Of a stretch of DNA of 64,000 nt, positions 1 to 64,000 are shown piece by piece. The translations under genes and the position numbers were made by a program. Source of the DNA: Duganella sp. 1411. GTDB lineage: Bacteria; Pseudomonadota; Gammaproteobacteria; Burkholderiales; Burkholderiaceae_D. Within the stretch, counting starts at the first letter, position 1. Every line of letters starts with the position of its first letter. The notes beneath the pieces were generated by a model. That model was not told the DNA's origin. It saw nothing but the letters and a program-made list of their open reading frames with translations, and ran no database searches. The stretch lies in assembly GCF_017833525.1 (NCBI RefSeq), contig NZ_JAFICD010000001.1, positions 1-64,000 on the forward strand, written 5' to 3'.

Positions 1-2392
1 CCAGCGTCAACACCAGCGGCAGCTACACGTCGCTGTCGAACCAGGCGAGCATCACCGCTACCGGCGCGCTGGGCATTTCGGCCGGGCGCGACGTCACCGA
101 CACCGGCGGCACCATCGTCGCCGCCAGCGCGGCGATCCAGGCCGGACGCGACATCGCCTTCAACACGCTGCAGACCGGCAGCGCCTATGTCGCCGACGTC
201 AACGGCAACCGGCAGAACGACAGCAGCGTCACCTACAAGGTCGGCCAGATCTCCACCACCGGCGACCTGTCGCTCAAGGCGGGCCAGGACATCAAGCTGA
301 GCGGTACGCAAGTGAACCTGGGCGCGACCGGCAACGGCAGCATGCTGGCCGGACGCGACGTTGCGATCGCCGCCGTCGTCGACGAGGTCAAGACGCACCA
401 GGAAAACGACCCGGCCAGCAAGAGCTACAACAAGATCATCCACGAAGACCAGACGGTCGTGGGCGCCACGGTCGCCGTCGGCGGCAACCTGGCGATCAAG
501 GCGGGCGACGCGGGCGCGGGCGGATTGGCGATAGCCGGCAGCAACATCGCCGCCGGCGGCGCCGTCTCGCTGGCCGCCAGTGGCGACGTCAGCATCACGC
601 AGGTGCAGGAAAACCACCTGTCCGACGTGGCGGAACACCGCGAATCGAAGAGCACGTTCAAGAAGAGCAGCGACACGACCGCCGACTACAGCAGCGTGAG
701 CAACGTGGTCGGCAGCAATGTGAGCGGCGGCGCGGTCACGGTCAAGTCCGGCAACGACATCGTCGTCACCGGCAGCCAGCTGACGGCGCAGGACGCGCTG
801 ACCTTGAACGCCGGTCGCGACCTGCTGGTATCGAGCGCCGCGCAGACGGGCAGCGAAAACCATACCGCCGAGCACAAGAAGAGCGGCTTCTCGCTCGACA
901 TCACCGAGGGCGTTGGCTACAGCAAGAGCCAGGACAACAAGAGCGGCCGCAGCGACACGGTCACGCAGGTGGGCAGCGTGCTCAGCGGCGGCAGCGTCAA
1001 CGCCACGAGCGGGCGCGACACGATCATCACCGGCAGCACGGTGGTGGCCGACAAGGATATCGTCATCGACGCCAAGCGCGACCTGAGCATCGTCAGCGCC
1101 GAGGACAGCGTCGACAGCGAATCGACCAGCAGCAGCAAGAAGTCCGGCTCGATCGGCACGCGCTTCCAGGCGGCGGTCGGCACCGTCAAGACCACCAACG
1201 ACGGCACCGCCGACAGCGTGACGCAGGTGGGCAGCCAGATCGCCAGCCTGGGCGGTGATGTGACGTTGAAGGCGGGCGGCAAGTACACGCAGACGTCGAG
1301 CGAAGTGAAAACGCCGGAAGGCGACATCGCCATCGTCGCCAAGGATGTGCTGATCAACGCGGCCAATAACATCAACAACAGCACCGATCACACGACCTAC
1401 AGCAAGACGGCGATCGGCGGCACCATCACCTCGCCTGTGCTGGAGGCGGCCAAGAGCGTGGGCAGCATGGTCAAGGCGGCGCAGGGCACAAGCAATAGCC
1501 GCATGCAGGCGCTGGCGGCGCTGAACGCGGCGGCCGGCTTGAAGGATACGGCCAGTTCACTGATGAATGCGACGAACGCCGGTCTGCGCGTGAGCATCAG
1601 CCTTGGCAACTCCAAGAGCGAGAACAACGTCGTCTCGACCAGCAGCACCGTGGCCGGTTCGACCATCGCGGCCGGCGGCAACGTCAGCATCACGGCAACC
1701 GGCGCCGGCAAGGACAGCAACCTGACGGCGATCGGCAGCGACATCACGGCCGGAGGCAACGTATTGCTGTCGGCGGACAACGACGTCAGCTTGTTGGCGG
1801 CGGAAAACACCGTCAGTCAGCACAGCACCAACAAGTCGAGCGGCGCGAGCATCGGCATCGGGTTCGGCATCGGCGGCACCTCCAACGGCTTCACCATCGA
1901 CCTGGCCGTCAGCCAGGCGCGTGGCAAGGCGGATGGAGACGACATCGGCTACACCAATACACACGTGAAGGCGGGCAACAACGTGACGGTGATTAGCGGT
2001 GGCGACACGACGTTGAAAGGCGGCGTGATCGCGGCCAACAGCGTGGTCGCCGACATCGGCGGCGATCTGAACATCGAAAGCCTGCAGGACAGCAGCAAGT
2101 TCGACAGCAAGCAAAGCAGTTCGGGCCTGAATGCCAGCCTGTGCATACCGCCGTTCTGCTACGGCGCCAGCACGGTGGGCGGCAGCGTCAGCAAATCGAA
2201 GGTGACCGGCGACTTCCTGTCGGTGCTGGAGCAAAGCGGCATCAAGGCGGGCGATGGCGGGTTCCAGGTGACGGTAGCGGGGAACACGGACCTGAAGGGC
2301 GGGTTAATGAGCAGCAGCCAAGTGGCCGTCGACCAGGGCAATAACGTGCTGATGACCGGCAGCCTGACGGCCAGCGATTTGCAGAACAAGGA
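1..2392 (+). repeat. Long direct repeat, copy 1 (continues left of window)
   Basis: Bases 1-2392 align with 7246-9637 at a constant offset of 7245 bases at every point I checked, so there are no net insertions or deletions between them. Only scattered substitutions are visible. Identity falls sharply just after the shared GATTTGCAGAACAAGGA at the right end. Downstream, the pretoxin regions are related but diverged and the toxin tips are unrelated. Confidence 0.9.
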
Positions 2393-4259
2393 TGAGTATA
2401 GCGCCAGCGGATATTCGTTATCCGGTTCGGTCAGCGGACAGTTGGGAAATCAGACCGATTACAACAAGAGCTTGAGGGATAAGGGGTACACAGAAGAGCA
2501 GATGAAAGCTGTGCAGGGGCAGCCGACAGCTAGCGGGGGCTTCGGCTCGGCTAGCGGCAGCCAGAACAGCATCACACATAGCGGCATCAGCGGGGGCTTG
2601 GTTGTGATCACTGACCAGGTTAAACAGCTCTCGACCGGCAAGGATGGCGCTGGTGTGTTGGCAACTATCGACCAGACTGTAACGACGGAGAGCGCCGCGG
2701 CGAACGCAAGTTCACTCACCAAAGGCTGGGACGCCCAGCAATTGCAGAAAGAGGTGGACGCCCAAGTTGCGATTACAAAGGAGTTCAGCAAGCAGGCACC
2801 GAAGGCAATTGCTGATTTTGCGCAATCGCAAATAAAAGCGCTTGAGAAGGCGGGCGCAAGCGATGAAGAAATTGCCAAATGGCGCGAAGGTGGGGTGTAT
2901 CGGATAGCGCTCCATACCGTGAGCGGTGGCCTGACTGGTGGACTTGGCGGGGCACTTGGATCAGCAACGGTAGCTGGCTCGGCTGACTATTTAGAAAAAT
3001 TGCAGTCGATGACGATGAGCGCGCTGGTCGAACAGGGGCTGAGTTCCGGCACGGCGCAAATGTTTGCTCAGGGATTGGCTGAGGCGACGTCGCTTGCGAT
3101 CGGGACGGGGGTTGGCGGCATCGGCGGCGGTGCGTCTGCTTTGGGAACAGATACCAACAATCGTCAATTACATTTGCAGGAAATCGCAAAGATTGAAACT
3201 CTCGCAAAGGAGCAAGCGAAAAAGACGTGCCGCGGCGACGCCGATTGTGAGGCAAAGGCTTATATTATGTGGGCAGATGCGCTGGAACGTACGGCGAAAG
3301 GGTTGGTCGATGAGAAAGAGAGCGCAAAAAACCTGGCATACATCCAGACATTAGCAGCAGCCTCGAACGATCCCAATAGCGAAGGGGCACGGGGTAGATT
3401 TGCCGAATATATGGATGTGCTGCGCATCGCGCAATCCCTCTTGACCTCAGATATGGGGAAAGTGATTGTGGTCAATGGGCAGACAGCGTCCGCGAATGGC
3501 AGCGTTCAAACCTACTTCAGCGCTACGCAAGCACAGTTTTTAGACAAATATGTCAATACACTCTTCAGCAGGGCGCCGGATTCTATTGTTGTGGGGGAGC
3601 AGGCGCGGGATAATACTCGTATCGAAGTCTTCGGAGCACAAAATGGGTCGGCCACACCTATGTATGTGGCTGAAGAGTTGCTGTTGGGAGGTGCTGTCGC
3701 CAATAAAGCCGTCGCCTCGTTAGGACGTTATTTTGCGTCCCTTGACGTTGGATTAGCTGGGACGGTCGGCACCTCTGCCGGCGGTAATATTAGCGCGCTA
3801 AAGATGACAGAAGAAAGCATGTCGTTAGGCGTTTCCGCAGGCCAGAGATCGGTTCTCGCCCAACTGGAAGGCCTGGCCAATAATAATGTTAGCGGAGATT
3901 TACGCGAGTTTGTGGCTAATAACTATTTTTCGAGTAACGGGTTTAAATCTTTGCAAGGGAAGTGTGGTAGCAACTGTTTTGATGGCGTGTATATAAAAGG
4001 CGATAGCGTTTATATTAACGAAGTAAAGCCATTGACTGCCGAAGGGTCAATTCAATTAAGTGGGCCTTCTGCTACTGGGCTTCCTGCTCAAATGAGCGAT
4101 GATTGGATAAAGAACGTGTTGGGTCGATTGAAATTGTCGACAGATCCAGCCACCTTGGAAACTGCAAAAATAGTTCAAAAAGCTATTGATGATGGAAAGT
4201 TGATAAAAATGGTTACCGGAGTCAATAGTAAAGAAATGCGGGTTATCAAGATAAAATAA
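1..4259 (+). CDS. cdiA: CdiA/FhaB-type two-partner-secreted toxin, 3' part (5' end outside window)
   Basis: This is the C-terminal part of a filamentous haemagglutinin/CDI effector, which is exported through a TpsB partner and delivers its C-terminal tip into neighbouring bacteria. The frame is open from base 3, so the gene starts upstream. Residues up to about base 2400 are FHA-type beta-helix repeats rich in 'aGGnv', 'GRDv' and 'aGs.i.AgG' motifs. A pretoxin region follows, ending at the conserved NNRQLH motif (about 3157-3174), which plays the part of the VENN/NRQLH boundary of CDI proteins. Beyond it lies a roughly 360-residue AT-richer tip. Its last 110 residues contain Asp at 3981-3983, then Glu-Val-Lys at 4020-4028, spaced like the D...ExK core of PD-(D/E)XK nucleases, so a DNase or RNase tip is likely (inference). 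The gene for the likely immunity protein begins 13 bp downstream. The repeat part is nearly identical to the second copy at 7246-9637. Confidence 0.85.
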   Translation, partial: SVNTSGSYTSLSNQASITATGALGISAGRDVTDTGGTIVAASAAIQAGRDIAFNTLQTGSAYVADVNGNRQNDSSVTYKVGQISTTGDLSLKAGQDIKLSGTQVNLGATGNGSMLAGRDVAIAAVVDEVKTHQENDPASKSYNKIIHEDQTVVGATVAVGGNLAIKAGDAGAGGLAIAGSNIAAGGAVSLAASGDVSITQVQENHLSDVAEHRESKSTFKKSSDTTADYSSVSNVVGSNVSGGAVTVKSGNDIVVTGSQLTAQDALTLNAGRDLLVSSAAQTGSENHTAEHKKSGFSLDITEGVGYSKSQDNKSGRSDTVTQVGSVLSGGSVNATSGRDTIITGSTVVADKDIVIDAKRDLSIVSAEDSVDSESTSSSKKSGSIGTRFQAAVGTVKTTNDGTADSVTQVGSQIASLGGDVTLKAGGKYTQTSSEVKTPEGDIAIVAKDVLINAANNINNSTDHTTYSKTAIGGTITSPVLEAAKSVGSMVKAAQGTSNSRMQALAALNAAAGLKDTASSLMNATNAGLRVSISLGNSKSENNVVSTSSTVAGSTIAAGGNVSITATGAGKDSNLTAIGSDITAGGNVLLSADNDVSLLAAENTVSQHSTNKSSGASIGIGFGIGGTSNGFTIDLAVSQARGKADGDDIGYTNTHVKAGNNVTVISGGDTTLKGGVIAANSVVADIGGDLNIESLQDSSKFDSKQSSSGLNASLCIPPFCYGASTVGGSVSKSKVTGDFLSVLEQSGIKAGDGGFQVTVAGNTDLKGGLMSSSQVAVDQGNNVLMTGSLTASDLQNKDEYSASGYSLSGSVSGQLGNQTDYNKSLRDKGYTEEQMKAVQGQPTASGGFGSASGSQNSITHSGISGGLVVITDQVKQLSTGKDGAGVLATIDQTVTTESAAANASSLTKGWDAQQLQKEVDAQVAITKEFSKQAPKAIADFAQSQIKALEKAGASDEEIAKWREGGVYRIALHTVSGGLTGGLGGALGSATVAGSADYLEKLQSMTMSALVEQGLSSGTAQMFAQGLAEATSLAIGTGVGGIGGGASALGTDTNNRQLHLQEIAKIETLAKEQAKKTCRGDADCEAKAYIMWADALERTAKGLVDEKESAKNLAYIQTLAAASNDPNSEGARGRFAEYMDVLRIAQSLLTSDMGKVIVVNGQTASANGSVQTYFSATQAQFLDKYVNTLFSRAPDSIVVGEQARDNTRIEVFGAQNGSATPMYVAEELLLGGAVANKAVASLGRYFASLDVGLAGTVGTSAGGNISALKMTEESMSLGVSAGQRSVLAQLEGLANNNVSGDLREFVANNYFSSNGFKSLQGKCGSNCFDGVYIKGDSVYINEVKPLTAEGSIQLSGPSATGLPAQMSDDWIKNVLGRLKLSTDPATLETAKIVQKAIDDGKLIKMVTGVNSKEMRVIKIK

Positions 4260-4272
4260 AAGGTGCGAAGAA

Positions 4273-5079
4273 ATGGATTCAATGAGTCGCGAACAAAAAC
4301 TTGTAGCACTAATAAAATTTGACGAACAATTCTTGCCTAGGTGGACTGATTCATTTAATAATAGGCGCGATAAGGTTCATCTCGGTTCTATCTTGCTTTC
4401 CATGAGTAATTATTGGCGGGCAAAAGCGATGTATGCATGGTTTGTTCAAGGCGATACGAACGCTTTCAGACAGCATTGTTACCTTGCTAGCAAGCTGACC
4501 TTGGCTAGTGTAGGGGAAAGTGGCGGGGCCACTTTCGAGCTAAGCGGAGATATCATGTTTGCTTTATTGTCGGATAACTCAGAGGTAGTCAAGTCAATGT
4601 CTGAAGTAGAGACGCCTCAACTTAAGGAAGAACGTAATAACCCGGAAAGTATACGGTCGCTTTTTTATATGCTCCAACTGGCAATTCGTGGAAGCGATGA
4701 AAAACTTGAAGAAATGATTGATAGTATCGCGAAAAAAGGAAAACGACATGCTCGCGAGGAAGCGTCAGCGGGAAAGGACTTCTTCTCGCTTTTACTTAAA
4801 CGAGACCAAAGTGGGTTGGAGGATCTAATTCAAAAACATGCCCGTATGAAAAATCATGATGTCATTACCGACGGCTTTATGGCCTATCTTGGTACAGTAG
4901 AGGCAAAACTATGTTGGTATAAAAAAATTCCAGTGAAAATCGAAAGTCCCATGATTCCAGCGGAATTGATGCCTGTTGTGCCTCTTGATAATTATGACGA
5001 TGTCTATGAATTTCTGAAGCCGGGTTGGATACCGCCGCAGCAAGGTCTAATCGGGAAAATTTCTCGTTGGTTTACATAA
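4273..5079 (+). CDS. Probable CDI immunity protein, Imm49-like
   Basis: A 268-residue, mostly alpha-helical cytoplasmic protein without signal peptide or membrane segments. It lies 13 bp behind the toxin stop codon with a GGTGCGAAGAA ribosome-site region, which is where a cognate immunity gene is expected. The pattern 'FFSLLLKRDQSGLEDLI', then 'AKLCWYKKIPVKI', then a Pro-rich stretch and 'YDDVYEFL' near the C terminus resembles the Imm49 family of polymorphic-toxin immunity proteins; this assignment is from memory. It should bind and neutralise the toxin tip encoded just upstream. Its base composition is clearly AT-richer than the flanking FHA repeats, as is usual for horizontally exchanged toxin/immunity cassettes. 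Confidence 0.68.
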   Translation: MDSMSREQKLVALIKFDEQFLPRWTDSFNNRRDKVHLGSILLSMSNYWRAKAMYAWFVQGDTNAFRQHCYLASKLTLASVGESGGATFELSGDIMFALLSDNSEVVKSMSEVETPQLKEERNNPESIRSLFYMLQLAIRGSDEKLEEMIDSIAKKGKRHAREEASAGKDFFSLLLKRDQSGLEDLIQKHARMKNHDVITDGFMAYLGTVEAKLCWYKKIPVKIESPMIPAELMPVVPLDNYDDVYEFLKPGWIPPQQGLIGKISRWFT

Positions 5080-5171
5080 GAATGAATGCGTCGGAGTAGG
5101 TTGTCGAAACTTTTTTGCGGTCACGATTATGCTTGGAAGGGAGCAATCTCTATTTTTGGAGGTGGTTTAAA

Positions 5172-5337
5172 ATGAAGAGGATTCTTTCCTGTCGTGACGT
5201 TTTCACTGGCGTTTTATCCGGCTTTCAGTCAGGAGACTATTGCACCGAGCGAGCTTCCTGGTGAAACGGAGCCGGACGCCAGAAGCTGGCTCTTCGATAA
5301 TTTGGGGCGTTTCATTCTTAAAAAATCTACTGAGTGA
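5172..5337 (+). pseudogene. Frameshifted small exported protein
   Basis: A good ribosome site (GGAGGTGG, 5157-5164) precedes ATG at 5172, but that frame closes after about 30 codons. From 5194 the +1 frame reads VTFSLAFYPAFSQETIAPSE and runs to TGA at 5335-5337. Joining the two frames gives MKRILS plus a hydrophobic stretch plus AFSQ, a plausible signal peptide, and then an acidic tail ending KKSTE. I read this as a short secreted protein gene inactivated by a one-base indel between 5188 and 5194. No family is recognised. It sits between the first immunity gene and the IS left end. Confidence 0.4.
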
Positions 5338-5359
5338 GGCCGGTTGCGCTATCTATACC

Positions 5360-6842
5360 CATGTCCTTATACACAAGTCCAGCCTGCGCATCGCCGAGCC
5401 TGAAATCAACTTAGCTTGCCAATTTTCGCTTCTGCCCTTGTAAACTGCCGATTTTTCGCGCTTACTCTCGTCTTTTGGGTGACGCGTTGACAATGGAATC
5501 GGCAGACTGGGCTGCAACGGAATTTGCACAGCTGGACTTGGCGACGCGCGCCTCAACAGGCGAGTGAGGATATTGATGGAGCGGTTTGCAGCGGATCCGG
5601 CGGCGAGAATTCCCGAGGCGTGCGACGGTTGGGGTGAAACCATTGCGGCGTATCGCTTCCTTGGCAACGAGTCGGTCGACTGGCGCGACATCATGGGGCC
5701 ACACTGGCAGCGGACGCAGTTGCGGATGCAACACGAGGCTGTGGTGCTGTGCTTGCAGGATACGACTGAACTCAATTTCAACGGTCAGCAGATCGAGGGG
5801 CTCGGCCCGTTGAGCTATGAAAGCCAACGGGGCATGTATTTGCATCCGACCTACGCAGTGACGCCTGCGCGCGTACCGCTGGGCGTGGTTGACGCTTGGA
5901 TGTGGGCGCGTGAAAAGAGAAATGAAGATGGCCAGCGAAATGGGCCGAAGGAAAGCGCGCGCTGGGTGGAGGGCTACGACCGTATCGCCGAGATGGCGCT
6001 GGAGATGCCGGGAACGCGCCTGGTGTATGTGGCTGGCCGCGAGGCCGATTTGATGCCCTTATGCAGCGTGCAAAACACCTGGGCCATCCCGCCGATTGGT
6101 TGGTTCGTGCCGCGCACAATCGCTGCGTGCCCGATCACGGCAAGCTGTTCGATGTGACGACCCGTGAAGCGCCAATGGGCGAGATCAGCTTTACGATGGC
6201 CTCACGCCATGGCGTCAAAGAGCGGGTGGTACGACAGCAGTTATGGGCCCGGCGCGTGGAACTGGGCGCCGGCAAAGGCGGTGCCGTCACCGTTACCTGC
6301 ATCGTGGCGCGGGAGGTGGGCGCGCCGGCAAGAACCAAGGCAGTTGAATGGCGCTTGCTGACCAATCGCCATGCCGGCTCGCTCGATGAGGTCAATGAAT
6401 TGATCGATTGGTACAGGGCGCGCTGGGAAATCGAGATGCTGTTCGACATTCTGAAAAATGCCTGCCGAGTCGAAGCCTTGCAACTGTCCGGCGTTGACCG
6501 TTTGGAGCGTGCCCTGGCCATGTTCATGGTCGTGGGATGGCGGGTTGCATATCTGATGCGCCTGGGACGAACCAGTCAGGATTTGGACGCCGGGCGCTAC
6601 TTCGATTGGGCCGAAATTAAGGCCGCCTACGTGCTGGCCAAGAAGCCCCAACCGGCCAGGCCAGACTTGAACGAAGTGATCAGGCTATTGCACAGCGAGC
6701 CGGCTTCCTGGCAAGGAAAGGCGATGGTGAACCAGGTGTGAAAGCGATCTGGAAGGGACTGACCAAGATACGACTCGTCGCTGAAGCGCTACGAGAAATG
6801 AACTCGGCGTACGACTAACGCCGAGTTGTGTATAAAGGCATG
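5360..6842 (+). mobile_element. Degenerate IS50/Tn5-like element (IS4 family)
   Basis: Imperfect terminal inverted repeats lie at 5360-5378 (CATGTCCTTATACACAAGT) and 6824-6842 (reverse complement CATGCCTTTATACACAACT). They share the TTATACACAA core of the Tn5/IS50 ends. The roughly 1.48-kb length and the encoded transposase fit the IS4 family. The 9 bp outside each end (atctatacc and ggtaagacc) are not identical, so no target-site duplication is seen. This suggests that the right flank was joined by a later rearrangement rather than by simple insertion. The element separates the intact toxin/immunity pair from the truncated second cdiA copy. Confidence 0.75.
5493..6741 (+). pseudogene. IS4-family transposase, two frameshifts
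   Basis: Three successive reading frames together encode one Tn5-like transposase. Frame 1 starts at ATG 5493 and breaks near 5538, where the DLGDARLNRR motif requires one extra G. Frame 2 carries the first catalytic Asp (LQDTTELNF) and GREADLM. It breaks near 6060, where one base is missing. Frame 3 continues with MQRAKHLGHPADWLVRAA and contains the family signature Y-x2-R-x3-E-x6-K (YRARWEIEMLFDILK). Two single-base deletions leave no full-length product, so the copy is inactive in cis. Confidence 0.85.
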
Positions 6843-9800
6843 GGTAAGACCGAATTGGCGCGGTGTGCGGCGCGCAGTGGTATCGCGCTGACGGCCGACC
6901 AGATCAGCCACCTGACCAGCGACATCGTCTGGATGGAGACCGAAACCGTCATGCTGCCGGACGGCACCGTCGAGAAGGTGCTCGTGCCCAAGGTTTATCT
7001 GGCGCACGCCGGCAGCGACGCCGTCAAGGCCGGCGGCGCGCTCGTCACCGGCGCCGGGGTCACCATCGACACCAGCGAGGGCATCGTCAACCGTGGCGGC
7101 GTCATCGACGGCGGCAATGGCCGCACCGTGCTCATCGCCGGGCAGGACATCGTCAACCAGGGCGGCGCCATCAAGGGTGGCGATGTCGGCCTGAAGGCGG
7201 GGCGCGACGTCATCAATCAATCGCTCAGCGTCAAGCAGGAATACGCCAGCGTCAACACCAGCGGCAGCTACACGTCGCTGTCGAACCAGGCGAGCATCAC
7301 CGCTACCGGCGCGCTGGGCATTTCGGCCGGGCGCGACGTCGCCGACACCGGCGGCACCATCGTCGCCGCCAGCGCGGCGATCCAGGCCGGGCGCGACATC
7401 GCCTTCAGCGCCCTGCAGACCGGCAGCGCCTATGTCGCCGACGTCAACGGCAACCGGCAGAACGACAGCAGCGTCACCAACAAGGTCGGCCAGATCTCCA
7501 CCACCGGCGACCTGTCGCTCAAGGCGGGCCAGGATATCAAGCTCAGCGGCACGCAAGTGAACCTGGGCGCGACCGGCAACGGCAGCATGCTGGCGGGACG
7601 CGACATTGCGATCGCCGCCGTCGTCGACGAGGTCAAGACGCATCAGGAAAACGATCCGGCGAGCAAGAGCTACAACAAGATCATCCACGAAAACCAGACG
7701 GTCGTGGGCGCCACGGTCGCCGCCGGCGGCAACCTGGCGATCAAGGCGGGCGACGCGGGCGCGGGCGGATTGGCTATAGCCGGCAGCAACATCGCCGCCG
7801 GCGGCGCCGTCTCGCTGGCCGCCAGTGGCGACGTTAGCATCACGCAGGTGCAGGAAAACCACCTGTCCGACGTGGCGGAGCACCGCGAATCGAAGAGCGC
7901 GTTCAAGAAGAGCAGCGACACGACGGCCGACTACAGCAGCGTGAGCAACGTGATCGGCAGCAATGTGAGCGGCGGCGCGGTCACGGTCAAGTCGGGCAAC
8001 GACATCGTCGTCACTGGCAGCCAGCTGGCGGCGCAGGACGCGCTGACCTTGAACGCCGGTCGCGACCTGCTGGTGTCGAGCGCGGCCCAGAGCGGCAGCG
8101 AAAACCACAGCGCCGAGCACAAGAAGAGCGGCTTCTCGCTCGACATCACCGAGGGCGTTGGCTACAGCAAGAGCCAGGACAACAAGAGCGGCCGCAGCGA
8201 CACGGTCACGCAGGTGGGCAGCGTGCTCAGCGGCGGCAGCGTGAGCGCCACGAGCGGGCGCGACACGGTTATCACCGGCAGCACGGTGGTGGCCGACAAG
8301 GACATCAGCATCGACGCCAAGCGCGACCTGAGCATCGTCAGCGCCGAGAACAGCGTCGACAGCGAATCGGCCAGCAGCAGCAAGAAGTCCGGCTCGATCG
8401 GCACGCGTTTCCAGGCGGCGGTGGGCACCGTCAAGACCACCAACGACGGCACCGCCGACAGCGTGACGCAGGTGGGCAGCCAGATCGCCAGCCTGGGCGG
8501 TGATGTGACGTTGAAGGCGGGCGGCAAGTACACGCAGACGTCGAGCGAAGTGAAAACGCCGGAAGGCGACATCGCCATCGTCGCCAAGGATGTGCTGATC
8601 AACGCGGCCAACAATATCAACAACAGCACCGATCACACGACCTACAGCAAGACGGCGATCGGCGGCACCATCACCTCGCCTGTGCTGGAGGCGGCCAAGA
8701 GCGTGGGCGGCATGGTCAAGGCCGCGCAAGGTACCAGCGACAGCCGCATGCAGGCGCTTGCGGCGCTGAACGCGGCGGCCAGCCTGAAGGATACGGCCAG
8801 TTCACTGATGAATGCGACGAACGCCGGCCTGCGCGTCAGCATCAGCCTGGGCAATTCCAAAAGCGAGAGCAACGTCGTCTCGACCAGCAGCACCGTGGCC
8901 GGCTCGACCATCGCGGCCGGCGGCAACGTGAGCATCACGGCAACCGGCGCCGGCAAGGACAGCAACCTGACGGCGATCGGCAGCGACATCACGGCCGGCG
9001 GCAACGTATTGCTGTCGGCGGACAACGACGTCAGCCTGTTGGCGGCGGAAAACACTGTCAGCCAGCACAGCACCAACAAGTCCAGCGGCGCGAGCATCGG
9101 CATTGGGTTCGGCATCGGCGGCACCTCCAACGGCTTCACGATCGATCTGGCCGTCAGCCAGGCGCGCGGCAAGGCGGACGGGGACGACATCGGCTACACC
9201 AACACGCATGTCAACGCCGGCAACAACGTGACGGTGATTAGCGGTGGCGACACGACGCTGAAAGGCGGCGTGATCGCGGCCGACAGCGTGGTCGCCGACA
9301 TCGGCGGCGATCTGAACATCGAAAGCCTGCAGGACAGCAGCAAGTTCGACAGCAAGCAAAGCAGTTCGGGCCTGAATGCCAGCCTGTGCATACCGCCGTT
9401 CTGCTACGGCGCCAGCACGGTGGGCGGCAGCGTCAGCAAATCGAAGGTGACCGGCGACTTCCTGTCGGTGCTGGAGCAAAGCGGCATCAAGGCGGGCGAT
9501 GGCGGGTTCCAGGTGACGGTAGCGGGGAACACGGACCTGAAGGGCGGGTTAATGAGCAGCAGCCAAGTGGCCGTCGACCAGGGCAATAACGTGCTGATGA
9601 CCGGCAGCCTGACGGCCAGCGATTTGCAGAACAAGGACGAGTTCAGCGCTAGTGGATTCTCGCTGTCGGGATCGGTAAGTGGATCGCTTGGTGACCAGAA
9701 GCCGCCGCCGGGGAAATTATCGGAAGATCAGCAAAAGGCTGCGGCGGCGGGCGGCAAGCCCACGGCCAGCGCCGGCGTTGGTTCGGCCAGTGGCAGCCAG

Positions 9801-11252
9801 AGCAGCACCACGTTTAGTGGTATTAGCGGCGGTTTGGTTGTTATTACAGATCAAACCAAACAACTTGCGACCGGGAAGAATGCAGAGGCTGCGGCTGCGA
9901 GTGTCAGCCGCGAAGTAACGACCGAGACTGCCGATGCAAGTACCCTGGCGAAAGGCTGGGATGCATCTCGGCTTCAGAAAGATATCGATTCGCAGGTCGC
10001 CATCACACAGGAATTCAGCAAACAGGCACCAAAGGCTATTGCTGATTTCGCCGATAAGCAAATAGAGGCACTGGTCAAGCGAGGTGCGACTTCGGAAGAA
10101 ATTGAGAAGTGGAAAGATGGAGGGATATACCGCGTTGCATTGCACACGATCAGTGGCGCGTTATCGGGGGGGATTGGTGGGGCTGCAGGTGCTGCGACGG
10201 TTGCTGAGTCTGCGAAATTACTGAACGAACTGCAAACTAGTGCGATATCGCAACTTGCTGGGGCGGGCATGGGGGATGAAGCAGCGAAAGCAGTGGTGCA
10301 AGGATTAGGCGAGTTGATGTCTGCGGGCGTTGGAATGCTGGTCGGCGGCACAACTGGTGCAGCGAGTGCTCTCGGCACCGATACGAACAACCGGCAGATG
10401 CATTGGCAAAATTATTTGAAGGCGTCAGAAAATTGCCGTAGCAACACTGCGGCAGCAGGTTGTGGGACTATATTAAAGATGTCCGGTGTGGGCTCTCAAG
10501 TCTTAGGATTCATGGCGACTCCTAGTGCAAACGTAGCTGTCAACACGGATGCGCAAGGCACTGTCGTTAGTTATACGTTGTTGGATAAAATATCCAATCA
10601 ACCTCTGGCGATCATGGAATCTCTGGATTTTGAAGCTTTCAGGAATGCTCCAGCCGGATTTCAAGCACTCATGTTGAGAGTGTCGCCCCAGTACTCGTTA
10701 GATATGGCATCAGCGATGCTGGAGGCTGCCTCGGGAAATACGGATAAGGCTGTTGTCGCGGGCATGGCCGTCATTACCTCTCCTGAGTATTGGCGTGATG
10801 TCGCCCTTGGCGTAGGCGGCGAAATTGTCGTCGGTGGGTCCCTAGGCAAATCAGTGGGTGCCAATGGAACAGCGAATGCCGCGACATCGTTGGCATTGAA
10901 GGAACAGCTAGCAGCAGAAAATCTCGCGAATATTGCCGCACAAGATAGTCGGCTAGCTAATGCGATAAACGGTAGTGGGACTAAAAATCCCAATTTCTCA
11001 ATTGGAAATGGTACTGTAGCAGAGGCTGAGCAGTTGGGGAAAACTTGGGTCGGGGACGGTGCGAAACCCACAAGTGATGGCAGCGGTTGGATAAGTGCTG
11101 ATGGGACTAGAGTCTATCGAACTCCCGTGGCAAAGTCTTCGGAATTTGCGACAACCGGAATTCAAGCTAATTTTGAGGTTTATCGTATAAACCCTGTTAC
11201 TGGGGTGAAAGAGAAGATCTCGAATGGGCATTTAAATGTAAAAAAGGAGTAG
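6828..11252 (+). CDS. Orphan 5'-truncated CdiA-type protein with alternative toxin tip
   Basis: The 1474-codon frame opens with a GTG inside the right end of the IS element and continues straight into FHA sequence (IALTADQ...LTSDIVWME), so the usual N terminus (signal peptide and TPS domain) is missing. Beta-helix repeats follow to about 9637, then a pretoxin region with the NNRQLH-like motif NNRQMH (about 10390). The roughly 285-residue tip beyond it is unrelated to that of the first copy. It ends with W-VGDGAK, SADGTRVYR, QANFEVYR and SNGHLNV motifs, which I recall from polymorphic toxin tips but cannot assign to a fold. Without an export signal it is probably a silent toxin reservoir, not a working effector. 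The Imm8-like gene starts 2 bp after its stop. Confidence 0.8.
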   Translation: MYKGMGKTELARCAARSGIALTADQISHLTSDIVWMETETVMLPDGTVEKVLVPKVYLAHAGSDAVKAGGALVTGAGVTIDTSEGIVNRGGVIDGGNGRTVLIAGQDIVNQGGAIKGGDVGLKAGRDVINQSLSVKQEYASVNTSGSYTSLSNQASITATGALGISAGRDVADTGGTIVAASAAIQAGRDIAFSALQTGSAYVADVNGNRQNDSSVTNKVGQISTTGDLSLKAGQDIKLSGTQVNLGATGNGSMLAGRDIAIAAVVDEVKTHQENDPASKSYNKIIHENQTVVGATVAAGGNLAIKAGDAGAGGLAIAGSNIAAGGAVSLAASGDVSITQVQENHLSDVAEHRESKSAFKKSSDTTADYSSVSNVIGSNVSGGAVTVKSGNDIVVTGSQLAAQDALTLNAGRDLLVSSAAQSGSENHSAEHKKSGFSLDITEGVGYSKSQDNKSGRSDTVTQVGSVLSGGSVSATSGRDTVITGSTVVADKDISIDAKRDLSIVSAENSVDSESASSSKKSGSIGTRFQAAVGTVKTTNDGTADSVTQVGSQIASLGGDVTLKAGGKYTQTSSEVKTPEGDIAIVAKDVLINAANNINNSTDHTTYSKTAIGGTITSPVLEAAKSVGGMVKAAQGTSDSRMQALAALNAAASLKDTASSLMNATNAGLRVSISLGNSKSESNVVSTSSTVAGSTIAAGGNVSITATGAGKDSNLTAIGSDITAGGNVLLSADNDVSLLAAENTVSQHSTNKSSGASIGIGFGIGGTSNGFTIDLAVSQARGKADGDDIGYTNTHVNAGNNVTVISGGDTTLKGGVIAADSVVADIGGDLNIESLQDSSKFDSKQSSSGLNASLCIPPFCYGASTVGGSVSKSKVTGDFLSVLEQSGIKAGDGGFQVTVAGNTDLKGGLMSSSQVAVDQGNNVLMTGSLTASDLQNKDEFSASGFSLSGSVSGSLGDQKPPPGKLSEDQQKAAAAGGKPTASAGVGSASGSQSSTTFSGISGGLVVITDQTKQLATGKNAEAAAASVSREVTTETADASTLAKGWDASRLQKDIDSQVAITQEFSKQAPKAIADFADKQIEALVKRGATSEEIEKWKDGGIYRVALHTISGALSGGIGGAAGAATVAESAKLLNELQTSAISQLAGAGMGDEAAKAVVQGLGELMSAGVGMLVGGTTGAASALGTDTNNRQMHWQNYLKASENCRSNTAAAGCGTILKMSGVGSQVLGFMATPSANVAVNTDAQGTVVSYTLLDKISNQPLAIMESLDFEAFRNAPAGFQALMLRVSPQYSLDMASAMLEAASGNTDKAVVAGMAVITSPEYWRDVALGVGGEIVVGGSLGKSVGANGTANAATSLALKEQLAAENLANIAAQDSRLANAINGSGTKNPNFSIGNGTVAEAEQLGKTWVGDGAKPTSDGSGWISADGTRVYRTPVAKSSEFATTGIQANFEVYRINPVTGVKEKISNGHLNVKKE
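7246..9637 (+). repeat. Long direct repeat, copy 2
   Basis: Counterpart of bases 1-2392 at a constant offset of 7245. Homologous recombination between the copies would loop out toxin 1, its Imm49-like gene and the IS, and would fuse the full-length upstream gene to the second toxin tip. Confidence 0.9.
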
Positions 11253-11254
11253 CC

Positions 11255-11602
11255 ATGAAGGCGGCGTTAAAAGGTTTGGCATGTGATGAAGTGAATGTTG
11301 AGAACTATATGCCTGATGAATCCGATTGCTTCAATATTAGGTTGGTAGCCCGAATTGGCCCTAGTGGGCAAGAGAGTAGTGATTATTTTGAGTTTTATGT
11401 TTGCACCCCTGAATGGATTAAGCGGAATAATTATTGTCCTTTTTGGGGAAGAAATCATCTTGTGGTCAACGAGTTTGATATTGTGACGATCCGCAATATG
11501 ATTGAACTACTTATAAGTAATGCCGAGGCTGAAAATTGGGGCGATTTGGCTAAACAATTGGCTGCATATATGTCATGGGAATATGATGGGTATAAATCGT
11601 GA
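11255..11602 (+). CDS. Immunity protein, Imm8 family
   Basis: A 115-residue cytoplasmic protein starting 2 bp after the second toxin stop. The ribosome site (AAAAAAGGAG) lies inside the toxin 3' end, so the two are translationally linked. The N-terminal pattern MKA.LK.L...E...ENY.P with DCFNI, then RIGP.G.ES and F.F.VCTPEW, is characteristic of the Imm8 family of CDI/polymorphic-toxin immunity proteins. The end (NWGDLAKQL...WEY) also fits. It should neutralise the tip encoded by the truncated gene upstream. It would protect the cell if that tip were expressed after recombination, or against siblings carrying it. AT-rich compared with the FHA repeats. Confidence 0.8.
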   Translation: MKAALKGLACDEVNVENYMPDESDCFNIRLVARIGPSGQESSDYFEFYVCTPEWIKRNNYCPFWGRNHLVVNEFDIVTIRNMIELLISNAEAENWGDLAKQLAAYMSWEYDGYKS

Positions 11603-12200
11603 TTTTTCGTAGTGGCGAAGCTGATTTTTGAAGGAGATTGCGGACAGCTTAAATTTTCACGGCGTCTATGCATACGAAGTCAAATCATTGTCCACGGAAT
11701 TTTAATTTAATTAAGCGAGTCTTCTCCTGCCGGGCTTCCTACTCAAAAAGTTTGTGACCGGTGTGAATGAACCACCCAGATTGTCGAGGGGCCGTCAGCC
11801 GCAGCACCCTGATATCCGCCCTGATTCTGGCCGGTGCTGGAGGCAGACGGTTATGGACCTCCGAAAATATGCTGAAATGAACAAATGTACGTCTATGTAT
11901 CCCTGTTGGTTTGGGTTTGTTCCAACGAATTTGGAACCCGTTAAAGCTAATTTGGAATATTGGGAAAAGATAGGCATGACGAGTGCAAAACGTTTGGCGG
12001 ATAGTGCGCAATGCGGCGGCTATACCCGCCATACCGGCTTTCGCCCCGAAACTATCAAGGCAGCGCAAGGTGCAGATTCCGGGCGTTGAACTGTTCTCAT
12101 CAGTTCGTCTGCGGGGCCGATTGCTCGTCCTCCGGCATTTAAGAAAGGGCATGAGTCCAGATACACTATGGTTTTCCACGCATGCCGCAGGAGGCCACAA
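11603..12200. other. Intergenic stretch downstream of the CDI locus
   Basis: About 600 bp with no convincing gene. Open frames exist (for example 11754-12089) but lack a ribosome site and any recognisable family. A short stretch near 11716-11745 (GGGCTTCCTACTCAA) resembles the toxin-1 sequence at 4078-4092 (GGGCTTCCTGCTCAA). It may be a tiny relic of another toxin cassette, but the match is too short to be sure. The promoter of the aldo/keto reductase presumably lies at the right end. Confidence 0.4.
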
Positions 12201-13040
12201 ATGAAAACGGTGAATTTTCCACCCGACCGTGCTCTGCCCGCACTCGGACAAGGCACTTGGGCCATGGGCGAGGACCCAACCCGCAAGCAACATGAGGTCC
12301 GCGCGCTGCAGATGGGCCTCGATTTGGGCATGTCCCTGATCGACACCGCCGAAATGTATGGTGAGGGTGGCGCGGAGCTGGTTGTCGGCGAGGCGATCGC
12401 CGGCCGCCGGTCCGAAGTCTACCTGGTCACCAAAGTCTATCCGCACAACGCCAACCTGGAAGGCACGCAAGCGGCCTGCGAGCGCAGCCTCAAGCGTCTG
12501 AAGGTCGATTGCATCGATCTCTATTTGCTCCATTGGCCCGGTTGCTTCGCCCTCGACGAGACCTTCGACGCCTTCGAGGCGCTGAAGAAGGCCGGTAAGA
12601 TCAAGGAGTACGGCGTCAGTAACTTCGATCTGGAGGGCATGCAGGACGCCGCCGATTGCGGCGCCGTGGCGACCGACCAGGTGCTGTATAACCTGATGAA
12701 GCGAGGGATCGAGTTCGACCTGCTGCCGTGGTGCCGCCAACAGGGCATGCCGGTGATGGCCTACTCGCCGCTCGAATCGACCGGTCGCGAACAGGCTGCG
12801 CTGCTCGGCAATCCCGGCTTGCGTGCCGTCGCCGAGGCGCATGGCGTCACCCCTGCGCAGATCGCGTTGGCGTGGGTGCTGCATCAGGAGGGCGTGATCG
12901 CCATCCCCAAGGCCGTCGATCCTGTACACTTGCGCGCTAATCGCGCCGCCGCCGATATCCGCCTCTCCGCGGAAGACCTGGCGGCGCTGGACCGAGCGTT
13001 TCCACCGCCGCGCCGCCGCCGCGCGCTGGATATGCGTTAA
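12201..13040 (+). CDS. Aldo/keto reductase
   Basis: A 279-residue NADPH-dependent oxidoreductase of the AKR superfamily, a cytoplasmic TIM barrel that reduces carbonyl compounds. Visible family motifs are GQGTWAMGE near the N terminus, the catalytic region [14 protein letters not shown] (Asp and Tyr of the tetrad), the Lys in [15 protein letters not shown], the cofactor-binding YGVSNFD, and the C-terminal IPKAVDP. The start at 12201 is chosen because GCAGGAGG lies 5-6 bases upstream and MKTVNFPPD begins the conserved fold; an upstream ATG at 12168 lacks a ribosome site. The physiological substrate cannot be told from sequence. Confidence 0.9.
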
Positions 13041-13054
13041 ACGACGAATCATTT

Positions 13055-14128
13055 ATGCTAAACCGACTGAAACAACTGTTCTCGCCAAAAGACCTCAGTA
13101 AACACATCCTGCTCAACGCCTATTGCACGGTGGCCGACGCTCCCATGTCCGGCTTCCCGCACGTGTTGAATGTACGTCGCGACCTGTCCGATCCGGAATT
13201 GCAGCCGCATCTCAATGGCTTCATGAACCATCTGGCCGACGCCGGCCAAGGCAGCATGACGCGTGTGCGATACCACGTGATCCGCCATCTCCAACGCGTG
13301 CGCCAGCATGTCAGCCTGGCCGTGGAGGAGGGCGCGATGGACGGCTTCTCCGAATGGGCGCGGACGGCCAACGCGGTCGTGTTCATGGTCGATGGCAGCG
13401 TGCGCGATCCTCAGGGACGCATACTCTTGCCCGCCGCCGGGGACGATGGCGATCCGCAGGCCGTGATTCCGTACCCGCCTCAGGCCTGGCAGCGCAAGGC
13501 GCGCACCGACGAACTGCTCGCCGCCCGCAAGGTCGCGGTGCCGGCGGATCTGCCACCCTTAGTCTCCGAGCCGGAACTGCGTTTGCGCGCGCCGGAGGAT
13601 GTTCTCAGAAGGATGCTGGCCTTGTTCGTGGTGGCGATACGCGCGGAGTCGCTGACGGGCGATACGCCTATCACCGCCGCCGATCTTCAACAACGGTTTC
13701 CACCCGCGTTTGCCGGCTTGTCCGATGCGGAACGTGCGTTTCTGGCGCAGGAAGCTCCCACGCAGCAGGAAATCACGCAATTCCTGTGGCGTTACGAGGC
13801 TATCTTGGTGCTGCAGTGGGCGTTGGGCCTGCAGGATGCCTTGCCGTTCCCGGATGCGATCTGTGACGTGTCGACGATCTCGCGTACCGCCATCGAGCGG
13901 GGAACCGAAGGTTTGCGCAAGCAGCCCGCGATGCGTTCCGCCGGTGAGCTGCTGGACGCGCTGGACCTGCACTATCGGCTGCATTGGGCCACGCGCCAGG
14001 CGTTGCTGAAGAAGTATCCGGCGCCTGCGGGCTTGAACGACGGCGTGCTGCAGGAGCGCCACCATGCCCTGAACTGGCTGGTGCGCTTCGAGGACCGCGA
14101 CTGGGATGATGTCGATACACCGACATGA
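13055..14128 (+). CDS. DUF4272 domain-containing protein
   Basis: A 357-residue soluble protein without signal peptide. The C-terminal part has the DUF4272 signature: ISRTAIERGTEGL, then the LLDALDLHYRLHWATRQA helix, ERHHALNWL, and the terminal WDDVDTPT. The N-terminal half contains a HVLNVRRDLSDPEL stretch and looks like a separate alpha/beta domain. The function of the family is unknown. It lies 14 bp behind the aldo/keto reductase and is probably co-transcribed with it. Confidence 0.8.
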   Translation: MLNRLKQLFSPKDLSKHILLNAYCTVADAPMSGFPHVLNVRRDLSDPELQPHLNGFMNHLADAGQGSMTRVRYHVIRHLQRVRQHVSLAVEEGAMDGFSEWARTANAVVFMVDGSVRDPQGRILLPAAGDDGDPQAVIPYPPQAWQRKARTDELLAARKVAVPADLPPLVSEPELRLRAPEDVLRRMLALFVVAIRAESLTGDTPITAADLQQRFPPAFAGLSDAERAFLAQEAPTQQEITQFLWRYEAILVLQWALGLQDALPFPDAICDVSTISRTAIERGTEGLRKQPAMRSAGELLDALDLHYRLHWATRQALLKKYPAPAGLNDGVLQERHHALNWLVRFEDRDWDDVDTPT

Positions 14129-14188
14129 TGGTTTAAAAAGTGCCCACGTCTGCTAGCATGAACGTTTTTCAAACGGATGAGGCCCGGG

Positions 14189-16219
14189 ATGATCAACAAA
14201 CGCTGGCTTGCACTGCTGGCCACCACCGCCGTGGCGGTTCCCAGCGTGCCCGCGCGGGCCGCCGTCGAACGTATCGAGGTAATCGAACGCACGCCTTTCG
14301 CCGCGGGCATGAGTTTTGGCGACGCCGGCACGTATGAAAAGATACGTGGCGTCGCCTACTACGCGCTCGATCCCCGGCTCAGGGCCAACGCCGTCATCGC
14401 CGATTTGAAGCACGCGCCACGCGACGCGCGCGGCCGGGTGGTCTTTTCCAGCGAGTTCATACTGTTGCGCCCAACCGGCGCGCAGCCCTCCAGTTTGATC
14501 TATGACGTCAACAACCGTGGCGGCATCGCGATCATGGGGCAGGTCAATGGCAGGAGTCCCGTCAACAACGATCCCACCACCGCAGCCGATGCGGGCGATG
14601 GCTTCCTCATGCGCCATGGTTTTTCGCTGCTGTTCTCCGCCTGGACGTGGGACGTGGCGCCCCAGGCGCCCGGTGCGCGGCCGCTGGTGTTCGCGCCGCC
14701 GGTGGCCCGGGGTATCAAGGGCAAGGTACAGAATGAATTCACGGTCAACGCGCCGGTGGATGTCGCTGTCTACGCCGGCCAGCGCGGCCTGACTTATGAG
14801 CCGGCCAAGCCGGACGACCCTCACGCGCAGTTGACCGGGCGCGCCCGGCCGGCCGACCAGCGTAAGGTTATCCCGCGCAGCAGTTGGCATTTCGTCGCGC
14901 CGGAGCGGAAGGGCGGCCCTGGCCGCGTGCAGCTGGATGGCGGCTTCCAGCCCGATACGATCTATGAGCTGACCTATGTGGCGAAGGATCCCTACGTCAC
15001 CGGCGCCGGGTTGGCGGGCATACGCGATCTGCTGGCCTACTTCCGCGATACGCCGTTTGCGGGCGCGCCGGTGCCGAAGGCGGTGCTGATGTTTGGCATC
15101 AGCCAGTCCGGCCGCGTGATCGGCCGCATGCTGCACGACGGCTTGAATGTGGACGAATCCGGGCGCCTGGCGTTTGGCGGCGCCTACCTGCAAGTGCCTG
15201 GGGCGGGTGGGTCGGCGGGCTTCAATAGCCGCTTCGTACAGCCGACGCGTCATCCATCGATGATGGAAGAGCATGAGTATCCGGCGGACGCGTTCCCGTT
15301 CACCACCGCGCCGTCCCGTGATCCGGTGAGCGGCAAAACGGCATCCACGCTCGATTTGGCGCGTGACAGGCAGGGTAATTTGCCCAAGCTGATCTACGCG
15401 AATACGTCGACCGAGTATTGGAACCGCGGCGCGTCGCTGATCACCACCACGCCCGATGGCGCGCGTGACGTGGCGCCGGCGGACAACGCCCGGGTGTATG
15501 GATTCATGGGCGCGCAGCACTATGTCGGCCGCTCGCGCGTGCGCGCTCCGTTCACCGCTTGTGTATCCACCAGCAATCACTATTTGCCGATGCGGGCGTT
15601 GATCGTGGGGTTGGAGCAGTGGGTGGTCGACGGCAAGCAGCCGCCGGCCAGCGCCTATCCGCAGCTGGCCGATGGTTCGTTGACGACGGTGGCGGATTAT
15701 CGCGCGATCTTCCCGAAAGGATTGGGGCTGACGCCGCCGGCGCAGAATCTGCGCGAGCCGAGGTTGATCGGCAATGGTGTTCCCGTCAAGCGTGGCGATG
15801 ATTTTGAGACCCGCGTGCCGACGCCGGACGCCGACGGTAATGACAGGGGTGGTGTACGCTTGGTCGAGTTGCAGGCGCCGCTGGGTACGCATACGGGCTG
15901 GAATCTGCGCGCGCCGGAGACGGGGTTCGCATGGGCGACGTCGCGTTTCGATGGCAGCTTCGTGCCGTTTGCGCGGACGGAGGTGGAGCGCCTCGCGGCG
16001 GGCGATCCGCGGCCTAGTCTTGAGGTGCGCTATCCGACGCGCGATGATTTTGTCGCCGCTGTCCGGACCGCGGCGGAGCGGCAGGTGGCGGCGGGATTGC
16101 TGCTGCCTGAGGACGTGGCGCGCACGCTGGCCGATAACGTTGGCCTGTATGACCGGATCTTGGCGCGTGATCCTGCTGATCAGGACTGCTCTTACTTGTA
16201 TCCACGTAGGGCGGATTAG
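14189..16219 (+). CDS. Exported alpha/beta-hydrolase domain protein
   Basis: About 676 residues with a clear signal peptide (MINKRWLALLATTAVAVPSVPARA), so the protein is exported. It matches the large 'alpha/beta hydrolase domain' family: VERIEVIERTPFA.G..FGDAG.YEKI at the N terminus, YDVNNRGG, and the nucleophile elbow FGISQSGR (G-x-S-x-S-G) with the probable catalytic Ser. The substrate is unknown, probably an ester. Start 14189 is preferred over ATG 14177 because GAGG lies about 6 bases upstream and the signal peptide then has a normal length. The last residues YPRRAD and the TAG stop are encoded inside a palindromic intergenic repeat, so the original C terminus may have been replaced. Confidence 0.85.
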   Translation: MINKRWLALLATTAVAVPSVPARAAVERIEVIERTPFAAGMSFGDAGTYEKIRGVAYYALDPRLRANAVIADLKHAPRDARGRVVFSSEFILLRPTGAQPSSLIYDVNNRGGIAIMGQVNGRSPVNNDPTTAADAGDGFLMRHGFSLLFSAWTWDVAPQAPGARPLVFAPPVARGIKGKVQNEFTVNAPVDVAVYAGQRGLTYEPAKPDDPHAQLTGRARPADQRKVIPRSSWHFVAPERKGGPGRVQLDGGFQPDTIYELTYVAKDPYVTGAGLAGIRDLLAYFRDTPFAGAPVPKAVLMFGISQSGRVIGRMLHDGLNVDESGRLAFGGAYLQVPGAGGSAGFNSRFVQPTRHPSMMEEHEYPADAFPFTTAPSRDPVSGKTASTLDLARDRQGNLPKLIYANTSTEYWNRGASLITTTPDGARDVAPADNARVYGFMGAQHYVGRSRVRAPFTACVSTSNHYLPMRALIVGLEQWVVDGKQPPASAYPQLADGSLTTVADYRAIFPKGLGLTPPAQNLREPRLIGNGVPVKRGDDFETRVPTPDADGNDRGGVRLVELQAPLGTHTGWNLRAPETGFAWATSRFDGSFVPFARTEVERLAAGDPRPSLEVRYPTRDDFVAAVRTAAERQVAAGLLLPEDVARTLADNVGLYDRILARDPADQDCSYLYPRRAD

Positions 16220-16300
16220 GCGGAACGCCGTAATCCGCCAATGCATGCGCCCTCGAGACGCATGCATTGGCGGATTACGCTTCGCTAATCCGCCCTACGT
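16205..16300. repeat. Palindromic intergenic repeat, copy A
   Basis: A long inverted repeat whose arms are CGTAGGGCGGATTAG...CTAATCCGCCCTACG, with inner arms around CGTAATCCGCCAATGCATGC. It sits between two convergent genes and contains the TAG stops of both (16217-16219 on plus, 16287-16285 on minus). It could fold into a long hairpin and serve as a bidirectional terminator. Confidence 0.9.
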
Positions 16301-17007
16301 GTTTCCGTGGTTTTTGGTCGCAGTGGAACCACTGCATCTTGCAGCACTTGCCGCATGTGCTGGTCATGTTTTGCCTGGTCTTCGTCGACGCGCGCCGTGC
16401 CGTCGCGGCGCTGATCCAATTCTTCCAGCGCTTGCGTGAGATAGGCTTCCTCGGTACCGAACCATTCCTGCGAGACCTTCTCGCCCAGCATGCGGTCGCG
16501 CAGTTGCTGCCGTTGCCGCTGCCAGCCGATCAGGCGATGGAGGTCCGGCATGGCACCGAAGTTTTGTGCCGCCAGCAGCTCGTCATGGGCGCTCAAATAT
16601 GCGTGGTAGCTGGTCGCCAGCCTTCCGGCCTCGCGCGCCGCGTTGGCGGGCAGGTGCCGATTCAGATAGTCCAGCAGCGCCTGGAGACCGCCCCTGTCGC
16701 CAGCTCCAAGCAAATACGAATCCATCACCTTGCGTAGTGCGCTGTCGGCGATCAGTTCCTGGTTGTCGGTCAGCGCTATCTCCGACGACTGATCGACGCC
16801 GTTGGCGCGGCCATCCGCCATTGACGTGCGCCGTGGCGGCGCGGAGTCCGCCGCCACGGGCGCCGCCATCGCCTGCGGCGGCGGGGAGACGGCCGTCGGC
16901 TCGTCGCCCGATGACCGTCCCCAGAACAGCGCTGTCGCGCCGAGGATGCCGCCGGCCGCAGCCGACAGCATCACCGGCCAGCGCTTGTTGTCCGCCGCGT
17001 ATGCCAT
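16285..17007 (-). CDS. Lipase-foldase-like protein, C-terminally truncated
   Basis: A 240-residue inner-membrane-anchored protein. It has a TM segment (WPVMLSAAAGGILGATALFW), a Pro/Ala-rich periplasmic linker and then helices resembling lipase-specific foldases (LifO/LipH): R-KVMDSYLLGAGD aligns with the foldase motif RxxFDY(F/C)L(S/T)A, followed by LYL.R.LPANA..EA and FG.EEAYLTQALEEL.QRRDG. The motif is degenerate (Met-Asp-Ser for Phe-Asp-Tyr). Family members usually have about 340 residues. Here the frame ends in RRAD at a stop inside the palindromic repeat, so about 100 C-terminal residues are missing. Its ATG overlaps the arabinanase stop as TGATG. No lipase gene is nearby. It is either a foldase for the GH43 enzyme or a relic. 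Confidence 0.65.
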   Translation of the reverse strand: MAYAADNKRWPVMLSAAAGGILGATALFWGRSSGDEPTAVSPPPQAMAAPVAADSAPPRRTSMADGRANGVDQSSEIALTDNQELIADSALRKVMDSYLLGAGDRGGLQALLDYLNRHLPANAAREAGRLATSYHAYLSAHDELLAAQNFGAMPDLHRLIGWQRQRQQLRDRMLGEKVSQEWFGTEEAYLTQALEELDQRRDGTARVDEDQAKHDQHMRQVLQDAVVPLRPKTTETRRAD

Positions 17008-17939
17008 CAGAACGTCGGCCAGCCGTTGGTAAAGAACAGGTCGCTGATGAACAGCACGCCGTTGTAGTTGGCTTGGCTGTCGAGGCGGTGGCGAACCATC
17101 GCGCCATTGCTGATCGATTCGCCGCCGGGGGCGATGAAGCGCGAGCCGCCCGAATCGAGCACGGTGCCGCCGCCGTTGCGCATGTCGACGCCATTCTTGT
17201 CCAGGTAAGGCCCGGTGATGCTGGTGGAGCGGCCGTAGGAGATGTGATAAGTGCTGTTTGCGCCGGCGCAGCACGAGCCTTTCGAGACGAACAGGTAGTA
17301 GTAAGAGCCGTTGGCGATGATGAACGGGTTTTCGATGCCGGTGCTGTCGTCGGCCAGGCGGTATTTCGTGCCGATGGGCTTGAGCGTGTTGGCGTCGACA
17401 CGGGTGAGGAAGATGCCGTCCCAGAAGGAGCCATAGCTAAGCCACGGCTGGCCGGCTTTGTCGACGACGAAGTTGGGATCGATCGCATTGAAATTATCGC
17501 CGGGCGCCGACGTGATGACCGTGCCCTTGTCGGCCCAGTCGCCCTTGGCGATGCTGGTGGCGGTGGCCAGGCCGATCGCCGATTTCTGGTTGCCGAAGCT
17601 CGACACGGCGTAATACATGATCGCCTTGCCGTTCCAGACGTGGATATCCGGTGCCCAGACGGTTTTGGTGTTGCCGTTGTACTGGCCCCACCACGACAGG
17701 CCACCACCGAAGATGCTGACGCCTTGCGTCCACGCGCGGCCGTCCGGCGAGAATTTGACGCCGATGCCGGTGTCGCTGGTCTCGGTGATCCACCAGGTAT
17801 TGCCCTCCTTGTAGATGCTCGGATCGTGCGTGACGACCGAGCCGGTGAGCGTCCAGGTGGCGGCGCCGGCGTTGAAGGACGAGGCCAGCGCCAGGCAGCC
17901 GAGCGCCGCCCACTTTTTCAGGTGGGTGAATTTATTCAT
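17007..17939 (-). CDS. GH43 arabinan endo-1,5-alpha-L-arabinosidase, secreted
   Basis: A 310-residue exported glycoside hydrolase with a signal peptide ending at AGA about residue 26. The five-bladed GH43 core is evident: the catalytic base Asp39 in VTHDPSIY, the pKa-modulating Asp154 in NAIDPNF, the acid Glu203 in GIENPFI, plus WAPDIHVWNG and YGSFWDGI, typical of endo-arabinanases. It would cleave alpha-1,5-arabinan of plant pectin outside the cell. Start at 17939 because GGAGAC lies just upstream and the signal peptide begins MNKFTHLKKW. It is transcribed divergently from the alpha-amylase and shares its regulatory region. The downstream foldase-like gene is coupled through TGATG. Confidence 0.9.
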   Translation of the reverse strand: MNKFTHLKKWAALGCLALASSFNAGAATWTLTGSVVTHDPSIYKEGNTWWITETSDTGIGVKFSPDGRAWTQGVSIFGGGLSWWGQYNGNTKTVWAPDIHVWNGKAIMYYAVSSFGNQKSAIGLATATSIAKGDWADKGTVITSAPGDNFNAIDPNFVVDKAGQPWLSYGSFWDGIFLTRVDANTLKPIGTKYRLADDSTGIENPFIIANGSYYYLFVSKGSCCAGANSTYHISYGRSTSITGPYLDKNGVDMRNGGGTVLDSGGSRFIAPGGESISNGAMVRHRLDSQANYNGVLFISDLFFTNGWPTF

Positions 17940-18045
17940 GTTGTCTCCGGTTTTTATAGGTGTGTACTGCCGTCCCATGCTGTGCCAGCGGCGGCCCGCC
18001 GTCTAATGACTTTTTTCACATGGTTGATATTCCAATCTGTATCCC

Positions 18046-18067
18046 GACTACATATATATTTGTAGTC
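18046..18067. promoter_or_regulatory. Candidate operator in the arabinanase/amylase divergent promoter region
   Basis: Perfect 7-bp inverted repeat GACTACA-N8-TGTAGTC in the 247-bp divergent intergenic region. The two-fold symmetry suggests a dimeric regulator (LacI or similar type) of the polysaccharide-degrading genes. No regulator gene is adjacent. Confidence 0.45.
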
Positions 18068-18125
18068 GTCTTACAGTATCAAGCCGCGTAAGAATAAAAA
18101 AGTTCAAATTCCAGTTGATGTTTAC

Positions 18126-18140
18126 TGTAGTTCTGCTACA
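18126..18140. promoter_or_regulatory. Second candidate operator upstream of alpha-amylase
   Basis: Inverted repeat TGTAG-TTCTG-CTACA about 50 bp before the amylase start. It uses the same TGTAG/CTACA half-sites as the operator at 18046-18067 but with a 5-bp spacer. The shared half-site supports one regulator acting at both. Confidence 0.45.
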
Positions 18141-18186
18141 TTTTGCATGGGAGACAGCATTTCCCTAAACATAACGATAAGGACAC

Positions 18187-20064
18187 ATGATGATCAATTC
18201 GACACAACGCAGTCTGATGAAATCCCTTTGCGCGGCAGGTTTGTTGAGCGCCCTGATGGCCGTGCCCGCGCATGCCGCGCTGAACGCGCCCGATACCTCG
18301 GTACAGATGTTCCGCTGGAAGTGGAACGACATCGCCAAGGAATGCACCAACTGGCTAGGTCCGCAGGGGTATGGCGCGGTGCAGGTGTCGCCGCCGACGG
18401 CGGCCGCCAGCCTTGGCACCTGGTGGGATGTCTACCAGCCGGTCAACTTCAATTCGCTCAAGAGTAATATGGGTACCGAGGCGGAGTTCCAGGCCATGGT
18501 CAACACCTGCCACGCGGCCAAGGTGCGCATCTACGCGGACGTGGTGGTGAACCATCTGGCGGCGGGCGCCGGCACCGCCACCGACGGTTCGACATGGAAT
18601 TCGACCTCGCTGACGTATCCCTTCTTCAGCGGCAGCGATTTTCATCCGGCGTGCGACATCGCCAGCGGCGACTACGGCTCGCCGGGTAACCGCAACAATG
18701 TGATGTTCTGCCGCCTGAGCGGCCTGCCGGACCTGAAGACCGAGGGCGCGTACGTGCAAGGCCAGGTGAAGACCTATCTGAACAAGTTGGTGGCGATGGG
18801 CGTGGACGGTCTGCGCTTCGACGCGGCCAAGCATATGCAGCCGTCCGATATCCAGGCCATCATGAGCGGCGTGACGCAGACCACCACGTCCGGCGAGCCG
18901 CTGTGGGTCACGCAGGAGGTCATCCCGGACAGCAATGTGGTCCGATCGAGCTACTTCCCGAGCGGTACGCTGAACGAGTTCCAGTACACGTACGCGATCA
19001 AGGCCGTCTTCCGCAACGAGAATGGCGCCAGCCTGTCGCAGATCCGCACCATCATGGGCACGCCGGGCAACTGGGGCGGCACCTGGGGCTTTGTGCCGAG
19101 CGAGAAGGCGACGGTCTTCGTCAACAACTGGGATACGGAGCGCAATGGCAGCTCGCTGGTGGCCAGTAATTACGTCTCCGGCGGCACCAACGACACGCAA
19201 GGCACCAAGCGCTACGACCTGGCCAATATCTTCATGCTGGCGTGGCCATACGGGGCGGCGCAGCTGCATTCGGGCTTCCGCTTCACCAGCTACGATCAGG
19301 GGCCGCCGAGCGCCAGCCCGTTCGACGCCAACGGCGCGCCGCTGATCAACCAGCAGTGGGACTTCATCCACCGCTGGAGCGACATCTCGAACATGGTCGC
19401 CTTCCGCTCGGTGACGTCGGGCCAGGGCGTCGACAACTTCACCAACGGCAGCGGCAACCAGATCGCCTTTGGCCGTGGCGCCAAAGGCTATGTCGCCATC
19501 AATAACGACAGCGCGGCGTGGAACGCGTCGCTGCAGACGCAGCTGCCCGCCGGGACTTACTGCAACGTCGTGCACGGGCTGCTGAACGCCGCCGGTACCG
19601 CCTGCACCAGCGACAGCGTGACCGTCGGCACCAATGGCGTGATCAGCGTGAGCATTCCCGGCAATGGCGGTTCGGTCGTGCCGGCGGTGGCGCTGCACAT
19701 CAATCAAAAGGTGGGCGGTGGCGGTGGCGGCGGCACGTGCACCACGGTGCCGGTGACCTTCCGCGTGGCGAATGCGAACACGGTGGTCGGGCAGAACGTC
19801 TACGTGGTCGGCAACCGCGCGGAGTTGGGCAATTGGGTGCAGGGCGCCAGCAACCAGCTGACCATCGAAGGCAGCGGCGCCAACGTGCCGTGGTCGCGCA
19901 CCTTCCAGCTGCCGCCGGCCACGGCGATCCAGTACAAGTTCATGAAGTACGGCGTGAGCACCGTGTGGGAGAGTAACCAGTCCACCGCCAGCGGCAACCG
20001 CGAGGCGACCACGCCGGCGTGCGGCGGTTCGCTGACCCTGGACGCGGGCAGCTTCAAGTTCTAA
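18187..20064 (+). CDS. Secreted alpha-amylase, GH13 with C-terminal CBM20
   Basis: A 625-residue exported starch-degrading enzyme with signal peptide to about residue 31 (AVPAHA). The GH13 motifs are clear: DVVVNHL (region I), GLRFDAAKHM with nucleophile Asp212, TQEVI with acid/base Glu244, and FVNNWDTE with Asp316. These fit the GH13_32-type bacterial/actinobacterial amylases. A Gly-rich linker (about residue 513-520) leads to a CBM20 starch-binding domain (VTFRVANANT..GQNVYVVG...LGNW, and W residues of the raw-starch sites). It hydrolyses internal alpha-1,4 bonds. Expression is probably regulated together with the divergent arabinanase through the TGTAG/CTACA repeats. ATG at 18190 is an equally possible start. 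Confidence 0.95.
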   Translation: MMINSTQRSLMKSLCAAGLLSALMAVPAHAALNAPDTSVQMFRWKWNDIAKECTNWLGPQGYGAVQVSPPTAAASLGTWWDVYQPVNFNSLKSNMGTEAEFQAMVNTCHAAKVRIYADVVVNHLAAGAGTATDGSTWNSTSLTYPFFSGSDFHPACDIASGDYGSPGNRNNVMFCRLSGLPDLKTEGAYVQGQVKTYLNKLVAMGVDGLRFDAAKHMQPSDIQAIMSGVTQTTTSGEPLWVTQEVIPDSNVVRSSYFPSGTLNEFQYTYAIKAVFRNENGASLSQIRTIMGTPGNWGGTWGFVPSEKATVFVNNWDTERNGSSLVASNYVSGGTNDTQGTKRYDLANIFMLAWPYGAAQLHSGFRFTSYDQGPPSASPFDANGAPLINQQWDFIHRWSDISNMVAFRSVTSGQGVDNFTNGSGNQIAFGRGAKGYVAINNDSAAWNASLQTQLPAGTYCNVVHGLLNAAGTACTSDSVTVGTNGVISVSIPGNGGSVVPAVALHINQKVGGGGGGGTCTTVPVTFRVANANTVVGQNVYVVGNRAELGNWVQGASNQLTIEGSGANVPWSRTFQLPPATAIQYKFMKYGVSTVWESNQSTASGNREATTPACGGSLTLDAGSFKF

Positions 20065-20068
20065 GCGC

Positions 20069-20398
20069 TTAGTGCACGCTGGCTGGAACCGCTTTTTCCT
20101 GCTGTACCAGGACGAACGGGCTGACGACGACCGCCCACAGGTCGGCGTTGGCTTCCAGCCAGGCCTGCGCCTGCTCGTCGCTGACCCGGGCGAGCAGGCC
20201 GGCGTTCATCCACTGGCTGATGTTGGCCTTGTCGTCGTGCGAGATGCGCACGGCGACATCGACCAGATCGAGCGAGTTGGCGATCCACACCACGTTGCCG
20301 GCGGCGAAATGCTTGAGCAGTTCGGTCCACGGCAGGCGCGCGGTTTCGCGGTTGACTTTGAGGCGCAGTTCGGTGTCGTTCTCAGGTTTGGTTTGCAT
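20069..20398 (-). CDS. DUF2288 family protein
   Basis: A 109-residue soluble protein with the DUF2288 pattern: ELRLKVNRETARLPWTELLKHFA.G.V..I...LDLVDVA and a following acidic helix around the pattern D.KA.I..W...G...R. The function of the family is unknown. It converges with the alpha-amylase gene and follows the RES/Xre pair by 3 bp on the same strand, so it may be read through from that operon. Confidence 0.8.
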   Translation of the reverse strand: MQTKPENDTELRLKVNRETARLPWTELLKHFAAGNVVWIANSLDLVDVAVRISHDDKANISQWMNAGLLARVSDEQAQAWLEANADLWAVVVSPFVLVQQEKAVPASVH

Positions 20399-20401
20399 AA
20401 T

Positions 20402-21091
20402 CTAGATAATCTCGATGGTCGGTTCGGGGCTGCCTTGCCACGTCAGCCGATAGGCCGCGCCTTTGCGCACGTTGCCCACCAGCGCGGGACGGAAGCAGGC
20501 CAGGTTGGTGCCGCCCGGGCGCCGCACGCTCGGGTAGATGATGCCCAGCGAGCCGCCGTCGAGCAGGCGTTCGGCCAGTATCTGCGAGTCGATATAGCTG
20601 TCCGGCGACAGGCAGCTGTCGTAGCGCGGCTGGCCGCGCAGATCGTGGAAGGTGGCGGTGAAGTCGGCCAGCATGCATTGATACTGCACGCTGTCGTCGA
20701 AGCGGTTGATCTCGGCGTATTCCACCGCCTTGTGGAAGCTCACTTCGGCCAGCGCGGTCTCGGCGTCGAAGGCGCAGTACCACGCGCCACGGCGGCTGTC
20801 GTTAAAGCGGCTGCCTTGCGGATGGGCGTAGGTGAAGGCGGCGTTGACGATGCGGAAGTTCGGCACGCCGAACACCAGTTCGTCGACGTTGATGCCGGCC
20901 GAGCCGCCGTTCTGCGTGCGCAGGCGCGCGTTGGTGGCGTTGTCAAGGTCGAACAGGTCGCGCAGCATGTCGTCGCTGTCGGCCAGCGGCGACAGCACGG
21001 AATCCTCCACGTCGGCGAACCGGGAAGGCAGCAAACGGCAAGTGTCGAACTGGCGCAGCGTGGTAAGGGGTGGAATCAGGCTGACCGGCAC
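20402..21091 (-). CDS. RES-domain toxin
   Basis: A 229-residue RES-domain protein, the toxin half of RES-Xre (MbcTA-like) type II systems. Characterised members degrade NAD+ (phosphorolysis or hydrolysis). The residues naming the domain are recognisable: Arg in GSRFND, Glu in TALAEVSFHKA, and the Ser in the GGSLGI.YPSVR region. It starts with GTG immediately after the antitoxin TAA (TAAGTG, no gap), so translation is coupled to the antitoxin and kept low. Confidence 0.88.
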   Translation of the reverse strand: MPVSLIPPLTTLRQFDTCRLLPSRFADVEDSVLSPLADSDDMLRDLFDLDNATNARLRTQNGGSAGINVDELVFGVPNFRIVNAAFTYAHPQGSRFNDSRRGAWYCAFDAETALAEVSFHKAVEYAEINRFDDSVQYQCMLADFTATFHDLRGQPRYDSCLSPDSYIDSQILAERLLDGGSLGIIYPSVRRPGGTNLACFRPALVGNVRKGAAYRLTWQGSPEPTIEII

Positions 21092-21529
21092 TTACAGTCC
21101 TCCGCGGCGCGCATCTAATAACTGACGCACGGTTTGCATCGCCAGCAGGCCGCCGCCCAGCATGTACGCCAGCGGCGTGCGGCCTTCAAAAATCTGGTTG
21201 TTGTTGGGCAGGTTGACCCATTCGTCGGCGAGTTTGTCGCCGTAGATGATGTGCAGCGCCTTGTAGATGCCCAGCAGGTAGGAGATGCGGGTGATGCAGT
21301 CCACCTCCAGCGTGCGTTCCGGGTTCTTTTTCCATTCGTATAAGGCGCTGCTCGATAGCCCGCCCAATAGCTGGCGGGCGTCCTCGTCGCGCACGTGCCA
21401 CGTGCCGACGAGCTTGAAAAAGCCTTTGAGGGCCGACTTGGACAACCGCTCGCGCTCGGCCTTGGCATTCAGGTCCACCAAGACGGTCGGCTCGAAGCGG
21501 CTGCGAGGGTAAGCATAGGTCAGATTCAT
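21092..21529 (-). CDS. Xre/MbcA/ParS-type antitoxin (DUF2384)
   Basis: A 145-residue antitoxin paired with the RES toxin downstream. The N-terminal half is a degenerate Xre-type helix-turn-helix (ALKGFFKLVGTW...EDARQLLGGLSSSALYEWKK). The C-terminal half is the toxin-binding domain with ISYLLGIYKALHIIYG, WVNLPNNNQIFEGRTPLAYML and GGLLAMQTVRQLLDARRGG, where the last residues normally plug the toxin's active site. Start 21529 is set by the GGAGG 7 bases upstream. A GGAGTA/TACTCC palindrome just upstream is a likely autoregulatory site. Confidence 0.88.
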   Translation of the reverse strand: MNLTYAYPRSRFEPTVLVDLNAKAERERLSKSALKGFFKLVGTWHVRDEDARQLLGGLSSSALYEWKKNPERTLEVDCITRISYLLGIYKALHIIYGDKLADEWVNLPNNNQIFEGRTPLAYMLGGGLLAMQTVRQLLDARRGGL

Positions 21530-21544
21530 AGATCCTCCGGTAAT

Positions 21545-21560
21545 GGAGTACTTATACTCC
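21545..21560. promoter_or_regulatory. Putative autoregulatory operator of the RES/Xre operon
   Basis: Perfect inverted repeat GGAGTA-CTTA-TACTCC, 15 bases upstream of the antitoxin start. Its position over the promoter fits repression by the antitoxin or toxin-antitoxin complex, as known for MbcTA-like pairs. Confidence 0.5.
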
Positions 21561-21884
21561 TTTTTCGGATGAATAGCAATCGGGGAGTGAATCGCGGGCC
21601 GCTCCCATCCGAGCGCGTTCGACCCGGACATCCTTACCAATCCGTAATGTATGCACGAAAGAAAACTATATTTTCAATACTAGACACGTAGCGATATAAG
21701 ATATGAAATTAACGGAATAAGCGGAATTATATTTGATGGTGTTGCAGCAATTTACAAGCGATACACTATGATGCAAAAAACAAGAGGGGGTGTGAGAATT
21801 TGAGAGAATTGCGATAAGTTCAGCTCGATAGTATGCCCTTCGGCGGGTCAGCGGACGCGCCGCGACGCCGACAGGGAGGAAAAA
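21561..21884. other. Intergenic region with promoter of the bacteriocin cluster
   Basis: About 320 bp, AT-rich in its middle, between the divergent toxin-antitoxin operon and the bacteriocin gene. A TATGAT at 21767-21772 could be a -10 element, with TTGCAG at 21742-21747 a poorly spaced -35 (19 bp). No other gene is seen. Confidence 0.35.
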
Positions 21885-22685
21885 TTGCGAGATTTGAATC
21901 TGGAAGAATTGGAGTTGATTGTGGGTACCGGTGATACCACGGGGATTGTTTCCATCCCCGTCACCGGCCATGCGCCGACCCCGCCATCCCCTCCACCGAT
22001 CACGATTCCACCGTGGGGGCCGCCGCCAGCGGTCCCTGAACCGCCGCCGCCACCACCACCGGAGCAGTGCGAAACCGCCCAGGCGGCACAGGATCGTGTC
22101 GACCAGAACAAGATCAAGACCGACGAAGGCTATACCAATCACGGTGTGCAGCCCACCAGCAAATCGGGCCTGACGATTGGCAATGGAATCGACCTGCAAT
22201 CGAAGGACGCCACATGGCTGGCCAACGCCAATATTTCAGATGCCTCGCAAAAGGTGCTGGCGCCGTTTGCCGGCGCCGCTCCGGCGGATGTGCCCGGCTT
22301 GCTAAGCAAGTACGGCTCGCCCGTGGTGCCGGACGCCGATCTGGCGCTGATGTACAACAAGGCGTACTCCGAGATCTATCAGCATGTCACCGCCTCCTAT
22401 AACGCGGCCTCCACCGCCTCCGGATTCGGCATTCCATTCACCCAGCTGCCCGCGGCGGCGCAGACGGCCATCATGGACCTGGGGTATCAGACGCCCAACC
22501 TGGCCAAGTATCCGAACTTCTGGAGCGATATCACCAGCGGCCAGTGGGATGCGGCGATCAACGAGTTGCGGAACTGGAGCGGTCCCGGCAACACCTCGCC
22601 CCGTAAATCGGAATTGGCGGATCTGCTGCAACAGGCCGTGAACGGGGGCTTGCTGCCCGGCGCGGCTTCCGGCAAATGCAACTAA
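21885..22685 (+). CDS. Bacteriocin-like muramidase with double-glycine-type leader and Pro-rich linker
   Basis: A 266-residue probable secreted lysozyme-type bacteriocin. Residues 1-16 (MRDLNLEELELIVGTG) match class II/microcin leaders such as that of colicin V (Leu4, Leu6, Glu8, Leu9, Val before a Gly pair), with GTG in place of GG. Residues 25-59 are an extreme proline-rich linker (PTPPSPPP, GPPP, PPPPPPP). From about residue 75 a T4-lysozyme/pesticin-like domain follows: DEG (Glu81, equivalent of T4 Glu11), LTIGNGIDL (Thr97, equivalent of T4 Thr26), then LPAAAQTAIMDLGYQ and WSDI.SGQWDAAINEL. An Asp matching T4 Asp20 is not obvious. The start is a TTG at 21885 with AGGGAGGA 5 bases upstream; no ATG fits. 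It would cut target peptidoglycan after export by the C39 transporter in the same cluster. Confidence 0.82.
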   Translation: MRDLNLEELELIVGTGDTTGIVSIPVTGHAPTPPSPPPITIPPWGPPPAVPEPPPPPPPEQCETAQAAQDRVDQNKIKTDEGYTNHGVQPTSKSGLTIGNGIDLQSKDATWLANANISDASQKVLAPFAGAAPADVPGLLSKYGSPVVPDADLALMYNKAYSEIYQHVTASYNAASTASGFGIPFTQLPAAAQTAIMDLGYQTPNLAKYPNFWSDITSGQWDAAINELRNWSGPGNTSPRKSELADLLQQAVNGGLLPGAASGKCN

Positions 22686-22697
22686 AGGAAAATCCAA

Positions 22698-23348
22698 ATG
22701 AAAAAAGTTAGTTTTGCCAGCCTGGCCACGGCCGCACTGATCGTGGCGTCCGCTCCCGCGACCGCCCAGACGGCCCCGGCGACGGAACCGGTAACCCAGG
22801 CCACCTACGTGCGTGACTGGACGGTCGACGGCACACGGGACCACCTGCTGTCGGCCGCCCAGCAGTTCTTCGGCCACGATAGCGCTTTTTATATTTCGCT
22901 GCCCCGCGAGGAAGCCAACAGCGAGCTGGTCGGCACACAGTTCGCCTATGCCTTCCACGGCATCCCGGAACCGGAAATCGATCTGGAAAGCGGGCATAAG
23001 CTGTTTGTCGGCGCCGATCCGGAATCGATCCGGGAAAAGGCGCTGGTGCTGACCGACGCCGATCGCTCAACCGTGCGCGCGCTGGCCATTTTGCATCGCA
23101 GTTGCGGCGGCAAGAAGCGCATGGATCCGCAAACCAGGAAAGCGACCACCTGCCCACGCGCGACCACGCTGACCTTTTTCGTGCACGACGGCGAGCGGCT
23201 GGAAGCGGCCGAACGCAAGGAGGTGACGAAATGGGTGCGTGCCGATGCGCGCCGCCACAACGAGAAGGTGAAAAAGCAGGCGCAGATCACCGACAGCAAC
23301 CTGGTCCAGGCGATCCACGTCGAAATCAGAAAAGTTCACAATCAATAA
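22698..23348 (+). CDS. Periplasmic protein, candidate immunity to the muramidase
   Basis: A 216-residue protein with a cleavable signal peptide (ATAALIVASAPATAQ). The mature part is charged, with a SCGGKKRMDP region and several Lys/Arg-rich helices near the C terminus. I recognise no family. It begins 12 bp after the bacteriocin gene with AAAGGAAAA as ribosome site, and its predicted periplasmic location is where a self-protecting inhibitor of a lysozyme must act (pesticin immunity Pim is also periplasmic). The immunity role is inferred from position and export only. Confidence 0.6.
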   Translation: MKKVSFASLATAALIVASAPATAQTAPATEPVTQATYVRDWTVDGTRDHLLSAAQQFFGHDSAFYISLPREEANSELVGTQFAYAFHGIPEPEIDLESGHKLFVGADPESIREKALVLTDADRSTVRALAILHRSCGGKKRMDPQTRKATTCPRATTLTFFVHDGERLEAAERKEVTKWVRADARRHNEKVKKQAQITDSNLVQAIHVEIRKVHNQ

Positions 23349-23368
23349 ATACCTCAAAAGGTTGATGC

Positions 23369-24100
23369 ATGCACATAGTTAATTCGCTGTTCTCGAAAGA
23401 ATACGATTTCGCAGCATCGACCGCTCCGCGCCTGGAGCTGATGATCGCCACGCTGCCGCGCGCCGGAAGCACCTACTTCTGTATCGAATTGTGGAAGACG
23501 GGGCTGCTGGGCGCGCCGCTGGAATACGCGAATTTCGGACTGGCCAAGGTCATGCGCGAGCGGTTGCCGGGCATCGAAGACCCGGTGGAATACTGGCGGC
23601 AGGTGCAGCGCTTGCGCACCGGCGGCAACGGCGTCTTCAGCTACAAGATGTTCATGAATATGTACCTGGACCATGGACGCCAATCGCCCGCCATGCTCAA
23701 GCGCTTCGCGCCGGACAAGGTGGTCTATCTGACGCGGCGCGACAAGGTGGCGCAGGCCATTTCCTATTCCAGGGCGATCAAGAGCAAGTCCTGGTTCGCC
23801 GGCACGGCGACCAAGGTCGCGCCCGAGTACGATCCGGCGCATGTGCGCATGAGCGAGCGCAGCATCCATCGCCAGGAGCGCTTCTGGGAGAAGGTGTTTC
23901 AATTAACGGAGACCACGGTGCTGCCCGTCGTCTATGAAGATTTCCTGGAGAACCCGGACGCGGTCAAGGCCAGGATCTGCGAATGGACCGGGCAGGCCAT
24001 CGATCCGGGAAAATACCTGGATATTCCCAATCTGAGCCGGCAGGCCGACGAAACCAGCGCCGCCTGGACCCGCCGCTATCTGCAGGACCGCCAGCCATGA
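23369..24100 (+). CDS. Stf0-like sulfotransferase
   Basis: A 243-residue cytoplasmic sulfotransferase that would move sulfate from PAPS to a hydroxyl acceptor. The 5'-phosphosulfate loop LPRAGSTYF (residues 29-37) and the 3'-phosphate-binding stretch VVYLTRRDKVAQAISYSRA are clear, as is VVYEDFLENP. Together they place it in the Stf0 family. The acceptor is unknown. Its place between a secreted bacteriocin and a C39 exporter, plus an APS kinase later in the cluster, suggests that it modifies the bacteriocin, as the tyrosine sulfotransferase RaxST does in the Xanthomonas raxX system. Its stop overlaps the next gene's start by 4 bases (ATGA). Confidence 0.85.
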   Translation: MHIVNSLFSKEYDFAASTAPRLELMIATLPRAGSTYFCIELWKTGLLGAPLEYANFGLAKVMRERLPGIEDPVEYWRQVQRLRTGGNGVFSYKMFMNMYLDHGRQSPAMLKRFAPDKVVYLTRRDKVAQAISYSRAIKSKSWFAGTATKVAPEYDPAHVRMSERSIHRQERFWEKVFQLTETTVLPVVYEDFLENPDAVKARICEWTGQAIDPGKYLDIPNLSRQADETSAAWTRRYLQDRQP

Positions 24101-24906
24101 CGCAGGCGGCGGCGCTGACGGTCAAGCAATTAAAGCCGATGACCTTGCCGGACGTGGCGCAGCTCTGCGCCACCAGCCGGGCGGCCACGCGGGCGATGGA
24201 GTCGGCCTACGCCGGCGCGTCGCCATCGCAGGACGCAGCCATCCTGCAATGGCTGGAAACGGACCCGGCCAACACGGGTAATTACGGTTGCCTCGACAGT
24301 CAAAGCCTGGTGCACGAACTGTCGGCCCATGCCATGCTGCGGCGCTGGCCCAGAAGCTACGACCGCCGCGGCATCGTCGAGCGGGAACTGTTTGCGCGGG
24401 CGCCGGCCGGGACGGCGCAGGCCTTGTTGGTCGACGGCTTGGACGGCTTCAAGGCCCTGCTATGCCGGCTCAGCGCCGACGCCGGCGGCGCCGCCGCCTT
24501 CCGCCGGCACCCGGTCAACAATGGCGTCGATGTGGCCGGCGCCATGGTGGTCTACCCGGATTACCGCGTGATCGATGAACAGCTGTCCCGCATCCTCGCC
24601 TTCCTGCGCACGCATGCGGACCGCCATCCCGCCTTCGCCGCCATCGTCGCCTATGCCAGCCTGTGCAATCTGCATCCGCTGCCGGATGGAAACGGGCGGC
24701 TGGCGCGCATGCTGTACAACCTGGTCATCCGCCGCGCGTTCCCGAACGCGTTCTACCTGCCGATCTACGAGCTCTCGGCGCTGTCGCAGATGGGGCTGAT
24801 CATCCGCCTGCGGCAGGCCGACTACCACGGTAAATGGCTGCCGCTGATCGCGATGCTGTCGGGCGCGGTGTGCCGATTCGCCGCGCAACAGCCCCGCCCG
24901 CGCTGA
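24097..24906 (+). CDS. Fic-domain protein (nucleotidyl/AMP transferase)
   Basis: A 269-residue cytoplasmic Fic protein. The active-site motif HPLPDGNGRLAR (residues 193-204) is intact, including catalytic His, the phosphate-binding GNGR and the last Arg, and an acidic Asp in the usual position. Fic enzymes transfer AMP or other phosphate-containing groups to Ser/Thr/Tyr of proteins. A clear (S/T)xxxE(G/N) inhibitory helix is not seen; SLVHELS at about 70 is the nearest match. ATG 24097 overlaps the sulfotransferase stop and gives the expected protein; a longer frame from 23983 would overlap too much. Within this cluster the target may be the bacteriocin or a cluster enzyme (inference). Confidence 0.85.
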   Translation: MTQAAALTVKQLKPMTLPDVAQLCATSRAATRAMESAYAGASPSQDAAILQWLETDPANTGNYGCLDSQSLVHELSAHAMLRRWPRSYDRRGIVERELFARAPAGTAQALLVDGLDGFKALLCRLSADAGGAAAFRRHPVNNGVDVAGAMVVYPDYRVIDEQLSRILAFLRTHADRHPAFAAIVAYASLCNLHPLPDGNGRLARMLYNLVIRRAFPNAFYLPIYELSALSQMGLIIRLRQADYHGKWLPLIAMLSGAVCRFAAQQPRPR

Positions 24907-24909
24907 ATC

Positions 24910-25665
24910 ATGGACAAAATAGACACCACGCTGAACACCGCTCGCGACGAACTGTTCCGCATCCAGGCGGCGCAGGCCGCGCAGCGTTTCCAGCAGCAAT
25001 TCCTGGCAAGGCAGACGTTTCGCCGCGTGGACCTGCTCATCATCGCCGCGCTGGCGCTGATCGGCGTCCTGGTGGCGATGGCCTGCCTGGTCCGCGTGCC
25101 GCGGCACCATGCCCTCCACGGCGTGATCCGTCCCGCCGCCGAGCCTTTGCTGGTCAGCCTGAGCGCGGCCGGCACGGCCAATTCGCGCCTGGTCCTGCGC
25201 GTGGTGGAGGGGCAGCAGGTGGCGCAGGGCGCCTTGCTGGGCGCCGTGGTCACGGATCGCGACGGCGAGGTGGCGACCGCCCGCGCGCCGGTGGCGGGCA
25301 CCGTCGCCCGCATCGACTGGGCCGAGGGCCACGCCAGCGCGGCGGCCGCGCGCATCACGCTCGAGCCGCTGTCGCCCGATTACGTGGCGCGCTACGAGCT
25401 GCCGCCCGAGCTCGGCCGTTTCGTCAGCCTCCATCAGAAGCTGCCGTTGGCGGCCGAGGCCGACGCGCGCGCGCTGTCCGGTGAAGTCGTCCGTGAATGG
25501 ACGGCGCCGGGACACGGCGGCCAGCCGGAGGTGCTCAACATCGCCGTCAAGATCCTGCCGGACGGCCAGCCCCTGCATCTGAGAAACGGCGCCGGGATCA
25601 CCGCCGTCGTCGATGAAACCAGGCTGCCGCTGATACGCATGCTGATGCCGGGCGCGGCCAGATAA
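24910..25665 (+). CDS. HlyD-like membrane-fusion protein of the bacteriocin exporter
   Basis: A 251-residue protein with a cytoplasmic N terminus, one TM helix (about residues 43-62, LLIIAALALIGVLVAMACLV) and a periplasmic part. The latter has lipoyl-like half-motifs (LRVVEGQQVAQGALLG, RAPVAGTVARIDWAEG) and beta-barrel segments, as in HlyD/CvaA/RaxA adaptors. It is short and lacks the long coiled coil of typical HlyD proteins, so contact to an outer-membrane TolC may be made differently. It starts 3 bp after the Fic gene and ends 12 bp before the exporter. Confidence 0.78.
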   Translation: MDKIDTTLNTARDELFRIQAAQAAQRFQQQFLARQTFRRVDLLIIAALALIGVLVAMACLVRVPRHHALHGVIRPAAEPLLVSLSAAGTANSRLVLRVVEGQQVAQGALLGAVVTDRDGEVATARAPVAGTVARIDWAEGHASAAAARITLEPLSPDYVARYELPPELGRFVSLHQKLPLAAEADARALSGEVVREWTAPGHGGQPEVLNIAVKILPDGQPLHLRNGAGITAVVDETRLPLIRMLMPGAAR

Positions 25666-25677
25666 CGGGACAAGCCG

Positions 25678-27816
25678 ATGAATTATTCGTTTTGGAAGCG
25701 CGCCGGACCGCCGGTGATCCGCCAGCATGACCAGTCGGAGTGCGCGTTGGCGTGCGTCGCCATGGTGGGGCAGCATCTGGGCCTGTCGTTGTCGCTCGAC
25801 AGCCTGCGCCTGCGCTTTCCCGCCTCGGTGTTCGGTACCAAGCTGTCGGCGGTGGTCAACCTGTGCGCGGAAAGCGGCATGATGGCGCGCGCCGTCAAGC
25901 TGGAGGTCGACGAGTTGCCGCAACTGCGCACGCCGTGCATCCTGCATTGGAAGATGGGGCATTATGTGGTGCTGGTCGGGACTTCGGCGGACGGGGCGTG
26001 GGTGCACGATCCGGCGCTCGGGCGCAGCTTCGTCCCGTTGGCCGGGCTGCAAACGTTGTTTACCGGAATCGCGCTGGAATTGAGCGTGCGATCCAACTTC
26101 ACGGTGCACAAGGAGGCCGACGGCGGCGCCAGGATCAACTGGATCAAGTTCGCCACCGCGGTGCAAGGTTTCCATGGCACGCTGGGACGCTCGTTGGCGC
26201 TGGCGGTGCTGCTGGAGTTGCTGTCGCTGGCGCAACCCATCGCCAGCCAGTTCATCATCGACCAGTCGGTCACCGGATCGGACCTGTCGCTCATCGCGGC
26301 GCTGGCCGGCGCGCTGGCGCTGCTCAGCGTCAGCGCCCTGGTGCTGGGGGCCGTGCGCACCTGGATCATCAGCGTGATCCAGGGACGGCTGTTCCTGTCG
26401 TCGACGTCAAACGTGTTCGCCCACCTGCTGCAGCTGCCCTCGACGTTTTTCGAGCGGCGCCGCCTGGGCGATGTGATATCGCGCTTCAACACCATCGGCA
26501 GCATCCAGAAAATACTGTCCACGCGCCTGGTCGAAGTGGTCCTGGACGGCACGGTCAGCATCCTCACGCTGGCGATATTGTTTGCCTACAGCGGCGTGTT
26601 GGGCGGGATCGTGCTGGTCAGCCTGCTGCTGCGGATCGGGGTCAAGCTGGCGTCCTATCCGGGCCTGGCGGAACTGAGCGCCAAAACGCTGATGATCAAC
26701 GCCAAACAGCAGAACCGGGTGGTGGAAAGCATCCGCCTGGTGCACACCATCCGCACCGCCAACGCCCAGTCGCGGATGCTGTCGCGCTACCTCGACCTCG
26801 GCGTCAGCGGCCTGCGCGCCGACATGGCCGTGCAGCGGTACGAGATATGGGTCAATTTCGCCTCGTCGATGATTTCCTCGCTGGAAAAAATCACCGTCGT
26901 CGCGGTCGGCGCGCTGCTCGTCGGCCGCCACGTGTTCACCGTCGGCGCGCTGGTGTCCACCAGTTATCTGGCGCTGCAGTTTTCCGGCCGCTCCCACAAT
27001 CTGATGGAATACCTGTTTCAGTTGCGCATGCTCAAATTGCAGCAGGGACGGCTGGCCGACATCGTGCAGGCCAAGCCCGAGGCGCATTTCACCAGCGGCT
27101 ACGTCGGCCATCCCGGCCATCACGACCTGCGGTTGAAGAATGTTCATTTCCGCTATAACCCCAACGACCGCTGGATCCTCAAAAACATCTCGATGGAGAT
27201 CCGCGACGGCGAATTCGTGGCCATTGTCGGGCCGTCGGGCGCGGGCAAGTCGACCCTGATCAATCTGCTCACCGGGGTGCTGTCGCCCACCAGCGGCGAC
27301 ATCGCGCTGGGCGGCGTCGACCTCGACAAACTGGGCAAGTCGCGTTTTCGCGAGTTGCTGGGCGTGGCGTTGCAGGATGCCGGTGTGTTTTCCGGTACCA
27401 TCGCGGACAATATCTCCATGTTCGACGAGACCGCGGCCTACGAGGACATCGAAGCGGCCGCCAAACTGGCCTGCGTGCATGCCGATATCCTGGCGACGCC
27501 GATGGGATACAACACCCAGCTGGGCAGCATCGAATCCCACCTGTCCGCCGGCCAGCGCCAGAAAATCATCCTGGCGCGGGCGCTGTACCGCCGTCCGAGA
27601 ATTCTGATATTGGACGAGGCCACCTGCCATCTGGACGTGCAGGCCGAGAGCGAGGTTCTGAGCAACATCGCCGCGTTGAAGATGATCCGCATCATGGTGA
27701 CGCATCGTCACGGCGCCGCGCTGTTCGCCGACAGGATTTACGACGTGGCTCGCGGCGCCTTCGTTGCGGGCGCGCCATCGCCGCGCAGCGCCGCCGAATT
27801 AATGACCGTCAAATGA
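25678..27816 (+). CDS. C39 peptidase-containing ABC exporter (PCAT)
   Basis: A 712-residue bacteriocin exporter of the CvaB/RaxB type. It has an N-terminal C39 cysteine protease domain with intact catalytic residues: Gln16, Cys22 (QSECALACVAM), His96 (GHYVVLVG) and Asp112 (VHDPALG). Six TM segments follow (about 160-430), then an ABC ATPase with Walker A GPSGAGKST (about 517-525), signature LSAGQRQ (about 622-628) and Walker B ILILDEAT. It should cut the bacteriocin leader at its Gly-type site and push the cargo through the inner membrane with the adaptor encoded upstream. All motifs needed for activity are present. Confidence 0.95.
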   Translation: MNYSFWKRAGPPVIRQHDQSECALACVAMVGQHLGLSLSLDSLRLRFPASVFGTKLSAVVNLCAESGMMARAVKLEVDELPQLRTPCILHWKMGHYVVLVGTSADGAWVHDPALGRSFVPLAGLQTLFTGIALELSVRSNFTVHKEADGGARINWIKFATAVQGFHGTLGRSLALAVLLELLSLAQPIASQFIIDQSVTGSDLSLIAALAGALALLSVSALVLGAVRTWIISVIQGRLFLSSTSNVFAHLLQLPSTFFERRRLGDVISRFNTIGSIQKILSTRLVEVVLDGTVSILTLAILFAYSGVLGGIVLVSLLLRIGVKLASYPGLAELSAKTLMINAKQQNRVVESIRLVHTIRTANAQSRMLSRYLDLGVSGLRADMAVQRYEIWVNFASSMISSLEKITVVAVGALLVGRHVFTVGALVSTSYLALQFSGRSHNLMEYLFQLRMLKLQQGRLADIVQAKPEAHFTSGYVGHPGHHDLRLKNVHFRYNPNDRWILKNISMEIRDGEFVAIVGPSGAGKSTLINLLTGVLSPTSGDIALGGVDLDKLGKSRFRELLGVALQDAGVFSGTIADNISMFDETAAYEDIEAAAKLACVHADILATPMGYNTQLGSIESHLSAGQRQKIILARALYRRPRILILDEATCHLDVQAESEVLSNIAALKMIRIMVTHRHGAALFADRIYDVARGAFVAGAPSPRSAAELMTVK

Positions 27817-27828
27817 AAGGATGAGACG

Positions 27829-28401
27829 ATGAAAGCACGGAACATGGGAACGGTGGTCTGGCTGACCGGCCTCTCGGGCGCGGGTAAGTCGACGGTGGCG
27901 GCGTCGCTGGAGCGGTATTTGACCGGTCTGGGTCTGCGCGCGTACGTGTTGGACGGCGACAAGTTGCGCGCCGGCCTGTGTTCGGATCTGGGCTTTTCGG
28001 ATAGCGATCGCCAGGAGAACATACGTCGGGCCGGCGAGGCGGCGCGGATGTTGGTCGACGCCGGCGTGATCGTGATCGCCGCGCTGATTTCGCCGTTTTC
28101 CAGCGACCGCGCCGGCGTCCGCCAACGCTTCGGCGCGGGCGAGTTCCATGAAGTGTATTGCGCCTGTCCGCTCGCGGTGTGCGAGCGGCGTGACGTCAAA
28201 GGACTGTACCGGGCGGCGCGCGCCGGCCGCATTCCGCTGTTTACCGGCATCACGTCGCCTTACGAGGCGCCGACCGACGCGGATCTGGTGCTGCACACCG
28301 CCGTGGAGACGGCGGAGGAATCGACCGCCCGCCTGATCGCGTTCCTGCGGGCGCGCGGCGCGCTGCCGATGGCCATCGACGCTGCCGCGCTTGCGGGCTG
28401 A
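27829..28401 (+). CDS. cysC: Adenylylsulfate (APS) kinase
   Basis: A 190-residue APS kinase: ATP + APS gives ADP + PAPS, the sulfate donor of sulfotransferases. The P-loop GLSGAGKST (residues 14-22), LDGDKLRAGLCSDLGFS, the RQENIRRAGE stretch and ISPF are characteristic of CysC, although the usual DGDNxR is DGDKLR. It is a stand-alone kinase with no sulfurylase next to it, and it lies 12 bp after the exporter. It therefore looks dedicated to feeding the sulfotransferase of the same cluster rather than to cysteine synthesis, much like raxP/raxQ for RaxST. Confidence 0.92.
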   Translation: MKARNMGTVVWLTGLSGAGKSTVAASLERYLTGLGLRAYVLDGDKLRAGLCSDLGFSDSDRQENIRRAGEAARMLVDAGVIVIAALISPFSSDRAGVRQRFGAGEFHEVYCACPLAVCERRDVKGLYRAARAGRIPLFTGITSPYEAPTDADLVLHTAVETAEESTARLIAFLRARGALPMAIDAAALAG

Positions 28402-28437
28402 CGGCGGCACCTCACTCTTTCATACGGGGCCATTCTG

Positions 28438-29325
28438 ATGGAATACCAACAGCGACTGAACGGCAAGGTGCGCGCGCTGCACGCGTCCGGCAAAAACTAT
28501 ACGCAGATCGTGATCGCGATCGCGGTCACCTACGGCTACTCGCTGCCGATTGCGCATCGGATCGTCGACGCGGCGCTATGCCGACCCGAAAATGACGGGC
28601 TGTTGCGCCACCGCGCCGCCGAAGAGGGCGCCGATTTTCCGGATATCGCGGTCGGCGCCGACAATGCGCTCGATCTTGGCGATACCCGCGCCACGGTCGT
28701 CTTCGAGCAACTGGCGCCGCGCATCGTCCTGGTGGACGGCTTCATGAGCCCCGAAGAATGCGAGTTGATGTGTGAAATCGCCGAGCCGCGCATGCGGACT
28801 GCGCGGGTGATGTCCAAAACGACCTTGTCGGGCAACCTGCTGACGTCGGTGCGGGACGCGAACACCGCCTTTGTCCACGAGGAATCTCATCCGCTGGTCG
28901 GCACGATCGAGCGGCGCATCGCGACCATGACCGGCTGGGCCGGCGCGCGCGGCGAGACCTTACAAGTCCAGCGCTACCGCCAGGACGGGAAATACGTTCC
29001 GCATTACGACTTCTTCAGCAATAAATCCGTGAGCGAGACCCATGCCTTGTCGGTTGCCGGCCAGCGGCTGGCGACCTTGATCGTGTATTTACGCTCGCCG
29101 CGTTCGGGCGGGGCCACGTATATGGCCAATCTCGGCATCAAGATCGCGCCCCGGCGCGGCGCGGCGCTGTTCTTCAGCTACCCCGACGCGAGCGAGCGTA
29201 GTGGCACTTTGCACGGAGGCGATCCGGTGCGCGAAGGCGAGAAATGGATACTCACCAAATGGTTCCGCCAACGCCACCGGGCGTTGACGACGTCCGACGC
29301 GCACCCGGTCGCGGAGGAGGCTTAA
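28438..29325 (+). CDS. Prolyl-4-hydroxylase-like 2-oxoglutarate/Fe(II) oxygenase
   Basis: A 295-residue oxygenase of the P4Hc family. The iron ligands His189 and Asp191 (PHYDFF) and distal His259 (TLHGGDPV), and the 2-oxoglutarate-binding Lys269 (GEKWILTKWF), are all present. The substrate-binding loop and RSGGATYM match bacterial prolyl hydroxylases. The first 80 residues form an extra helical domain. It is the last gene of the bacteriocin cluster, 36 bp after cysC. The bacteriocin has a linker of more than twenty prolines, which makes an obvious candidate substrate (inference). Its stop codon overlaps that of convergent recJ. Confidence 0.9.
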   Translation: MEYQQRLNGKVRALHASGKNYTQIVIAIAVTYGYSLPIAHRIVDAALCRPENDGLLRHRAAEEGADFPDIAVGADNALDLGDTRATVVFEQLAPRIVLVDGFMSPEECELMCEIAEPRMRTARVMSKTTLSGNLLTSVRDANTAFVHEESHPLVGTIERRIATMTGWAGARGETLQVQRYRQDGKYVPHYDFFSNKSVSETHALSVAGQRLATLIVYLRSPRSGGATYMANLGIKIAPRRGAALFFSYPDASERSGTLHGGDPVREGEKWILTKWFRQRHRALTTSDAHPVAEEA

Positions 29326-31016
29326 ACCGCCTCGGCATGCTCCACCAGCAATTGCACTTTTGTGACGCCGTTGTATTCGTTGGCGTCGAGGCGGAAGGCG
29401 ACCTTGGCGCGCTCGCCCAGCGCGTCGACGTGGCCGAACCAGATGGCGTCGTAGCGCGAACCGTTCTTTTCCAGCAGCAGTTTGAGGTGGCGCTCTTTTA
29501 ATATGCGCTGGCTGACGACGCGGAATTCGTCGCAGAACACCGGCGGGGCGAAGCCCTGTCCCCACACCTGGCCGGCCATCAGGTCGATGAAGGCGGTGGT
29601 GTAGTAGGCATCCTCCAGCGGGCCGTCGGTTTCGACGATGCGCTCGAGCTGCTGCTTGCTCAGCCACGCCTGGCCGACTTCCTCGAAGGCGGCGGCGAAG
29701 GCATCGAAGGCGTCGGCGCGCAAGGTCAGCCCGGCCGCCATCGCGTGGCCGCCGAATTTGTCGATCAGGCTGGGGGCCTTCTTGTAGACCAGGTCGAGCG
29801 CGTCGCGCAGGTGGAAGCCCGGGATGGAGCGACCCGACCCCTTGATCCAGCCGTCGGCGCCGGGCGCGAAGGTGATCGTCGGCCGGAAGAACTTTTCCTT
29901 GAGGCGCGAGGCGACGATGCCGATCACGCCCTGGTGCCACGATTCGTCGAACACGCAGATGGTGCTACTGTTGGCCGGCTCGTAGGCGTCCAGGTGCAGC
30001 AGTGCGGTGTCCTGCATCTCGGCCTCGATCTCGCGCCGTTTCAGGTTGATCTCGTTGAGCCGCTGCGCCAGTTCCCAGGCGCGGCCCTCGTCGTCGGTGA
30101 TCAGGCATTCGATCCCGAGCGACATGTCCTCCAGCCGCCCGGCGGCGTTCAGGCGCGGTCCGAGCGCGAAACCGAGGTCGAACGGGCTGGCGGTGCGCGG
30201 CTCGCGCCCGGCGACGCGGAACAGCGCGGCCACGCCGGCGTGCATGCGGCCGGCGCGCATGCGCTTGAGCCCCTGCGCCACCAGGATGCGGTTGTTGGGG
30301 TCGAGCCGCACCACGTCGGCGACGGTGCCCAGCGCCACCAGGTCGAGCAGGTTGTCCAGCTTCGGCTGCGGTTTGTCCTCGTACGCGCCGCGCTTGCGCA
30401 GTTCGGCGCGCAACGCCAGCAGCACATAGAACACCACGCCCACGCCGGCGATATGCTTGCTCGGGAAGCCGCATTCGGGCTGGTTCGGGTTGACGATCAC
30501 GCGCGCGGCCGGCAGCGTGTCGGCCGGCAGGTGGTGGTCGGTGACCACCACCTCGATGCCGCGCCGGTTGGCTTCGGCCACGCCGTCGATGCTGGCGATG
30601 CCGTTGTCGACGGTGATGATGATGTCCGGCCGCTTTTCGCGCGCCGTCAGTTCGACGATCTCCGGCGTCAGGCCGTAGCCGTATTCGAAGCGGTTGGGGA
30701 CGATGAAGTCGATATTGGCGCCCATCGCGCGCAGGCCGCGCAGCGCCACGGCGCAGGCGGTGGCGCCGTCGCAGTCGTAGTCGGCGACGATCACCATGCG
30801 CTTGCCGGCGGCGATGGCGTCGGCCAGGAAGACGGCGGCGGCGTCGATGTGCAGCAGGCCCGATGGCGGGATCATCGCCGCCAGCTCGCTCGATAAATCC
30901 TTGATGTCGGTCAGGCCGCGCGCCGCGTACAGGCGCGCCAGCACCGGGTGGATGCCTCCCTGGCGCAGCATTTCGGATTCGCGGTAGGGGTAGGGGCGGG
31001 TGGCGATACGGGTCAT
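29322..31016 (-). CDS. recJ: Single-stranded-DNA-specific exonuclease RecJ
   Basis: A 564-residue 5'-3' exonuclease acting in RecF-pathway recombination and mismatch repair. DHH-superfamily motifs are intact: VADYDCDGATA, DNGIAS, VTDHHLPAD, and later the DHHA1 motif GGHAMAAG, with the OB-like C-terminal domain. The open frame continues upstream to 31919, but the true start is ATG 31016 (MTRIATRPYPYRESE), which overlaps the preceding gene's stop by 4 bases (ATGA) and gives the normal length of the family. Confidence 0.95.
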   Translation of the reverse strand: MTRIATRPYPYRESEMLRQGGIHPVLARLYAARGLTDIKDLSSELAAMIPPSGLLHIDAAAVFLADAIAAGKRMVIVADYDCDGATACAVALRGLRAMGANIDFIVPNRFEYGYGLTPEIVELTAREKRPDIIITVDNGIASIDGVAEANRRGIEVVVTDHHLPADTLPAARVIVNPNQPECGFPSKHIAGVGVVFYVLLALRAELRKRGAYEDKPQPKLDNLLDLVALGTVADVVRLDPNNRILVAQGLKRMRAGRMHAGVAALFRVAGREPRTASPFDLGFALGPRLNAAGRLEDMSLGIECLITDDEGRAWELAQRLNEINLKRREIEAEMQDTALLHLDAYEPANSSTICVFDESWHQGVIGIVASRLKEKFFRPTITFAPGADGWIKGSGRSIPGFHLRDALDLVYKKAPSLIDKFGGHAMAAGLTLRADAFDAFAAAFEEVGQAWLSKQQLERIVETDGPLEDAYYTTAFIDLMAGQVWGQGFAPPVFCDEFRVVSQRILKERHLKLLLEKNGSRYDAIWFGHVDALGERAKVAFRLDANEYNGVTKVQLLVEHAEAV

Positions 31017-32086
31017 GTGCGGACGGTGCTTAATAAAATGTTCAGGTTTTGCTTGCGCCAGAATTTGCGCTGCGCCAGTTTGGAGCCCGATACCGTCATC
31101 CACTCGTGGCGGTGGCTCATCACCAAGGTCACGCGGCCGACGCGGCCCTCCTTGAGCGCGGCCAGCAGCGGCGCGAACCACTCCAGTTCCAGGCGCTGCA
31201 GGCGTGCCAGCCAGTCGGCCCAGTCGCCGGTTTGCGCCGGCGGAATCAGTTCCGCCAGCACGACGGTGGCGTTGTTGGCCGGAGCGGCGAGCAAGCGCGC
31301 GACATCGGGCGCGCGCCGCTCGGGCGCGGCCAGCGCCTGCATCCAGGACGGCGCGCCATCGGCGGCGACCCACAGCGGCACCGCCGCCGGCGGGGTGGCC
31401 AGCGCGGAGCCGCCCCACAGCCAGAACGAATTGACCTGTTGCAGACCACGCGCGTGGCGCGCCTCGTTGACCGGGTGTTCGTGCCACAGCATCTGGATTT
31501 CGTTTTGCAGCTTGCGGTAGTCGCGCGCGCGCTCGCCCTCCGGCACCCAGTCGCTGATGTATTGGGTGGTGGCGGCGTCCGGCGACGCGGTGCGCAGGCC
31601 GGACCAGTCGTCGGCGCGGACGAACCACAGTCCCGGCGCCGCGTACAGCAGCGGCTTGCCCAGCTCCTCGAAGTAGGGGCGGGCGATGTCGTACAGGCTG
31701 CGCGATTCGGCCTCGGTCAATTGCAGCGCGCGCGGGTCCGACAGCAGCGAATGCGTACGCGAGATCTGGATGTTCGCCGGCTGGACGATGAACCAGTGGC
31801 CGGCGGCCGCCGCGGCGGCCAGTTCGGGGCCGCAACCGCGCATGGCGGCGGTGGCGACCGGCGCGCCGGTGTCGGGATGGTCGGGCGCCGGCGCCAGGCC
31901 CAGCGCGTGGCTCAGCCACGCCTCATGGGGCAGCACGCGGCTGTTGTTGTCGAATTTGGTGGTGCGCGCATCGCTGTGGCGCGATAGCAGCGCCGCCAGG
32001 GCGGGTGTTTGCAGGGCGCGGATCAGATCGCGCGCCATTTCCGGCGGGGGAAGCGCGTACGGCAGAACAAGGGTGATTTCAGTCAT
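31013..32086 (-). CDS. RpfE-like conserved protein upstream of recJ
   Basis: A 357-residue soluble protein starting MTEITLVLPYALPPPEMARDL, with FDNNSRVLPHEAWLSHALGL, the DPRALQLTEAE stretch, PEG..ARD.RKLQNEIQMLWHEHPVNEAR and NSFWLWGGG-like SFWLWGGSA motifs. These match the protein conserved next to recJ in betaproteobacteria and annotated as RpfE-like or phosphoglycerate-mutase-like; its biochemical role is not established. Alternative start at 32104 (MPYNLG). It is translationally coupled to recJ. Confidence 0.7.
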   Translation of the reverse strand: MTEITLVLPYALPPPEMARDLIRALQTPALAALLSRHSDARTTKFDNNSRVLPHEAWLSHALGLAPAPDHPDTGAPVATAAMRGCGPELAAAAAAGHWFIVQPANIQISRTHSLLSDPRALQLTEAESRSLYDIARPYFEELGKPLLYAAPGLWFVRADDWSGLRTASPDAATTQYISDWVPEGERARDYRKLQNEIQMLWHEHPVNEARHARGLQQVNSFWLWGGSALATPPAAVPLWVAADGAPSWMQALAAPERRAPDVARLLAAPANNATVVLAELIPPAQTGDWADWLARLQRLELEWFAPLLAALKEGRVGRVTLVMSHRHEWMTVSGSKLAQRKFWRKQNLNILLSTVRT

Positions 32087-32386
32087 GCCGAGATTGTAGG
32101 GCATTGCGGCGGAGGCCGAAAAAATCTTTCGATTTCAGGTGGACCGAAAGTTGTCAAGAAAAAAATACAACATTCCTAATGGATATTGTAAATAAAATTA
32201 GACTCATGGATAAAAATCAATTGTCTAAAATAAAATTGATATGTATTATCTGCAACTTCGATGATATGCGGGCATCACTTCACACCGTGATGGCCTCCCC
32301 CGAGTCGGCGCCACCAACCACCCAACCCGCGTGGATGGCCGCCCTCCAGACCCATAACACCAAAAAGATTCTGAAGGCTTAACGAC

Positions 32387-35300
32387 ATGAGTTCGATCAA
32401 CCTTGCTACCTCTATTCACATTTGCGAAGATACCGAAGGTACTTTCGATGTGCGCGACATCCTGGCCGGGGCCGGCTACACGGCAGGCGCCACGCTCAAC
32501 GTGAGCGCGATGTATGTGGTGCTGCCGGACGGCACCACCTCGACCAAGAACACGCCACTGTTCGGCAAGGTTGACGCCGACACCATCTATGTCCGTCCCG
32601 GCCAGTGGGCCGCCGACTACAACGGCAAGTTCACCACCGTCGAGTTCGTTGTGGACCAGGGCGCCGGCAACACCGTGACCATGACCTTGCAAGTGATCGT
32701 CGACCCGGTCAATGACGCCCCCACCGGCGCCAACAAGACTTTCAACCTGGACAACGGCAACGCCGTGGCGCTGTCGCAGAGCGACTTCGGCTTCGTCGAC
32801 AAGGTCGAGCACGACGCCTTCCAGTCCGTCATCATCACCTCGCTGCCGACCGCCGGCAAGTTGCTGCTCAACGGCGTGGCCGTGGCCGTCGACGCGGAGG
32901 TGTCGGCCGCCGACATCGCCGCCGGCAAGCTGGCCTTCGAGCCGAGCCAGAGCACCTCGGGCAGCTTCGACATCGGGTTCAAGGTCCGCGACGCGGGTGG
33001 CCTGGTCGGTTGCGGCGCGGCCGACACCAGCGCCACGCCGAACTACCTGACGTTCAAGGTGCCGCCGGCCCACCTGGGCGACTTCGTTTGGGAGGACGGC
33101 AACGGCAACGGCGTGCAGGACGCCGGCGAGGCGGGCATCGGCAACGTCGTGGTGCAACTGGTGGACGGCGCCGGCAAGGTCGTCGCCAGCACCACCACCG
33201 ACGCCACCGGCAAATACCACTTCGATGTTGCCGCCGGCACCTACTCGGTGTCGGTGCAGGCGCCGGCCGGCTTCAAGCCCGTCGGCCAGCATCAGGGCGG
33301 CGACGACGCCACCGACAGCGACATCGACGCCGCCGGCAACACCGGGCCGATCGTGCTGACCCCGGGCGAGACCAACAACAAGGCCGACGCCGGCCTGTAT
33401 CGTCCGGCCTCGCTGGGCGACACCGTCTGGTACGACACCAACCGCAACGGCACGCAGGACGCCGGCGAGGCGGGCGTGGCCGGCGTGAAGGTCACCTTGC
33501 TCGACGCCGCCGGCAACCCTGCCGGCGCCGCCGTCAGCACCGATGCCAACGGCCACTATCAGTTCAGCGACCTCAAGCCGGGCAGCTACAGCGTGCAGTT
33601 CGACAAGACCAGCCTGCCCGCGCACCACCTGTTCACCGCGCAGGGCCAGGGCGGCGACGCCACCATCGACTCGGACGCCGACGCCGCCACCGGCCAGACC
33701 GCGCAGGTGACCCTGGCCTCGGGCGACAACAACGCCGACCTCGACGCCGGCGTGGTGGCGGTCCAGGCCAAGCTGGGCGATACCGTGTGGGAAGACAAGA
33801 ACGCCAACGGCGTGCAGGACAGCGGCGAGGCGGGCATCGGCAACGTGACCGTGGAGCTCAAGGACGGCGCCGGCCAGGTGGTGCAGACCACCGTCACCGA
33901 CGCGGCCGGCCACTACAACTTCACCGCCGATCCGGGCAGCTACACGGTGTCGGTCAAGGCGCCGGCGGGCTATCTGTTCAGCGGCAAGGACGCCGGCACC
34001 GACGACGCGCAGGACAGCGATGTCGGCGCCACCGGCCAGAGCGACGCCATCGTCTTGAACGCGGGCGACGTCAACAACACCGTCGACGCCGGCTTGTACC
34101 GGAACGCCGCCGTGGGCGACCGCGTCTGGCTCGACGCCAACAAAAACGGCGTGCAGGACAGCGGCGAGGCCGGCGTGTGCAACGTCAAGGTCAGCCTGTT
34201 CGACGCCGATGGCAAGCAGGTCGGCGCCAGCGTCGCCACCGACGCCAACGGCAACTACCAGTTCACCAACCTCAAGCCGGGCAGCTACAGCGTGGTGTTC
34301 GACAAGGCGACCTTGCCGGAAGGCATGGCTTTCACGGCCGCCAACCAAGGCGCCAACGATGGCGTCGATTCCGACGTCGACGCCGCCGGCCAGTCGCACA
34401 CCTTCACCCTGACCTCCGGCCAGGTCGACAAGAGCGTCGACGCCGGCGTGCTGGCGGCCGCCACCATCGGCGACCGCGTCTGGCTCGACAACAACGGCAA
34501 CGGCCTGCAGGATAGCGGTGAAACCGGAAAATCCGGCGTGACCGTCGAATTGCGCGACAGCGCCGGCAAGGTGCTCAAGACCACCACCACCGACAACAGC
34601 GGCAACTACAAGTTCAGTGTCGAGGCCGGCACCTATGTGGTCGCCATCAAGACGCCGGACGGCTACACCGTCACCACGCAGAAGGTCGGCCTCAACAACG
34701 CCATCGACAGCGACGCCGACGCCGGCGGCAATCTCGGCAGCGTGACCGTCGCGGCCGGCCAGAACGTCACCACCATGGACGCCGGCCTCTACCAGAAGGG
34801 CAGCATCGGCGACAAGGTGTGGTTCGATACCAACGGCGACGGCGTCCAGCAAAGCGGCGAGGGCGCGGCCAAGGGCGTGGGCGTGACCTTGCTCAACGAA
34901 AAAGGCGTGGCCATCGCCAGCACCACCACCGACGCCGCCGGCCTGTATGCGTTCCGCGACCTCGGTCCGGGCAAGTATTCGGTCAAGTTCGCCGCCGTGG
35001 ACGGCTATTTGTTCACCAAACAGGACCAGGGCGGCAACGACGCGCTGGACTCGGACGTCGACGCCAGCGGCAAGACCGCGCAATTCTCGCTCGCCTCGGG
35101 CGTCAACGACACCAGCCGGGACGCCGGCCTGGTCAAGGTCTCGAGCATCGGCGACACCGTGTGGGAGGATGTCAACTACAACGGCGTCAAGGACAGCGGC
35201 GAGGGCGGCGTCGATGGCGTGACCGTCAAGCTGTACGACGCCAACAACGTGCTCAAGGGCACCACCGTCACCCACGACGGCGGCCAATATGTGTTCGGCG

Positions 35301-36487
35301 GCCTGGCGGCGGGCAACTACAAGGTGGAAGTGGTCAACAGCACCGGCTGGTTCTTCACGAAGGCCAATGTCGGCAGCAACGCCACCGACTCGGACATCAC
35401 CACCGTCTCCGGCAGCACCGGCCGCACCGACACGATCACGCTGGGCGCCGGCCAGAACCTCACCACCGAGGACGCCGGCATCTACCGCAAGGCCAGCATC
35501 GGCGACAAGGTCTGGCGCGACAGCAACCACAACGGCGTGCAGGACAGCGGCGAGGAGGGCATCGGCGGCATCAGCGTGTCGCTGTACGACAGCGCCACCG
35601 GCAAGCAGCTGGGCAGCACGATCAAGACCGACAGCAGCGGCCACTACAAGTTTGCCGATCTGACCCCGGGCAATTACTACCTGGTGTTCGACAAGACCAA
35701 CGTGGCGTTCAAGACGTACAACATGAACGACTGGAAGTGGGGCGTCAAGAACACCGGCGGCAACGACGCCATCGATTCGGACGTCAACGGCGACATGGTT
35801 TCCAAGGTCAACGTCACCAAGACCGACAACATCAACCTGAGCTCGGGCGAGAACGACATGCGCTGGGACGCGGCCATCACGCCCATCGCGATCGACCTGA
35901 ACGGCGACGGTATCCACACCATCGCCCGCGCCGACATGCACGGCAGCTTCGACCTGCTGGGCACCGGCAAGGCGATCCAGTCGGGCTGGCTGTCCAAGGG
36001 CGACGGCTTCCTGGCGATCGACAGCAACGGCAACGGCAGCATCGACAGCATTGGCGAACTGTTCGGCGGCACCGGCAAAGGCAGCGGCTTCGCCAAGCTG
36101 GCCAGCTACGACAGCAACGGCGACGGCGTGGTCAACGCGTCGGACGCGCACTTCGGCAGCCTGCTGATCTGGCAAGACGCCAACAGCGACGGCAAGACCG
36201 ACGCCGGCGAGCTGGTCTCGTTGAAGGCCGCCGGCGTGACCGGCCTGACCGTCGGCTACACGGAGCTGCCGTTCCTCGACGCCAACAACAACCTGCATCT
36301 GGAGCGCAGCAGCGTCACGATGAGCAACGGCCACACGGCCGACATGACCGACGTCTACTTCAACGTCGCGGCCGCCGACGCGGCGGTGGCCGGCGTGACC
36401 CTGCCGACCATGGCCGACCTGGTGGGCGACGGCGCGCCGCCGGTCCAGCTGGTCGGACAGTGCCAGGACCACGCGGCGTACGCATAA
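32387..36487 (+). CDS. Large surface/secreted protein with eight SdrD-B repeats
   Basis: A 1366-residue extracellular-type protein. There is no N-terminal signal peptide, which points to type I or another leaderless route. Residues about 1-225 hold cadherin-like/tandem Ig-like segments (VDPVNDAPTG). Eight SdrD B-type repeats follow (about 230-1165), each beginning with a variant of GDxVWxDxNxNGVQDxGE, a calcium-binding loop, followed by GVxVxLxDxxG, YxFxxLxPGxY and a D/N-rich DSDVDA loop. The C terminus (about 1165-1366) has dockerin/EF-hand-like loops: DLNGDGI, DSNGNGSID, DSNGDGVVNASDAHFGSLLIWQDANSDG. Probably a calcium-stiffened adhesin stalk. An AT-rich upstream region (32105-32386) carries the promoter. 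Confidence 0.85.
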   Translation: MSSINLATSIHICEDTEGTFDVRDILAGAGYTAGATLNVSAMYVVLPDGTTSTKNTPLFGKVDADTIYVRPGQWAADYNGKFTTVEFVVDQGAGNTVTMTLQVIVDPVNDAPTGANKTFNLDNGNAVALSQSDFGFVDKVEHDAFQSVIITSLPTAGKLLLNGVAVAVDAEVSAADIAAGKLAFEPSQSTSGSFDIGFKVRDAGGLVGCGAADTSATPNYLTFKVPPAHLGDFVWEDGNGNGVQDAGEAGIGNVVVQLVDGAGKVVASTTTDATGKYHFDVAAGTYSVSVQAPAGFKPVGQHQGGDDATDSDIDAAGNTGPIVLTPGETNNKADAGLYRPASLGDTVWYDTNRNGTQDAGEAGVAGVKVTLLDAAGNPAGAAVSTDANGHYQFSDLKPGSYSVQFDKTSLPAHHLFTAQGQGGDATIDSDADAATGQTAQVTLASGDNNADLDAGVVAVQAKLGDTVWEDKNANGVQDSGEAGIGNVTVELKDGAGQVVQTTVTDAAGHYNFTADPGSYTVSVKAPAGYLFSGKDAGTDDAQDSDVGATGQSDAIVLNAGDVNNTVDAGLYRNAAVGDRVWLDANKNGVQDSGEAGVCNVKVSLFDADGKQVGASVATDANGNYQFTNLKPGSYSVVFDKATLPEGMAFTAANQGANDGVDSDVDAAGQSHTFTLTSGQVDKSVDAGVLAAATIGDRVWLDNNGNGLQDSGETGKSGVTVELRDSAGKVLKTTTTDNSGNYKFSVEAGTYVVAIKTPDGYTVTTQKVGLNNAIDSDADAGGNLGSVTVAAGQNVTTMDAGLYQKGSIGDKVWFDTNGDGVQQSGEGAAKGVGVTLLNEKGVAIASTTTDAAGLYAFRDLGPGKYSVKFAAVDGYLFTKQDQGGNDALDSDVDASGKTAQFSLASGVNDTSRDAGLVKVSSIGDTVWEDVNYNGVKDSGEGGVDGVTVKLYDANNVLKGTTVTHDGGQYVFGGLAAGNYKVEVVNSTGWFFTKANVGSNATDSDITTVSGSTGRTDTITLGAGQNLTTEDAGIYRKASIGDKVWRDSNHNGVQDSGEEGIGGISVSLYDSATGKQLGSTIKTDSSGHYKFADLTPGNYYLVFDKTNVAFKTYNMNDWKWGVKNTGGNDAIDSDVNGDMVSKVNVTKTDNINLSSGENDMRWDAAITPIAIDLNGDGIHTIARADMHGSFDLLGTGKAIQSGWLSKGDGFLAIDSNGNGSIDSIGELFGGTGKGSGFAKLASYDSNGDGVVNASDAHFGSLLIWQDANSDGKTDAGELVSLKAAGVTGLTVGYTELPFLDANNNLHLERSSVTMSNGHTADMTDVYFNVAAADAAVAGVTLPTMADLVGDGAPPVQLVGQCQDHAAYA
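33074..35880 (+). repeat. Tandem coding repeats of about 340-360 bp (eight units)
   Basis: Units begin near 33074, 33413, 33772, 34114, 34465, 34804, 35146 and 35497, each with a GGCGAC..GT.TGG..GAC core. The spacing of 339-359 bp is in frame. Units differ at many positions, so the array is old. It encodes the SdrD-B domains. Confidence 0.85.
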
Positions 36488-36536
36488 GTTTCCCTAAGAG
36501 TTAGCAAACACCATTACTTTTTATAGAAAAATTATC

Positions 36537-37229
36537 ATGAAAATCAAATTCAACGCCATCCACGCCGCCGTTTTCGCCGTCACCGTCGCCTTGTCGGGGG
36601 CCTCCTTCGCCGCCGGCACCTACAACTCCACGCCGCTCGACAACGCCGGCGGCCTGGTGGTCAACTTCGACGGCCAGAACTTCAACGGCACGCCTTTCGT
36701 CGGCATCCCGGTGCTGGAACTGACCAACACCGTCAATCCGCAGGACAGCTTCCTGGCGTTCTGCGTGCAGCCCAACGTCGATCTGCAGCAATACACCGTC
36801 TACACCGCCGGCCAGGCCAGCGTGAAAAGCGAAGTCAAGGCGCTGTACGAAACCTCGTACGCCAGCGCGATGAAGGACGCCGGCACGCAGAAGGCATTCC
36901 AGCTGGCGCTGTGGGAATTGGTGGCCGACGACGGCGACATCTACGCCCAAACCGGTTCGCAGTACTTCACCACCGGCGGCGATGAAAGCGCCGACGCCGC
37001 CTTCCACATGCTGGAAATGGCGGCCGAGCACACCGTGCTGAACAATATGTACAGCTACACCAGCTTCACCGGCATCGGCGCCAACGGCAAGGCCTCTCAG
37101 GAATTGCTGGGCGTGTCGATGGCCGCCGCCGTGCCGGAAGCGAGCACCTGGGCGATGCTGGGCCTCGGCCTGGGCCTGATCGGCTTCATGGGCCGCCGCA
37201 AGCCGGGCCAGGACCAGAAGTTCGCTTAA
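36537..37229 (+). CDS. PEP-CTERM exosortase-sorted protein
   Basis: A 230-residue exported protein with a signal peptide (AVFAVTVALSGASFA). It ends in a classical PEP-CTERM tail: VPEAST, a hydrophobic helix WAMLGLGLGLIGFMG and the basic RRK, the sorting signal read by an exosortase in exopolysaccharide/biofilm-forming proteobacteria. The body (TPLDNAGGLVVNFDG, SFLAFCVQP, KAFQLALWELV) is of the type common in PEP-CTERM surface proteins of unknown function. It follows the SdrD-B protein by 49 bp on the same strand, so both surface proteins may be co-expressed. No exosortase gene lies in the window. Confidence 0.9.
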   Translation: MKIKFNAIHAAVFAVTVALSGASFAAGTYNSTPLDNAGGLVVNFDGQNFNGTPFVGIPVLELTNTVNPQDSFLAFCVQPNVDLQQYTVYTAGQASVKSEVKALYETSYASAMKDAGTQKAFQLALWELVADDGDIYAQTGSQYFTTGGDESADAAFHMLEMAAEHTVLNNMYSYTSFTGIGANGKASQELLGVSMAAAVPEASTWAMLGLGLGLIGFMGRRKPGQDQKFA

Positions 37230-37375
37230 CACGTTCGCTTAACATCGGCTTAAGCCGCGCCGCCATGGGTCGGCTGCGCGGCGATTTCTGGGGACAAGGT
37301 GAGGTGTTTCACCCATGAAATCGTATTTGTATGGCAAACTTCGGGCTCACACATCGTTGAGCCTTGTTGGAACCC

Positions 37376-38641
37376 ATGAGTATAGTCAAGAATCTACCGT
37401 TTGAATGGCTGGTCGGCCTGCGCTACACGCGCGCCGGCAAGCGCAGCGGACGCAACAGTTTTATCTCCTTTATCTCCCTGATCTCCATGGCCGGCATCGG
37501 CCTGGGCGTGGCCGCGCTGATCGTCGTGCTGTCGGTGATGAACGGCTTCCAGAAGGAAGTGACCGACCGCATGCTGTCGGTACTGGCCCACGTGGAAGTG
37601 TTCGACATGCGCGGCTCGATGCCGAACTGGCAGGCCGAAGCCGCCGAGGCGCGCAAGAATCCCGAAGTGATCGGCGCCGCGCCGTTCGCCGAGACGCAGG
37701 GCATGCTGGTGCGCGACGACGTGCTGCGGCCCGCCATCATCCGCGGCGTGCTGCCGGAGCAGGAGCCCAACGTCTCGGACGTCGCCAAGCAGACCCGCCG
37801 CGGTAATTTCAACGCGCTGCAACCGGGCAGCTACAACATCGTGCTCGGCATCGAGCTGGCGCGCGCGCTGCACGTCAACCTGGGCGAGAAGGTGACGCTG
37901 GCGCTGGCCCAGGGCCAGCCGACGCCCGCCGGCGTGCTGCCGCGCCTGCGCTCCTTCAACGTGGTCGGCATCTTCGAGGCGGGCCACAACGAGTTCGATT
38001 CGGCGCTCGCCTTCGTCCACTTGGCCGACGCCGAAAAGCTGCTGCGCATGGACGCGCCGGCCGGCCTGCGACTGCGCCTGTCGGACATGCACCGCGCGCC
38101 GCAGGTGGCGCAGGACCTCAAGCGCACCATGTCCGGTGACCTGATCATGCGCGACTGGTCGAAGCTGAACGCCAACTGGTTCGCCGCCGTGCAGACCGAA
38201 AAGCGCATGATGTTCATCATCCTGACCCTGATCATCGCGGTCGCCGCGTTCAACCTCGTCTCCACCTTGGTGATGACGGTGACCGACAAGCAGGCCGACA
38301 TCGCCATCCTGCGCACCTTGGGCGCCTCGCCGCGCTCGATCATGAAGATCTTCATGATCCAGGGCGCGCTGGTGGGCATCCTCGGCACCATCCTCGGCGT
38401 GACCGGGGGCGTGCTGGTGGCGCTCAACGTCGACGTCATCGTGCCGTTTATTGAACATTTATTGGGAGTGCAGTTCTTGTCGAAGGATATCTACTACATC
38501 AGCGCCGTGCCGTCGGACCTGCGCTGGCCGGACGTTTTCAAGATCGGCGGCGTGGCCGTGGTCCTGGCGTTCGTCGCGACGATCTACCCTAGCTGGTGGG
38601 CCGCCCGCGTCAAACCAGCGGAGGCGCTGCGCTATGAGTGA
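37376..38641 (+). CDS. lolC: Lipoprotein-releasing system permease LolC/E
   Basis: A 421-residue inner-membrane permease of the LolCDE transporter, which extracts outer-membrane lipoproteins from the inner membrane and hands them to LolA. It has an N-terminal TM helix ([28 protein letters not shown]), a large periplasmic domain and three C-terminal TM helices with the MacB/FtsX pattern ([23 protein letters not shown]). ATG 37376 ([11 protein letters not shown]) is the conserved start. The gene overlaps lolD by 8 bases. Confidence 0.93.
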
Positions 38642-39341
38642 TCCGATGACCAATCAACAACCGGTGGTGCTGTCCTGCCGCAACCTGGGCAAGACCTTCA
38701 GGCAGGGAAGCTACGCGGTCCAGGTGCTGGCCGGGATCGACATCGACGTGCGGCGCGGCGAACGGGTCGCCATCGTCGGCGCCTCCGGTTCCGGCAAATC
38801 GACGCTGCTGCATCTGCTGGGCGGCCTCGATACGCCGAGCACGGGCAGCGTGACGCTGCTGGGCAAGGACTTCGCGAGCCTGAGCGAATCGGCGCGGGGT
38901 GATCTGCGCAACGCCTCGCTCGGCTTCGTCTACCAGTTCCACCACCTGCTGCCGGAATTCTCGGCGCTGGACAACGTCGGCATGCCGCTGATGATACGGC
39001 GCGTCAAACGCAGCGAAGCGACCAGCGCGGCGCAGCAAATCCTCGCCCGCGTCAACCTGGCCAAGCGTGTCACCCACGTGCCGGGCGAGTTGTCCGGCGG
39101 CGAACGTCAGCGCGTGGCGCTGGCGCGCGCGCTGGTCACGCAGCCCGCCTGCGTGCTGGCCGACGAACCGACCGGCAACCTCGATCACGCCACCGCGCAG
39201 CAGATCTTCGAATTGATGCTGGAGCTGTCGCGCAACCTGGGCACGGCCTTCGTCATCGTCACCCACGACATCGAACTGGCGCGCCGCTGCGACCGCGTGC
39301 TGCGCCTGACCGACGAAGGCTTGAAACCCTACCAGGACTGA
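38634..39341 (+). CDS. lolD: Lipoprotein-releasing system ATPase LolD
   Basis: A 235-residue ABC ATPase energising the Lol transporter. Walker [11 protein letters not shown]-loop region [16 protein letters not shown] (the LLPEF stretch is typical of LolD), signature [15 protein letters not shown], Walker [12 protein letters not shown] and the His switch VTHD are all present. ATG 38634 lies inside the lolC 3' end, implying translational coupling. Confidence 0.95.
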
Positions 39342-39345
39342 CATC

Positions 39346-40140
39346 ATGTGGATCGACACCCACTGCCACCTCGACGCCCACGAATTCGGCGGCGAGTCCG
39401 TCGAACAGGCGGAGAAGGCGAGGGCGCAGGGTGTCGGCATGATCGTCATCCCGGCGGTGGAGACGGCCAATTTCTCCATCGTCGCCCAGCTGGCGGCGAG
39501 CGTGGACAACGGCTGCTACGCGCTCGGCATCCATCCCATTTATGTGCCCAACGCGCGCGAGGACGACTTGCGCCTGCTGCGCGAGCAGGTCGAGGCGGCG
39601 CTGGCCGATCCGCGCTTCGTCGCCCTCGGCGAGATCGGCCTGGACTTCTTCCTCCCCATGTTGACCGAGCCGGCGATGCGCGAGAAGCAGATCTTCTTCT
39701 TCCGCGAACAGCTCAAGATCGCCCGCGACTTCGGGCTGCCGGTGCTGATGCATGTGCGCCGCTCGCAGGACGTGGTGCTCAAGCACGCGCGCCAGATCCG
39801 TCCCAATGGCGGCATCGCCCACGCCTTCAATGGCAGCTTCCAGCAGGCGCAGGCCTATATCGACCTGGGATTCAAGCTCGGTTTCGGCGGCGCCATGACC
39901 TTTACGCGCGCGCTGCAGATACGCCGCATGGCCGCCGAGCTGCCGTTGGAGGCGATCGTGCTGGAAACCGACGCGCCGGATATTTCGCCCAGCTGGATAC
40001 ACCCGGGGCGCAATAGTCCCGACCAAATTCCCCGCATCGGCGCGGTGCTGGCCGAGCTGCGCGGCATTTCCGCGCAGGAGGTGGCCGAGGCGACCAGCGC
40101 CAACGCGCGGGCGGTGTTGTTGCGGATGAAAGTTTCTTAG
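39346..40140 (+). CDS. TatD-family metal-dependent hydrolase
   Basis: A 264-residue TIM-barrel metallohydrolase of the TatD/YcfH/YjjV family (3'-5' exonuclease or D-aminoacyl hydrolase activities are known in the family). Metal ligands are visible: HCHLD at residues 5-9, GEIGLDFF, the His of VLMHVRRSQD, HAFNGS, and the Asp of ETDAPDI. Its ATG is 4 bp behind lolD, so it belongs to the lolCD operon. Confidence 0.92.
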   Translation: MWIDTHCHLDAHEFGGESVEQAEKARAQGVGMIVIPAVETANFSIVAQLAASVDNGCYALGIHPIYVPNAREDDLRLLREQVEAALADPRFVALGEIGLDFFLPMLTEPAMREKQIFFFREQLKIARDFGLPVLMHVRRSQDVVLKHARQIRPNGGIAHAFNGSFQQAQAYIDLGFKLGFGGAMTFTRALQIRRMAAELPLEAIVLETDAPDISPSWIHPGRNSPDQIPRIGAVLAELRGISAQEVAEATSANARAVLLRMKVS

Positions 40141-40235
40141 GTGATAAGTGATTTTGTGACATTTGGATAGAATTCAGAATGGGTTGGCAGTGCATAATCG
40201 CCAATATTTGCCTGTACCAACCCACGGAAATCCAT

Positions 40236-41036
40236 ATGAAACCAGACGTTCGCCTTGCCGCCGCCCTCCTGTTTGTCCCCGCCCTGTGTTTTGCCGATTC
40301 GAGCGAGGTCTCGGAACGCCAGATCGACGTGCCCAAGTGCAAAACGCCTGCGGCCAAGGTCGTCTTCACGGAGTTCAAATGCAAATCCGCCGATTGCTCG
40401 TCGGGCGCCGGCCAGCAGGACCCGCGGCAGTACCGCTGGTGGGAGCGTTCGGGCACGGTGGCGCAGCCGACCTACACCGGCGTCGGCACCGGCATGACCG
40501 AGATGCTGGCCACCGCGCTGACGCAGACCGGCTGCTTCGACGTGCAGGAACGCGCCGAAATGGAAGAAATCAACAAGGAGCTGGCGCTGATCGGCAAGAA
40601 GGTCGAAGCGGAAGCCGCCGACTACATGATCACCGGCTCGATCACCTCGCTGGGCTTCGAGCAGAGCTCGACCGGCCTGGGCGGCCTGAGCTTCCTCAAA
40701 GGCCCGCTGAGCATGCTGGCCGGCGCGGTCGATTACAAGAAATCCAAGGTCCACATGAACATGGACATCCGCGTGGTGGACGTCAAGCGCGCCAAGATCA
40801 TCGCCTCCAAAACCTTCCAGGCCAATAACGAGAAGACCGGCTTCGGCGTCTCGGCGATGGGCTGGGGCGGCGGCACCGGCCTGGGCGGCAATCACGCCAG
40901 CATCAGCGGCTCGCCGCTGGAAGAGGTGGCGCGCGACCTGCTGGTCAAGTCGACCTCGTTCCTGACCGAGACCATCGCCGCCAAGAACATCAACGAGCGC
41001 GTGGCGGTCAAGGCGACTGACGTTTCCGTGAAATAA
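40236..41036 (+). CDS. CsgG/HfaB-like curli-assembly family protein
   Basis: A 266-residue exported protein with a signal peptide (LAAALLFVPALCFA). The CsgG-family fold is suggested by VGTGMTEMLATALTQTGCFDVQERAEMEEINKEL (a typical 'L..aL...g.F.VveR' segment), ADYMITGSITSLGFEQ, VHMNMDIRVVDVKRAKIIASKTFQ and LEEVARDLLVKSTSFLTE. CsgG forms an outer-membrane curli pore. A convincing lipobox is absent, and no other csg genes are near. Start at ATG 40236; a rho-independent terminator follows the stop. A 3' fragment of a second copy is found at 46371-46464. Confidence 0.75.
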   Translation: MKPDVRLAAALLFVPALCFADSSEVSERQIDVPKCKTPAAKVVFTEFKCKSADCSSGAGQQDPRQYRWWERSGTVAQPTYTGVGTGMTEMLATALTQTGCFDVQERAEMEEINKELALIGKKVEAEAADYMITGSITSLGFEQSSTGLGGLSFLKGPLSMLAGAVDYKKSKVHMNMDIRVVDVKRAKIIASKTFQANNEKTGFGVSAMGWGGGTGLGGNHASISGSPLEEVARDLLVKSTSFLTETIAAKNINERVAVKATDVSVK

Positions 41037-41063
41037 GCGTCCGCTTTTATCGGCTGTCACATT

Positions 41064-41098
41064 GAACGGCGGCGGGGCATCCCTGCCGCCGTTTGTCT
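41064..41098 (+). terminator. Rho-independent terminator of the CsgG-like gene
   Basis: Stem CGGCGGC (41066-41072) pairs with GCCGCCG (41084-41090) and is followed by the T-rich TTTGTCTTTG. It lies 30 bp after the stop codon. A diverged copy is carried by the duplicated segment at 46492-46528. Confidence 0.7.
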
Positions 41099-41254
41099 TT
41101 GCTCGGGTTATTTTACTATTGTGCAAGTAATTGCTAAATGAAACTATAATGCTGGCCTCGATTTCTTTCGGCGCCACACAATGAATAAATTCCGCAAGGC
41201 TCTCATCTCCATGGCAGAAACTTGGGCGGCGAAGTCCGCTGGCGGGTCCGGGGC

Positions 41255-43108
41255 GTGAGCGTGTTGAACCGAGCGCTGGCGGCGCTGGACGTCTGGTTTG
41301 TCCGCCGCACGGGGTGGCTCGCCCATCCGCGCGCCGGCATGGTGGCGGCCGTGCTCATTCCCGTGCTGTTTGGCTTGATGTCGATGGTGATCGGTCAGGA
41401 CGCCAATTGGGATTTGCGCAACTATCATCTATACAACGTCCACGCGTTGCTGAACGACCGCCTGGGCTTCGATCTGGCGCCGGCCCGTTTCCAGACGTAT
41501 TTCAATCCCACGCTGGACTTGCTCTACTACGGCTTGAACCGTTTGTCGCCGCCGCTGGTGGTTGGCTTTGTCATGGGCGCCTTGCATGGACTGAATTTCG
41601 TGTTGGTGCTTGGGATCGCGCGCCAGCTGACCGGGGCGGGCGCCGACCTGCGCCTGCCGCTGCTGCTGGCCGCCGCCGCCGTGCTTGGCCCGGGCTTCCG
41701 TGGAGAGCTGGGCAACACCATGGGGGACAACACCACCGCGCTGTTCTTGTTGGGCGGCCTTTATTTGGCTTTGTCACGCTGGCAGGCGATGCTCGATCAA
41801 AACGTCAAGGGGACGATGGCCGTCCTGGGCGCCGGCTTGCTGATGGGACTGGGAACCGGATTGAAACTGACCAATCTCCCGTATGCGGTCGCGATGTGCC
41901 TGGCATTTCTTTGCGTTCCCTTGCCGTATCGCCGGCGATTCGCGATGGCCTTCCTGTTCGGCATCGGCGTGTCGGCCGGCGTGGCGCTGACAAGCGGCTG
42001 GTGGTTCCTCAAGATGTGGCAAATGTTCGGCAATCCGCTGTTCCCGCAATTTAATAACATATTCCACAGCCCTTGGGCGGCCGAGACTGGCGTTATCGAT
42101 ACGTCGTTTTTACCGAAGACGCTGCTTGAATATTTGCGCTGGCCGTTTATTTTTGCCAGCGATTTCCATCGCGTGACGGAGGTGGCGCACAGCCTGGTCA
42201 TGTGGCCGGTAACCTATACGCTGTTGGCCATGTTTGGCGTGCTGGCGTTGCTGCGGCGTGTGCGTGGCGTGACATTGCCGAGCGTTGGTCCGCGCGGGCG
42301 ATTTTTCCTGGTGTTTTGTGGCCTGGCCTATCTGGTCTGGATGCGTATGTTCAGCATTTACCGCTACCTGATCCCGTTGGAACTCCTGGTGCCGTTGATC
42401 ATCTGGCTGCTGTGGCGCGGCATCGCCACATCGGCGCAGGCTGCGCACCGCCTGGCCGGCATGACGCTGGTGGTCCTGCTGCTGTGTGCCACCGCGACGC
42501 CGCAATGGGGCAATGCGCAGTGGGGAGCGCAGGCCTACAGCGCCGAGGTGCCGGCCTTTGAAGCGCCGGCGCAAAGCGTGATTTTCTTCGCCCAGCCGGA
42601 GCCCCCGATGGGTTGGATGGCGACGATGTTCCCGCCGCAGGTGAAATTCATCGGTGTCGACACCGGCTTCCCGGAATCGCCGGCGTGGCGCCAACGCATG
42701 CGCCAGGCCGTGGCCGAACGCAGCGGTCCGCATTACGTCATGCTTGGGGCGGTGAAGAACGAAAAGCTCGATACGTTGCGTAACAAGCTCGCCGCGGCTC
42801 AATGGCTGGGCTTGACCGACGATGCGGCCGGTTGCGCCAAGCTGGACTGGCTGGGGCGGGTGGTGCGCTTGCAGGTGGAACTGCGTCGGCTGCCCTCCGG
42901 CGGCTGCACCTTCGAACTGCCGCCACGGTATCGTGATATCGACCTGGCGACGCCAAATCGCGCCATCGTCGACGCGGCCGCGCAGCATTTGCAGCGCTTT
43001 GGCATCGCCGTCGATGTCGCCAGTTGCAACGTTTATCCGGCCGCGCTGGCCCGGAAGACGTATATGTACCAGCTGTGCAGGGCGATCCCCGCCATGACTG
43101 CGAATTGA
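41255..43108 (+). CDS. Multipass membrane protein, possible polyprenol-type glycosyltransferase
   Basis: About 617 residues with at least ten predicted TM helices. After the first helix come an acidic loop with QDANWDLRNYHLYN and a second with FNPTLDLLYYGLNR, the loop pattern of GT-C fold transferases (first periplasmic loop with Asp and aromatic residues). The C-terminal roughly 150 residues are soluble and hold ARG-like SPAWRQRMRQAV and several Cys. I cannot name a family with certainty; DUF2029/GT87-like is the nearest guess. GTG 41255 is chosen as start, but TTG at 41222 is also possible. It lies between the CsgG-like gene and comEC. Confidence 0.6.
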   Translation: MSVLNRALAALDVWFVRRTGWLAHPRAGMVAAVLIPVLFGLMSMVIGQDANWDLRNYHLYNVHALLNDRLGFDLAPARFQTYFNPTLDLLYYGLNRLSPPLVVGFVMGALHGLNFVLVLGIARQLTGAGADLRLPLLLAAAAVLGPGFRGELGNTMGDNTTALFLLGGLYLALSRWQAMLDQNVKGTMAVLGAGLLMGLGTGLKLTNLPYAVAMCLAFLCVPLPYRRRFAMAFLFGIGVSAGVALTSGWWFLKMWQMFGNPLFPQFNNIFHSPWAAETGVIDTSFLPKTLLEYLRWPFIFASDFHRVTEVAHSLVMWPVTYTLLAMFGVLALLRRVRGVTLPSVGPRGRFFLVFCGLAYLVWMRMFSIYRYLIPLELLVPLIIWLLWRGIATSAQAAHRLAGMTLVVLLLCATATPQWGNAQWGAQAYSAEVPAFEAPAQSVIFFAQPEPPMGWMATMFPPQVKFIGVDTGFPESPAWRQRMRQAVAERSGPHYVMLGAVKNEKLDTLRNKLAAAQWLGLTDDAAGCAKLDWLGRVVRLQVELRRLPSGGCTFELPPRYRDIDLATPNRAIVDAAAQHLQRFGIAVDVASCNVYPAALARKTYMYQLCRAIPAMTAN

Positions 43109-43235
43109 CGATGCTTTAGGATGGCACTGCGGAAACACATACTTTGATTGCGATCAAGGGCCGTCTCGTCGGCCTGAAATCCCCGTACAAGCTTGCTTAG
43201 TATCGTCGAACGAACGGCGCACTGGCGGGGTGGCG

Positions 43236-45734
43236 ATGCGGATGGCGATTATCGGCTTTGCCGGCGGGGCGGCGTTCTTGCAGACGCGAGCGATGTTGCC
43301 CGCCATCTCGGTCATGGCGTGGGCTGTCGGATTTCTGTCGGCATGGCTGGCGCTTTGGCAGCTAGCAAGCAAGCGGCGGTTAATTGACGATGGCGCGCTT
43401 CGACATCGGGTTTGGGGAGCGACGCACGCTGTGCTGGTCGGCGCCATCGTTGGATTTTACTGGGCGGCCTGGCTGGCGCACGGGGTGTTGTCATCGCAAC
43501 TGGCGAGCGCGGACGAGGGCCGCGATTTCACGGTGATCGGCACCGTCGACAATTTGCCTTATCGTTTCGCGCAGGGCGCACGCTTCAACTTTGCGGTGGA
43601 GCGGGTGCTGGATGGAGGTGGCGCCGCTGGGACGCCGCCGCCCGTGCCAGCAAGGGTCCCGCCGCGCATCGCGCTGTCCTGGTATGCCGGTTTCCGCGAT
43701 CAGGTGACCGAGGTGGGGGACGTGCAACCGGGCGAGCGCTGGCAGTTGACGGTTCGCCTCCAGCGCCCCCATGGCAACGCCAACGAATACGGTTTCGATT
43801 ACGAGGCTTGGCTGCTGGAGCAGGGCGTGCGGGCGACCGGCTATGTTCGGCCGCATCCCGCAAACCGCCGGCTGGATAGTTTCGTCTTCAGCGCCTCCAA
43901 CCTTATCGAGCATGGTCGTGCCGCGCTGCGGGCGCGCATTCTGGCGGCGCTGCCGGACAAACCCTATGCCGGCGTGATCGTCGCGCTGGTGGTCGGCGAC
44001 CAGCGCGGCATCGACCAATCGGACTGGAAGGTCTTCACCAATACCGGCATTGGTCATCTTGTCAGCATCAGCGGATTGCACATCACGATGGTGGCTGGTT
44101 TGTTCGCGCTCGCCGCGTTCACGTTGTGGCGGCACTCGTTTTTCACGCGGGCGCAATTGCCGCTGCTGCTGCCCGCGCAAAAGGTCGCGGCACTGGTCGG
44201 CGCGGCGGTCGCCTTGTTTTACGTGCTGTTGGCCGGATTTGGCGTGCCGGCGCAGCGCACCCTGTACATGCTGATCGTGGTCGCCGTCGCGTTGTGGCTG
44301 AATCGCATCGCCAGCGTGTCGCATGTGCTGTGCACAGCGCTCGGCGTGGTGGTGCTTCTGGACCCGTGGGCGGTTTTGTGGCCGGGCTTTTGGCTGTCGT
44401 TCGGCGCGGTGGCCGTGATCTTGTATTCGACTGTCGGCCGGACCACGCTGCGCCAGGCCCGCGGCGCGCCCGGCGCGGCCGACGCCTCGCAGCCGGGCGC
44501 GCCGACGTGGGGCGCTCGATGCTGGCAGGCCTTGCGCGTCGGCGCGCACACGCAGTACGCCGTCACGCTCGGGCTGGTGCCGCTGACGATGCTGTTGTTC
44601 GGGCAGGTCTCCGTCGTCAGCCCGCTGGCAAACGCGGTGGCGATTCCGTTGATCAGTCTTGTCGTCACTCCGCTGGCGCTGGTCGGCAGCATGCTGCCGC
44701 TGCCGATGGCCGGCTTCGTCCTCGGCTTGGCGCATCTGTTGGTGGAGTGGCTGACCATCTGCCTGCAGTGGTTCAGCGGCTTGCGGTTTGCCGTCTGGCG
44801 GGCGCCGACGCCGCCATTGTGGCTGTTTTGCTGGACGATGTTCGGCACCCTGTGGCTGCTGGCGCCGCGGGGTTGGCCGGCGCGCTGGCTCGGTCTGGCG
44901 ACATGGATACCGTTGCTGGCTGCGGAGCCGTCGCACCCCGACCCTGGCCGCATGACCGTTACCGCCTTCGACGTCGGACAGGGCATGGCACTGCTGATCG
45001 AAACCAGCCATCATCGGCTGCTTTACGATACCGGCCCAAGCTACGGCCCCGAGATCAACGCCGGCGGTCGCGTCATCCTGCCGTATCTGCGGGCGCGCGG
45101 CATCGCCTCGCTCGACGGCATGATCGTCAGCCACAGCGACGCCGACCACTCGGGCGGCGCGCTGTCCGTGCTCGATGGCTTGCGCGTCGATTGGGTGCTG
45201 GCGTCGCTCATGACGAATCACCCGATCATGGAGGCGGCGCGCCGGCACGTGCGGTGTGCCGCCGGGCAGGCGTGGACCTGGGACGGCGTGCGCTTCGAGA
45301 TACTGCATCCGCTGGGCGCCAGCTACGCGGACGCGTCGCTCAAGCCCAATGCGCGCGGCTGTACACTGAAGATCACGGCCGGCGGCAAATCGATGCTGCT
45401 GGCGGGCGATATCGAGGCGTTGCAGGAGTCGCAGCTAGTGCTGCGTGACCGCGAACGGCTGCGCGCCGATGTCCTGCTGGTGCCGCACCACGGCAGCGGC
45501 ACCAGTTCGACGCCGGATTTTTTACAGGCCGTCAATCCGGCGGTGGCGGTTTTTCAGGTTGGCTACCGCAACCGCTACCAACACCCTAAAAAAGAAGTGT
45601 ACGAGCGCTATGGCGAGCTGCAAATCCAACGCCTGCGCACCGATCAAACCGGCGCCCTGACGCTCGACTTCGGCCAGACGATCCGCATCGCCAGTTACCG
45701 CGAGACGCACGCCCGCTACTGGTACGGCCGCTAA
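43236..45734 (+). CDS. comEC: DNA internalisation-related competence protein ComEC/Rec2
   Basis: An 832-residue inner-membrane channel for uptake of single-stranded DNA in natural transformation. The N-terminal DUF4131/OB region is followed by the competence domain (GHLVSISGLHITMVAGL, a hallmark) and many TM helices, then a C-terminal metallo-beta-lactamase-like domain (FDVGQGMALLIET, SHSDADHSGG, VLLVPHHGSGTSST). Start ATG 43236 has GGGG 5 bases upstream and the corresponding ATG is conserved in the decayed second copy at 46669. GTG 43230 is an alternative. The stop is 15 bp before a palindromic repeat. Confidence 0.93.
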   Translation: MRMAIIGFAGGAAFLQTRAMLPAISVMAWAVGFLSAWLALWQLASKRRLIDDGALRHRVWGATHAVLVGAIVGFYWAAWLAHGVLSSQLASADEGRDFTVIGTVDNLPYRFAQGARFNFAVERVLDGGGAAGTPPPVPARVPPRIALSWYAGFRDQVTEVGDVQPGERWQLTVRLQRPHGNANEYGFDYEAWLLEQGVRATGYVRPHPANRRLDSFVFSASNLIEHGRAALRARILAALPDKPYAGVIVALVVGDQRGIDQSDWKVFTNTGIGHLVSISGLHITMVAGLFALAAFTLWRHSFFTRAQLPLLLPAQKVAALVGAAVALFYVLLAGFGVPAQRTLYMLIVVAVALWLNRIASVSHVLCTALGVVVLLDPWAVLWPGFWLSFGAVAVILYSTVGRTTLRQARGAPGAADASQPGAPTWGARCWQALRVGAHTQYAVTLGLVPLTMLLFGQVSVVSPLANAVAIPLISLVVTPLALVGSMLPLPMAGFVLGLAHLLVEWLTICLQWFSGLRFAVWRAPTPPLWLFCWTMFGTLWLLAPRGWPARWLGLATWIPLLAAEPSHPDPGRMTVTAFDVGQGMALLIETSHHRLLYDTGPSYGPEINAGGRVILPYLRARGIASLDGMIVSHSDADHSGGALSVLDGLRVDWVLASLMTNHPIMEAARRHVRCAAGQAWTWDGVRFEILHPLGASYADASLKPNARGCTLKITAGGKSMLLAGDIEALQESQLVLRDRERLRADVLLVPHHGSGTSSTPDFLQAVNPAVAVFQVGYRNRYQHPKKEVYERYGELQIQRLRTDQTGALTLDFGQTIRIASYRETHARYWYGR

Positions 45735-45748
45735 GTTAGCCCGGTTCT

Positions 45749-45910
45749 CGTAGGGCGGATTAGGCGGAACGCCGTAATCGGCCATCTATGCGCCGCCGGT
45801 AACGCATGCATGGCCGATTACGCTGCGCTCCTAAGGCCTACCGGCAGGTAGGCCGCTTCATCGATGGGCCCCGGGGCGGTTAGCGGGCCTCGCCCGCTAA
45901 CCGCCCTACG
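45749..45910. repeat. Palindromic intergenic repeat, copy B (composite)
   Basis: The left arm CGTAGGGCGGATTAG..CGTAATCGGCCA and inner arm match the other copies. The right half is interrupted after GATTACGCTGCGCT by a different hairpin (AGGCCTACCGGCAGGTAGGCC) and a second inverted repeat (GGGCGGTTAGCGGG..CCCGCTAACCGCCC) before ending in CCGCCCTACG. It looks like a nested or hybrid element. Confidence 0.75.
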
Positions 45911-46017
45911 TGATTCCGGTGGACGCTCAGCCTCGGAGTGAATTAGAGCATCTCCACCAAGTTGCTTACCCGAAGTGCCGTTACAATTGGTCGATAATAA
46001 CCAGACGGAGACCGCTT

Positions 46018-46371
46018 GTGAGCAAGCCCAAGCTGCATTTCGCCCATGCCAACAGCTATCCGGCCGGCGTGTACCGGCAGTTTTTCGATCGACTGAACGA
46101 TCGATTCGACATCCAGGCGCTCGATATGCACGCCCATAATCCGCGCTATCCGGTCTCCGACTGCTGGCCGCTGCTGGTCGACGAGTACATCGCCGAACTG
46201 ACCGCGCGTTACACCGAGCCGGTGATCCTGGTCGGGCATTCGCTTGGCGGCATGCTGAGTTTATTGGTCGCCCACGCGCGGCCGGACCTGGTGCGCTCAT
46301 GGGAGACCAGTCAATCGGGCCACGCGCACACGCAGGCGCTGGTGGGCGGCCATTTCCGCCTGACTCCCGGT
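46018..46371 (+). pseudogene. Alpha/beta hydrolase, internally deleted duplicate
   Basis: A near-identical copy of the 5' part of the gene at 48475, with GTG start and the same upstream promoter-like sequence. It keeps the nucleophile elbow VGHSLGG. After PDLVR it jumps straight to SWETSQSGHAHTQALVG, losing about 120 codons that include the cap region, and then runs out of frame into a fragment of the CsgG-like gene. The resulting chimeric frame closes at 46461 and cannot encode a folded hydrolase. Confidence 0.8.
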
Positions 46372-46464
46372 GGCCATCGGCGAGAAAGTCGAAGCGGAAG
46401 CGGCCGACTACATGATCACCGGCTCGGCGCGTGGCGGTCAAGGCGACTGACGTTTCCGTGAAAT
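46371..46464 (+). pseudogene. 3' fragment of the CsgG-like gene
   Basis: Two short blocks match the intact gene: one like 40598-40645 (KKVEAEAADYMITGS) and one like the last 35 bp before its stop (VAVKATDVSVK). They are joined by a deletion. The fragment is followed by a diverged copy of that gene's terminator. Confidence 0.8.
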
Positions 46465-46491
46465 AAGCATCGCGCTTTATTGGCGGTATCG

Positions 46492-46528
46492 AACGGAGGC
46501 GGGACGAATCCTGCCGCCGTTTTTTTTC
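46492..46528 (+). terminator. Duplicated terminator of the decayed CsgG-like copy
   Basis: Imperfect stem AACGGAGGCGGGA / TCCTGCCGCCGTT followed by eight Ts. It corresponds to 41064-41098 downstream of the intact gene. Confidence 0.65.
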
Positions 46529-46668
46529 GTTGCGCTCCGAAAAGAGTAGCTTGGATCCTGATCAAAGGTCGTAGCGACGGGGTGAATGCGCCGCCCAGGG
46601 TTGCTTAGTATCGCTGTGGCGGTCAAAACAGATTTGACCGAATGCGAGAACGACGCGCGGGGGAAGCG

Positions 46669-47010
46669 ATGCGGATGGCGACAATCGGCTTTGCGGCGGG
46701 GGCGGCGTTGTTGCAGACGCAGGCCGCGCGCTGCCCGTGGCCTCGCCTCCACGATTGCCGTTGCGTTAGGAGTCGTGTCGGCGTGGCTGATCGCTTGGCA
46801 GTTTGCGATCAAGCGCGGCTTGCCGGTCGGTGGCGCGCTCTGGCAGATTGGCTCACATCTGTCGGCTGGCGTGATCATCGGTCTTTGCTGGGCCGCCCGG
46901 GTGGCCCAAGGCGAATGCCGGTCCCGCCGCGCATCGCGCTGCCCTGGTATGCCGGTTTCCGCGATCAGGTGACCGAGGTGGGGGACGTGCAACCAGGCGA
47001 GCGCTCGCCG
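46669..47010 (+). pseudogene. comEC: 5' fragment of comEC
   Basis: Starts at an ATG equivalent to 43236 (ATGCGGATGGCGA, IGFAAGAALLQT) and follows the intact gene with substitutions and frameshifts. It contains a deletion of roughly 170 bp, then [28 protein letters not shown], and stops where an IS66 remnant begins. The upstream non-coding sequence (from about 46559) also matches that of intact comEC. Confidence 0.8.
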
Positions 47011-47014
47011 GCGC

Positions 47015-47215
47015 CGACAGCGGCGGCGAAGGGCTGCCGCGATCTACTCGCTGATCGGCACAGCCAAGCTGAACGCTGTCGACCCCGAAGCCTGGTTGCG
47101 CCACGTGCTGACGTATATTGCCGATCATCCCGTCAACCGGGTTGATGATTTCTTGCCCTGGAACTGCAATTTACCAGCAGCCCTCTGAGATCACGCCGCT
47201 TCCCAGCGGTGTGAC
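47015..47215 (+). mobile_element. IS66-family remnant (3' end of tnpC)
   Basis: One frame with a single-base gap encodes the typical IS66 TnpC C terminus ([21 protein letters not shown], then [23 protein letters not shown]) and stops at TGA 47186-47188. The following CACGCCGCTTCCCAGCGGTGTG hairpin is also usual at IS66 right ends. The rest of the element is gone. Confidence 0.75.
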
Positions 47216-47292
47216 GTTATCATCGATCAAATCGCCACGGCACTCAAGACGGCGCTGAGCGGACGCATACTGTCCAACAGACTCGTGGCGAT

Positions 47293-47874
47293 TCAATGTA
47301 CCAAAAGAGACTGAATCTTCATGGTCGCTGCCTTCGGCAGCGGCCCAGGTTTTTCGCCAACTATGCCGATTGTGTATGCCGTTATGAGAGCATTGGTACC
47401 TGGTTTATCGCCGCCGCCATCAGAGAATCCGTAGTATTGTACGTGCGCCTTTCCGTCTCCCGGGATGTCAAAACCCTGATTTTCGACTAGAGGACTTAAG
47501 ATCCACGGCCTCGAGCCTGCTTTCTTGTATCCCTGCGACACGGTTTTGTGGAACGCGACAATGGAGTAAGCGAGGCTCCTGGTGTTATCGATCGGCGAGA
47601 TCCAGTCATCACGACTCCGGGTTCCGTTTCCTCGTACGAGGATTTGTTGTCCAGTGAGGGCGTCACATACGAAAATCATGTTCTCCCACAGCGCCCTTAC
47701 GGTGAACGTCAAGCGCACTGCCTGCCCTTGAGGAACAGTGAACTGTACACGTTGTGCGGGATCAACCCGTACTGGGCCATTAGAACAATCCTCCCCAGCA
47801 ATAGCAGTACCATACAAAACGAAGCTAGCTGCAGCCACGACAAACATTGAAGCGAAGGTTTTTATGCTTAACAT
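47293..47874 (-). CDS. Secreted protein of unknown function
   Basis: A 193-residue protein with a good signal peptide (FVVAAASFVLYGTAIA) and a mature part of beta character, with two Cys (EDCSNG, FVCDAL) and aromatic strands (VQYYGFSDGGG). No family recognised. It lies in the decayed island between the IS66 remnant and repeat copy C, on the opposite strand and with lower GC than its surroundings, so it was probably acquired. The upstream minus-strand frame at 47885-48265 is broken, so this could be the surviving part of a small acquired operon. Confidence 0.6.
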   Translation of the reverse strand: MLSIKTFASMFVVAAASFVLYGTAIAGEDCSNGPVRVDPAQRVQFTVPQGQAVRLTFTVRALWENMIFVCDALTGQQILVRGNGTRSRDDWISPIDNTRSLAYSIVAFHKTVSQGYKKAGSRPWILSPLVENQGFDIPGDGKAHVQYYGFSDGGGDKPGTNALITAYTIGIVGEKPGPLPKAATMKIQSLLVH

Positions 47875-47884
47875 AAGTGAACTC

Positions 47885-48265
47885 CTAAAGGTAAGTATGG
47901 GCAGCTTCTAGGCTTGTTGGCGACCAAACTGCTGCGGAGGTGATTTGCCAGCCATAATAGTTGGTTACATAATCGACCTCCTTTTTGACGTGCGGTGGGG
48001 ATGTGCAGCGAACCGGATAAATTTTAGGGTCCCGGTCCATGGGGCGGAATCCCGCGTTCACGGTACAGAACGCCTGCTCCTGGTCGTCGGCCGCAGCCAG
48101 CCGCACTAAGATGCGAGTTTGGCGCTGCGAGTTGCACGCGAAAAATTGACTAATTCTCCGTTCACATCCTTGATCACCTCCACGTCGGCCGGCGGTCTCA
48201 TAAAGTAGAGCGCAGCACCCTCCATTTTCTCAAATGTTGGAGCCTCCTTCAAACCCGGGGCGATT
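47885..48265 (-). pseudogene. Truncated and frameshifted gene of unknown function
   Basis: Reading the minus strand from repeat copy C, the frame (APGLKEAPTFEKMEG, ALYFMRPPADVEV, NGELVNF) continues after a one-base slip in an A-tract (plus-strand 48141-48145) as FACNSQRQTRILVRL, DDQEQAFCTVNAGFRP and VKKEVDYVTNYYGWQ to the stop at 47885. The 5' end is cut off by the palindromic repeat. Reading all of it as one roughly 120-residue protein needs one added base. Family unknown. Confidence 0.5.
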
Positions 48266-48281
48266 CAGTTAGCCCGGTTTT

Positions 48282-48367
48282 CGTAGGGCGGATTAGGCGG
48301 AACGCCGTAATCCGCCATGAGCCGTCGACGGCGCTTGGCGGATTACGCTGCGCTAATCCGCCCTACG
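48282..48367. repeat. Palindromic intergenic repeat, copy C
   Basis: Arms CGTAGGGCGGATTAG / CTAATCCGCCCTACG with a short GAGCCGTCGACGGCGCT centre. It is preceded by the same GTTAGCCCGGTT as copy B, so copies B and C occupy equivalent positions in the two halves of the duplicated segment. Confidence 0.9.
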
Positions 48368-48474
48368 TGATTCCGTTGGACGCGTAATCCCGGAGTGAAT
48401 TAGAGCATCTCCACCAAGTTGCTTACCCGAAGTGCCGTTACAATTGGTCGATAATAACCATACGGAGACCGCTT

Positions 48475-49323
48475 GTGAGCAAGCCCAAGCTGCATTTCGC
48501 CCATGCCAACAGCTATCCGGCCGGCGTGTACCGACAGTTTTTCGAGCGTCTGAACGATCGATTCGACATCCAGGCGCTCGATATGCACGCCCACAATCCA
48601 CGCTATCCCGTCTCCGACTGCTGGCCGCTGCTGGTCGACGAGTACATCGCCGACCTGACCGCGCGTTACACCGAGCCGGTGATCTTGGTCGGGCACTCGC
48701 TTGGCGGCATGCTCAGTCTATTGGTCGCCCACGCGCGGCCGGACCTGGTGCGCTGCGTCGTCATGCTCGATGCGCCGGTGGTCGGCGGTTGGCGCGCGCT
48801 GGTCTGGCGCACCATTAAACTGCTCGGCAAGGCGTATGACGTGCCGCCGGCTAAATTCTCCAAGCGCCGCCGCAATACGTGGCCCAGCGCGGCGGCCGCG
48901 TACGAGCACTTCGCCGCCAAGGATATCTTCGCGGCTTGGGCGCCCGGCGTGCTGGCCGATTACATCGACAATGGCCTGAAACCGCATCCGGACGGCGTGC
49001 AGCTGCGCTTTACGCGCGAGATCGAGACGGCGGTCTACGCCACCTTGCCGCATCATTTGCCGAAGGTGGTGCGGGGACGCTTCCCGGTGCCGATCGGTTT
49101 CATCGGCGGCACCGATTCGTGGGAGACCAGTCAATCGGGCCACGCGCACACGCAGGCGCTGGTGGGCAGCCATTTCCGGCTGATCCCCGGCGGCCATCTG
49201 TTCCCGATGGAGACGCCGGCGGCGGCGGCCGACGCCACCGCCGACATGATAGCCGGTCTGCTGGACGAACAATCGACCGCCAATGGCGCTAAAAAAGTTC
49301 TTAAATACGGGTCTTTCGCGTAA
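48475..49323 (+). CDS. Alpha/beta-fold hydrolase (intact copy)
   Basis: A 282-residue soluble alpha/beta hydrolase. HAN..PAGVYRQFF at the oxyanion region, the nucleophile elbow VGHSLGGML, a cap domain (about residues 105-200), VPIGFIGGTDSWE with an acidic residue, and the catalytic His in PGGHLFPMETP are all present. The substrate is unknown; esterase or C-C hydrolase are possible. GTG start at 48475 with CGGAG 8 bases upstream. Its first 93 codons are almost identical to the decayed copy at 46018, which indicates recent duplication or gene conversion. dcd follows after 54 bp. Confidence 0.88.
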   Translation: MSKPKLHFAHANSYPAGVYRQFFERLNDRFDIQALDMHAHNPRYPVSDCWPLLVDEYIADLTARYTEPVILVGHSLGGMLSLLVAHARPDLVRCVVMLDAPVVGGWRALVWRTIKLLGKAYDVPPAKFSKRRRNTWPSAAAAYEHFAAKDIFAAWAPGVLADYIDNGLKPHPDGVQLRFTREIETAVYATLPHHLPKVVRGRFPVPIGFIGGTDSWETSQSGHAHTQALVGSHFRLIPGGHLFPMETPAAAADATADMIAGLLDEQSTANGAKKVLKYGSFA

Positions 49324-49377
49324 AATCTCGTCCATTCGGCGCGGTAGCGCCCCCGGTAATTTTAGGAATACCTTGCG

Positions 49378-49944
49378 ATGACGATTAAAAGCGATAAATG
49401 GATACGCCGGATGGCGGAGCAGCATGGGATGATCGAGCCGTTCTTCCCGGACCAAGTGCGCGAGCAGGACGGCCGCAAGGTCATCTCCTACGGCACCTCG
49501 TCGTATGGCTACGATATCCGCTGCGCCGACGAATTCAAGATCTTCACCAACATTAACAGCACCATCGTCGATCCGAAGAACTTCGATTCGAATTCCTTCG
49601 TCGACGTCAAAAGCGACGTTTGCATCATTCCGCCGAATTCCTTCGCGCTAGCCCGCACCATGGAGTATTTCCGTATTCCGCGCAGCGTGCTGACCGTCTG
49701 CCTGGGTAAATCGACGTACGCGCGCTGCGGCATCATCGTCAACGTGACGCCGTTCGAGCCGGAATGGGAAGGCTACGTGACGCTGGAGTTCTCCAACACC
49801 ACGCCGCTGCCGGCCAAAATCTACGCCGGCGAGGGCTGCGCGCAGGTGCTGTTCTTCGAGAGCGATGAAGTGTGCGAGGTGTCGTACAAGGACCGTAACG
49901 GTAAATACCAGGGCCAGCGCGGCGTGACCTTGCCGAAAGCTTAA
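49378..49944 (+). CDS. dcd: dCTP deaminase
   Basis: A 188-residue enzyme converting dCTP to dUTP, the main route to dUMP and thymidylate in proteobacteria. Motifs [12 protein letters not shown], the [10 protein letters not shown] loop, and [20 protein letters not shown] with the catalytic Glu are intact, and the C-terminal [11 protein letters not shown] closes the nucleotide. Length is normal. It has its own short upstream region and converges with the histidine kinase gene. Confidence 0.96.
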
Positions 49945-49953
49945 TAGTTCTTT

Positions 49954-51510
49954 TTACTGTAGCTTCACCGGCAGGATCATCTCCACACACAAGCCACCAC
50001 CCGCTCGGTTGGTGGCTTTTATACTTCCGCCGTGCGCTTCGATCACGTGCTGGGCGATCGCCAGTCCCAGGCCGTGGCCTTCGGCGCCGGCGTTACTGGA
50101 TCGGAAGAAGGGCTGGAAGATGGTTTCCAGGTCGGCCGGCGCTACGCCCGGCCCGCGATCGAGCACGCGGATGCATAGCTGGCGGGCGTCGGGCAGGGCA
50201 CGCGCTTGCAGCTGCACTTCGCCACCTTCGGCGCTGTGCTTGATGGCGTTGCGGACCACGTTTTCTATCGCGCGCCCCAGCAGGTCGGCCTGGCCGACCA
50301 CCAGCACGTCGGCCTCGCCCTCGCGCACCACCGTGCGCTGCTGGCTGGCCGCCTCGTAGCTGGCGTCGTCGGCGATCTGCTCCAGTAGATCGGCCATGCT
50401 GATTTCCTCCTGGCTGGCCTTGATCGCGCCGGCCTCCAGGCGCGCCAGGGTCAATAACTCTCCCACCAGTTTGTCCATGCGGACGCTTTCGCGTTCGATG
50501 CGTTCCATCGACGCGGCGATCTTGTCCGGCTGCTGGTGCGCCAGGCCGATCGCCGCCTGCAGGCGCGCCAGCGGCGAACGCAGTTCGTGCGAGACGTCGT
50601 GCAGCAGGCGTGTCTGGCCGTCGATCAGATTGCGCAGGCGCGCCGTCATGCGGTCGAAGTCGCGACCGAGGTCGTTCAGCTCCGTGTGGCTTTTGCCGGA
50701 CGCGCTGACGAAGCGCGGCGCCAGATCGCCACCGGCGGCGGCGTCGAACGCCTGCCGCAAGGCGCGGATCGGCCGCGAAAAATACCAAGCCAGCAGCACC
50801 GAGAACAGCAGGCTGGCGAAGACCGCCGCGACGATCGGTATCCAGGGCGTGAGCGGTTGAAGCCGGGGACCCATCGGGCCGCGCCAGTCGCCGCGCGGGC
50901 CTTGCATGCCTGCCGGCGCGCCGTTGGCGGCGTTGGCTGCCTGCGCCGGCGGCGGGTTGCCGGGACCGGGGCCGTCAGGCGGCGGTTCGCCAGGTCCGCC
51001 GGGCCGGCCGTCGACATTGCCGCCCATCGGCCTGTCCGGCGGCGCCATTTGCTGTTTGTTCAAGCCGGCGAGCAGCTGCCGCGATTCGCTGTCGAAGCCC
51101 CGCTGGCGTTCGGCCCACGGCAGGAAGAGCAGGTAGCGATTGCCTTCCGGGTCGTACACCTGGCGCACCACGCGGCGTTTGCCGTCGTCCTTGAGCAGGG
51201 CGCGCGACTCGCGCAGCATGGCCGGGCTGACGATTCGGCCCAGCATTTCGTGGCCATGATCGTCGACCGCGTAGACGCGCCGGCGGTCCATATTGTCCAG
51301 CATGCGCCGCAAGGCGTTGGTGCCGCCGTATTCCAGCGTCGCGGCGGCGGCGTTGATGGCGATTTCCGCCGGCGGGCTGGTGTCGATGTCCGCCGGGGTG
51401 GCCTTTTGCTGGCTGCGGTCCTTGAGCCAGATGCCGCCGACGACGCCCACGGTCGCCGTCATCTGTGCCAGCAGTATGCACACGAAGAACTTCCAGAACA
51501 GACGGCCCAC
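49954..51510 (-). CDS. cpxA: CpxA-like sensor histidine kinase
   Basis: A 518-residue inner-membrane sensor kinase. It has TM1 at residues 5-28, a periplasmic sensor of about 200 residues with an unusual Pro/Gly-rich segment (GGPGEPPPDGPGPGNPPP), then TM2 (VAAVFASLLFSVLLAWYF), HAMP, HisKA with phospho-acceptor His in HDVSHELRSPLARL, and HATPase motifs (NVVRNAIKHS, DRGPGV, GHGLGLAI). The pairing with a response regulator 3 bp upstream, the divergent CpxP/Spy gene and GTAAA-N5-GTAAA boxes argue for a Cpx-type envelope-stress system rather than RstB. Confidence 0.85.
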   Translation of the reverse strand: MGRLFWKFFVCILLAQMTATVGVVGGIWLKDRSQQKATPADIDTSPPAEIAINAAAATLEYGGTNALRRMLDNMDRRRVYAVDDHGHEMLGRIVSPAMLRESRALLKDDGKRRVVRQVYDPEGNRYLLFLPWAERQRGFDSESRQLLAGLNKQQMAPPDRPMGGNVDGRPGGPGEPPPDGPGPGNPPPAQAANAANGAPAGMQGPRGDWRGPMGPRLQPLTPWIPIVAAVFASLLFSVLLAWYFSRPIRALRQAFDAAAGGDLAPRFVSASGKSHTELNDLGRDFDRMTARLRNLIDGQTRLLHDVSHELRSPLARLQAAIGLAHQQPDKIAASMERIERESVRMDKLVGELLTLARLEAGAIKASQEEISMADLLEQIADDASYEAASQQRTVVREGEADVLVVGQADLLGRAIENVVRNAIKHSAEGGEVQLQARALPDARQLCIRVLDRGPGVAPADLETIFQPFFRSSNAGAEGHGLGLAIAQHVIEAHGGSIKATNRAGGGLCVEMILPVKLQ

Positions 51511-51513
51511 GGG

Positions 51514-52206
<693 letters not shown>

Positions 52207-52272
52207 TTGCCGCGCATTTCTTTCTAAAAGGACTGCCAATCATAACAGCCCGGCCGCAGCCGCCAGCGGCCT

Positions 52273-52287
52273 TTTACCCCGTTTTAC
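52273..52287. promoter_or_regulatory. CpxR-type box 1
   Basis: TTTAC-CCCGT-TTTAC, which on the minus strand is GTAAA-N5-GTAAA, the CpxR consensus. It lies about 65 bp upstream of cpxR, so it probably serves autoregulation. Confidence 0.6.
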
Positions 52288-52326
52288 AACGTATTTCCCA
52301 AGAGTAAATCAACGCGGAATGGGTGC

Positions 52327-52352
52327 TTTACATCGATTTACGTTGTCTTTAC
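52327..52352. promoter_or_regulatory. CpxR-type box 2 (three half-sites)
   Basis: TTTAC-ATCGA-TTTAC (52327-52341) is an exact GTAAA-N5-GTAAA on the minus strand, and a third TTTAC follows at 52348-52352. It lies about 60-85 bp before the Spy/CpxP-like gene. Confidence 0.6.
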
Positions 52353-52412
52353 GGTACTTAACGTGGGGCAACTAGAGAATGACGTCTCCGAATTCAAACA
52401 AGGATGGTTAGC

Positions 52413-52949
52413 ATGAAAACGAAGAAAACCGGAGTACACAAGCGGCTGCTGGCCATGGCGATGGCGCTGCCATTGCTGGTCATTGGCGGCGCTGGCGCCA
52501 ACGAGATGGGCGGCGAGCATCCGCCGATGATGCATGGCGGGCCGGATCGGGACGGTCCGGGGGGCGGCCCGCGCATGGATGGCGGCATGCCGCCGTTTAT
52601 CGGCCCGGGCATGGTCGGACGGCCGTCCTTCATGCGCGGCGTCGAGTTGAGCGAAGCGCAGGAAGACAAGGTCTTCGCGATCCTGCACGAAGAAAAGCCT
52701 TATCTGCACGAGCAGGGCAAGGCCGCCGCCAAGGCGAACGAGGCGCTTCACGAGATGGCCGGCGCCGACAAGTATGACGATGCCAAAGCGGCGGCGCTGG
52801 CGCAGGCCGCCGCCACCGCCATGGCCAATATCGCCTTGCAGCGCGTGCGCACCGAGCAAAAACTGCTGGCGGTGCTCACGCCCGAACAGCGCAAGAAGCA
52901 GGCCGGTGAGCGGGATGGTAAAGACAAGCCGCGCCTGCCTCGCCCGTAA
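52413..52949 (+). CDS. Spy/CpxP-family periplasmic stress protein
   Basis: A 178-residue protein with signal peptide (LLAMAMALPLLVIGGAGA), then a His/Met/Gly/Pro-rich stretch (PPMMHGGPDRDGPGGG) and the four-helix LTxxQ domain: VELSEAQEDKVFAI, then VLTPEQRKK. CpxP and Spy are periplasmic chaperones/sensor modulators induced by envelope stress. Its promoter carries a CpxR-type box. The Met/His-rich stretch may bind metals. ATG 52413 is used because AAGGA lies 9 bases upstream. Confidence 0.85.
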   Translation: MKTKKTGVHKRLLAMAMALPLLVIGGAGANEMGGEHPPMMHGGPDRDGPGGGPRMDGGMPPFIGPGMVGRPSFMRGVELSEAQEDKVFAILHEEKPYLHEQGKAAAKANEALHEMAGADKYDDAKAAALAQAAATAMANIALQRVRTEQKLLAVLTPEQRKKQAGERDGKDKPRLPRP

Positions 52950-52994
52950 GGTTTTATGTAGCGTTCCCCTAAATCAAATAAGCGGAGAAAACTT

Positions 52995-53633
52995 ATGTCG
53001 ATTAATGCCCTCAGTTCCACCAGCGCGGCCAGCCAGCTCAGTTTCCTGAGCCGTGCGGGCGGCGGCAACGCCACCAACGCCACCGAAGGCGCGCGCCGAC
53101 CGCCACCACCTGACGGCGGCGGCTTCGCCGACGCCATCGCCGAAGCGCTGAAGTCGATCGGCGTCACCGATACATCCGCCAGCGGCACCAGTAGCGCCAC
53201 CAGCACCGACGCTGCCGAGTCGACCGACGGCACCGACACCGTGGCCGACGCGCTCGGCAGCTTCCTGCAAAGTTTGATGGGCGCGCTGCACGCGCAAAGC
53301 AGCGGCCAGCCCGAGGCGCCGCCGCCGTACAGCGAGGCGGCGGGCCAGGGGGGCGGCGGTCCCGGCAAGCTGGAATCGGATTTGCAAAGTCTGATCGCCA
53401 AGCTGGGCTCCGGCGGCACCGCCACCAGCGCCGATAGCGCCGATGGCACGGACGCGGTCAGCGACCTGGAGACGACTTTCCAGAATCTGTTGGACAGGCT
53501 TGGCGGCGGCAGCGCCACGGCCAGCGCCGACGGTACGGACGCCGGCACCAAACTGGCCGCCTTCCTGGAGGCGTTGTCTTCCAAGGTTGGCGGCAGTGGC
53601 GCCAGCGGCAACCTGGTCAACACCACGGTTTAA
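52995..53633 (+). CDS. Low-complexity Ser/Ala/Gly/Asp-rich protein of unknown function
   Basis: A 212-residue protein with no signal peptide. Three related segments of the type 'DGTD.V.D.L..FLQ.L...L' (about residues 80-95, 135-165 and 170-200) alternate with Ser/Ala/Thr/Asp- and Pro/Gly-rich linkers. No enzymatic motif. It lies 45 bp downstream of the Spy/CpxP-like gene with GGAGAA as ribosome site, so it may be part of the same envelope-stress operon. Confidence 0.65.
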   Translation: MSINALSSTSAASQLSFLSRAGGGNATNATEGARRPPPPDGGGFADAIAEALKSIGVTDTSASGTSSATSTDAAESTDGTDTVADALGSFLQSLMGALHAQSSGQPEAPPPYSEAAGQGGGGPGKLESDLQSLIAKLGSGGTATSADSADGTDAVSDLETTFQNLLDRLGGGSATASADGTDAGTKLAAFLEALSSKVGGSGASGNLVNTTV

Positions 53634-53700
53634 CCGACACAGCAACGACCACCCCCGTCATCGCGGGGTGGCGATTCAACCATTCAAGCAGGGAGCAAGC

Positions 53701-54579
53701 ATGGAACATCATGACGATCATCACGAGCACAGCTTGGCGGCCGATCTGGCGGCGATGCTTAATCTGAACAGCGACCGTCGCCAGACGTTGCGCTGGTTGT
53801 TGGCGGGCGCCTCGGCGCTGCCGATCATGGGTTGCGGCGGCGGTGACAGCACCACCGATTCCACCAGCACGGCAGCCACCACCACCACGCCGACGACGAC
53901 CACGACCACGACCACGACGCCAACGTCCGGCTCGTGCTCGGTGATACCGGAGGAGACCGGCGGCCCGTATCCGGGCGACGGCACCAACAGCAATTCGAGC
54001 GGCGTGGTCAATGTGCTGACGCAATCGGGCGTCGTGCGCAGCGATATCCGCAGCAGCTTCAACGGAGCGACCGGCGTGGCGGCCGGCGTGCCGCTGACCA
54101 TCAAGCTACAGATCGTCAATACCAATGGCAGTTGTGCTTCGCTGGATGGGTTCGCGGTGTACCTGTGGCACTGCGACCGCGATGGCAATTATTCGCTGTA
54201 TTCCAGCGGCGTGACGACGCAAAATTATTTGCGCGGGGTGCAGGCGACGGACAGCGGTGGCGTCGTGACGTTCACGTCGATCTTCCCGGGTTGCTATTCG
54301 GGGCGGGTGCCGCATGTGCACTTCGAGGTTTACCGGTCGTTGTCGGCGGCGACCAGCGCGGCGAACCGGATCAAGACATCGCAGTTCAGCTTCCCGGTGG
54401 CGACCTGTAATGAGGTGTACGCCACGAGCGGCTACAGCGCCAGCGTGCGCAATATGGCCGCGATCAGTCTCGCAACCGACAATGTGTTCAGCGATGGATA
54501 TTCATTGCAGATGACCACGGTCACGGGCAACGCCACCGATGGCTATGTCGCGACGTTGACGGTGGGCGTGGCCGCTTGA
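53701..54579 (+). CDS. Intradiol-dioxygenase-like lipoprotein
   Basis: A 292-residue protein with a cytoplasmic His-rich start (MEHHDDHHEH), a twin-Arg-like region (SDRRQTLRWLLAGASALPIMGC) ending in a lipobox-like LPIMGC, a long Thr-rich linker and a beta-sandwich of the intradiol ring-cleavage dioxygenase family. Visible features are ETGGPYPGDG, VYLWHCDRDGNYSLY with a candidate Tyr ligand, and RVPHVHFEV with the His-x-His ligands. Family members cleave catechols with Fe(III), but this secreted type has no proven substrate. AGGGAGC ribosome site before ATG 53701. Confidence 0.82.
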   Translation: MEHHDDHHEHSLAADLAAMLNLNSDRRQTLRWLLAGASALPIMGCGGGDSTTDSTSTAATTTTPTTTTTTTTTPTSGSCSVIPEETGGPYPGDGTNSNSSGVVNVLTQSGVVRSDIRSSFNGATGVAAGVPLTIKLQIVNTNGSCASLDGFAVYLWHCDRDGNYSLYSSGVTTQNYLRGVQATDSGGVVTFTSIFPGCYSGRVPHVHFEVYRSLSAATSAANRIKTSQFSFPVATCNEVYATSGYSASVRNMAAISLATDNVFSDGYSLQMTTVTGNATDGYVATLTVGVAA

Positions 54580-54599
54580 TCGGATACACCTCGGAATCA

Positions 54600-54695
54600 C
54601 GTAGGGCGGATTAGGCGGAACGCCGTAATCCGCCAATGCATGCGCCGCCGGCGGCGCACGCATTGGCCGATTACGCTGCGCTAATCCGCCCTACG
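54600..54695. repeat. Palindromic intergenic repeat, copy D
   Basis: Arms CGTAGGGCGGATTAG / CTAATCCGCCCTACG with centre AATGCATGCGCCGCCGGCGGCGCACGCATT, itself a GC-rich hairpin. It lies between the convergent dioxygenase-like and Pmp3-like genes. Confidence 0.9.
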
Positions 54696-54736
54696 TGTAT
54701 CACGTTGTATCACGCGTCTCCGTAATGACTTCGCCG

Positions 54737-54928
54737 TTAGCGCCCGCGCATGGCCTCGGCGATCTTCTGGTCGGTCTTGTACTGACTTAGCGAATACACC
54801 GCCCAGATCGCCGCTGGCAGCCAGCCGATCACAGTCAGTTGCAGGATCAGGCAGATGATGCCGGCGAACGGACGGCCGATCGTGAAAAAGGTCAGCCACG
54901 GAAGGATCAGGGCAATAAGAAGGCGCAT
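54737..54928 (-). CDS. YqaE/Pmp3-family small membrane protein
   Basis: A 63-residue peptide with two TM helices (LIALILPWLTFFTIGRPF and ICLILQLTVIGWLPAAIWAVY) and the conserved family end after the second helix (AIWAVYSLSQYK). Pmp3/YqaE proteins influence membrane potential and stress tolerance in other organisms. Start at ATG 54928 with AGAGAAAAG upstream. Confidence 0.85.
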   Translation of the reverse strand: MRLLIALILPWLTFFTIGRPFAGIICLILQLTVIGWLPAAIWAVYSLSQYKTDQKIAEAMRGR

Positions 54929-54989
54929 GCGTGTCTTTTCTCTCTAAAATTTACCAATACCGATTGGCCGGGCTACCCCGGCCCCCACG

Positions 54990-57248
54990 TCAGGCGTCCT
55001 GCTTGACGCAATCGACGAAGTAACCGCGCTTGCCGTCCACCTCGCGCTTGACCAAACCGTGCACGTCCGTCTCGAAGCCCGGGAAGCGCTCGTTGAAGTC
55101 GCGCGCGAAGCGCAGATAGTCGACGATGGTCTTGTTGAAACGCTCGCCCGGAATCAGCAGCGGAATGCCCGGCGGATAAGGCGTCAGCAGGATCGACGTG
55201 ATGCGGCCTTCCAGCTCCTCGATCGCCACGCGCTCGATCTCGCGGTGCGCCATCTTGGCGAAGGCGTCCGACGGTTTCATCGCCGGGATCATGTCCGACA
55301 AATACATCTCGGTGGTCAAACGCGCGACGTCGTAGGCCTTGTAGAAGTCGTGGATCTGCTGGCACAAATCGCGCAGGCCCATTTTTTCGTAGGTCGGGTT
55401 GGCGGCCGCGAATTCCGGCAGGATGCGCCACATCGGCTGGTTCTTGTCGTAGTCGTCCTTGAACTGCTGCAACGCGGTCAGCAAGGTGTTCCAGCGGCCC
55501 TTGGTGATGCCGATGGTGAACATGATGAAGAACGAGTACAGTCCGCACTTCTCGATGATCACGCCGTGCTCGGCCAGATACTTGGTGACGATCGACGCCG
55601 GAATGCCGCTGTCGGCGAACTGGCCGTCGAGCGACAGGCCCGGGTTGACGATGGTCGCCTTGATCGGGTCGAGCATGTTGAAGTTCGGCGCCAGGTTGCC
55701 GAAGCCGTGCCAGTCGTCCTCGGCACGGATGACCCAGTCCTCGCGCGAGCCGATGCCTTCCTCGGCGAAGTTCTGCGGCCCCCACACCTGGAACCACCAG
55801 TCCTTGCCCCATTCCTGGTCGATCTTCTGCATGGCGCGGCGGAAGTCCAGCGCCTCCAGGATCGATTCCTCCACCAGCGCGGTGCCGCCCGGCGCCTCCA
55901 TCATGGCGGCGGCGACGTCGCACGAGGCGATGATCGAGTACTGCGGCGAGGTCGAGGTGTGCATCAGGTAGGCCTCGTTGAAGGCGTCGCGGTCGAGCTT
56001 GACCGTTTCCGATTCGCGCACCAGCACCTGCGAGGCCTGCGACAGGCCGGCGAGCAGCTTGTGGGTCGACTGGGTCGAGAAGATCATCGACTCCTTGGCG
56101 CGCGGACGGTCCTTGCCGATCGCGTGCATGTCCTTGTAGAAGTCGTGGAAGGTGGCGTGCGGCAGCCACGCTTCGTCGAAGTGCAGGGTGTCGATCTTGC
56201 CGTCCAGCAGCTCGCGCAAGGTTTCGACGTTGTAAACCACGCCGTCGTAGGTCGACTGCGTGATGGTCAGGATGCGTGGCTTCTTGTTCTTGGCTTCACG
56301 GGCGAACGGGTTCGCCTCGATCTTGCGCATGATGCTTTCCATCGAGAACTCTTCCAGCGGAATGGGGCCGATAATGCCCAAATGGTTGCGCGTCGGCATC
56401 AGGAACACGGGAATCGCGCCGCACATGATGATCGAGTGCAGGATCGACTTGTGGCAGTTGCGGTCGACGACGACGATGTCGCCCGGCGCCACGGTCGAGT
56501 GCCAGACCATCTTGTTCGACGTCGAGGTGCCGTTGGTGACGAAGTAGCAGTGGTCGGCGTTGAAGATGCGCGCGGCGTTGCGCTCGGACGCGGCCACCGG
56601 GCCGGTGTGGTCGAGCAGCTGGCCGAGTTCCTCGACGGCGTTGCAGACGTCGGCGCGCAGCATATTCTCGCCGAAGAACTGGTGGAACATCTGGCCGATC
56701 GGCGACTTCAGGAAGGCCACGCCGCCCGAGTGGCCGGGGCAGTGCCACGAGTACGAACCGTCGTTGGCGTAGTGCACCAGCGCGCGGAAGAACGGCGGCG
56801 ACAGGCCGTCCAGGTAGGACTTGGCCTCGCGGATGATGTGGCGGGCGACGAATTCGGGGGTGTCCTCGAACATGTGGATGAAGCCGTGCAGCTCGCGCAG
56901 GATATCGTTGGGGATGTGGCGCGAGGTGCGGGTTTCGCCGTACAGGTAGATCGGGATGTCGGCGTTCTTGTAGCGGATTTCCTCGACGAAGGCGCGCAGC
57001 GACTTGAGCGCGGTGTCGGTCTCCTCGACCGAGCCGGCCCCGAATTCCTCGTCGTCGATCGACAGCACGAAGGCCGACGCGCGCGACTGCTGCTGGGCGA
57101 ACTGGGACAGGTCGCCGTAGCTGGTCACGCCCACCACTTCCATGCCTTCTTTTTCCATCGCATCGGCGAGGGCGCGGATGCCCAGGCCGGACGTGTTCTC
57201 AGAACGGAAATCCTCGTCGATGATGACGATGGGGAAACGAAATTTCAT
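54990..57248 (-). CDS. PLP-dependent Orn/Lys/Arg decarboxylase (class III)
   Basis: A 752-residue decarboxylase of the biodegradative arginine/lysine/ornithine family. The N-terminal receiver-like wing domain (FRFPIVIIDEDF), the PLP fold with HCPGHSGGVAFLKSP, ANDGSYSWHCPGH, DEAWLPHATFH, and the PLP Lys in STQSTHKLLAGLSQ are clear. The C-terminal domain has LLTPYPPGIPLLIPGE. It removes CO2 from a basic amino acid, yielding a polyamine precursor and consuming a proton (acid resistance). Which amino acid is preferred is not certain; arginine or lysine is likelier than ornithine. ATG 57248 is chosen. No antiporter gene is adjacent. Confidence 0.9.
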   Translation of the reverse strand: MKFRFPIVIIDEDFRSENTSGLGIRALADAMEKEGMEVVGVTSYGDLSQFAQQQSRASAFVLSIDDEEFGAGSVEETDTALKSLRAFVEEIRYKNADIPIYLYGETRTSRHIPNDILRELHGFIHMFEDTPEFVARHIIREAKSYLDGLSPPFFRALVHYANDGSYSWHCPGHSGGVAFLKSPIGQMFHQFFGENMLRADVCNAVEELGQLLDHTGPVAASERNAARIFNADHCYFVTNGTSTSNKMVWHSTVAPGDIVVVDRNCHKSILHSIIMCGAIPVFLMPTRNHLGIIGPIPLEEFSMESIMRKIEANPFAREAKNKKPRILTITQSTYDGVVYNVETLRELLDGKIDTLHFDEAWLPHATFHDFYKDMHAIGKDRPRAKESMIFSTQSTHKLLAGLSQASQVLVRESETVKLDRDAFNEAYLMHTSTSPQYSIIASCDVAAAMMEAPGGTALVEESILEALDFRRAMQKIDQEWGKDWWFQVWGPQNFAEEGIGSREDWVIRAEDDWHGFGNLAPNFNMLDPIKATIVNPGLSLDGQFADSGIPASIVTKYLAEHGVIIEKCGLYSFFIMFTIGITKGRWNTLLTALQQFKDDYDKNQPMWRILPEFAAANPTYEKMGLRDLCQQIHDFYKAYDVARLTTEMYLSDMIPAMKPSDAFAKMAHREIERVAIEELEGRITSILLTPYPPGIPLLIPGERFNKTIVDYLRFARDFNERFPGFETDVHGLVKREVDGKRGYFVDCVKQDA

Positions 57249-57497
57249 GCATGTCTCCAAAAAAGCAAGCCGCCCCTGACAAATGTGAAGGGGCGGACTA
57301 GGGCGCGACACTATTGGCTAGCGATCGCAGAAAAAAAATAAGAACGGGATTCTCGCAGAAATGCGCCCGCTGCGGGAAAAAAATATCATATAGAAAAAAT
57401 GATCAAACCGCGCAGTAGAGTGCCTCACCGGTGTGACCGGCGTATTACAGGGGCGTGCGGGCTGGAGCGCTGAGCCAACCCCAGGGCAAAAGGGGGC

Positions 57498-57513
57498 GGA
57501 CCCCCAGGGGTCC
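57498..57513. repeat. Short perfect hairpin in intergenic region
   Basis: GGACCCC-CA-GGGGTCC, flanked by further G/C runs. It follows the DUF4337 stop on the minus strand (no T-tract), within the roughly 290-bp gap before the decarboxylase gene. Possibly part of a small repetitive element or a terminator. Confidence 0.45.
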
Positions 57514-57539
57514 GACCCCGGCCGGCGGGATGCGGGTTG

Positions 57540-58106
57540 TTAATGCAACCAGGCGATAACGCCCAGCGCGATGCCGACGCCGGCCACCCCATACGCCAAG
57601 CCCATCATCCACTTTTTGCGCGTCAACAGGGTAATGGCCGCCAGCGAAATGGCGATCTGCTCGGCCGTGGTCGCCAGCGCCCACTGATGGTGCTGGTGCA
57701 TGGCTTCGTCCGACTTATGGTTCCATTCCTTGGACGATTCCTCCCATTTCTCGGCCTCCTTGCGGATATCGTCCTTCTCGGCCTTGTAGCGGGCGACCTC
57801 GGCCTCATATTTCTTTGGGTCCACGCCCGGCAGGGTCATCGCCAGCTCGGCCAGGTTTTGCTTGCTGGACTTGGCCTGGTAGTAATTCCAGCTGTTGGCC
57901 GCCTGCGTCTTGTCGATCGCGGCGTTGTTCTTGAACAGCGCGGCGTCGTTCTGCGTCGCCCCGCCCAGATAGCCGAACGCGGCGCCGACGGTCGCCAGGA
58001 TGGCGGTCATGACGGCAATGTTGTTTGAAAAACCATCGCTGCCGTGGGCGGCGTGTTCCACCGCGTGATCGTGCGGTCCGTGTACGTGAAAACCGTGGCC
58101 TGACAT
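57540..58106 (-). CDS. DUF4337 family membrane protein
   Basis: A 188-residue protein with a His-rich N terminus (GHGFHVHGPHDHAVEHAAH), TM1 (IAVMTAILATVGAAFGYLGG), a highly charged helical segment (about residues 80-130) and two C-terminal TM helices. The pattern AALFKNNAAIDKTQAANSWNYYQAKSSKQ is characteristic of DUF4337. Function unknown. It is 21 bp downstream of folA on the same strand. Confidence 0.85.
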   Translation of the reverse strand: MSGHGFHVHGPHDHAVEHAAHGSDGFSNNIAVMTAILATVGAAFGYLGGATQNDAALFKNNAAIDKTQAANSWNYYQAKSSKQNLAELAMTLPGVDPKKYEAEVARYKAEKDDIRKEAEKWEESSKEWNHKSDEAMHQHHQWALATTAEQIAISLAAITLLTRKKWMMGLAYGVAGVGIALGVIAWLH

Positions 58107-58127
58107 ATGTTTGAATCCTTGATGAAG

Positions 58128-58613
58128 TTAGATTTTTCGACGATAGGTGACAAAAGCGTAGCGCAAACCGGCGGTGTCGGAGGTGTGCGGCTCGCGGGCG
58201 GTTTCTTCCCAGGTGGCCGGGTCGATTGCAGGGAAGAAGGCGTCGCAGTCGAAGGTTTCGCCGACCTCGGTGACGATCAACCGGTCGGTCAGGTCCATCG
58301 ACTGCTTGTAAATCTCGGCGCCGCCGATGACGTAGCCCTCGGCGCCGCCCAGCAGCGCGACGGCTGCCGCGACCGACCCGACCGCCTCGACGCCGTCATG
58401 GCGCCAGGCGGCGTTGCGGGTGATGACGATGTTGCGCCGGTTCGGCAGCGGACGGCCGATCGAATCGAAGGTTTTACGGCCCATGATGATCGGATGGCCG
58501 GTGGTCAGGCGCTTGAAATGCGCCAGATCCTCCGGCAGCTTCCACGGCAGCGTGTTGTTGATGCCGATGCCGCCTTGCTGGTCGGTAGCGACGATGATGG
58601 TCAGTGTGCTCAT
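58128..58613 (-). CDS. folA: Dihydrofolate reductase
   Basis: A 161-residue NADPH-dependent enzyme regenerating tetrahydrofolate. Typical motifs are TIIVATDQQGGIGINNTLPWKLPEDLAHFK (Asp in the active-site ED), GRKTFDSIGRPLPNRRNIV, YVIGGAEIYKQ, and the C-terminal YAFVTYRR. Length normal. thyA, with which it often co-occurs, is 4 kb away, with the M16 protease and a hydrolase gene between. Confidence 0.96.
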   Translation of the reverse strand: MSTLTIIVATDQQGGIGINNTLPWKLPEDLAHFKRLTTGHPIIMGRKTFDSIGRPLPNRRNIVITRNAAWRHDGVEAVGSVAAAVALLGGAEGYVIGGAEIYKQSMDLTDRLIVTEVGETFDCDAFFPAIDPATWEETAREPHTSDTAGLRYAFVTYRRKI

Positions 58614-58775
58614 GGATACTCGGTAAGGTTGGGTGAGAATGCCCGGTGGCTGGTATTATCGTTGAAATTGCGGTCCGCTTCCATGACCGTTGCGTAATTT
58701 GCCAGAGCGAGTAGCAAGCGTAAGCGCTGGCGCGAACACCTTATGAAACCGGCCTCACGGCCATACCGAGTACCT

Positions 58776-61661
58776 ATGACGAATTTCGAAAAAACCGGCA
58801 GCCGTTCCATCCCGTCCCTGCAAGCGACCGTTGAAGACTATATCGAGCCGCGCAGCGGCGCGCGCCACATCCATCTGGCCAGCGACCAGCAGGAGCTGGT
58901 GTTCCTGGTCGCCTTCCCGACGGTGCCGGACGTCAGCGACGGCCGCGCCCACATCCTCGAGCACCTGTCGCTGTGCGGCTCGGAGCGATATCCGGTGCGC
59001 GACCCGTTTTTCTCGATGCTGCGCCGCTCCACGGCCACTTTCATGAACGCGTTCACGTACGCCGACCGCACCGTCTACCCGTTCGCCAGCACCGACCGCA
59101 AGGACTTCTTCAACCTGCTGGACGTGTATCTGGACGCGACGTTCTTCCCCAACCTGGACTACCTGAACTTCCTGCAGGAGGGCTGGCGCCACGTGCTCAA
59201 GGACGGCAAGCTGGCCTACCAGGGCGTGGTGTTCAACGAGATGAAGGGCGCCTTCAACGACCCGATGCGGGCGTTGTACAGCGGCATCGAAGGCACGCTG
59301 CTCGAAGGGACGACCTATGAAGTGGAATCCGGCGGCGATCCGCTGGTGATCCCCGAACTGACCCACGAAATGCTCAAGGAATTCCACGCCAGCCATTACC
59401 ATCCGTCGCAAGCGGTGTTCATGACCGCCGGCGACATCAGCGCCGAGGAAATCCAGGAGCAGATCAAGCTGCGCGTGCTGTCCAAGTTGCCGGCCGCCGC
59501 GCAGGAGCGCATGCTGCCGCAACTGGCGCAGAGCTGGACCGCGCCGCGCGTTAACGAGGTGCGCATTCCGTCGCAACAGGCCAAGGCCGACGAATACGGC
59601 CTGCAGTTTTCGTGGCTGCTGGGCGAATCGACCGATCCGATGGCCTATTACAACGCCTACCTGCTCGACGCCGGCCTGCTGGGCGACGCCTCGTCGCCGC
59701 TGATGAAGGCCATGGAATCGGCCGGTTACGGCCGCCCATCGCGCCTGAACGGCCATGACGACGGCCCGCGCCAGCTGATTTTCCACGTCGGCATGGAAGG
59801 ACTGACCGAGCCGCAGATCGAGAAGGCGCGCGCGCGCATCTGGTCCGCGCTCGAACGCGCGGCCAAGCAGGGCGTGCCGACCGACTCGCTGCAGGCGGCG
59901 CTGCGCGACATCCGCTACAGCCAGCGCGACACCGCCAACTCGCACATGCCGAACGCCTTGAGCCGCCTGCTGCACGCGCTGCCGGTGGCGATGCGCGGCG
60001 GCGACGTGTTCGACGCGCTCGACGGCGAAGTCCACCTGGCCAAATTGGAAGAGGCGATCCAGGACCCGAACTATTTCAAGTCGCTGGTGCGTTCGCTGCT
60101 CGACAGCCCGACGCGCTTGACCACCAGCGTGATCCCGGACGCCAGCTATTTCTCGGAGCGCGACGCGCTCGAGGCGGCGCAACTGGCCGCGCGCGAAGCG
60201 GCGCTGAGCGACGCCGAGCGCGCCCGCATCGAGGCCGAAACGGCGGCCCTGGACAAGCACCAGCAACTGCCTTCCAATTCCGAGGTGCTGCCGCGCATCC
60301 GTCCGTCCGATGTCAGCGCCCACCCGGCGCCGGCGCTGCCTTTGCCCGCGCCGCTGGCCGCGCAGGGCGCCCGCGTACTGCCTTTCGTCATTGCCTCGAA
60401 CGGCCTGTCGTATGTGCGTGCCAACTACGACGTCTCGCATTTCGACGCCGCCGACTGGCCTTGGCTGCGTCTTTACGCCGACGTGGTCACCGAACTTGGC
60501 GTCGGCGACATGGATTACGAGGACGCCGATGCCTGGCGCCAGTTGATGGCGCCGTCGTTCGACGTCGGCCTGGACGCCAACCAGCAGCCCGGCGGCGCCT
60601 TGAACCTGGAGTTGTGGTTCGGCGCCAGCGGCCTACGCGAGGATCACGAAGGCATCGCCGAACTGATTTCGCGCACGCTGTCGGAAACGCGTTTCGACGA
60701 ACACGAGCGCTTGGCCTTCCTGATCGACAGCGAGGCGCAGGATCGCCTGACCGGCCTGGCGCAGGCGGGCAACCGTTACGCCATGCTGGCCGCGACCGCG
60801 CCGCTGTCGCCGGTGCGCCGCTTCGACGACGTGGTCGGCGGCGCCGCGTCGCTGCCGTTCTACGGCAAGCTGCTCGAACAGAGCAAGACGCCGGAAGGCA
60901 TCGCCGCCATCGCCGAGCGTCTGGGCGCGCTGCACCGCCGCGTGACCGGCGTGACGCCCATCGTGCTGTCGGCCGGCGCCGGCGACGACAGCGTCGACCT
61001 GGCGCACATGGTCAAGCTGCCTGCCTCGCAGGCGGAGGCGCCGGGTAGTTCGCCGGCGCCGGAGAGTTTGCCGCTGGCGGATGCGGCGCTGCACGCGGTC
61101 AGCCAGATCAATCACTGCGTGGTGGCCTGGCGCGCGCCGATGGTGCACGAAGCCGGCGCCGCGGCGCTGGCGGTGGCGGCGGAGCTGATGACGAATCAGC
61201 TGCTGCATGCCGCGTTGCGCGAAAAGGGTGGTGCTTATGGCGGCAGCGCGGGCTACGGCGGCGGCAGCGGCACCTTCGTCATGGCGTCCTACCGCGATCC
61301 GCGGCTGGCCGAGACCTATGCCGACTTCGACGTGGCCGTCGACCAGTTGCTGGGGAACGACTTCTCGCAGGAGGAACTGGAGGAAGCGATCATCTGCGTG
61401 ATCAAGGGCCTGGACAAGCCCAATTCGCCGCACGAGCAGGTGACGCACGCGTGGAGTCTGCACCGCCGAGGCGTCAGCGAGGAATTGCGTCAGCGCTTCC
61501 GCAGCGGGGTATTGAATTGCACCTTGGACGATATCCGCGCGGCGGTGCGCACGTGGATCAAGGATGGCCAGGCCAGCCGCGCCGCGTTTGTCGGCGACCT
61601 GTCGCAGGACCTGGCGGGATTGAAGACGGTGGATCTGGTGGCGTTGGCCAACGCCGCTTAG
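58776..61661 (+). CDS. M16-family zinc metalloprotease, presequence-protease (PreP) type
   Basis: About 961 residues, the size of PreP/Cym1-like M16C peptidases that degrade peptides in a closed chamber. The inverted zinc motif HxxEH is present as HILEH (about residue 58-62), with the distal Glu in VVFNEMKGAF. The C-terminal half has the usual second M16 domains (EKGGAYGGSAGYG, VIKGLDKPNSPHEQ). No signal peptide is evident, so it is probably cytoplasmic. Start 58776 (MTNFEKTGSRSIPSLQ) is chosen; ATG 58743 in the same frame is an alternative without better ribosome-site support. Confidence 0.9.
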   Translation: MTNFEKTGSRSIPSLQATVEDYIEPRSGARHIHLASDQQELVFLVAFPTVPDVSDGRAHILEHLSLCGSERYPVRDPFFSMLRRSTATFMNAFTYADRTVYPFASTDRKDFFNLLDVYLDATFFPNLDYLNFLQEGWRHVLKDGKLAYQGVVFNEMKGAFNDPMRALYSGIEGTLLEGTTYEVESGGDPLVIPELTHEMLKEFHASHYHPSQAVFMTAGDISAEEIQEQIKLRVLSKLPAAAQERMLPQLAQSWTAPRVNEVRIPSQQAKADEYGLQFSWLLGESTDPMAYYNAYLLDAGLLGDASSPLMKAMESAGYGRPSRLNGHDDGPRQLIFHVGMEGLTEPQIEKARARIWSALERAAKQGVPTDSLQAALRDIRYSQRDTANSHMPNALSRLLHALPVAMRGGDVFDALDGEVHLAKLEEAIQDPNYFKSLVRSLLDSPTRLTTSVIPDASYFSERDALEAAQLAAREAALSDAERARIEAETAALDKHQQLPSNSEVLPRIRPSDVSAHPAPALPLPAPLAAQGARVLPFVIASNGLSYVRANYDVSHFDAADWPWLRLYADVVTELGVGDMDYEDADAWRQLMAPSFDVGLDANQQPGGALNLELWFGASGLREDHEGIAELISRTLSETRFDEHERLAFLIDSEAQDRLTGLAQAGNRYAMLAATAPLSPVRRFDDVVGGAASLPFYGKLLEQSKTPEGIAAIAERLGALHRRVTGVTPIVLSAGAGDDSVDLAHMVKLPASQAEAPGSSPAPESLPLADAALHAVSQINHCVVAWRAPMVHEAGAAALAVAAELMTNQLLHAALREKGGAYGGSAGYGGGSGTFVMASYRDPRLAETYADFDVAVDQLLGNDFSQEELEEAIICVIKGLDKPNSPHEQVTHAWSLHRRGVSEELRQRFRSGVLNCTLDDIRAAVRTWIKDGQASRAAFVGDLSQDLAGLKTVDLVALANAA

Positions 61662-61743
61662 ACACCTTCGAAAACATCTGAAACACGTATGGGGAACGCC
61701 GCTTGCATGATCGATTACGCTAACAGCGATCCCATCTAAAACG

Positions 61744-61837
61744 CGTAGGGCGGATTAGGCGGAACGCCGTAATCCGCCATCGATGAGCCGCCGACAACGC
61801 ATACATGGCGGATTACGCTACGCTAATCCGCCCTACG
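61744..61837. repeat. Palindromic intergenic repeat, copy E
   Basis: Arms CGTAGGGCGGATTAG / CTAATCCGCCCTACG with an inner CGTAATCCGCCATCGATG..CATGGCGGATTACG. It lies between the convergent M16 protease and hydrolase genes. Confidence 0.9.
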
Positions 61838-61851
61838 TGGTTTAGATGATT

Positions 61852-62547
61852 TCAGCTTTGGTGGAACTCGCGTATGTGTTCCGCCAGCGCCTGCGGAGCC
61901 TCGAGCGGAATCATATGCCCGGTATCCCCCGCCAGCATCCGCAAGCTGGCGTTAGGGAAGCGCGCGGCCATCTGCCGCAGATCCTCCGGCGGCACCAGAT
62001 TATCCTCTTCCGCGCCGACGATCAGCACCGGGAATTTCAACTCAGCCAACCGCTCCATCAAATCCGGCCGGTCGATGGTCGTGGCAAATTGCGTCAGCAG
62101 CACTTCCTTGCCCAGATCGAGCGCCATCTGCTGGATCGGACCGACAATGGCCTCGTCATTCAAATGCGACGGATGCAGCAACTCGCGCAGCCGCTGGCGC
62201 GACATGCCGGTGTAGGCGTTCCGCTCCAACACGGCGACAATGCGCTCGCGCGCCTGCACCTCCTCCGGTTTGAGTCCCCTGGCCGAATTGGCGATCAACA
62301 CCAACGATTTCACCCGCTCGGGATGTGCCACCGCGTGCTCGATCGCCAGGTAGGCACCCAGCGAAAACGCCACTAGATTGGCCGCCGGCGCGCTGTGCGT
62401 GGCGATCAGCTCCCGCATCTGCTGCCGCGTGCGGGCCTGATGCAACGGCACATAATTAAAATCGAACGCATCACCCAGCAGCGGCGTCAGTCTGGACCAC
62501 GTGCGCTCGTCGCACAACGTGCCCGGAATGAAGTCCAGCCGCGTCAT
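61852..62547 (-). CDS. Alpha/beta-fold hydrolase (BioH/MenH-like)
   Basis: A 231-residue small soluble hydrolase. The N terminus [13 protein letters not shown] carries the oxyanion region, AFSLGAYLA the nucleophile elbow (Ser in F-S-L-G), [14 protein letters not shown] the acidic residue and [11 protein letters not shown] the catalytic His. The elbow lacks the first Gly of the usual GxSxG. Substrate unknown. The open frame runs much further upstream, but ATG 62547 overlaps the thyA stop by 4 bases (ATGA), so it is translated coupled to thyA. Confidence 0.88.
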
Positions 62548-63518
62548 ACCGCCATCGGCGCCGTGATCGGCGCGTGGTGCTGATAGCCTTCCAGCGAAAA
62601 GTCGGAAGGCTCGATCTTCTCCAGCCATTCCGGTTCGTACTTGCCGGTCTTGGCGAAGTCCGGCACGCGGTCGGAGATGCGCAGTTGCGGCGCCGCGAAC
62701 GGCGTGCGGGTCAACTGTTCCTTGACCATGTCCATGTGGTTTTCGTAGATGTGCGCATCGCCGATGAAATAGCTGAACCAGCGTGGCGTGTAGCCGGTCA
62801 AACGGCCCACCAGATGCATCAGCGCCGCGCCTTCGGCCAGGTTGAAAGGCGTGCCCAGACCCAGGTCGTTCGAACGCACGTAGAGGCACATCGACAGCTC
62901 GCGCGTGGTCGGATTCGGGATGAACTGATACAGCAGATGGCAGGCCGGCAGCGCGACGGCGTCCAGCACCGCCGGATTCCAGCCGTGGAACAGGATGCGC
63001 CGGCTGCCCGGATTGTTGACGATGGTGTCGAGGCACTCGCGCAGCTGGTCGATCGATTTGTGCAGCAGGACCTTGGCCACGCCGGCGTCGTCGAACTGGG
63101 AGATCAGGCGGAAGCCGTTTTTCTGGGCGTCGGCGATTTGCGCCGGCTGGTCGAGCGCGATCAGCTTGAAGCCGGGCCACTGGCGCCATTGCACGCCGTA
63201 GACCGGGCCCAGGTCGTCCTCGCCGAGGCGATACGGATTGTCCAGCCATTGCTTGTTTTCGTTGGCGTTCTGGTCCCACACCTTGCAGCCCAGCGCGCGG
63301 AAATCGGCGGCGCTGCGGGAGGCACGCAGGAAGGCGCACAGCTCTCCGACCACGGATTTGAAGGCCAGGCGTTTGGTCGTCACCGCCGGGAACCCGTCGT
63401 TGAGCAGGTCGAAACGCATCATCGCGCCCGGCACGCTCAAGGTGCGGATGCCGGTGCGGTTGTCTTGCCAGCTGCCGGTGTCGAGCACGGTCTGGATCAG
63501 TTCCTGGTATTGCTGCAT
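62544..63518 (-). CDS. thyA: Thymidylate synthase
   Basis: A 324-residue enzyme methylating dUMP to dTMP with methylene-tetrahydrofolate. The catalytic Cys is in [28 protein letters not shown], the Arg pair in [12 protein letters not shown] and HIYENH are conserved, and the C-terminal region ends APMAV. It is longer than the 264-residue E. coli enzyme because of an insertion in the small domain (about residues 85-140). Together with dcd (49.4 kb) and folA (58.1 kb), three steps of the thymidylate pathway lie in this window. Confidence 0.96.
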
Positions 63519-63839
63519 AAATTCTCCAACGTGAAGCGTGAGGCGGGGGCGCTGTCGCCCCTGAAGCTGGCTATTTTAGCAGGAGAGGGCAGGCGCCAGT
63601 GATCGCGTCGTTCAGGCCTCCATTGACTTGGAGGCAATCTAAGTTACCGCTGAGACTGTTTTCATTTTGCAACAATTTGACCTGGATCAAATTCAACGCG
63701 CAAAGAGGAATAGTAGAATTCTTTCGAAATATCCCCAAAAAATGGATAGACGTAATGCTGTATTTGCCTTTTCGCGAATGGCTATGTTTTCTCCACTTTT
63801 TTAAAAATTATTATTTTAACGACTGCATCGGGGGCTATT
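63519..63839. other. Intergenic region between thyA and chemoreceptor gene
   Basis: About 320 bp. A perfect hairpin GGGGCG-CTGT-CGCCCC (63546-63561) lies just upstream of the thyA start and would be in its mRNA leader. The rest is AT-rich and probably holds divergent promoters; no gene is seen. Confidence 0.4.
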
Positions 63840-64000
63840 TTGAAAAACTTCGGACTATCCAAAAAACTTTATACATTTTCCGCCGCCTTGATATTCTTCC
63901 TGACATTGCTGGCGATCGTTTCGTGGTCGCAGCTGGGCGTGGTGGGGGAATTGGCGCGCGATGCGGGATTGATCAAGGCGCGCCAGCTGGAGCTGATCTC
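63840..64000 (+). CDS. Methyl-accepting chemotaxis protein, N-terminal fragment
   Basis: Open frame from a TTG at 63840 (GGGGG 6 bases upstream) running out of the window. It reads MKNFGLSKKLYTFSAALIFF, then a hydrophobic helix and SQLGVVGELARDAG, then LIKARQLELIS. A short basic cytoplasmic start, a TM helix and a helical periplasmic part are typical of 4HB-type chemoreceptors. Only 53 codons are visible, so the assignment is provisional. Confidence 0.6.
   Translation, partial: MKNFGLSKKLYTFSAALIFFLTLLAIVSWSQLGVVGELARDAGLIKARQLELI

Follow-up and report, generated by a model that had tools for sequence, protein, structure and literature searches.

An eight-gene insert in Duganella encodes a putative PCAT-exported, possibly modified pesticin-type muramidase

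An insert in the genome of Duganella sp. 1411 encodes a pesticin-type muramidase with an N-terminal leader and a proline-rich stalk, a complete peptidase-containing C39-ABC exporter (PCAT) and candidate hydroxylating and sulfating enzymes. Given a predicted muramidase, a likely export tag, a likely exporter and these enzymes, the product is likely an antibacterial protein of unusual size that carries added groups. I propose, as roughly an even call, that the muramidase is antibacterial and exported by the PCAT, and that its stalk is likely hydroxylated and sulfated in the cytoplasm before the leader is cut and the protein is secreted.

Results

The block comprises eight open frames, all on the forward (+) strand between positions 21885 and 29325 of the window (the whole 64,000-nucleotide stretch analysed), in the order pesticin/T4-type muramidase, signal-peptide protein, Stf0 sulfotransferase, Fic protein, HlyD-like adaptor, PCAT, APS kinase and prolyl 4-hydroxylase (P4H), with intergenic gaps of 12, 20, -4, 3, 12, 12 and 36 bp. 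The initial annotation had placed an eight-gene cluster here, and the uniform strand, gaps of at most 36 bp and Pfam family assignments bear it out. The muramidase starts at the TTG at 21885, preceded by GGGAGG, and the Fic frame most likely starts at 24097, where ATGA overlaps the sulfotransferase stop, rather than at the ATG at 23983 in the open-reading-frame list. Blastn collinearity and junction reading delimit the whole inserted block, to which no strand is assigned, to 21594..29330 (edges to about 10 bp), a clean insert of about 7.7 kb between recJ and an Xre/RES pair; by the same two methods the recJ-xre junction is empty in the three nearest relatives. The block as one unit is missing from this site in all seven relatives examined, and its DNA is whole in its own genome only among 74 genomes of the genus; the DNA matches listed elsewhere in the genus are all short, the best spanning 463 bp in the APS kinase. 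The insert boundaries, tight spacing, ATGA coupling and presence of a single leader-bearing gene also sustain the earlier view of the cluster as one unit.

A mobile element was considered and rejected: none of the eight genes codes for a transposase, the window contains no tRNA, and none of the repeat families listed (20 of 57 direct, 25 of 82 inverted) flanks the block. Rfam gave no match at gathering score in 18000-33000, and a scan for sigma-70-like promoters, with 0 sites against 1.4 in shuffles, was uninformative. Anti-phage defence was likewise set aside: in a PADLOC scan of six of the proteins (all but the PCAT and APS kinase), the only matches were those of the Fic protein, to SoFic and candidate PDC profiles, and of the 2OG protein, to a generic profile.

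The muramidase (21885..22685, 266 aa) comprises a leader (aa 1-15), a Pro-rich stalk (aa 16-61) and a match to Pesticin (PF16754; aa 73-222; 59.6 bits, cut-off 25.8), and its predicted mature form is 251 aa and 26.1 kDa. All 11 matches at E <= 0.001 in a fold search of its model are pesticin chains. Residues E81, T97 and D103 are invariant in comparison with three distant pesticin-domain proteins, and T97 and D103 align with pesticin T201 and D207; PDB titles describe pesticin E178A, T201A and D207A as inactive. Loop 79-85 of the model, the site of the catalytic Glu, has pLDDT < 50, and nearby Y83 gives way to Phe in one relative and to Ser in a second. Residues 1-70 also have pLDDT < 50 and no Pfam family over cut-off, so that nothing like the N-terminal receptor/uptake domain of pesticin was found there. 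Family, fold and catalytic Glu/Thr/Asp thus point to a pesticin-type muramidase, for which peptidoglycan hydrolysis is predicted.

The leader, LRDLNLEELELIVGT (21885..21929), is recognised by sequence motif and conservation, with predicted PCAT cleavage after Thr15. The leader positions compared here are those of class II microcins, and Thr at -1 is unusual in C39 substrates. It had been described as a double-glycine-type leader, and the motif is real (E-8, L-7, I-4, G-2); position -1 is Thr instead of G/A/S (LRDLNLEELELIVGT/GD). The leader and mature start, ELELIVGTG, are identical in six of six aligned muramidases (this one and five database relatives, one of these a 98% copy), while the stalk varies. 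A class scan for pesticin-domain proteins matched 10 of 321 genomes, own genome included, and the pesticin-domain frames read in the nine others all lack the leader motif. The muramidase gene is the sole match to leader plus ribosome site in 14001-37000, so no rival substrate peptide is seen there, and a second small precursor within the block was sought in the leader scan without result; the control set, 20 loci of about 337 kb in all, yielded six such matches, none Pro-rich. The stalk (21930..22067) has 20 Pro, 0 Tyr, 2 Ser and 5 Thr among its 46 residues and is, by the association of P4H with Pro-rich leader peptides described below, the predicted target of modification. The stalks of the relatives are Pro/Ser-rich and aligned poorly.

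The complete C39-ABC exporter of the initial annotation (25678..27816) stands, with three Pfam domains over cut-off (C39, 92.1 bits against 22; ABC_membrane, 78.7 against 28; ABC_tran, 103.9 against 25) and the C39 Cys, His and Asp and ATPase motifs all present (ECALAC, HYVV, DP, Walker A, LSAGQ, ILILDE). It is not an NHLP/NHLM exporter, scoring 403.9 bits against TIGR03796, less than half the cut-off of 853.3. The HlyD-like adaptor (24910..25665) is in place as a short membrane-fusion-like frame, and its match is weaker than had been claimed: HlyD_3 reaches 16.2 bits, below its cut-off of 22.2, and DUF2118, a biotin/lipoyl-like family, reaches 21.4, just above 20.5.

Catalytic motifs were found in all five enzymes checked, namely the PCAT, Fic, P4H, sulfotransferase and APS kinase. 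The Stf0-type sulfotransferase (23369..24100; Pfam Stf0 81.5 bits, cut-off 22) carries a PRAGST PAPS-binding loop and scores 61 bits against the NCBIfam trehalose 2-sulfotransferase, far under the cut-off of 400. The Stf0 enzymes whose substrates have been established are known to act on sugars. The APS kinase (27829..28401; Pfam 204.4 bits, cut-off 21.1), a probable source of PAPS, is one of four APS-kinase matches in the genome, and from Stf0 and this extra kinase I infer sulfation; a stalk without Tyr rejects Tyr sulfation of the stalk. The Fic protein (24097..24906; Pfam Fic 36 bits, cut-off 24) has the motif HPLPDGNGRLAR, which satisfies HxFx(D/E)GNGRxxR with Phe replaced by Leu, and lacks the inhibitory motif [ST]xxxE[GN]; the intact motif suggests AMPylation, and the role of Fic is uncertain. 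The P4H-like 2OG oxygenase (28438..29325; 2OG-FeII_Oxy_3 57.4 bits, cut-off 27), with PHYD and LHGGDPVREGEK, matches solved bacterial prolyl 4-hydroxylases at E 5.9e-31 and keeps the catalytic H-x-D, distal H and K.

Close relatives of the P4H (51-53% identity) occur in two of the 73 other genomes of the genus, and each has a leader peptide, with a Pro content of 24-26%, no more than 3 kb away. A Pro-rich leader thus lies near the P4H in three of three cases, including the window, versus none of the 20 paralogue loci read out of 60 rows (p 0.00056; 0.0043 without the window), a post hoc comparison in that the leader pattern was fixed after both peptides were known. No PCAT was found within the 19 kb read at either relative, so their exporter, if any, is elsewhere. 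At one of the two loci the peptide lies beside an HlyC acyltransferase and a SelO-like protein, which matches the protein-AMPylator family PF02696 at 28.5 bits (cut-off 22.8) but falls far short of the NCBIfam YdiU cut-off (19.3 against 431). A separate PCAT locus of the own genome holds a pair of Pro-rich leader peptides, and no P4H was found there. The earlier reading of the muramidase as multiply modified gains from the P4H relatives beside Pro-rich leader peptides in two other genomes; its sulfation and AMPylation stay at the level of prediction.

The second protein (22698..23348) has a Sec-type signal, recognised by eye, and is a likely periplasmic immunity protein. Two Cys are invariant among nine aligned relatives; it has no Pfam family over cut-off and no relative in the PDB, and its structure model is poor (pLDDT 47, unfit for fold search). 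A remote relative stands solitary in another genus of the family, a setting unlike that expected of an immunity gene.

The genes are sporadic elsewhere. Outside the own genome, 245 family genomes gave one match to the muramidase (33% over stalk region 17-86, with an internal stop), dropped as noise, and 240 gave none to the adaptor. The muramidase matched 33 plasmid and 16 phage records, none over at least 80% of the query and, among the matches listed, all starting at residue 71 or later. Six plasmid records carry 24-28% relatives of the sulfotransferase. A scan of genome contigs with the muramidase alignment confirmed one locus from 103 pattern matches, a pesticin-domain protein of Lysobacter penaei whose Sec-type signal was judged by eye, with an ABC-transporter frame (140 bits) about 6.6 kb off; no match to the modifying genes was found at this locus. 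Besides the own genome, sulfotransferase relatives of 27-31% were found in four of 399 order genomes (E <= 1e-8) and in one of 369 class genomes (E <= 1e-15). The five neighbourhoods in the four order genomes contain no muramidase, second protein, Fic, adaptor, APS kinase or P4H at 1e-3; in one of them two ABC-transporter frames match the PCAT query (134 and 115 bits). In metagenomes the muramidase and the sulfotransferase each have a 98% match, the two coming from the same sources (3 contigs each, longest 5,975 bp). None of the 32 sulfotransferase matches is listed with either of the contigs, of 10,506 and 18,480 bp, that carry the 62% muramidases P0002 and P0004, so sulfation may not be general; the metagenome list gives the longest contig per protein cluster only and contigs could end nearby, which makes it weak either way on linkage.

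Discussion

From gene content, motifs, the fold match, the block insertion and the P4H/Pro-rich-leader association I infer each biochemical step of a possible pathway. The leader would guide the precursor to exporter and modifying enzymes alike, and the P4H would form 4-hydroxyproline in the Pro-rich stalk. With PAPS supplied by the APS kinase, Stf0 would sulfate Ser/Thr or the new hydroxyproline hydroxyl, stalk Tyr being no candidate because the stalk has none. Fic, in the least certain step, might attach a nucleotide, AMP or another, to a hydroxyl. The PCAT, the short adaptor and a putative host TolC would then take the leader off after Gly-Thr and pass out the 26 kDa product, and the Sec-exported second protein would shield the periplasm of the producer.

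Could the cargo instead leave unmodified, with Stf0, APS kinase, Fic and P4H serving a different target, for instance a metabolite or a glycan of the cell surface? I find this somewhat doubtful yet worth serious attention. Sugars are the known Stf0 substrates, the trehalose 2-sulfotransferase model matches, though far under its cut-off (61 bits against 400), and no sulfotransferase match is listed with the contigs of two muramidase relatives. The eight genes, however, include no glycosyltransferase or other biosynthetic gene, only one leader-bearing gene was found, and P4H relatives accompany Pro-rich leader peptides. The uncommon features of the cargo (Thr at -1, 26 kDa, a TTG start) would suit a leader that is a chance match or uncut, a muramidase that exits by lysis or another route and a PCAT that exports a small unrecognised peptide. 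This is improbable in view of a motif invariant in all six aligned proteins and absent from the pesticin-domain frames at the nine other matching class genomes, with no other leader match in 23 kb.

That the system is RaxX-like, with a Tyr of the cargo sulfated and a product that acts in signalling or adhesion and is no bacteriocin, would account for gene kinds shared with raxX-raxSTAB (PCAT, adaptor, sulfotransferase, PAPS supply; PMC6637879). I give the idea little credence, as the stalk has no Tyr, Y83 is replaced by Phe or Ser in relatives and the cargo is an enzyme whose catalytic residues are conserved. A housekeeping or developmental cell-wall enzyme, used for example in remodelling during spreading and not as a weapon, would fit the solitary remote relative of the second protein in another genus, but it is hard to reconcile with the sporadic genes (one noise match in 245 genomes for the muramidase, none in 240 for the adaptor) and the empty site in near relatives, and I think it quite unlikely.

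If the modified, PCAT-exported muramidase is real, leader-guided modification and PCAT export reach beyond small peptides to a folded enzyme, a bacterial P4H gains a definite class of substrate, sulfation of bacterial proteins on residues other than tyrosine is suggested, and the block offers a compact tool for protein export and decoration. A bolder extension, offered tentatively and with more doubt than belief, is a novel type of weapon: the whole enzyme would be handled like a RiPP, the P4H, Stf0 and Fic would convert its stalk into a sulfated, possibly nucleotidylated hydroxyproline rod that acts as a delivery arm through the rival envelope, and the PCAT would cope with a 26 kDa protein. 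On this view the protein is one of a wider P4H-modified, leader-guided, Pro-rich group in the genus.

Comparison with known systems

The initial annotation knew of no described system with this combination, a claim that overlooked raxX-raxSTAB of Xanthomonas, whose PCAT, adaptor and sulfotransferase serve the export of a leader peptide that carries sulfate (PMC6637879). It is the closest described system, and its precedent means that PCAT plus sulfotransferase is not new. Shared with the block are a leader cargo, a sulfotransferase, a membrane-fusion protein (a weak match here), a peptidase-ABC exporter and PAPS supply; the PAPS-making raxP/raxQ are named in a title in the reference list of the same source. 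RaxX, however, is a 60-residue peptide sulfated on Tyr-41 (PMC6637879), whereas the 266 aa muramidase is no such short cargo with a sulfated Tyr: the block has a 26 kDa enzyme without stalk Tyr, a P4H, a Fic and an in-cluster APS kinase, and its Stf0 is likened to RaxST by gene kind only. The searches made turned up no described system that joins a 26 kDa enzyme cargo to P4H and Fic.

The N-terminal part of pesticin is its uptake part. In the cargo this is replaced by the leader and Pro-rich stalk, while the catalytic domain, fold and E/T/D are common to pesticin (PDB 4aqn, 4epf), pesticin-type muramidases and the cargo. Class II microcins (PMC10231218; PMC9746304) have a short N-terminal leader, cleaved in export, a C39-ABC exporter and an adaptor; the block has such an exporter, a leader for which cleavage is predicted and a weakly matched candidate adaptor. 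PCAT-type systems are described in PMC10231218 for cargo < 10 kDa; the present cargo is 26 kDa, enzymatic and has Thr at -1. Finally, the P4H of the block has the H-x-D, distal H and K of bacterial prolyl 4-hydroxylase (PDB 3itq, 5hv0), but it has 77 residues before the matched stretch, as against about 22 in those structures, and it adjoins an exporter and a leader cargo.

The gene block and its insertion

Eight complete frames occupy 21885-29325 of the window on the forward strand, in the order muramidase, Sec-signal protein, Stf0 sulfotransferase, Fic protein, short adaptor, C39-ABC exporter (PCAT), APS kinase and 2OG oxygenase, the last a prolyl 4-hydroxylase-like enzyme (P4H). Successive gaps of 12, 20, -4, 3, 12, 12 and 36 bp bear out the eight-gene cluster proposed in the initial annotation. 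The muramidase gene starts with TTG behind GGGAGG, and an ATGA overlap joins the sulfotransferase stop to the Fic start. The adaptor was called HlyD-like; its frame is present but its HlyD_3 score is under the cut-off, making it the weakest call of the block.

In three relatives with recJ 94-95% identical (G089, G673 and G674), 16-26 bp separate the end of recJ from the Xre/RES/amylase region that borders the block here, so the block (about 21594-29330) is a clean insert and forms one unit. None of the seven relatives read at the recJ site, from 73 other genus genomes, carries the block there, and the other four have 2.6-3.7 kb of different frames. As DNA, among the matches listed for 74 genus genomes, the whole block occurs in its own genome only; 73 of the 74 have a partial match, the best elsewhere being 463 bp of APS kinase. 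Each of the seven relatives also has, close to recJ, the RES-domain toxin and Xre/MbcA/ParS antitoxin pair that stands here at 20402-21640 (reverse strand), and the stretch between pair and recJ is a variable slot whose frames differ between genomes. At 32387-36487 (forward strand) lies a large repetitive surface protein of 1366 aa with, by eye, repeated GDxVWxDxNxNGxQDxGE units, presumably SdrD B-domain-like.

Two protein clusters from metagenome contigs, muramidase P0001 and sulfotransferase P0018, agree in identity (98%), contig count (3) and longest contig (5,975 bp), and so probably come from a close copy of the block. For sulfotransferases P0019-P0022 (57-70%) the longest contigs span 1.5-4 kb, a length that reveals little about linkage. 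Two 62% muramidases lie on contigs of 10,506 bp (P0002) and 18,480 bp (P0004), the former seeming, by equal length, also to hold P0017, a relative of the second protein. No sulfotransferase among the 32 matches listed has a contig of either length, which, as only each cluster's longest contig is given, is a hint that the enzyme may be missing there.

The muramidase, its probable exporter and the second protein

The cargo matches PF16754 above cut-off, and three distant pesticin-domain proteins aligned with it all share its E81, T97 and D103. A model built from six sequences has a mean pLDDT of 64.5, with about 78-90 by blocks over residues 101-200 and below 50 for residues 1-70 and the loop 79-85, which holds the catalytic Glu; in a fold search 11 pesticin chains rank first, at a TM-score of about 0.6 normalised to the query. 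The leader motif consists of E-8, L-7, I-4 and G-2 with Thr at -1, and the six aligned proteins all have ELELIVGTG unchanged. The Pesticin profile matches in 10 of 321 class genomes, this one included; the pesticin-domain frames read at the other nine, one a split gene, lack the leader pattern. Judged by eye, Lysobacter penaei carries a muramidase cluster of another, Sec-dependent kind (L017, 6310-10270), in which a pesticin-domain protein with a Sec-type signal has as neighbours a chitinase-like lysozyme and a pair of thioredoxin/DsbG-like proteins.

The exporter is complete, as first annotated, with C39 Cys, His and Asp, Walker A/B and LSAGQ, and aligns over nearly full length with ComA and the solved bacteriocin transporter 4ry2 (PCAT1). 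The block is real and unusual and probably works as an export cluster for a muramidase, and the cargo is likely to be exported by it. The genome has eight C39 peptidase matches, which seems many; seven of these loci were read in addition to the one in the window, and five of them have at least one leader-type peptide. A second PCAT locus of this genome (L089, 5152-12436; C1, about 2.045-2.052 Mb) has two short Pro-rich leader peptides (MRDLYKNEVAVVSGA... and MRDLHEQEVAVISGA...), together with a gene that by eye looks adaptor-like and a protein of 604 aa without Pfam match that by eye resembles the SelO-like protein of L087, described below.

The second protein has a Sec-type signal (by eye) and two Cys invariant among nine aligned relatives, with no Pfam match above cut-off and no PDB relative. 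Its position after the muramidase and its periplasmic destination suggest a putative immunity protein. This reading is weakened by a remote relative in one more of 195 family genomes (G139, 2.8e-10), which stands without other block genes in the 19 kb read.

Proposed modification of the cargo

The P4H keeps H-x-D, the distal H and K, and aligns with a solved bacterial P4H at 5.9e-31. Searching 74 genus genomes (E <= 1e-20) gave 63 rows, 60 of them 30-36% paralogues; beyond this genome, relatives of 51-53% occur in G649 and G660 only. Both have a leader peptide with 24-26% Pro less than 3 kb from the P4H relative, and no PCAT in the 19 kb read. At 20 of the 60 paralogue rows, read as loci of 14-17 kb, there was no Pro-rich leader peptide and one leader hit each at six. 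The contrast (3/3 with the window against 0/20, p = 0.00056; 0.0043 without the window) is only suggestive of an association, because the pattern was fixed after the G649 and G660 peptides had been inspected. On balance, action of the P4H on the stalk is somewhat favoured.

In G660 (L087, 8026-11468) the P4H relative lies together with a Tyr/Pro-rich leader peptide adjoined by a SelO-like protein, which scores 28.5 bits against a cut-off of 22.8, and a HlyC acyltransferase, a pair reminiscent of MceJ/MceI of siderophore microcins. At the G649 locus (L086, 4899-8820) the P4H relative is accompanied by a leader peptide rich in Pro and Cys, by another 2OG oxygenase, which carries DUF6817, and by a protein of the metallo-beta-lactamase fold.

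The sulfotransferase PAPS loop and APS-kinase P-loop are present, and the Fic motif occurs without inhibitory [ST]xxxE[GN]. Three further APS-kinase matches in the genome suggest that the block's own is probably an extra, dedicated PAPS supply. The 46 residues of the stalk include 20 Pro, 5 Thr and 2 Ser but lack Tyr, so hydroxyls of Thr, Ser or hydroxyproline would be the candidate acceptors. Judged from operon membership, sulfation of the cargo is an even prospect and its modification by Fic doubtful. The mechanism initially proposed, export of a large muramidase by the PCAT after hydroxylation, sulfation and possibly AMPylation, is as a whole evenly poised.

Comparison with known systems

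Among the matches listed, in the titles and abstract openings of mostly open-access literature, no leader-bearing muramidase and no P4H- or Fic-modified microcin is described, and literature mostly outside subscription journals yielded nothing joining Stf0, RiPP and sulfotransferase. Of the systems described there, raxX-raxSTAB comes closest (PMC6637879). Type I systems divide into those with large cargo (>50 kDa) and those with leader-cut cargo (<10 kDa; PMC10231218). The predicted mature muramidase, of 251 aa and 26.1 kDa, falls between these two classes.
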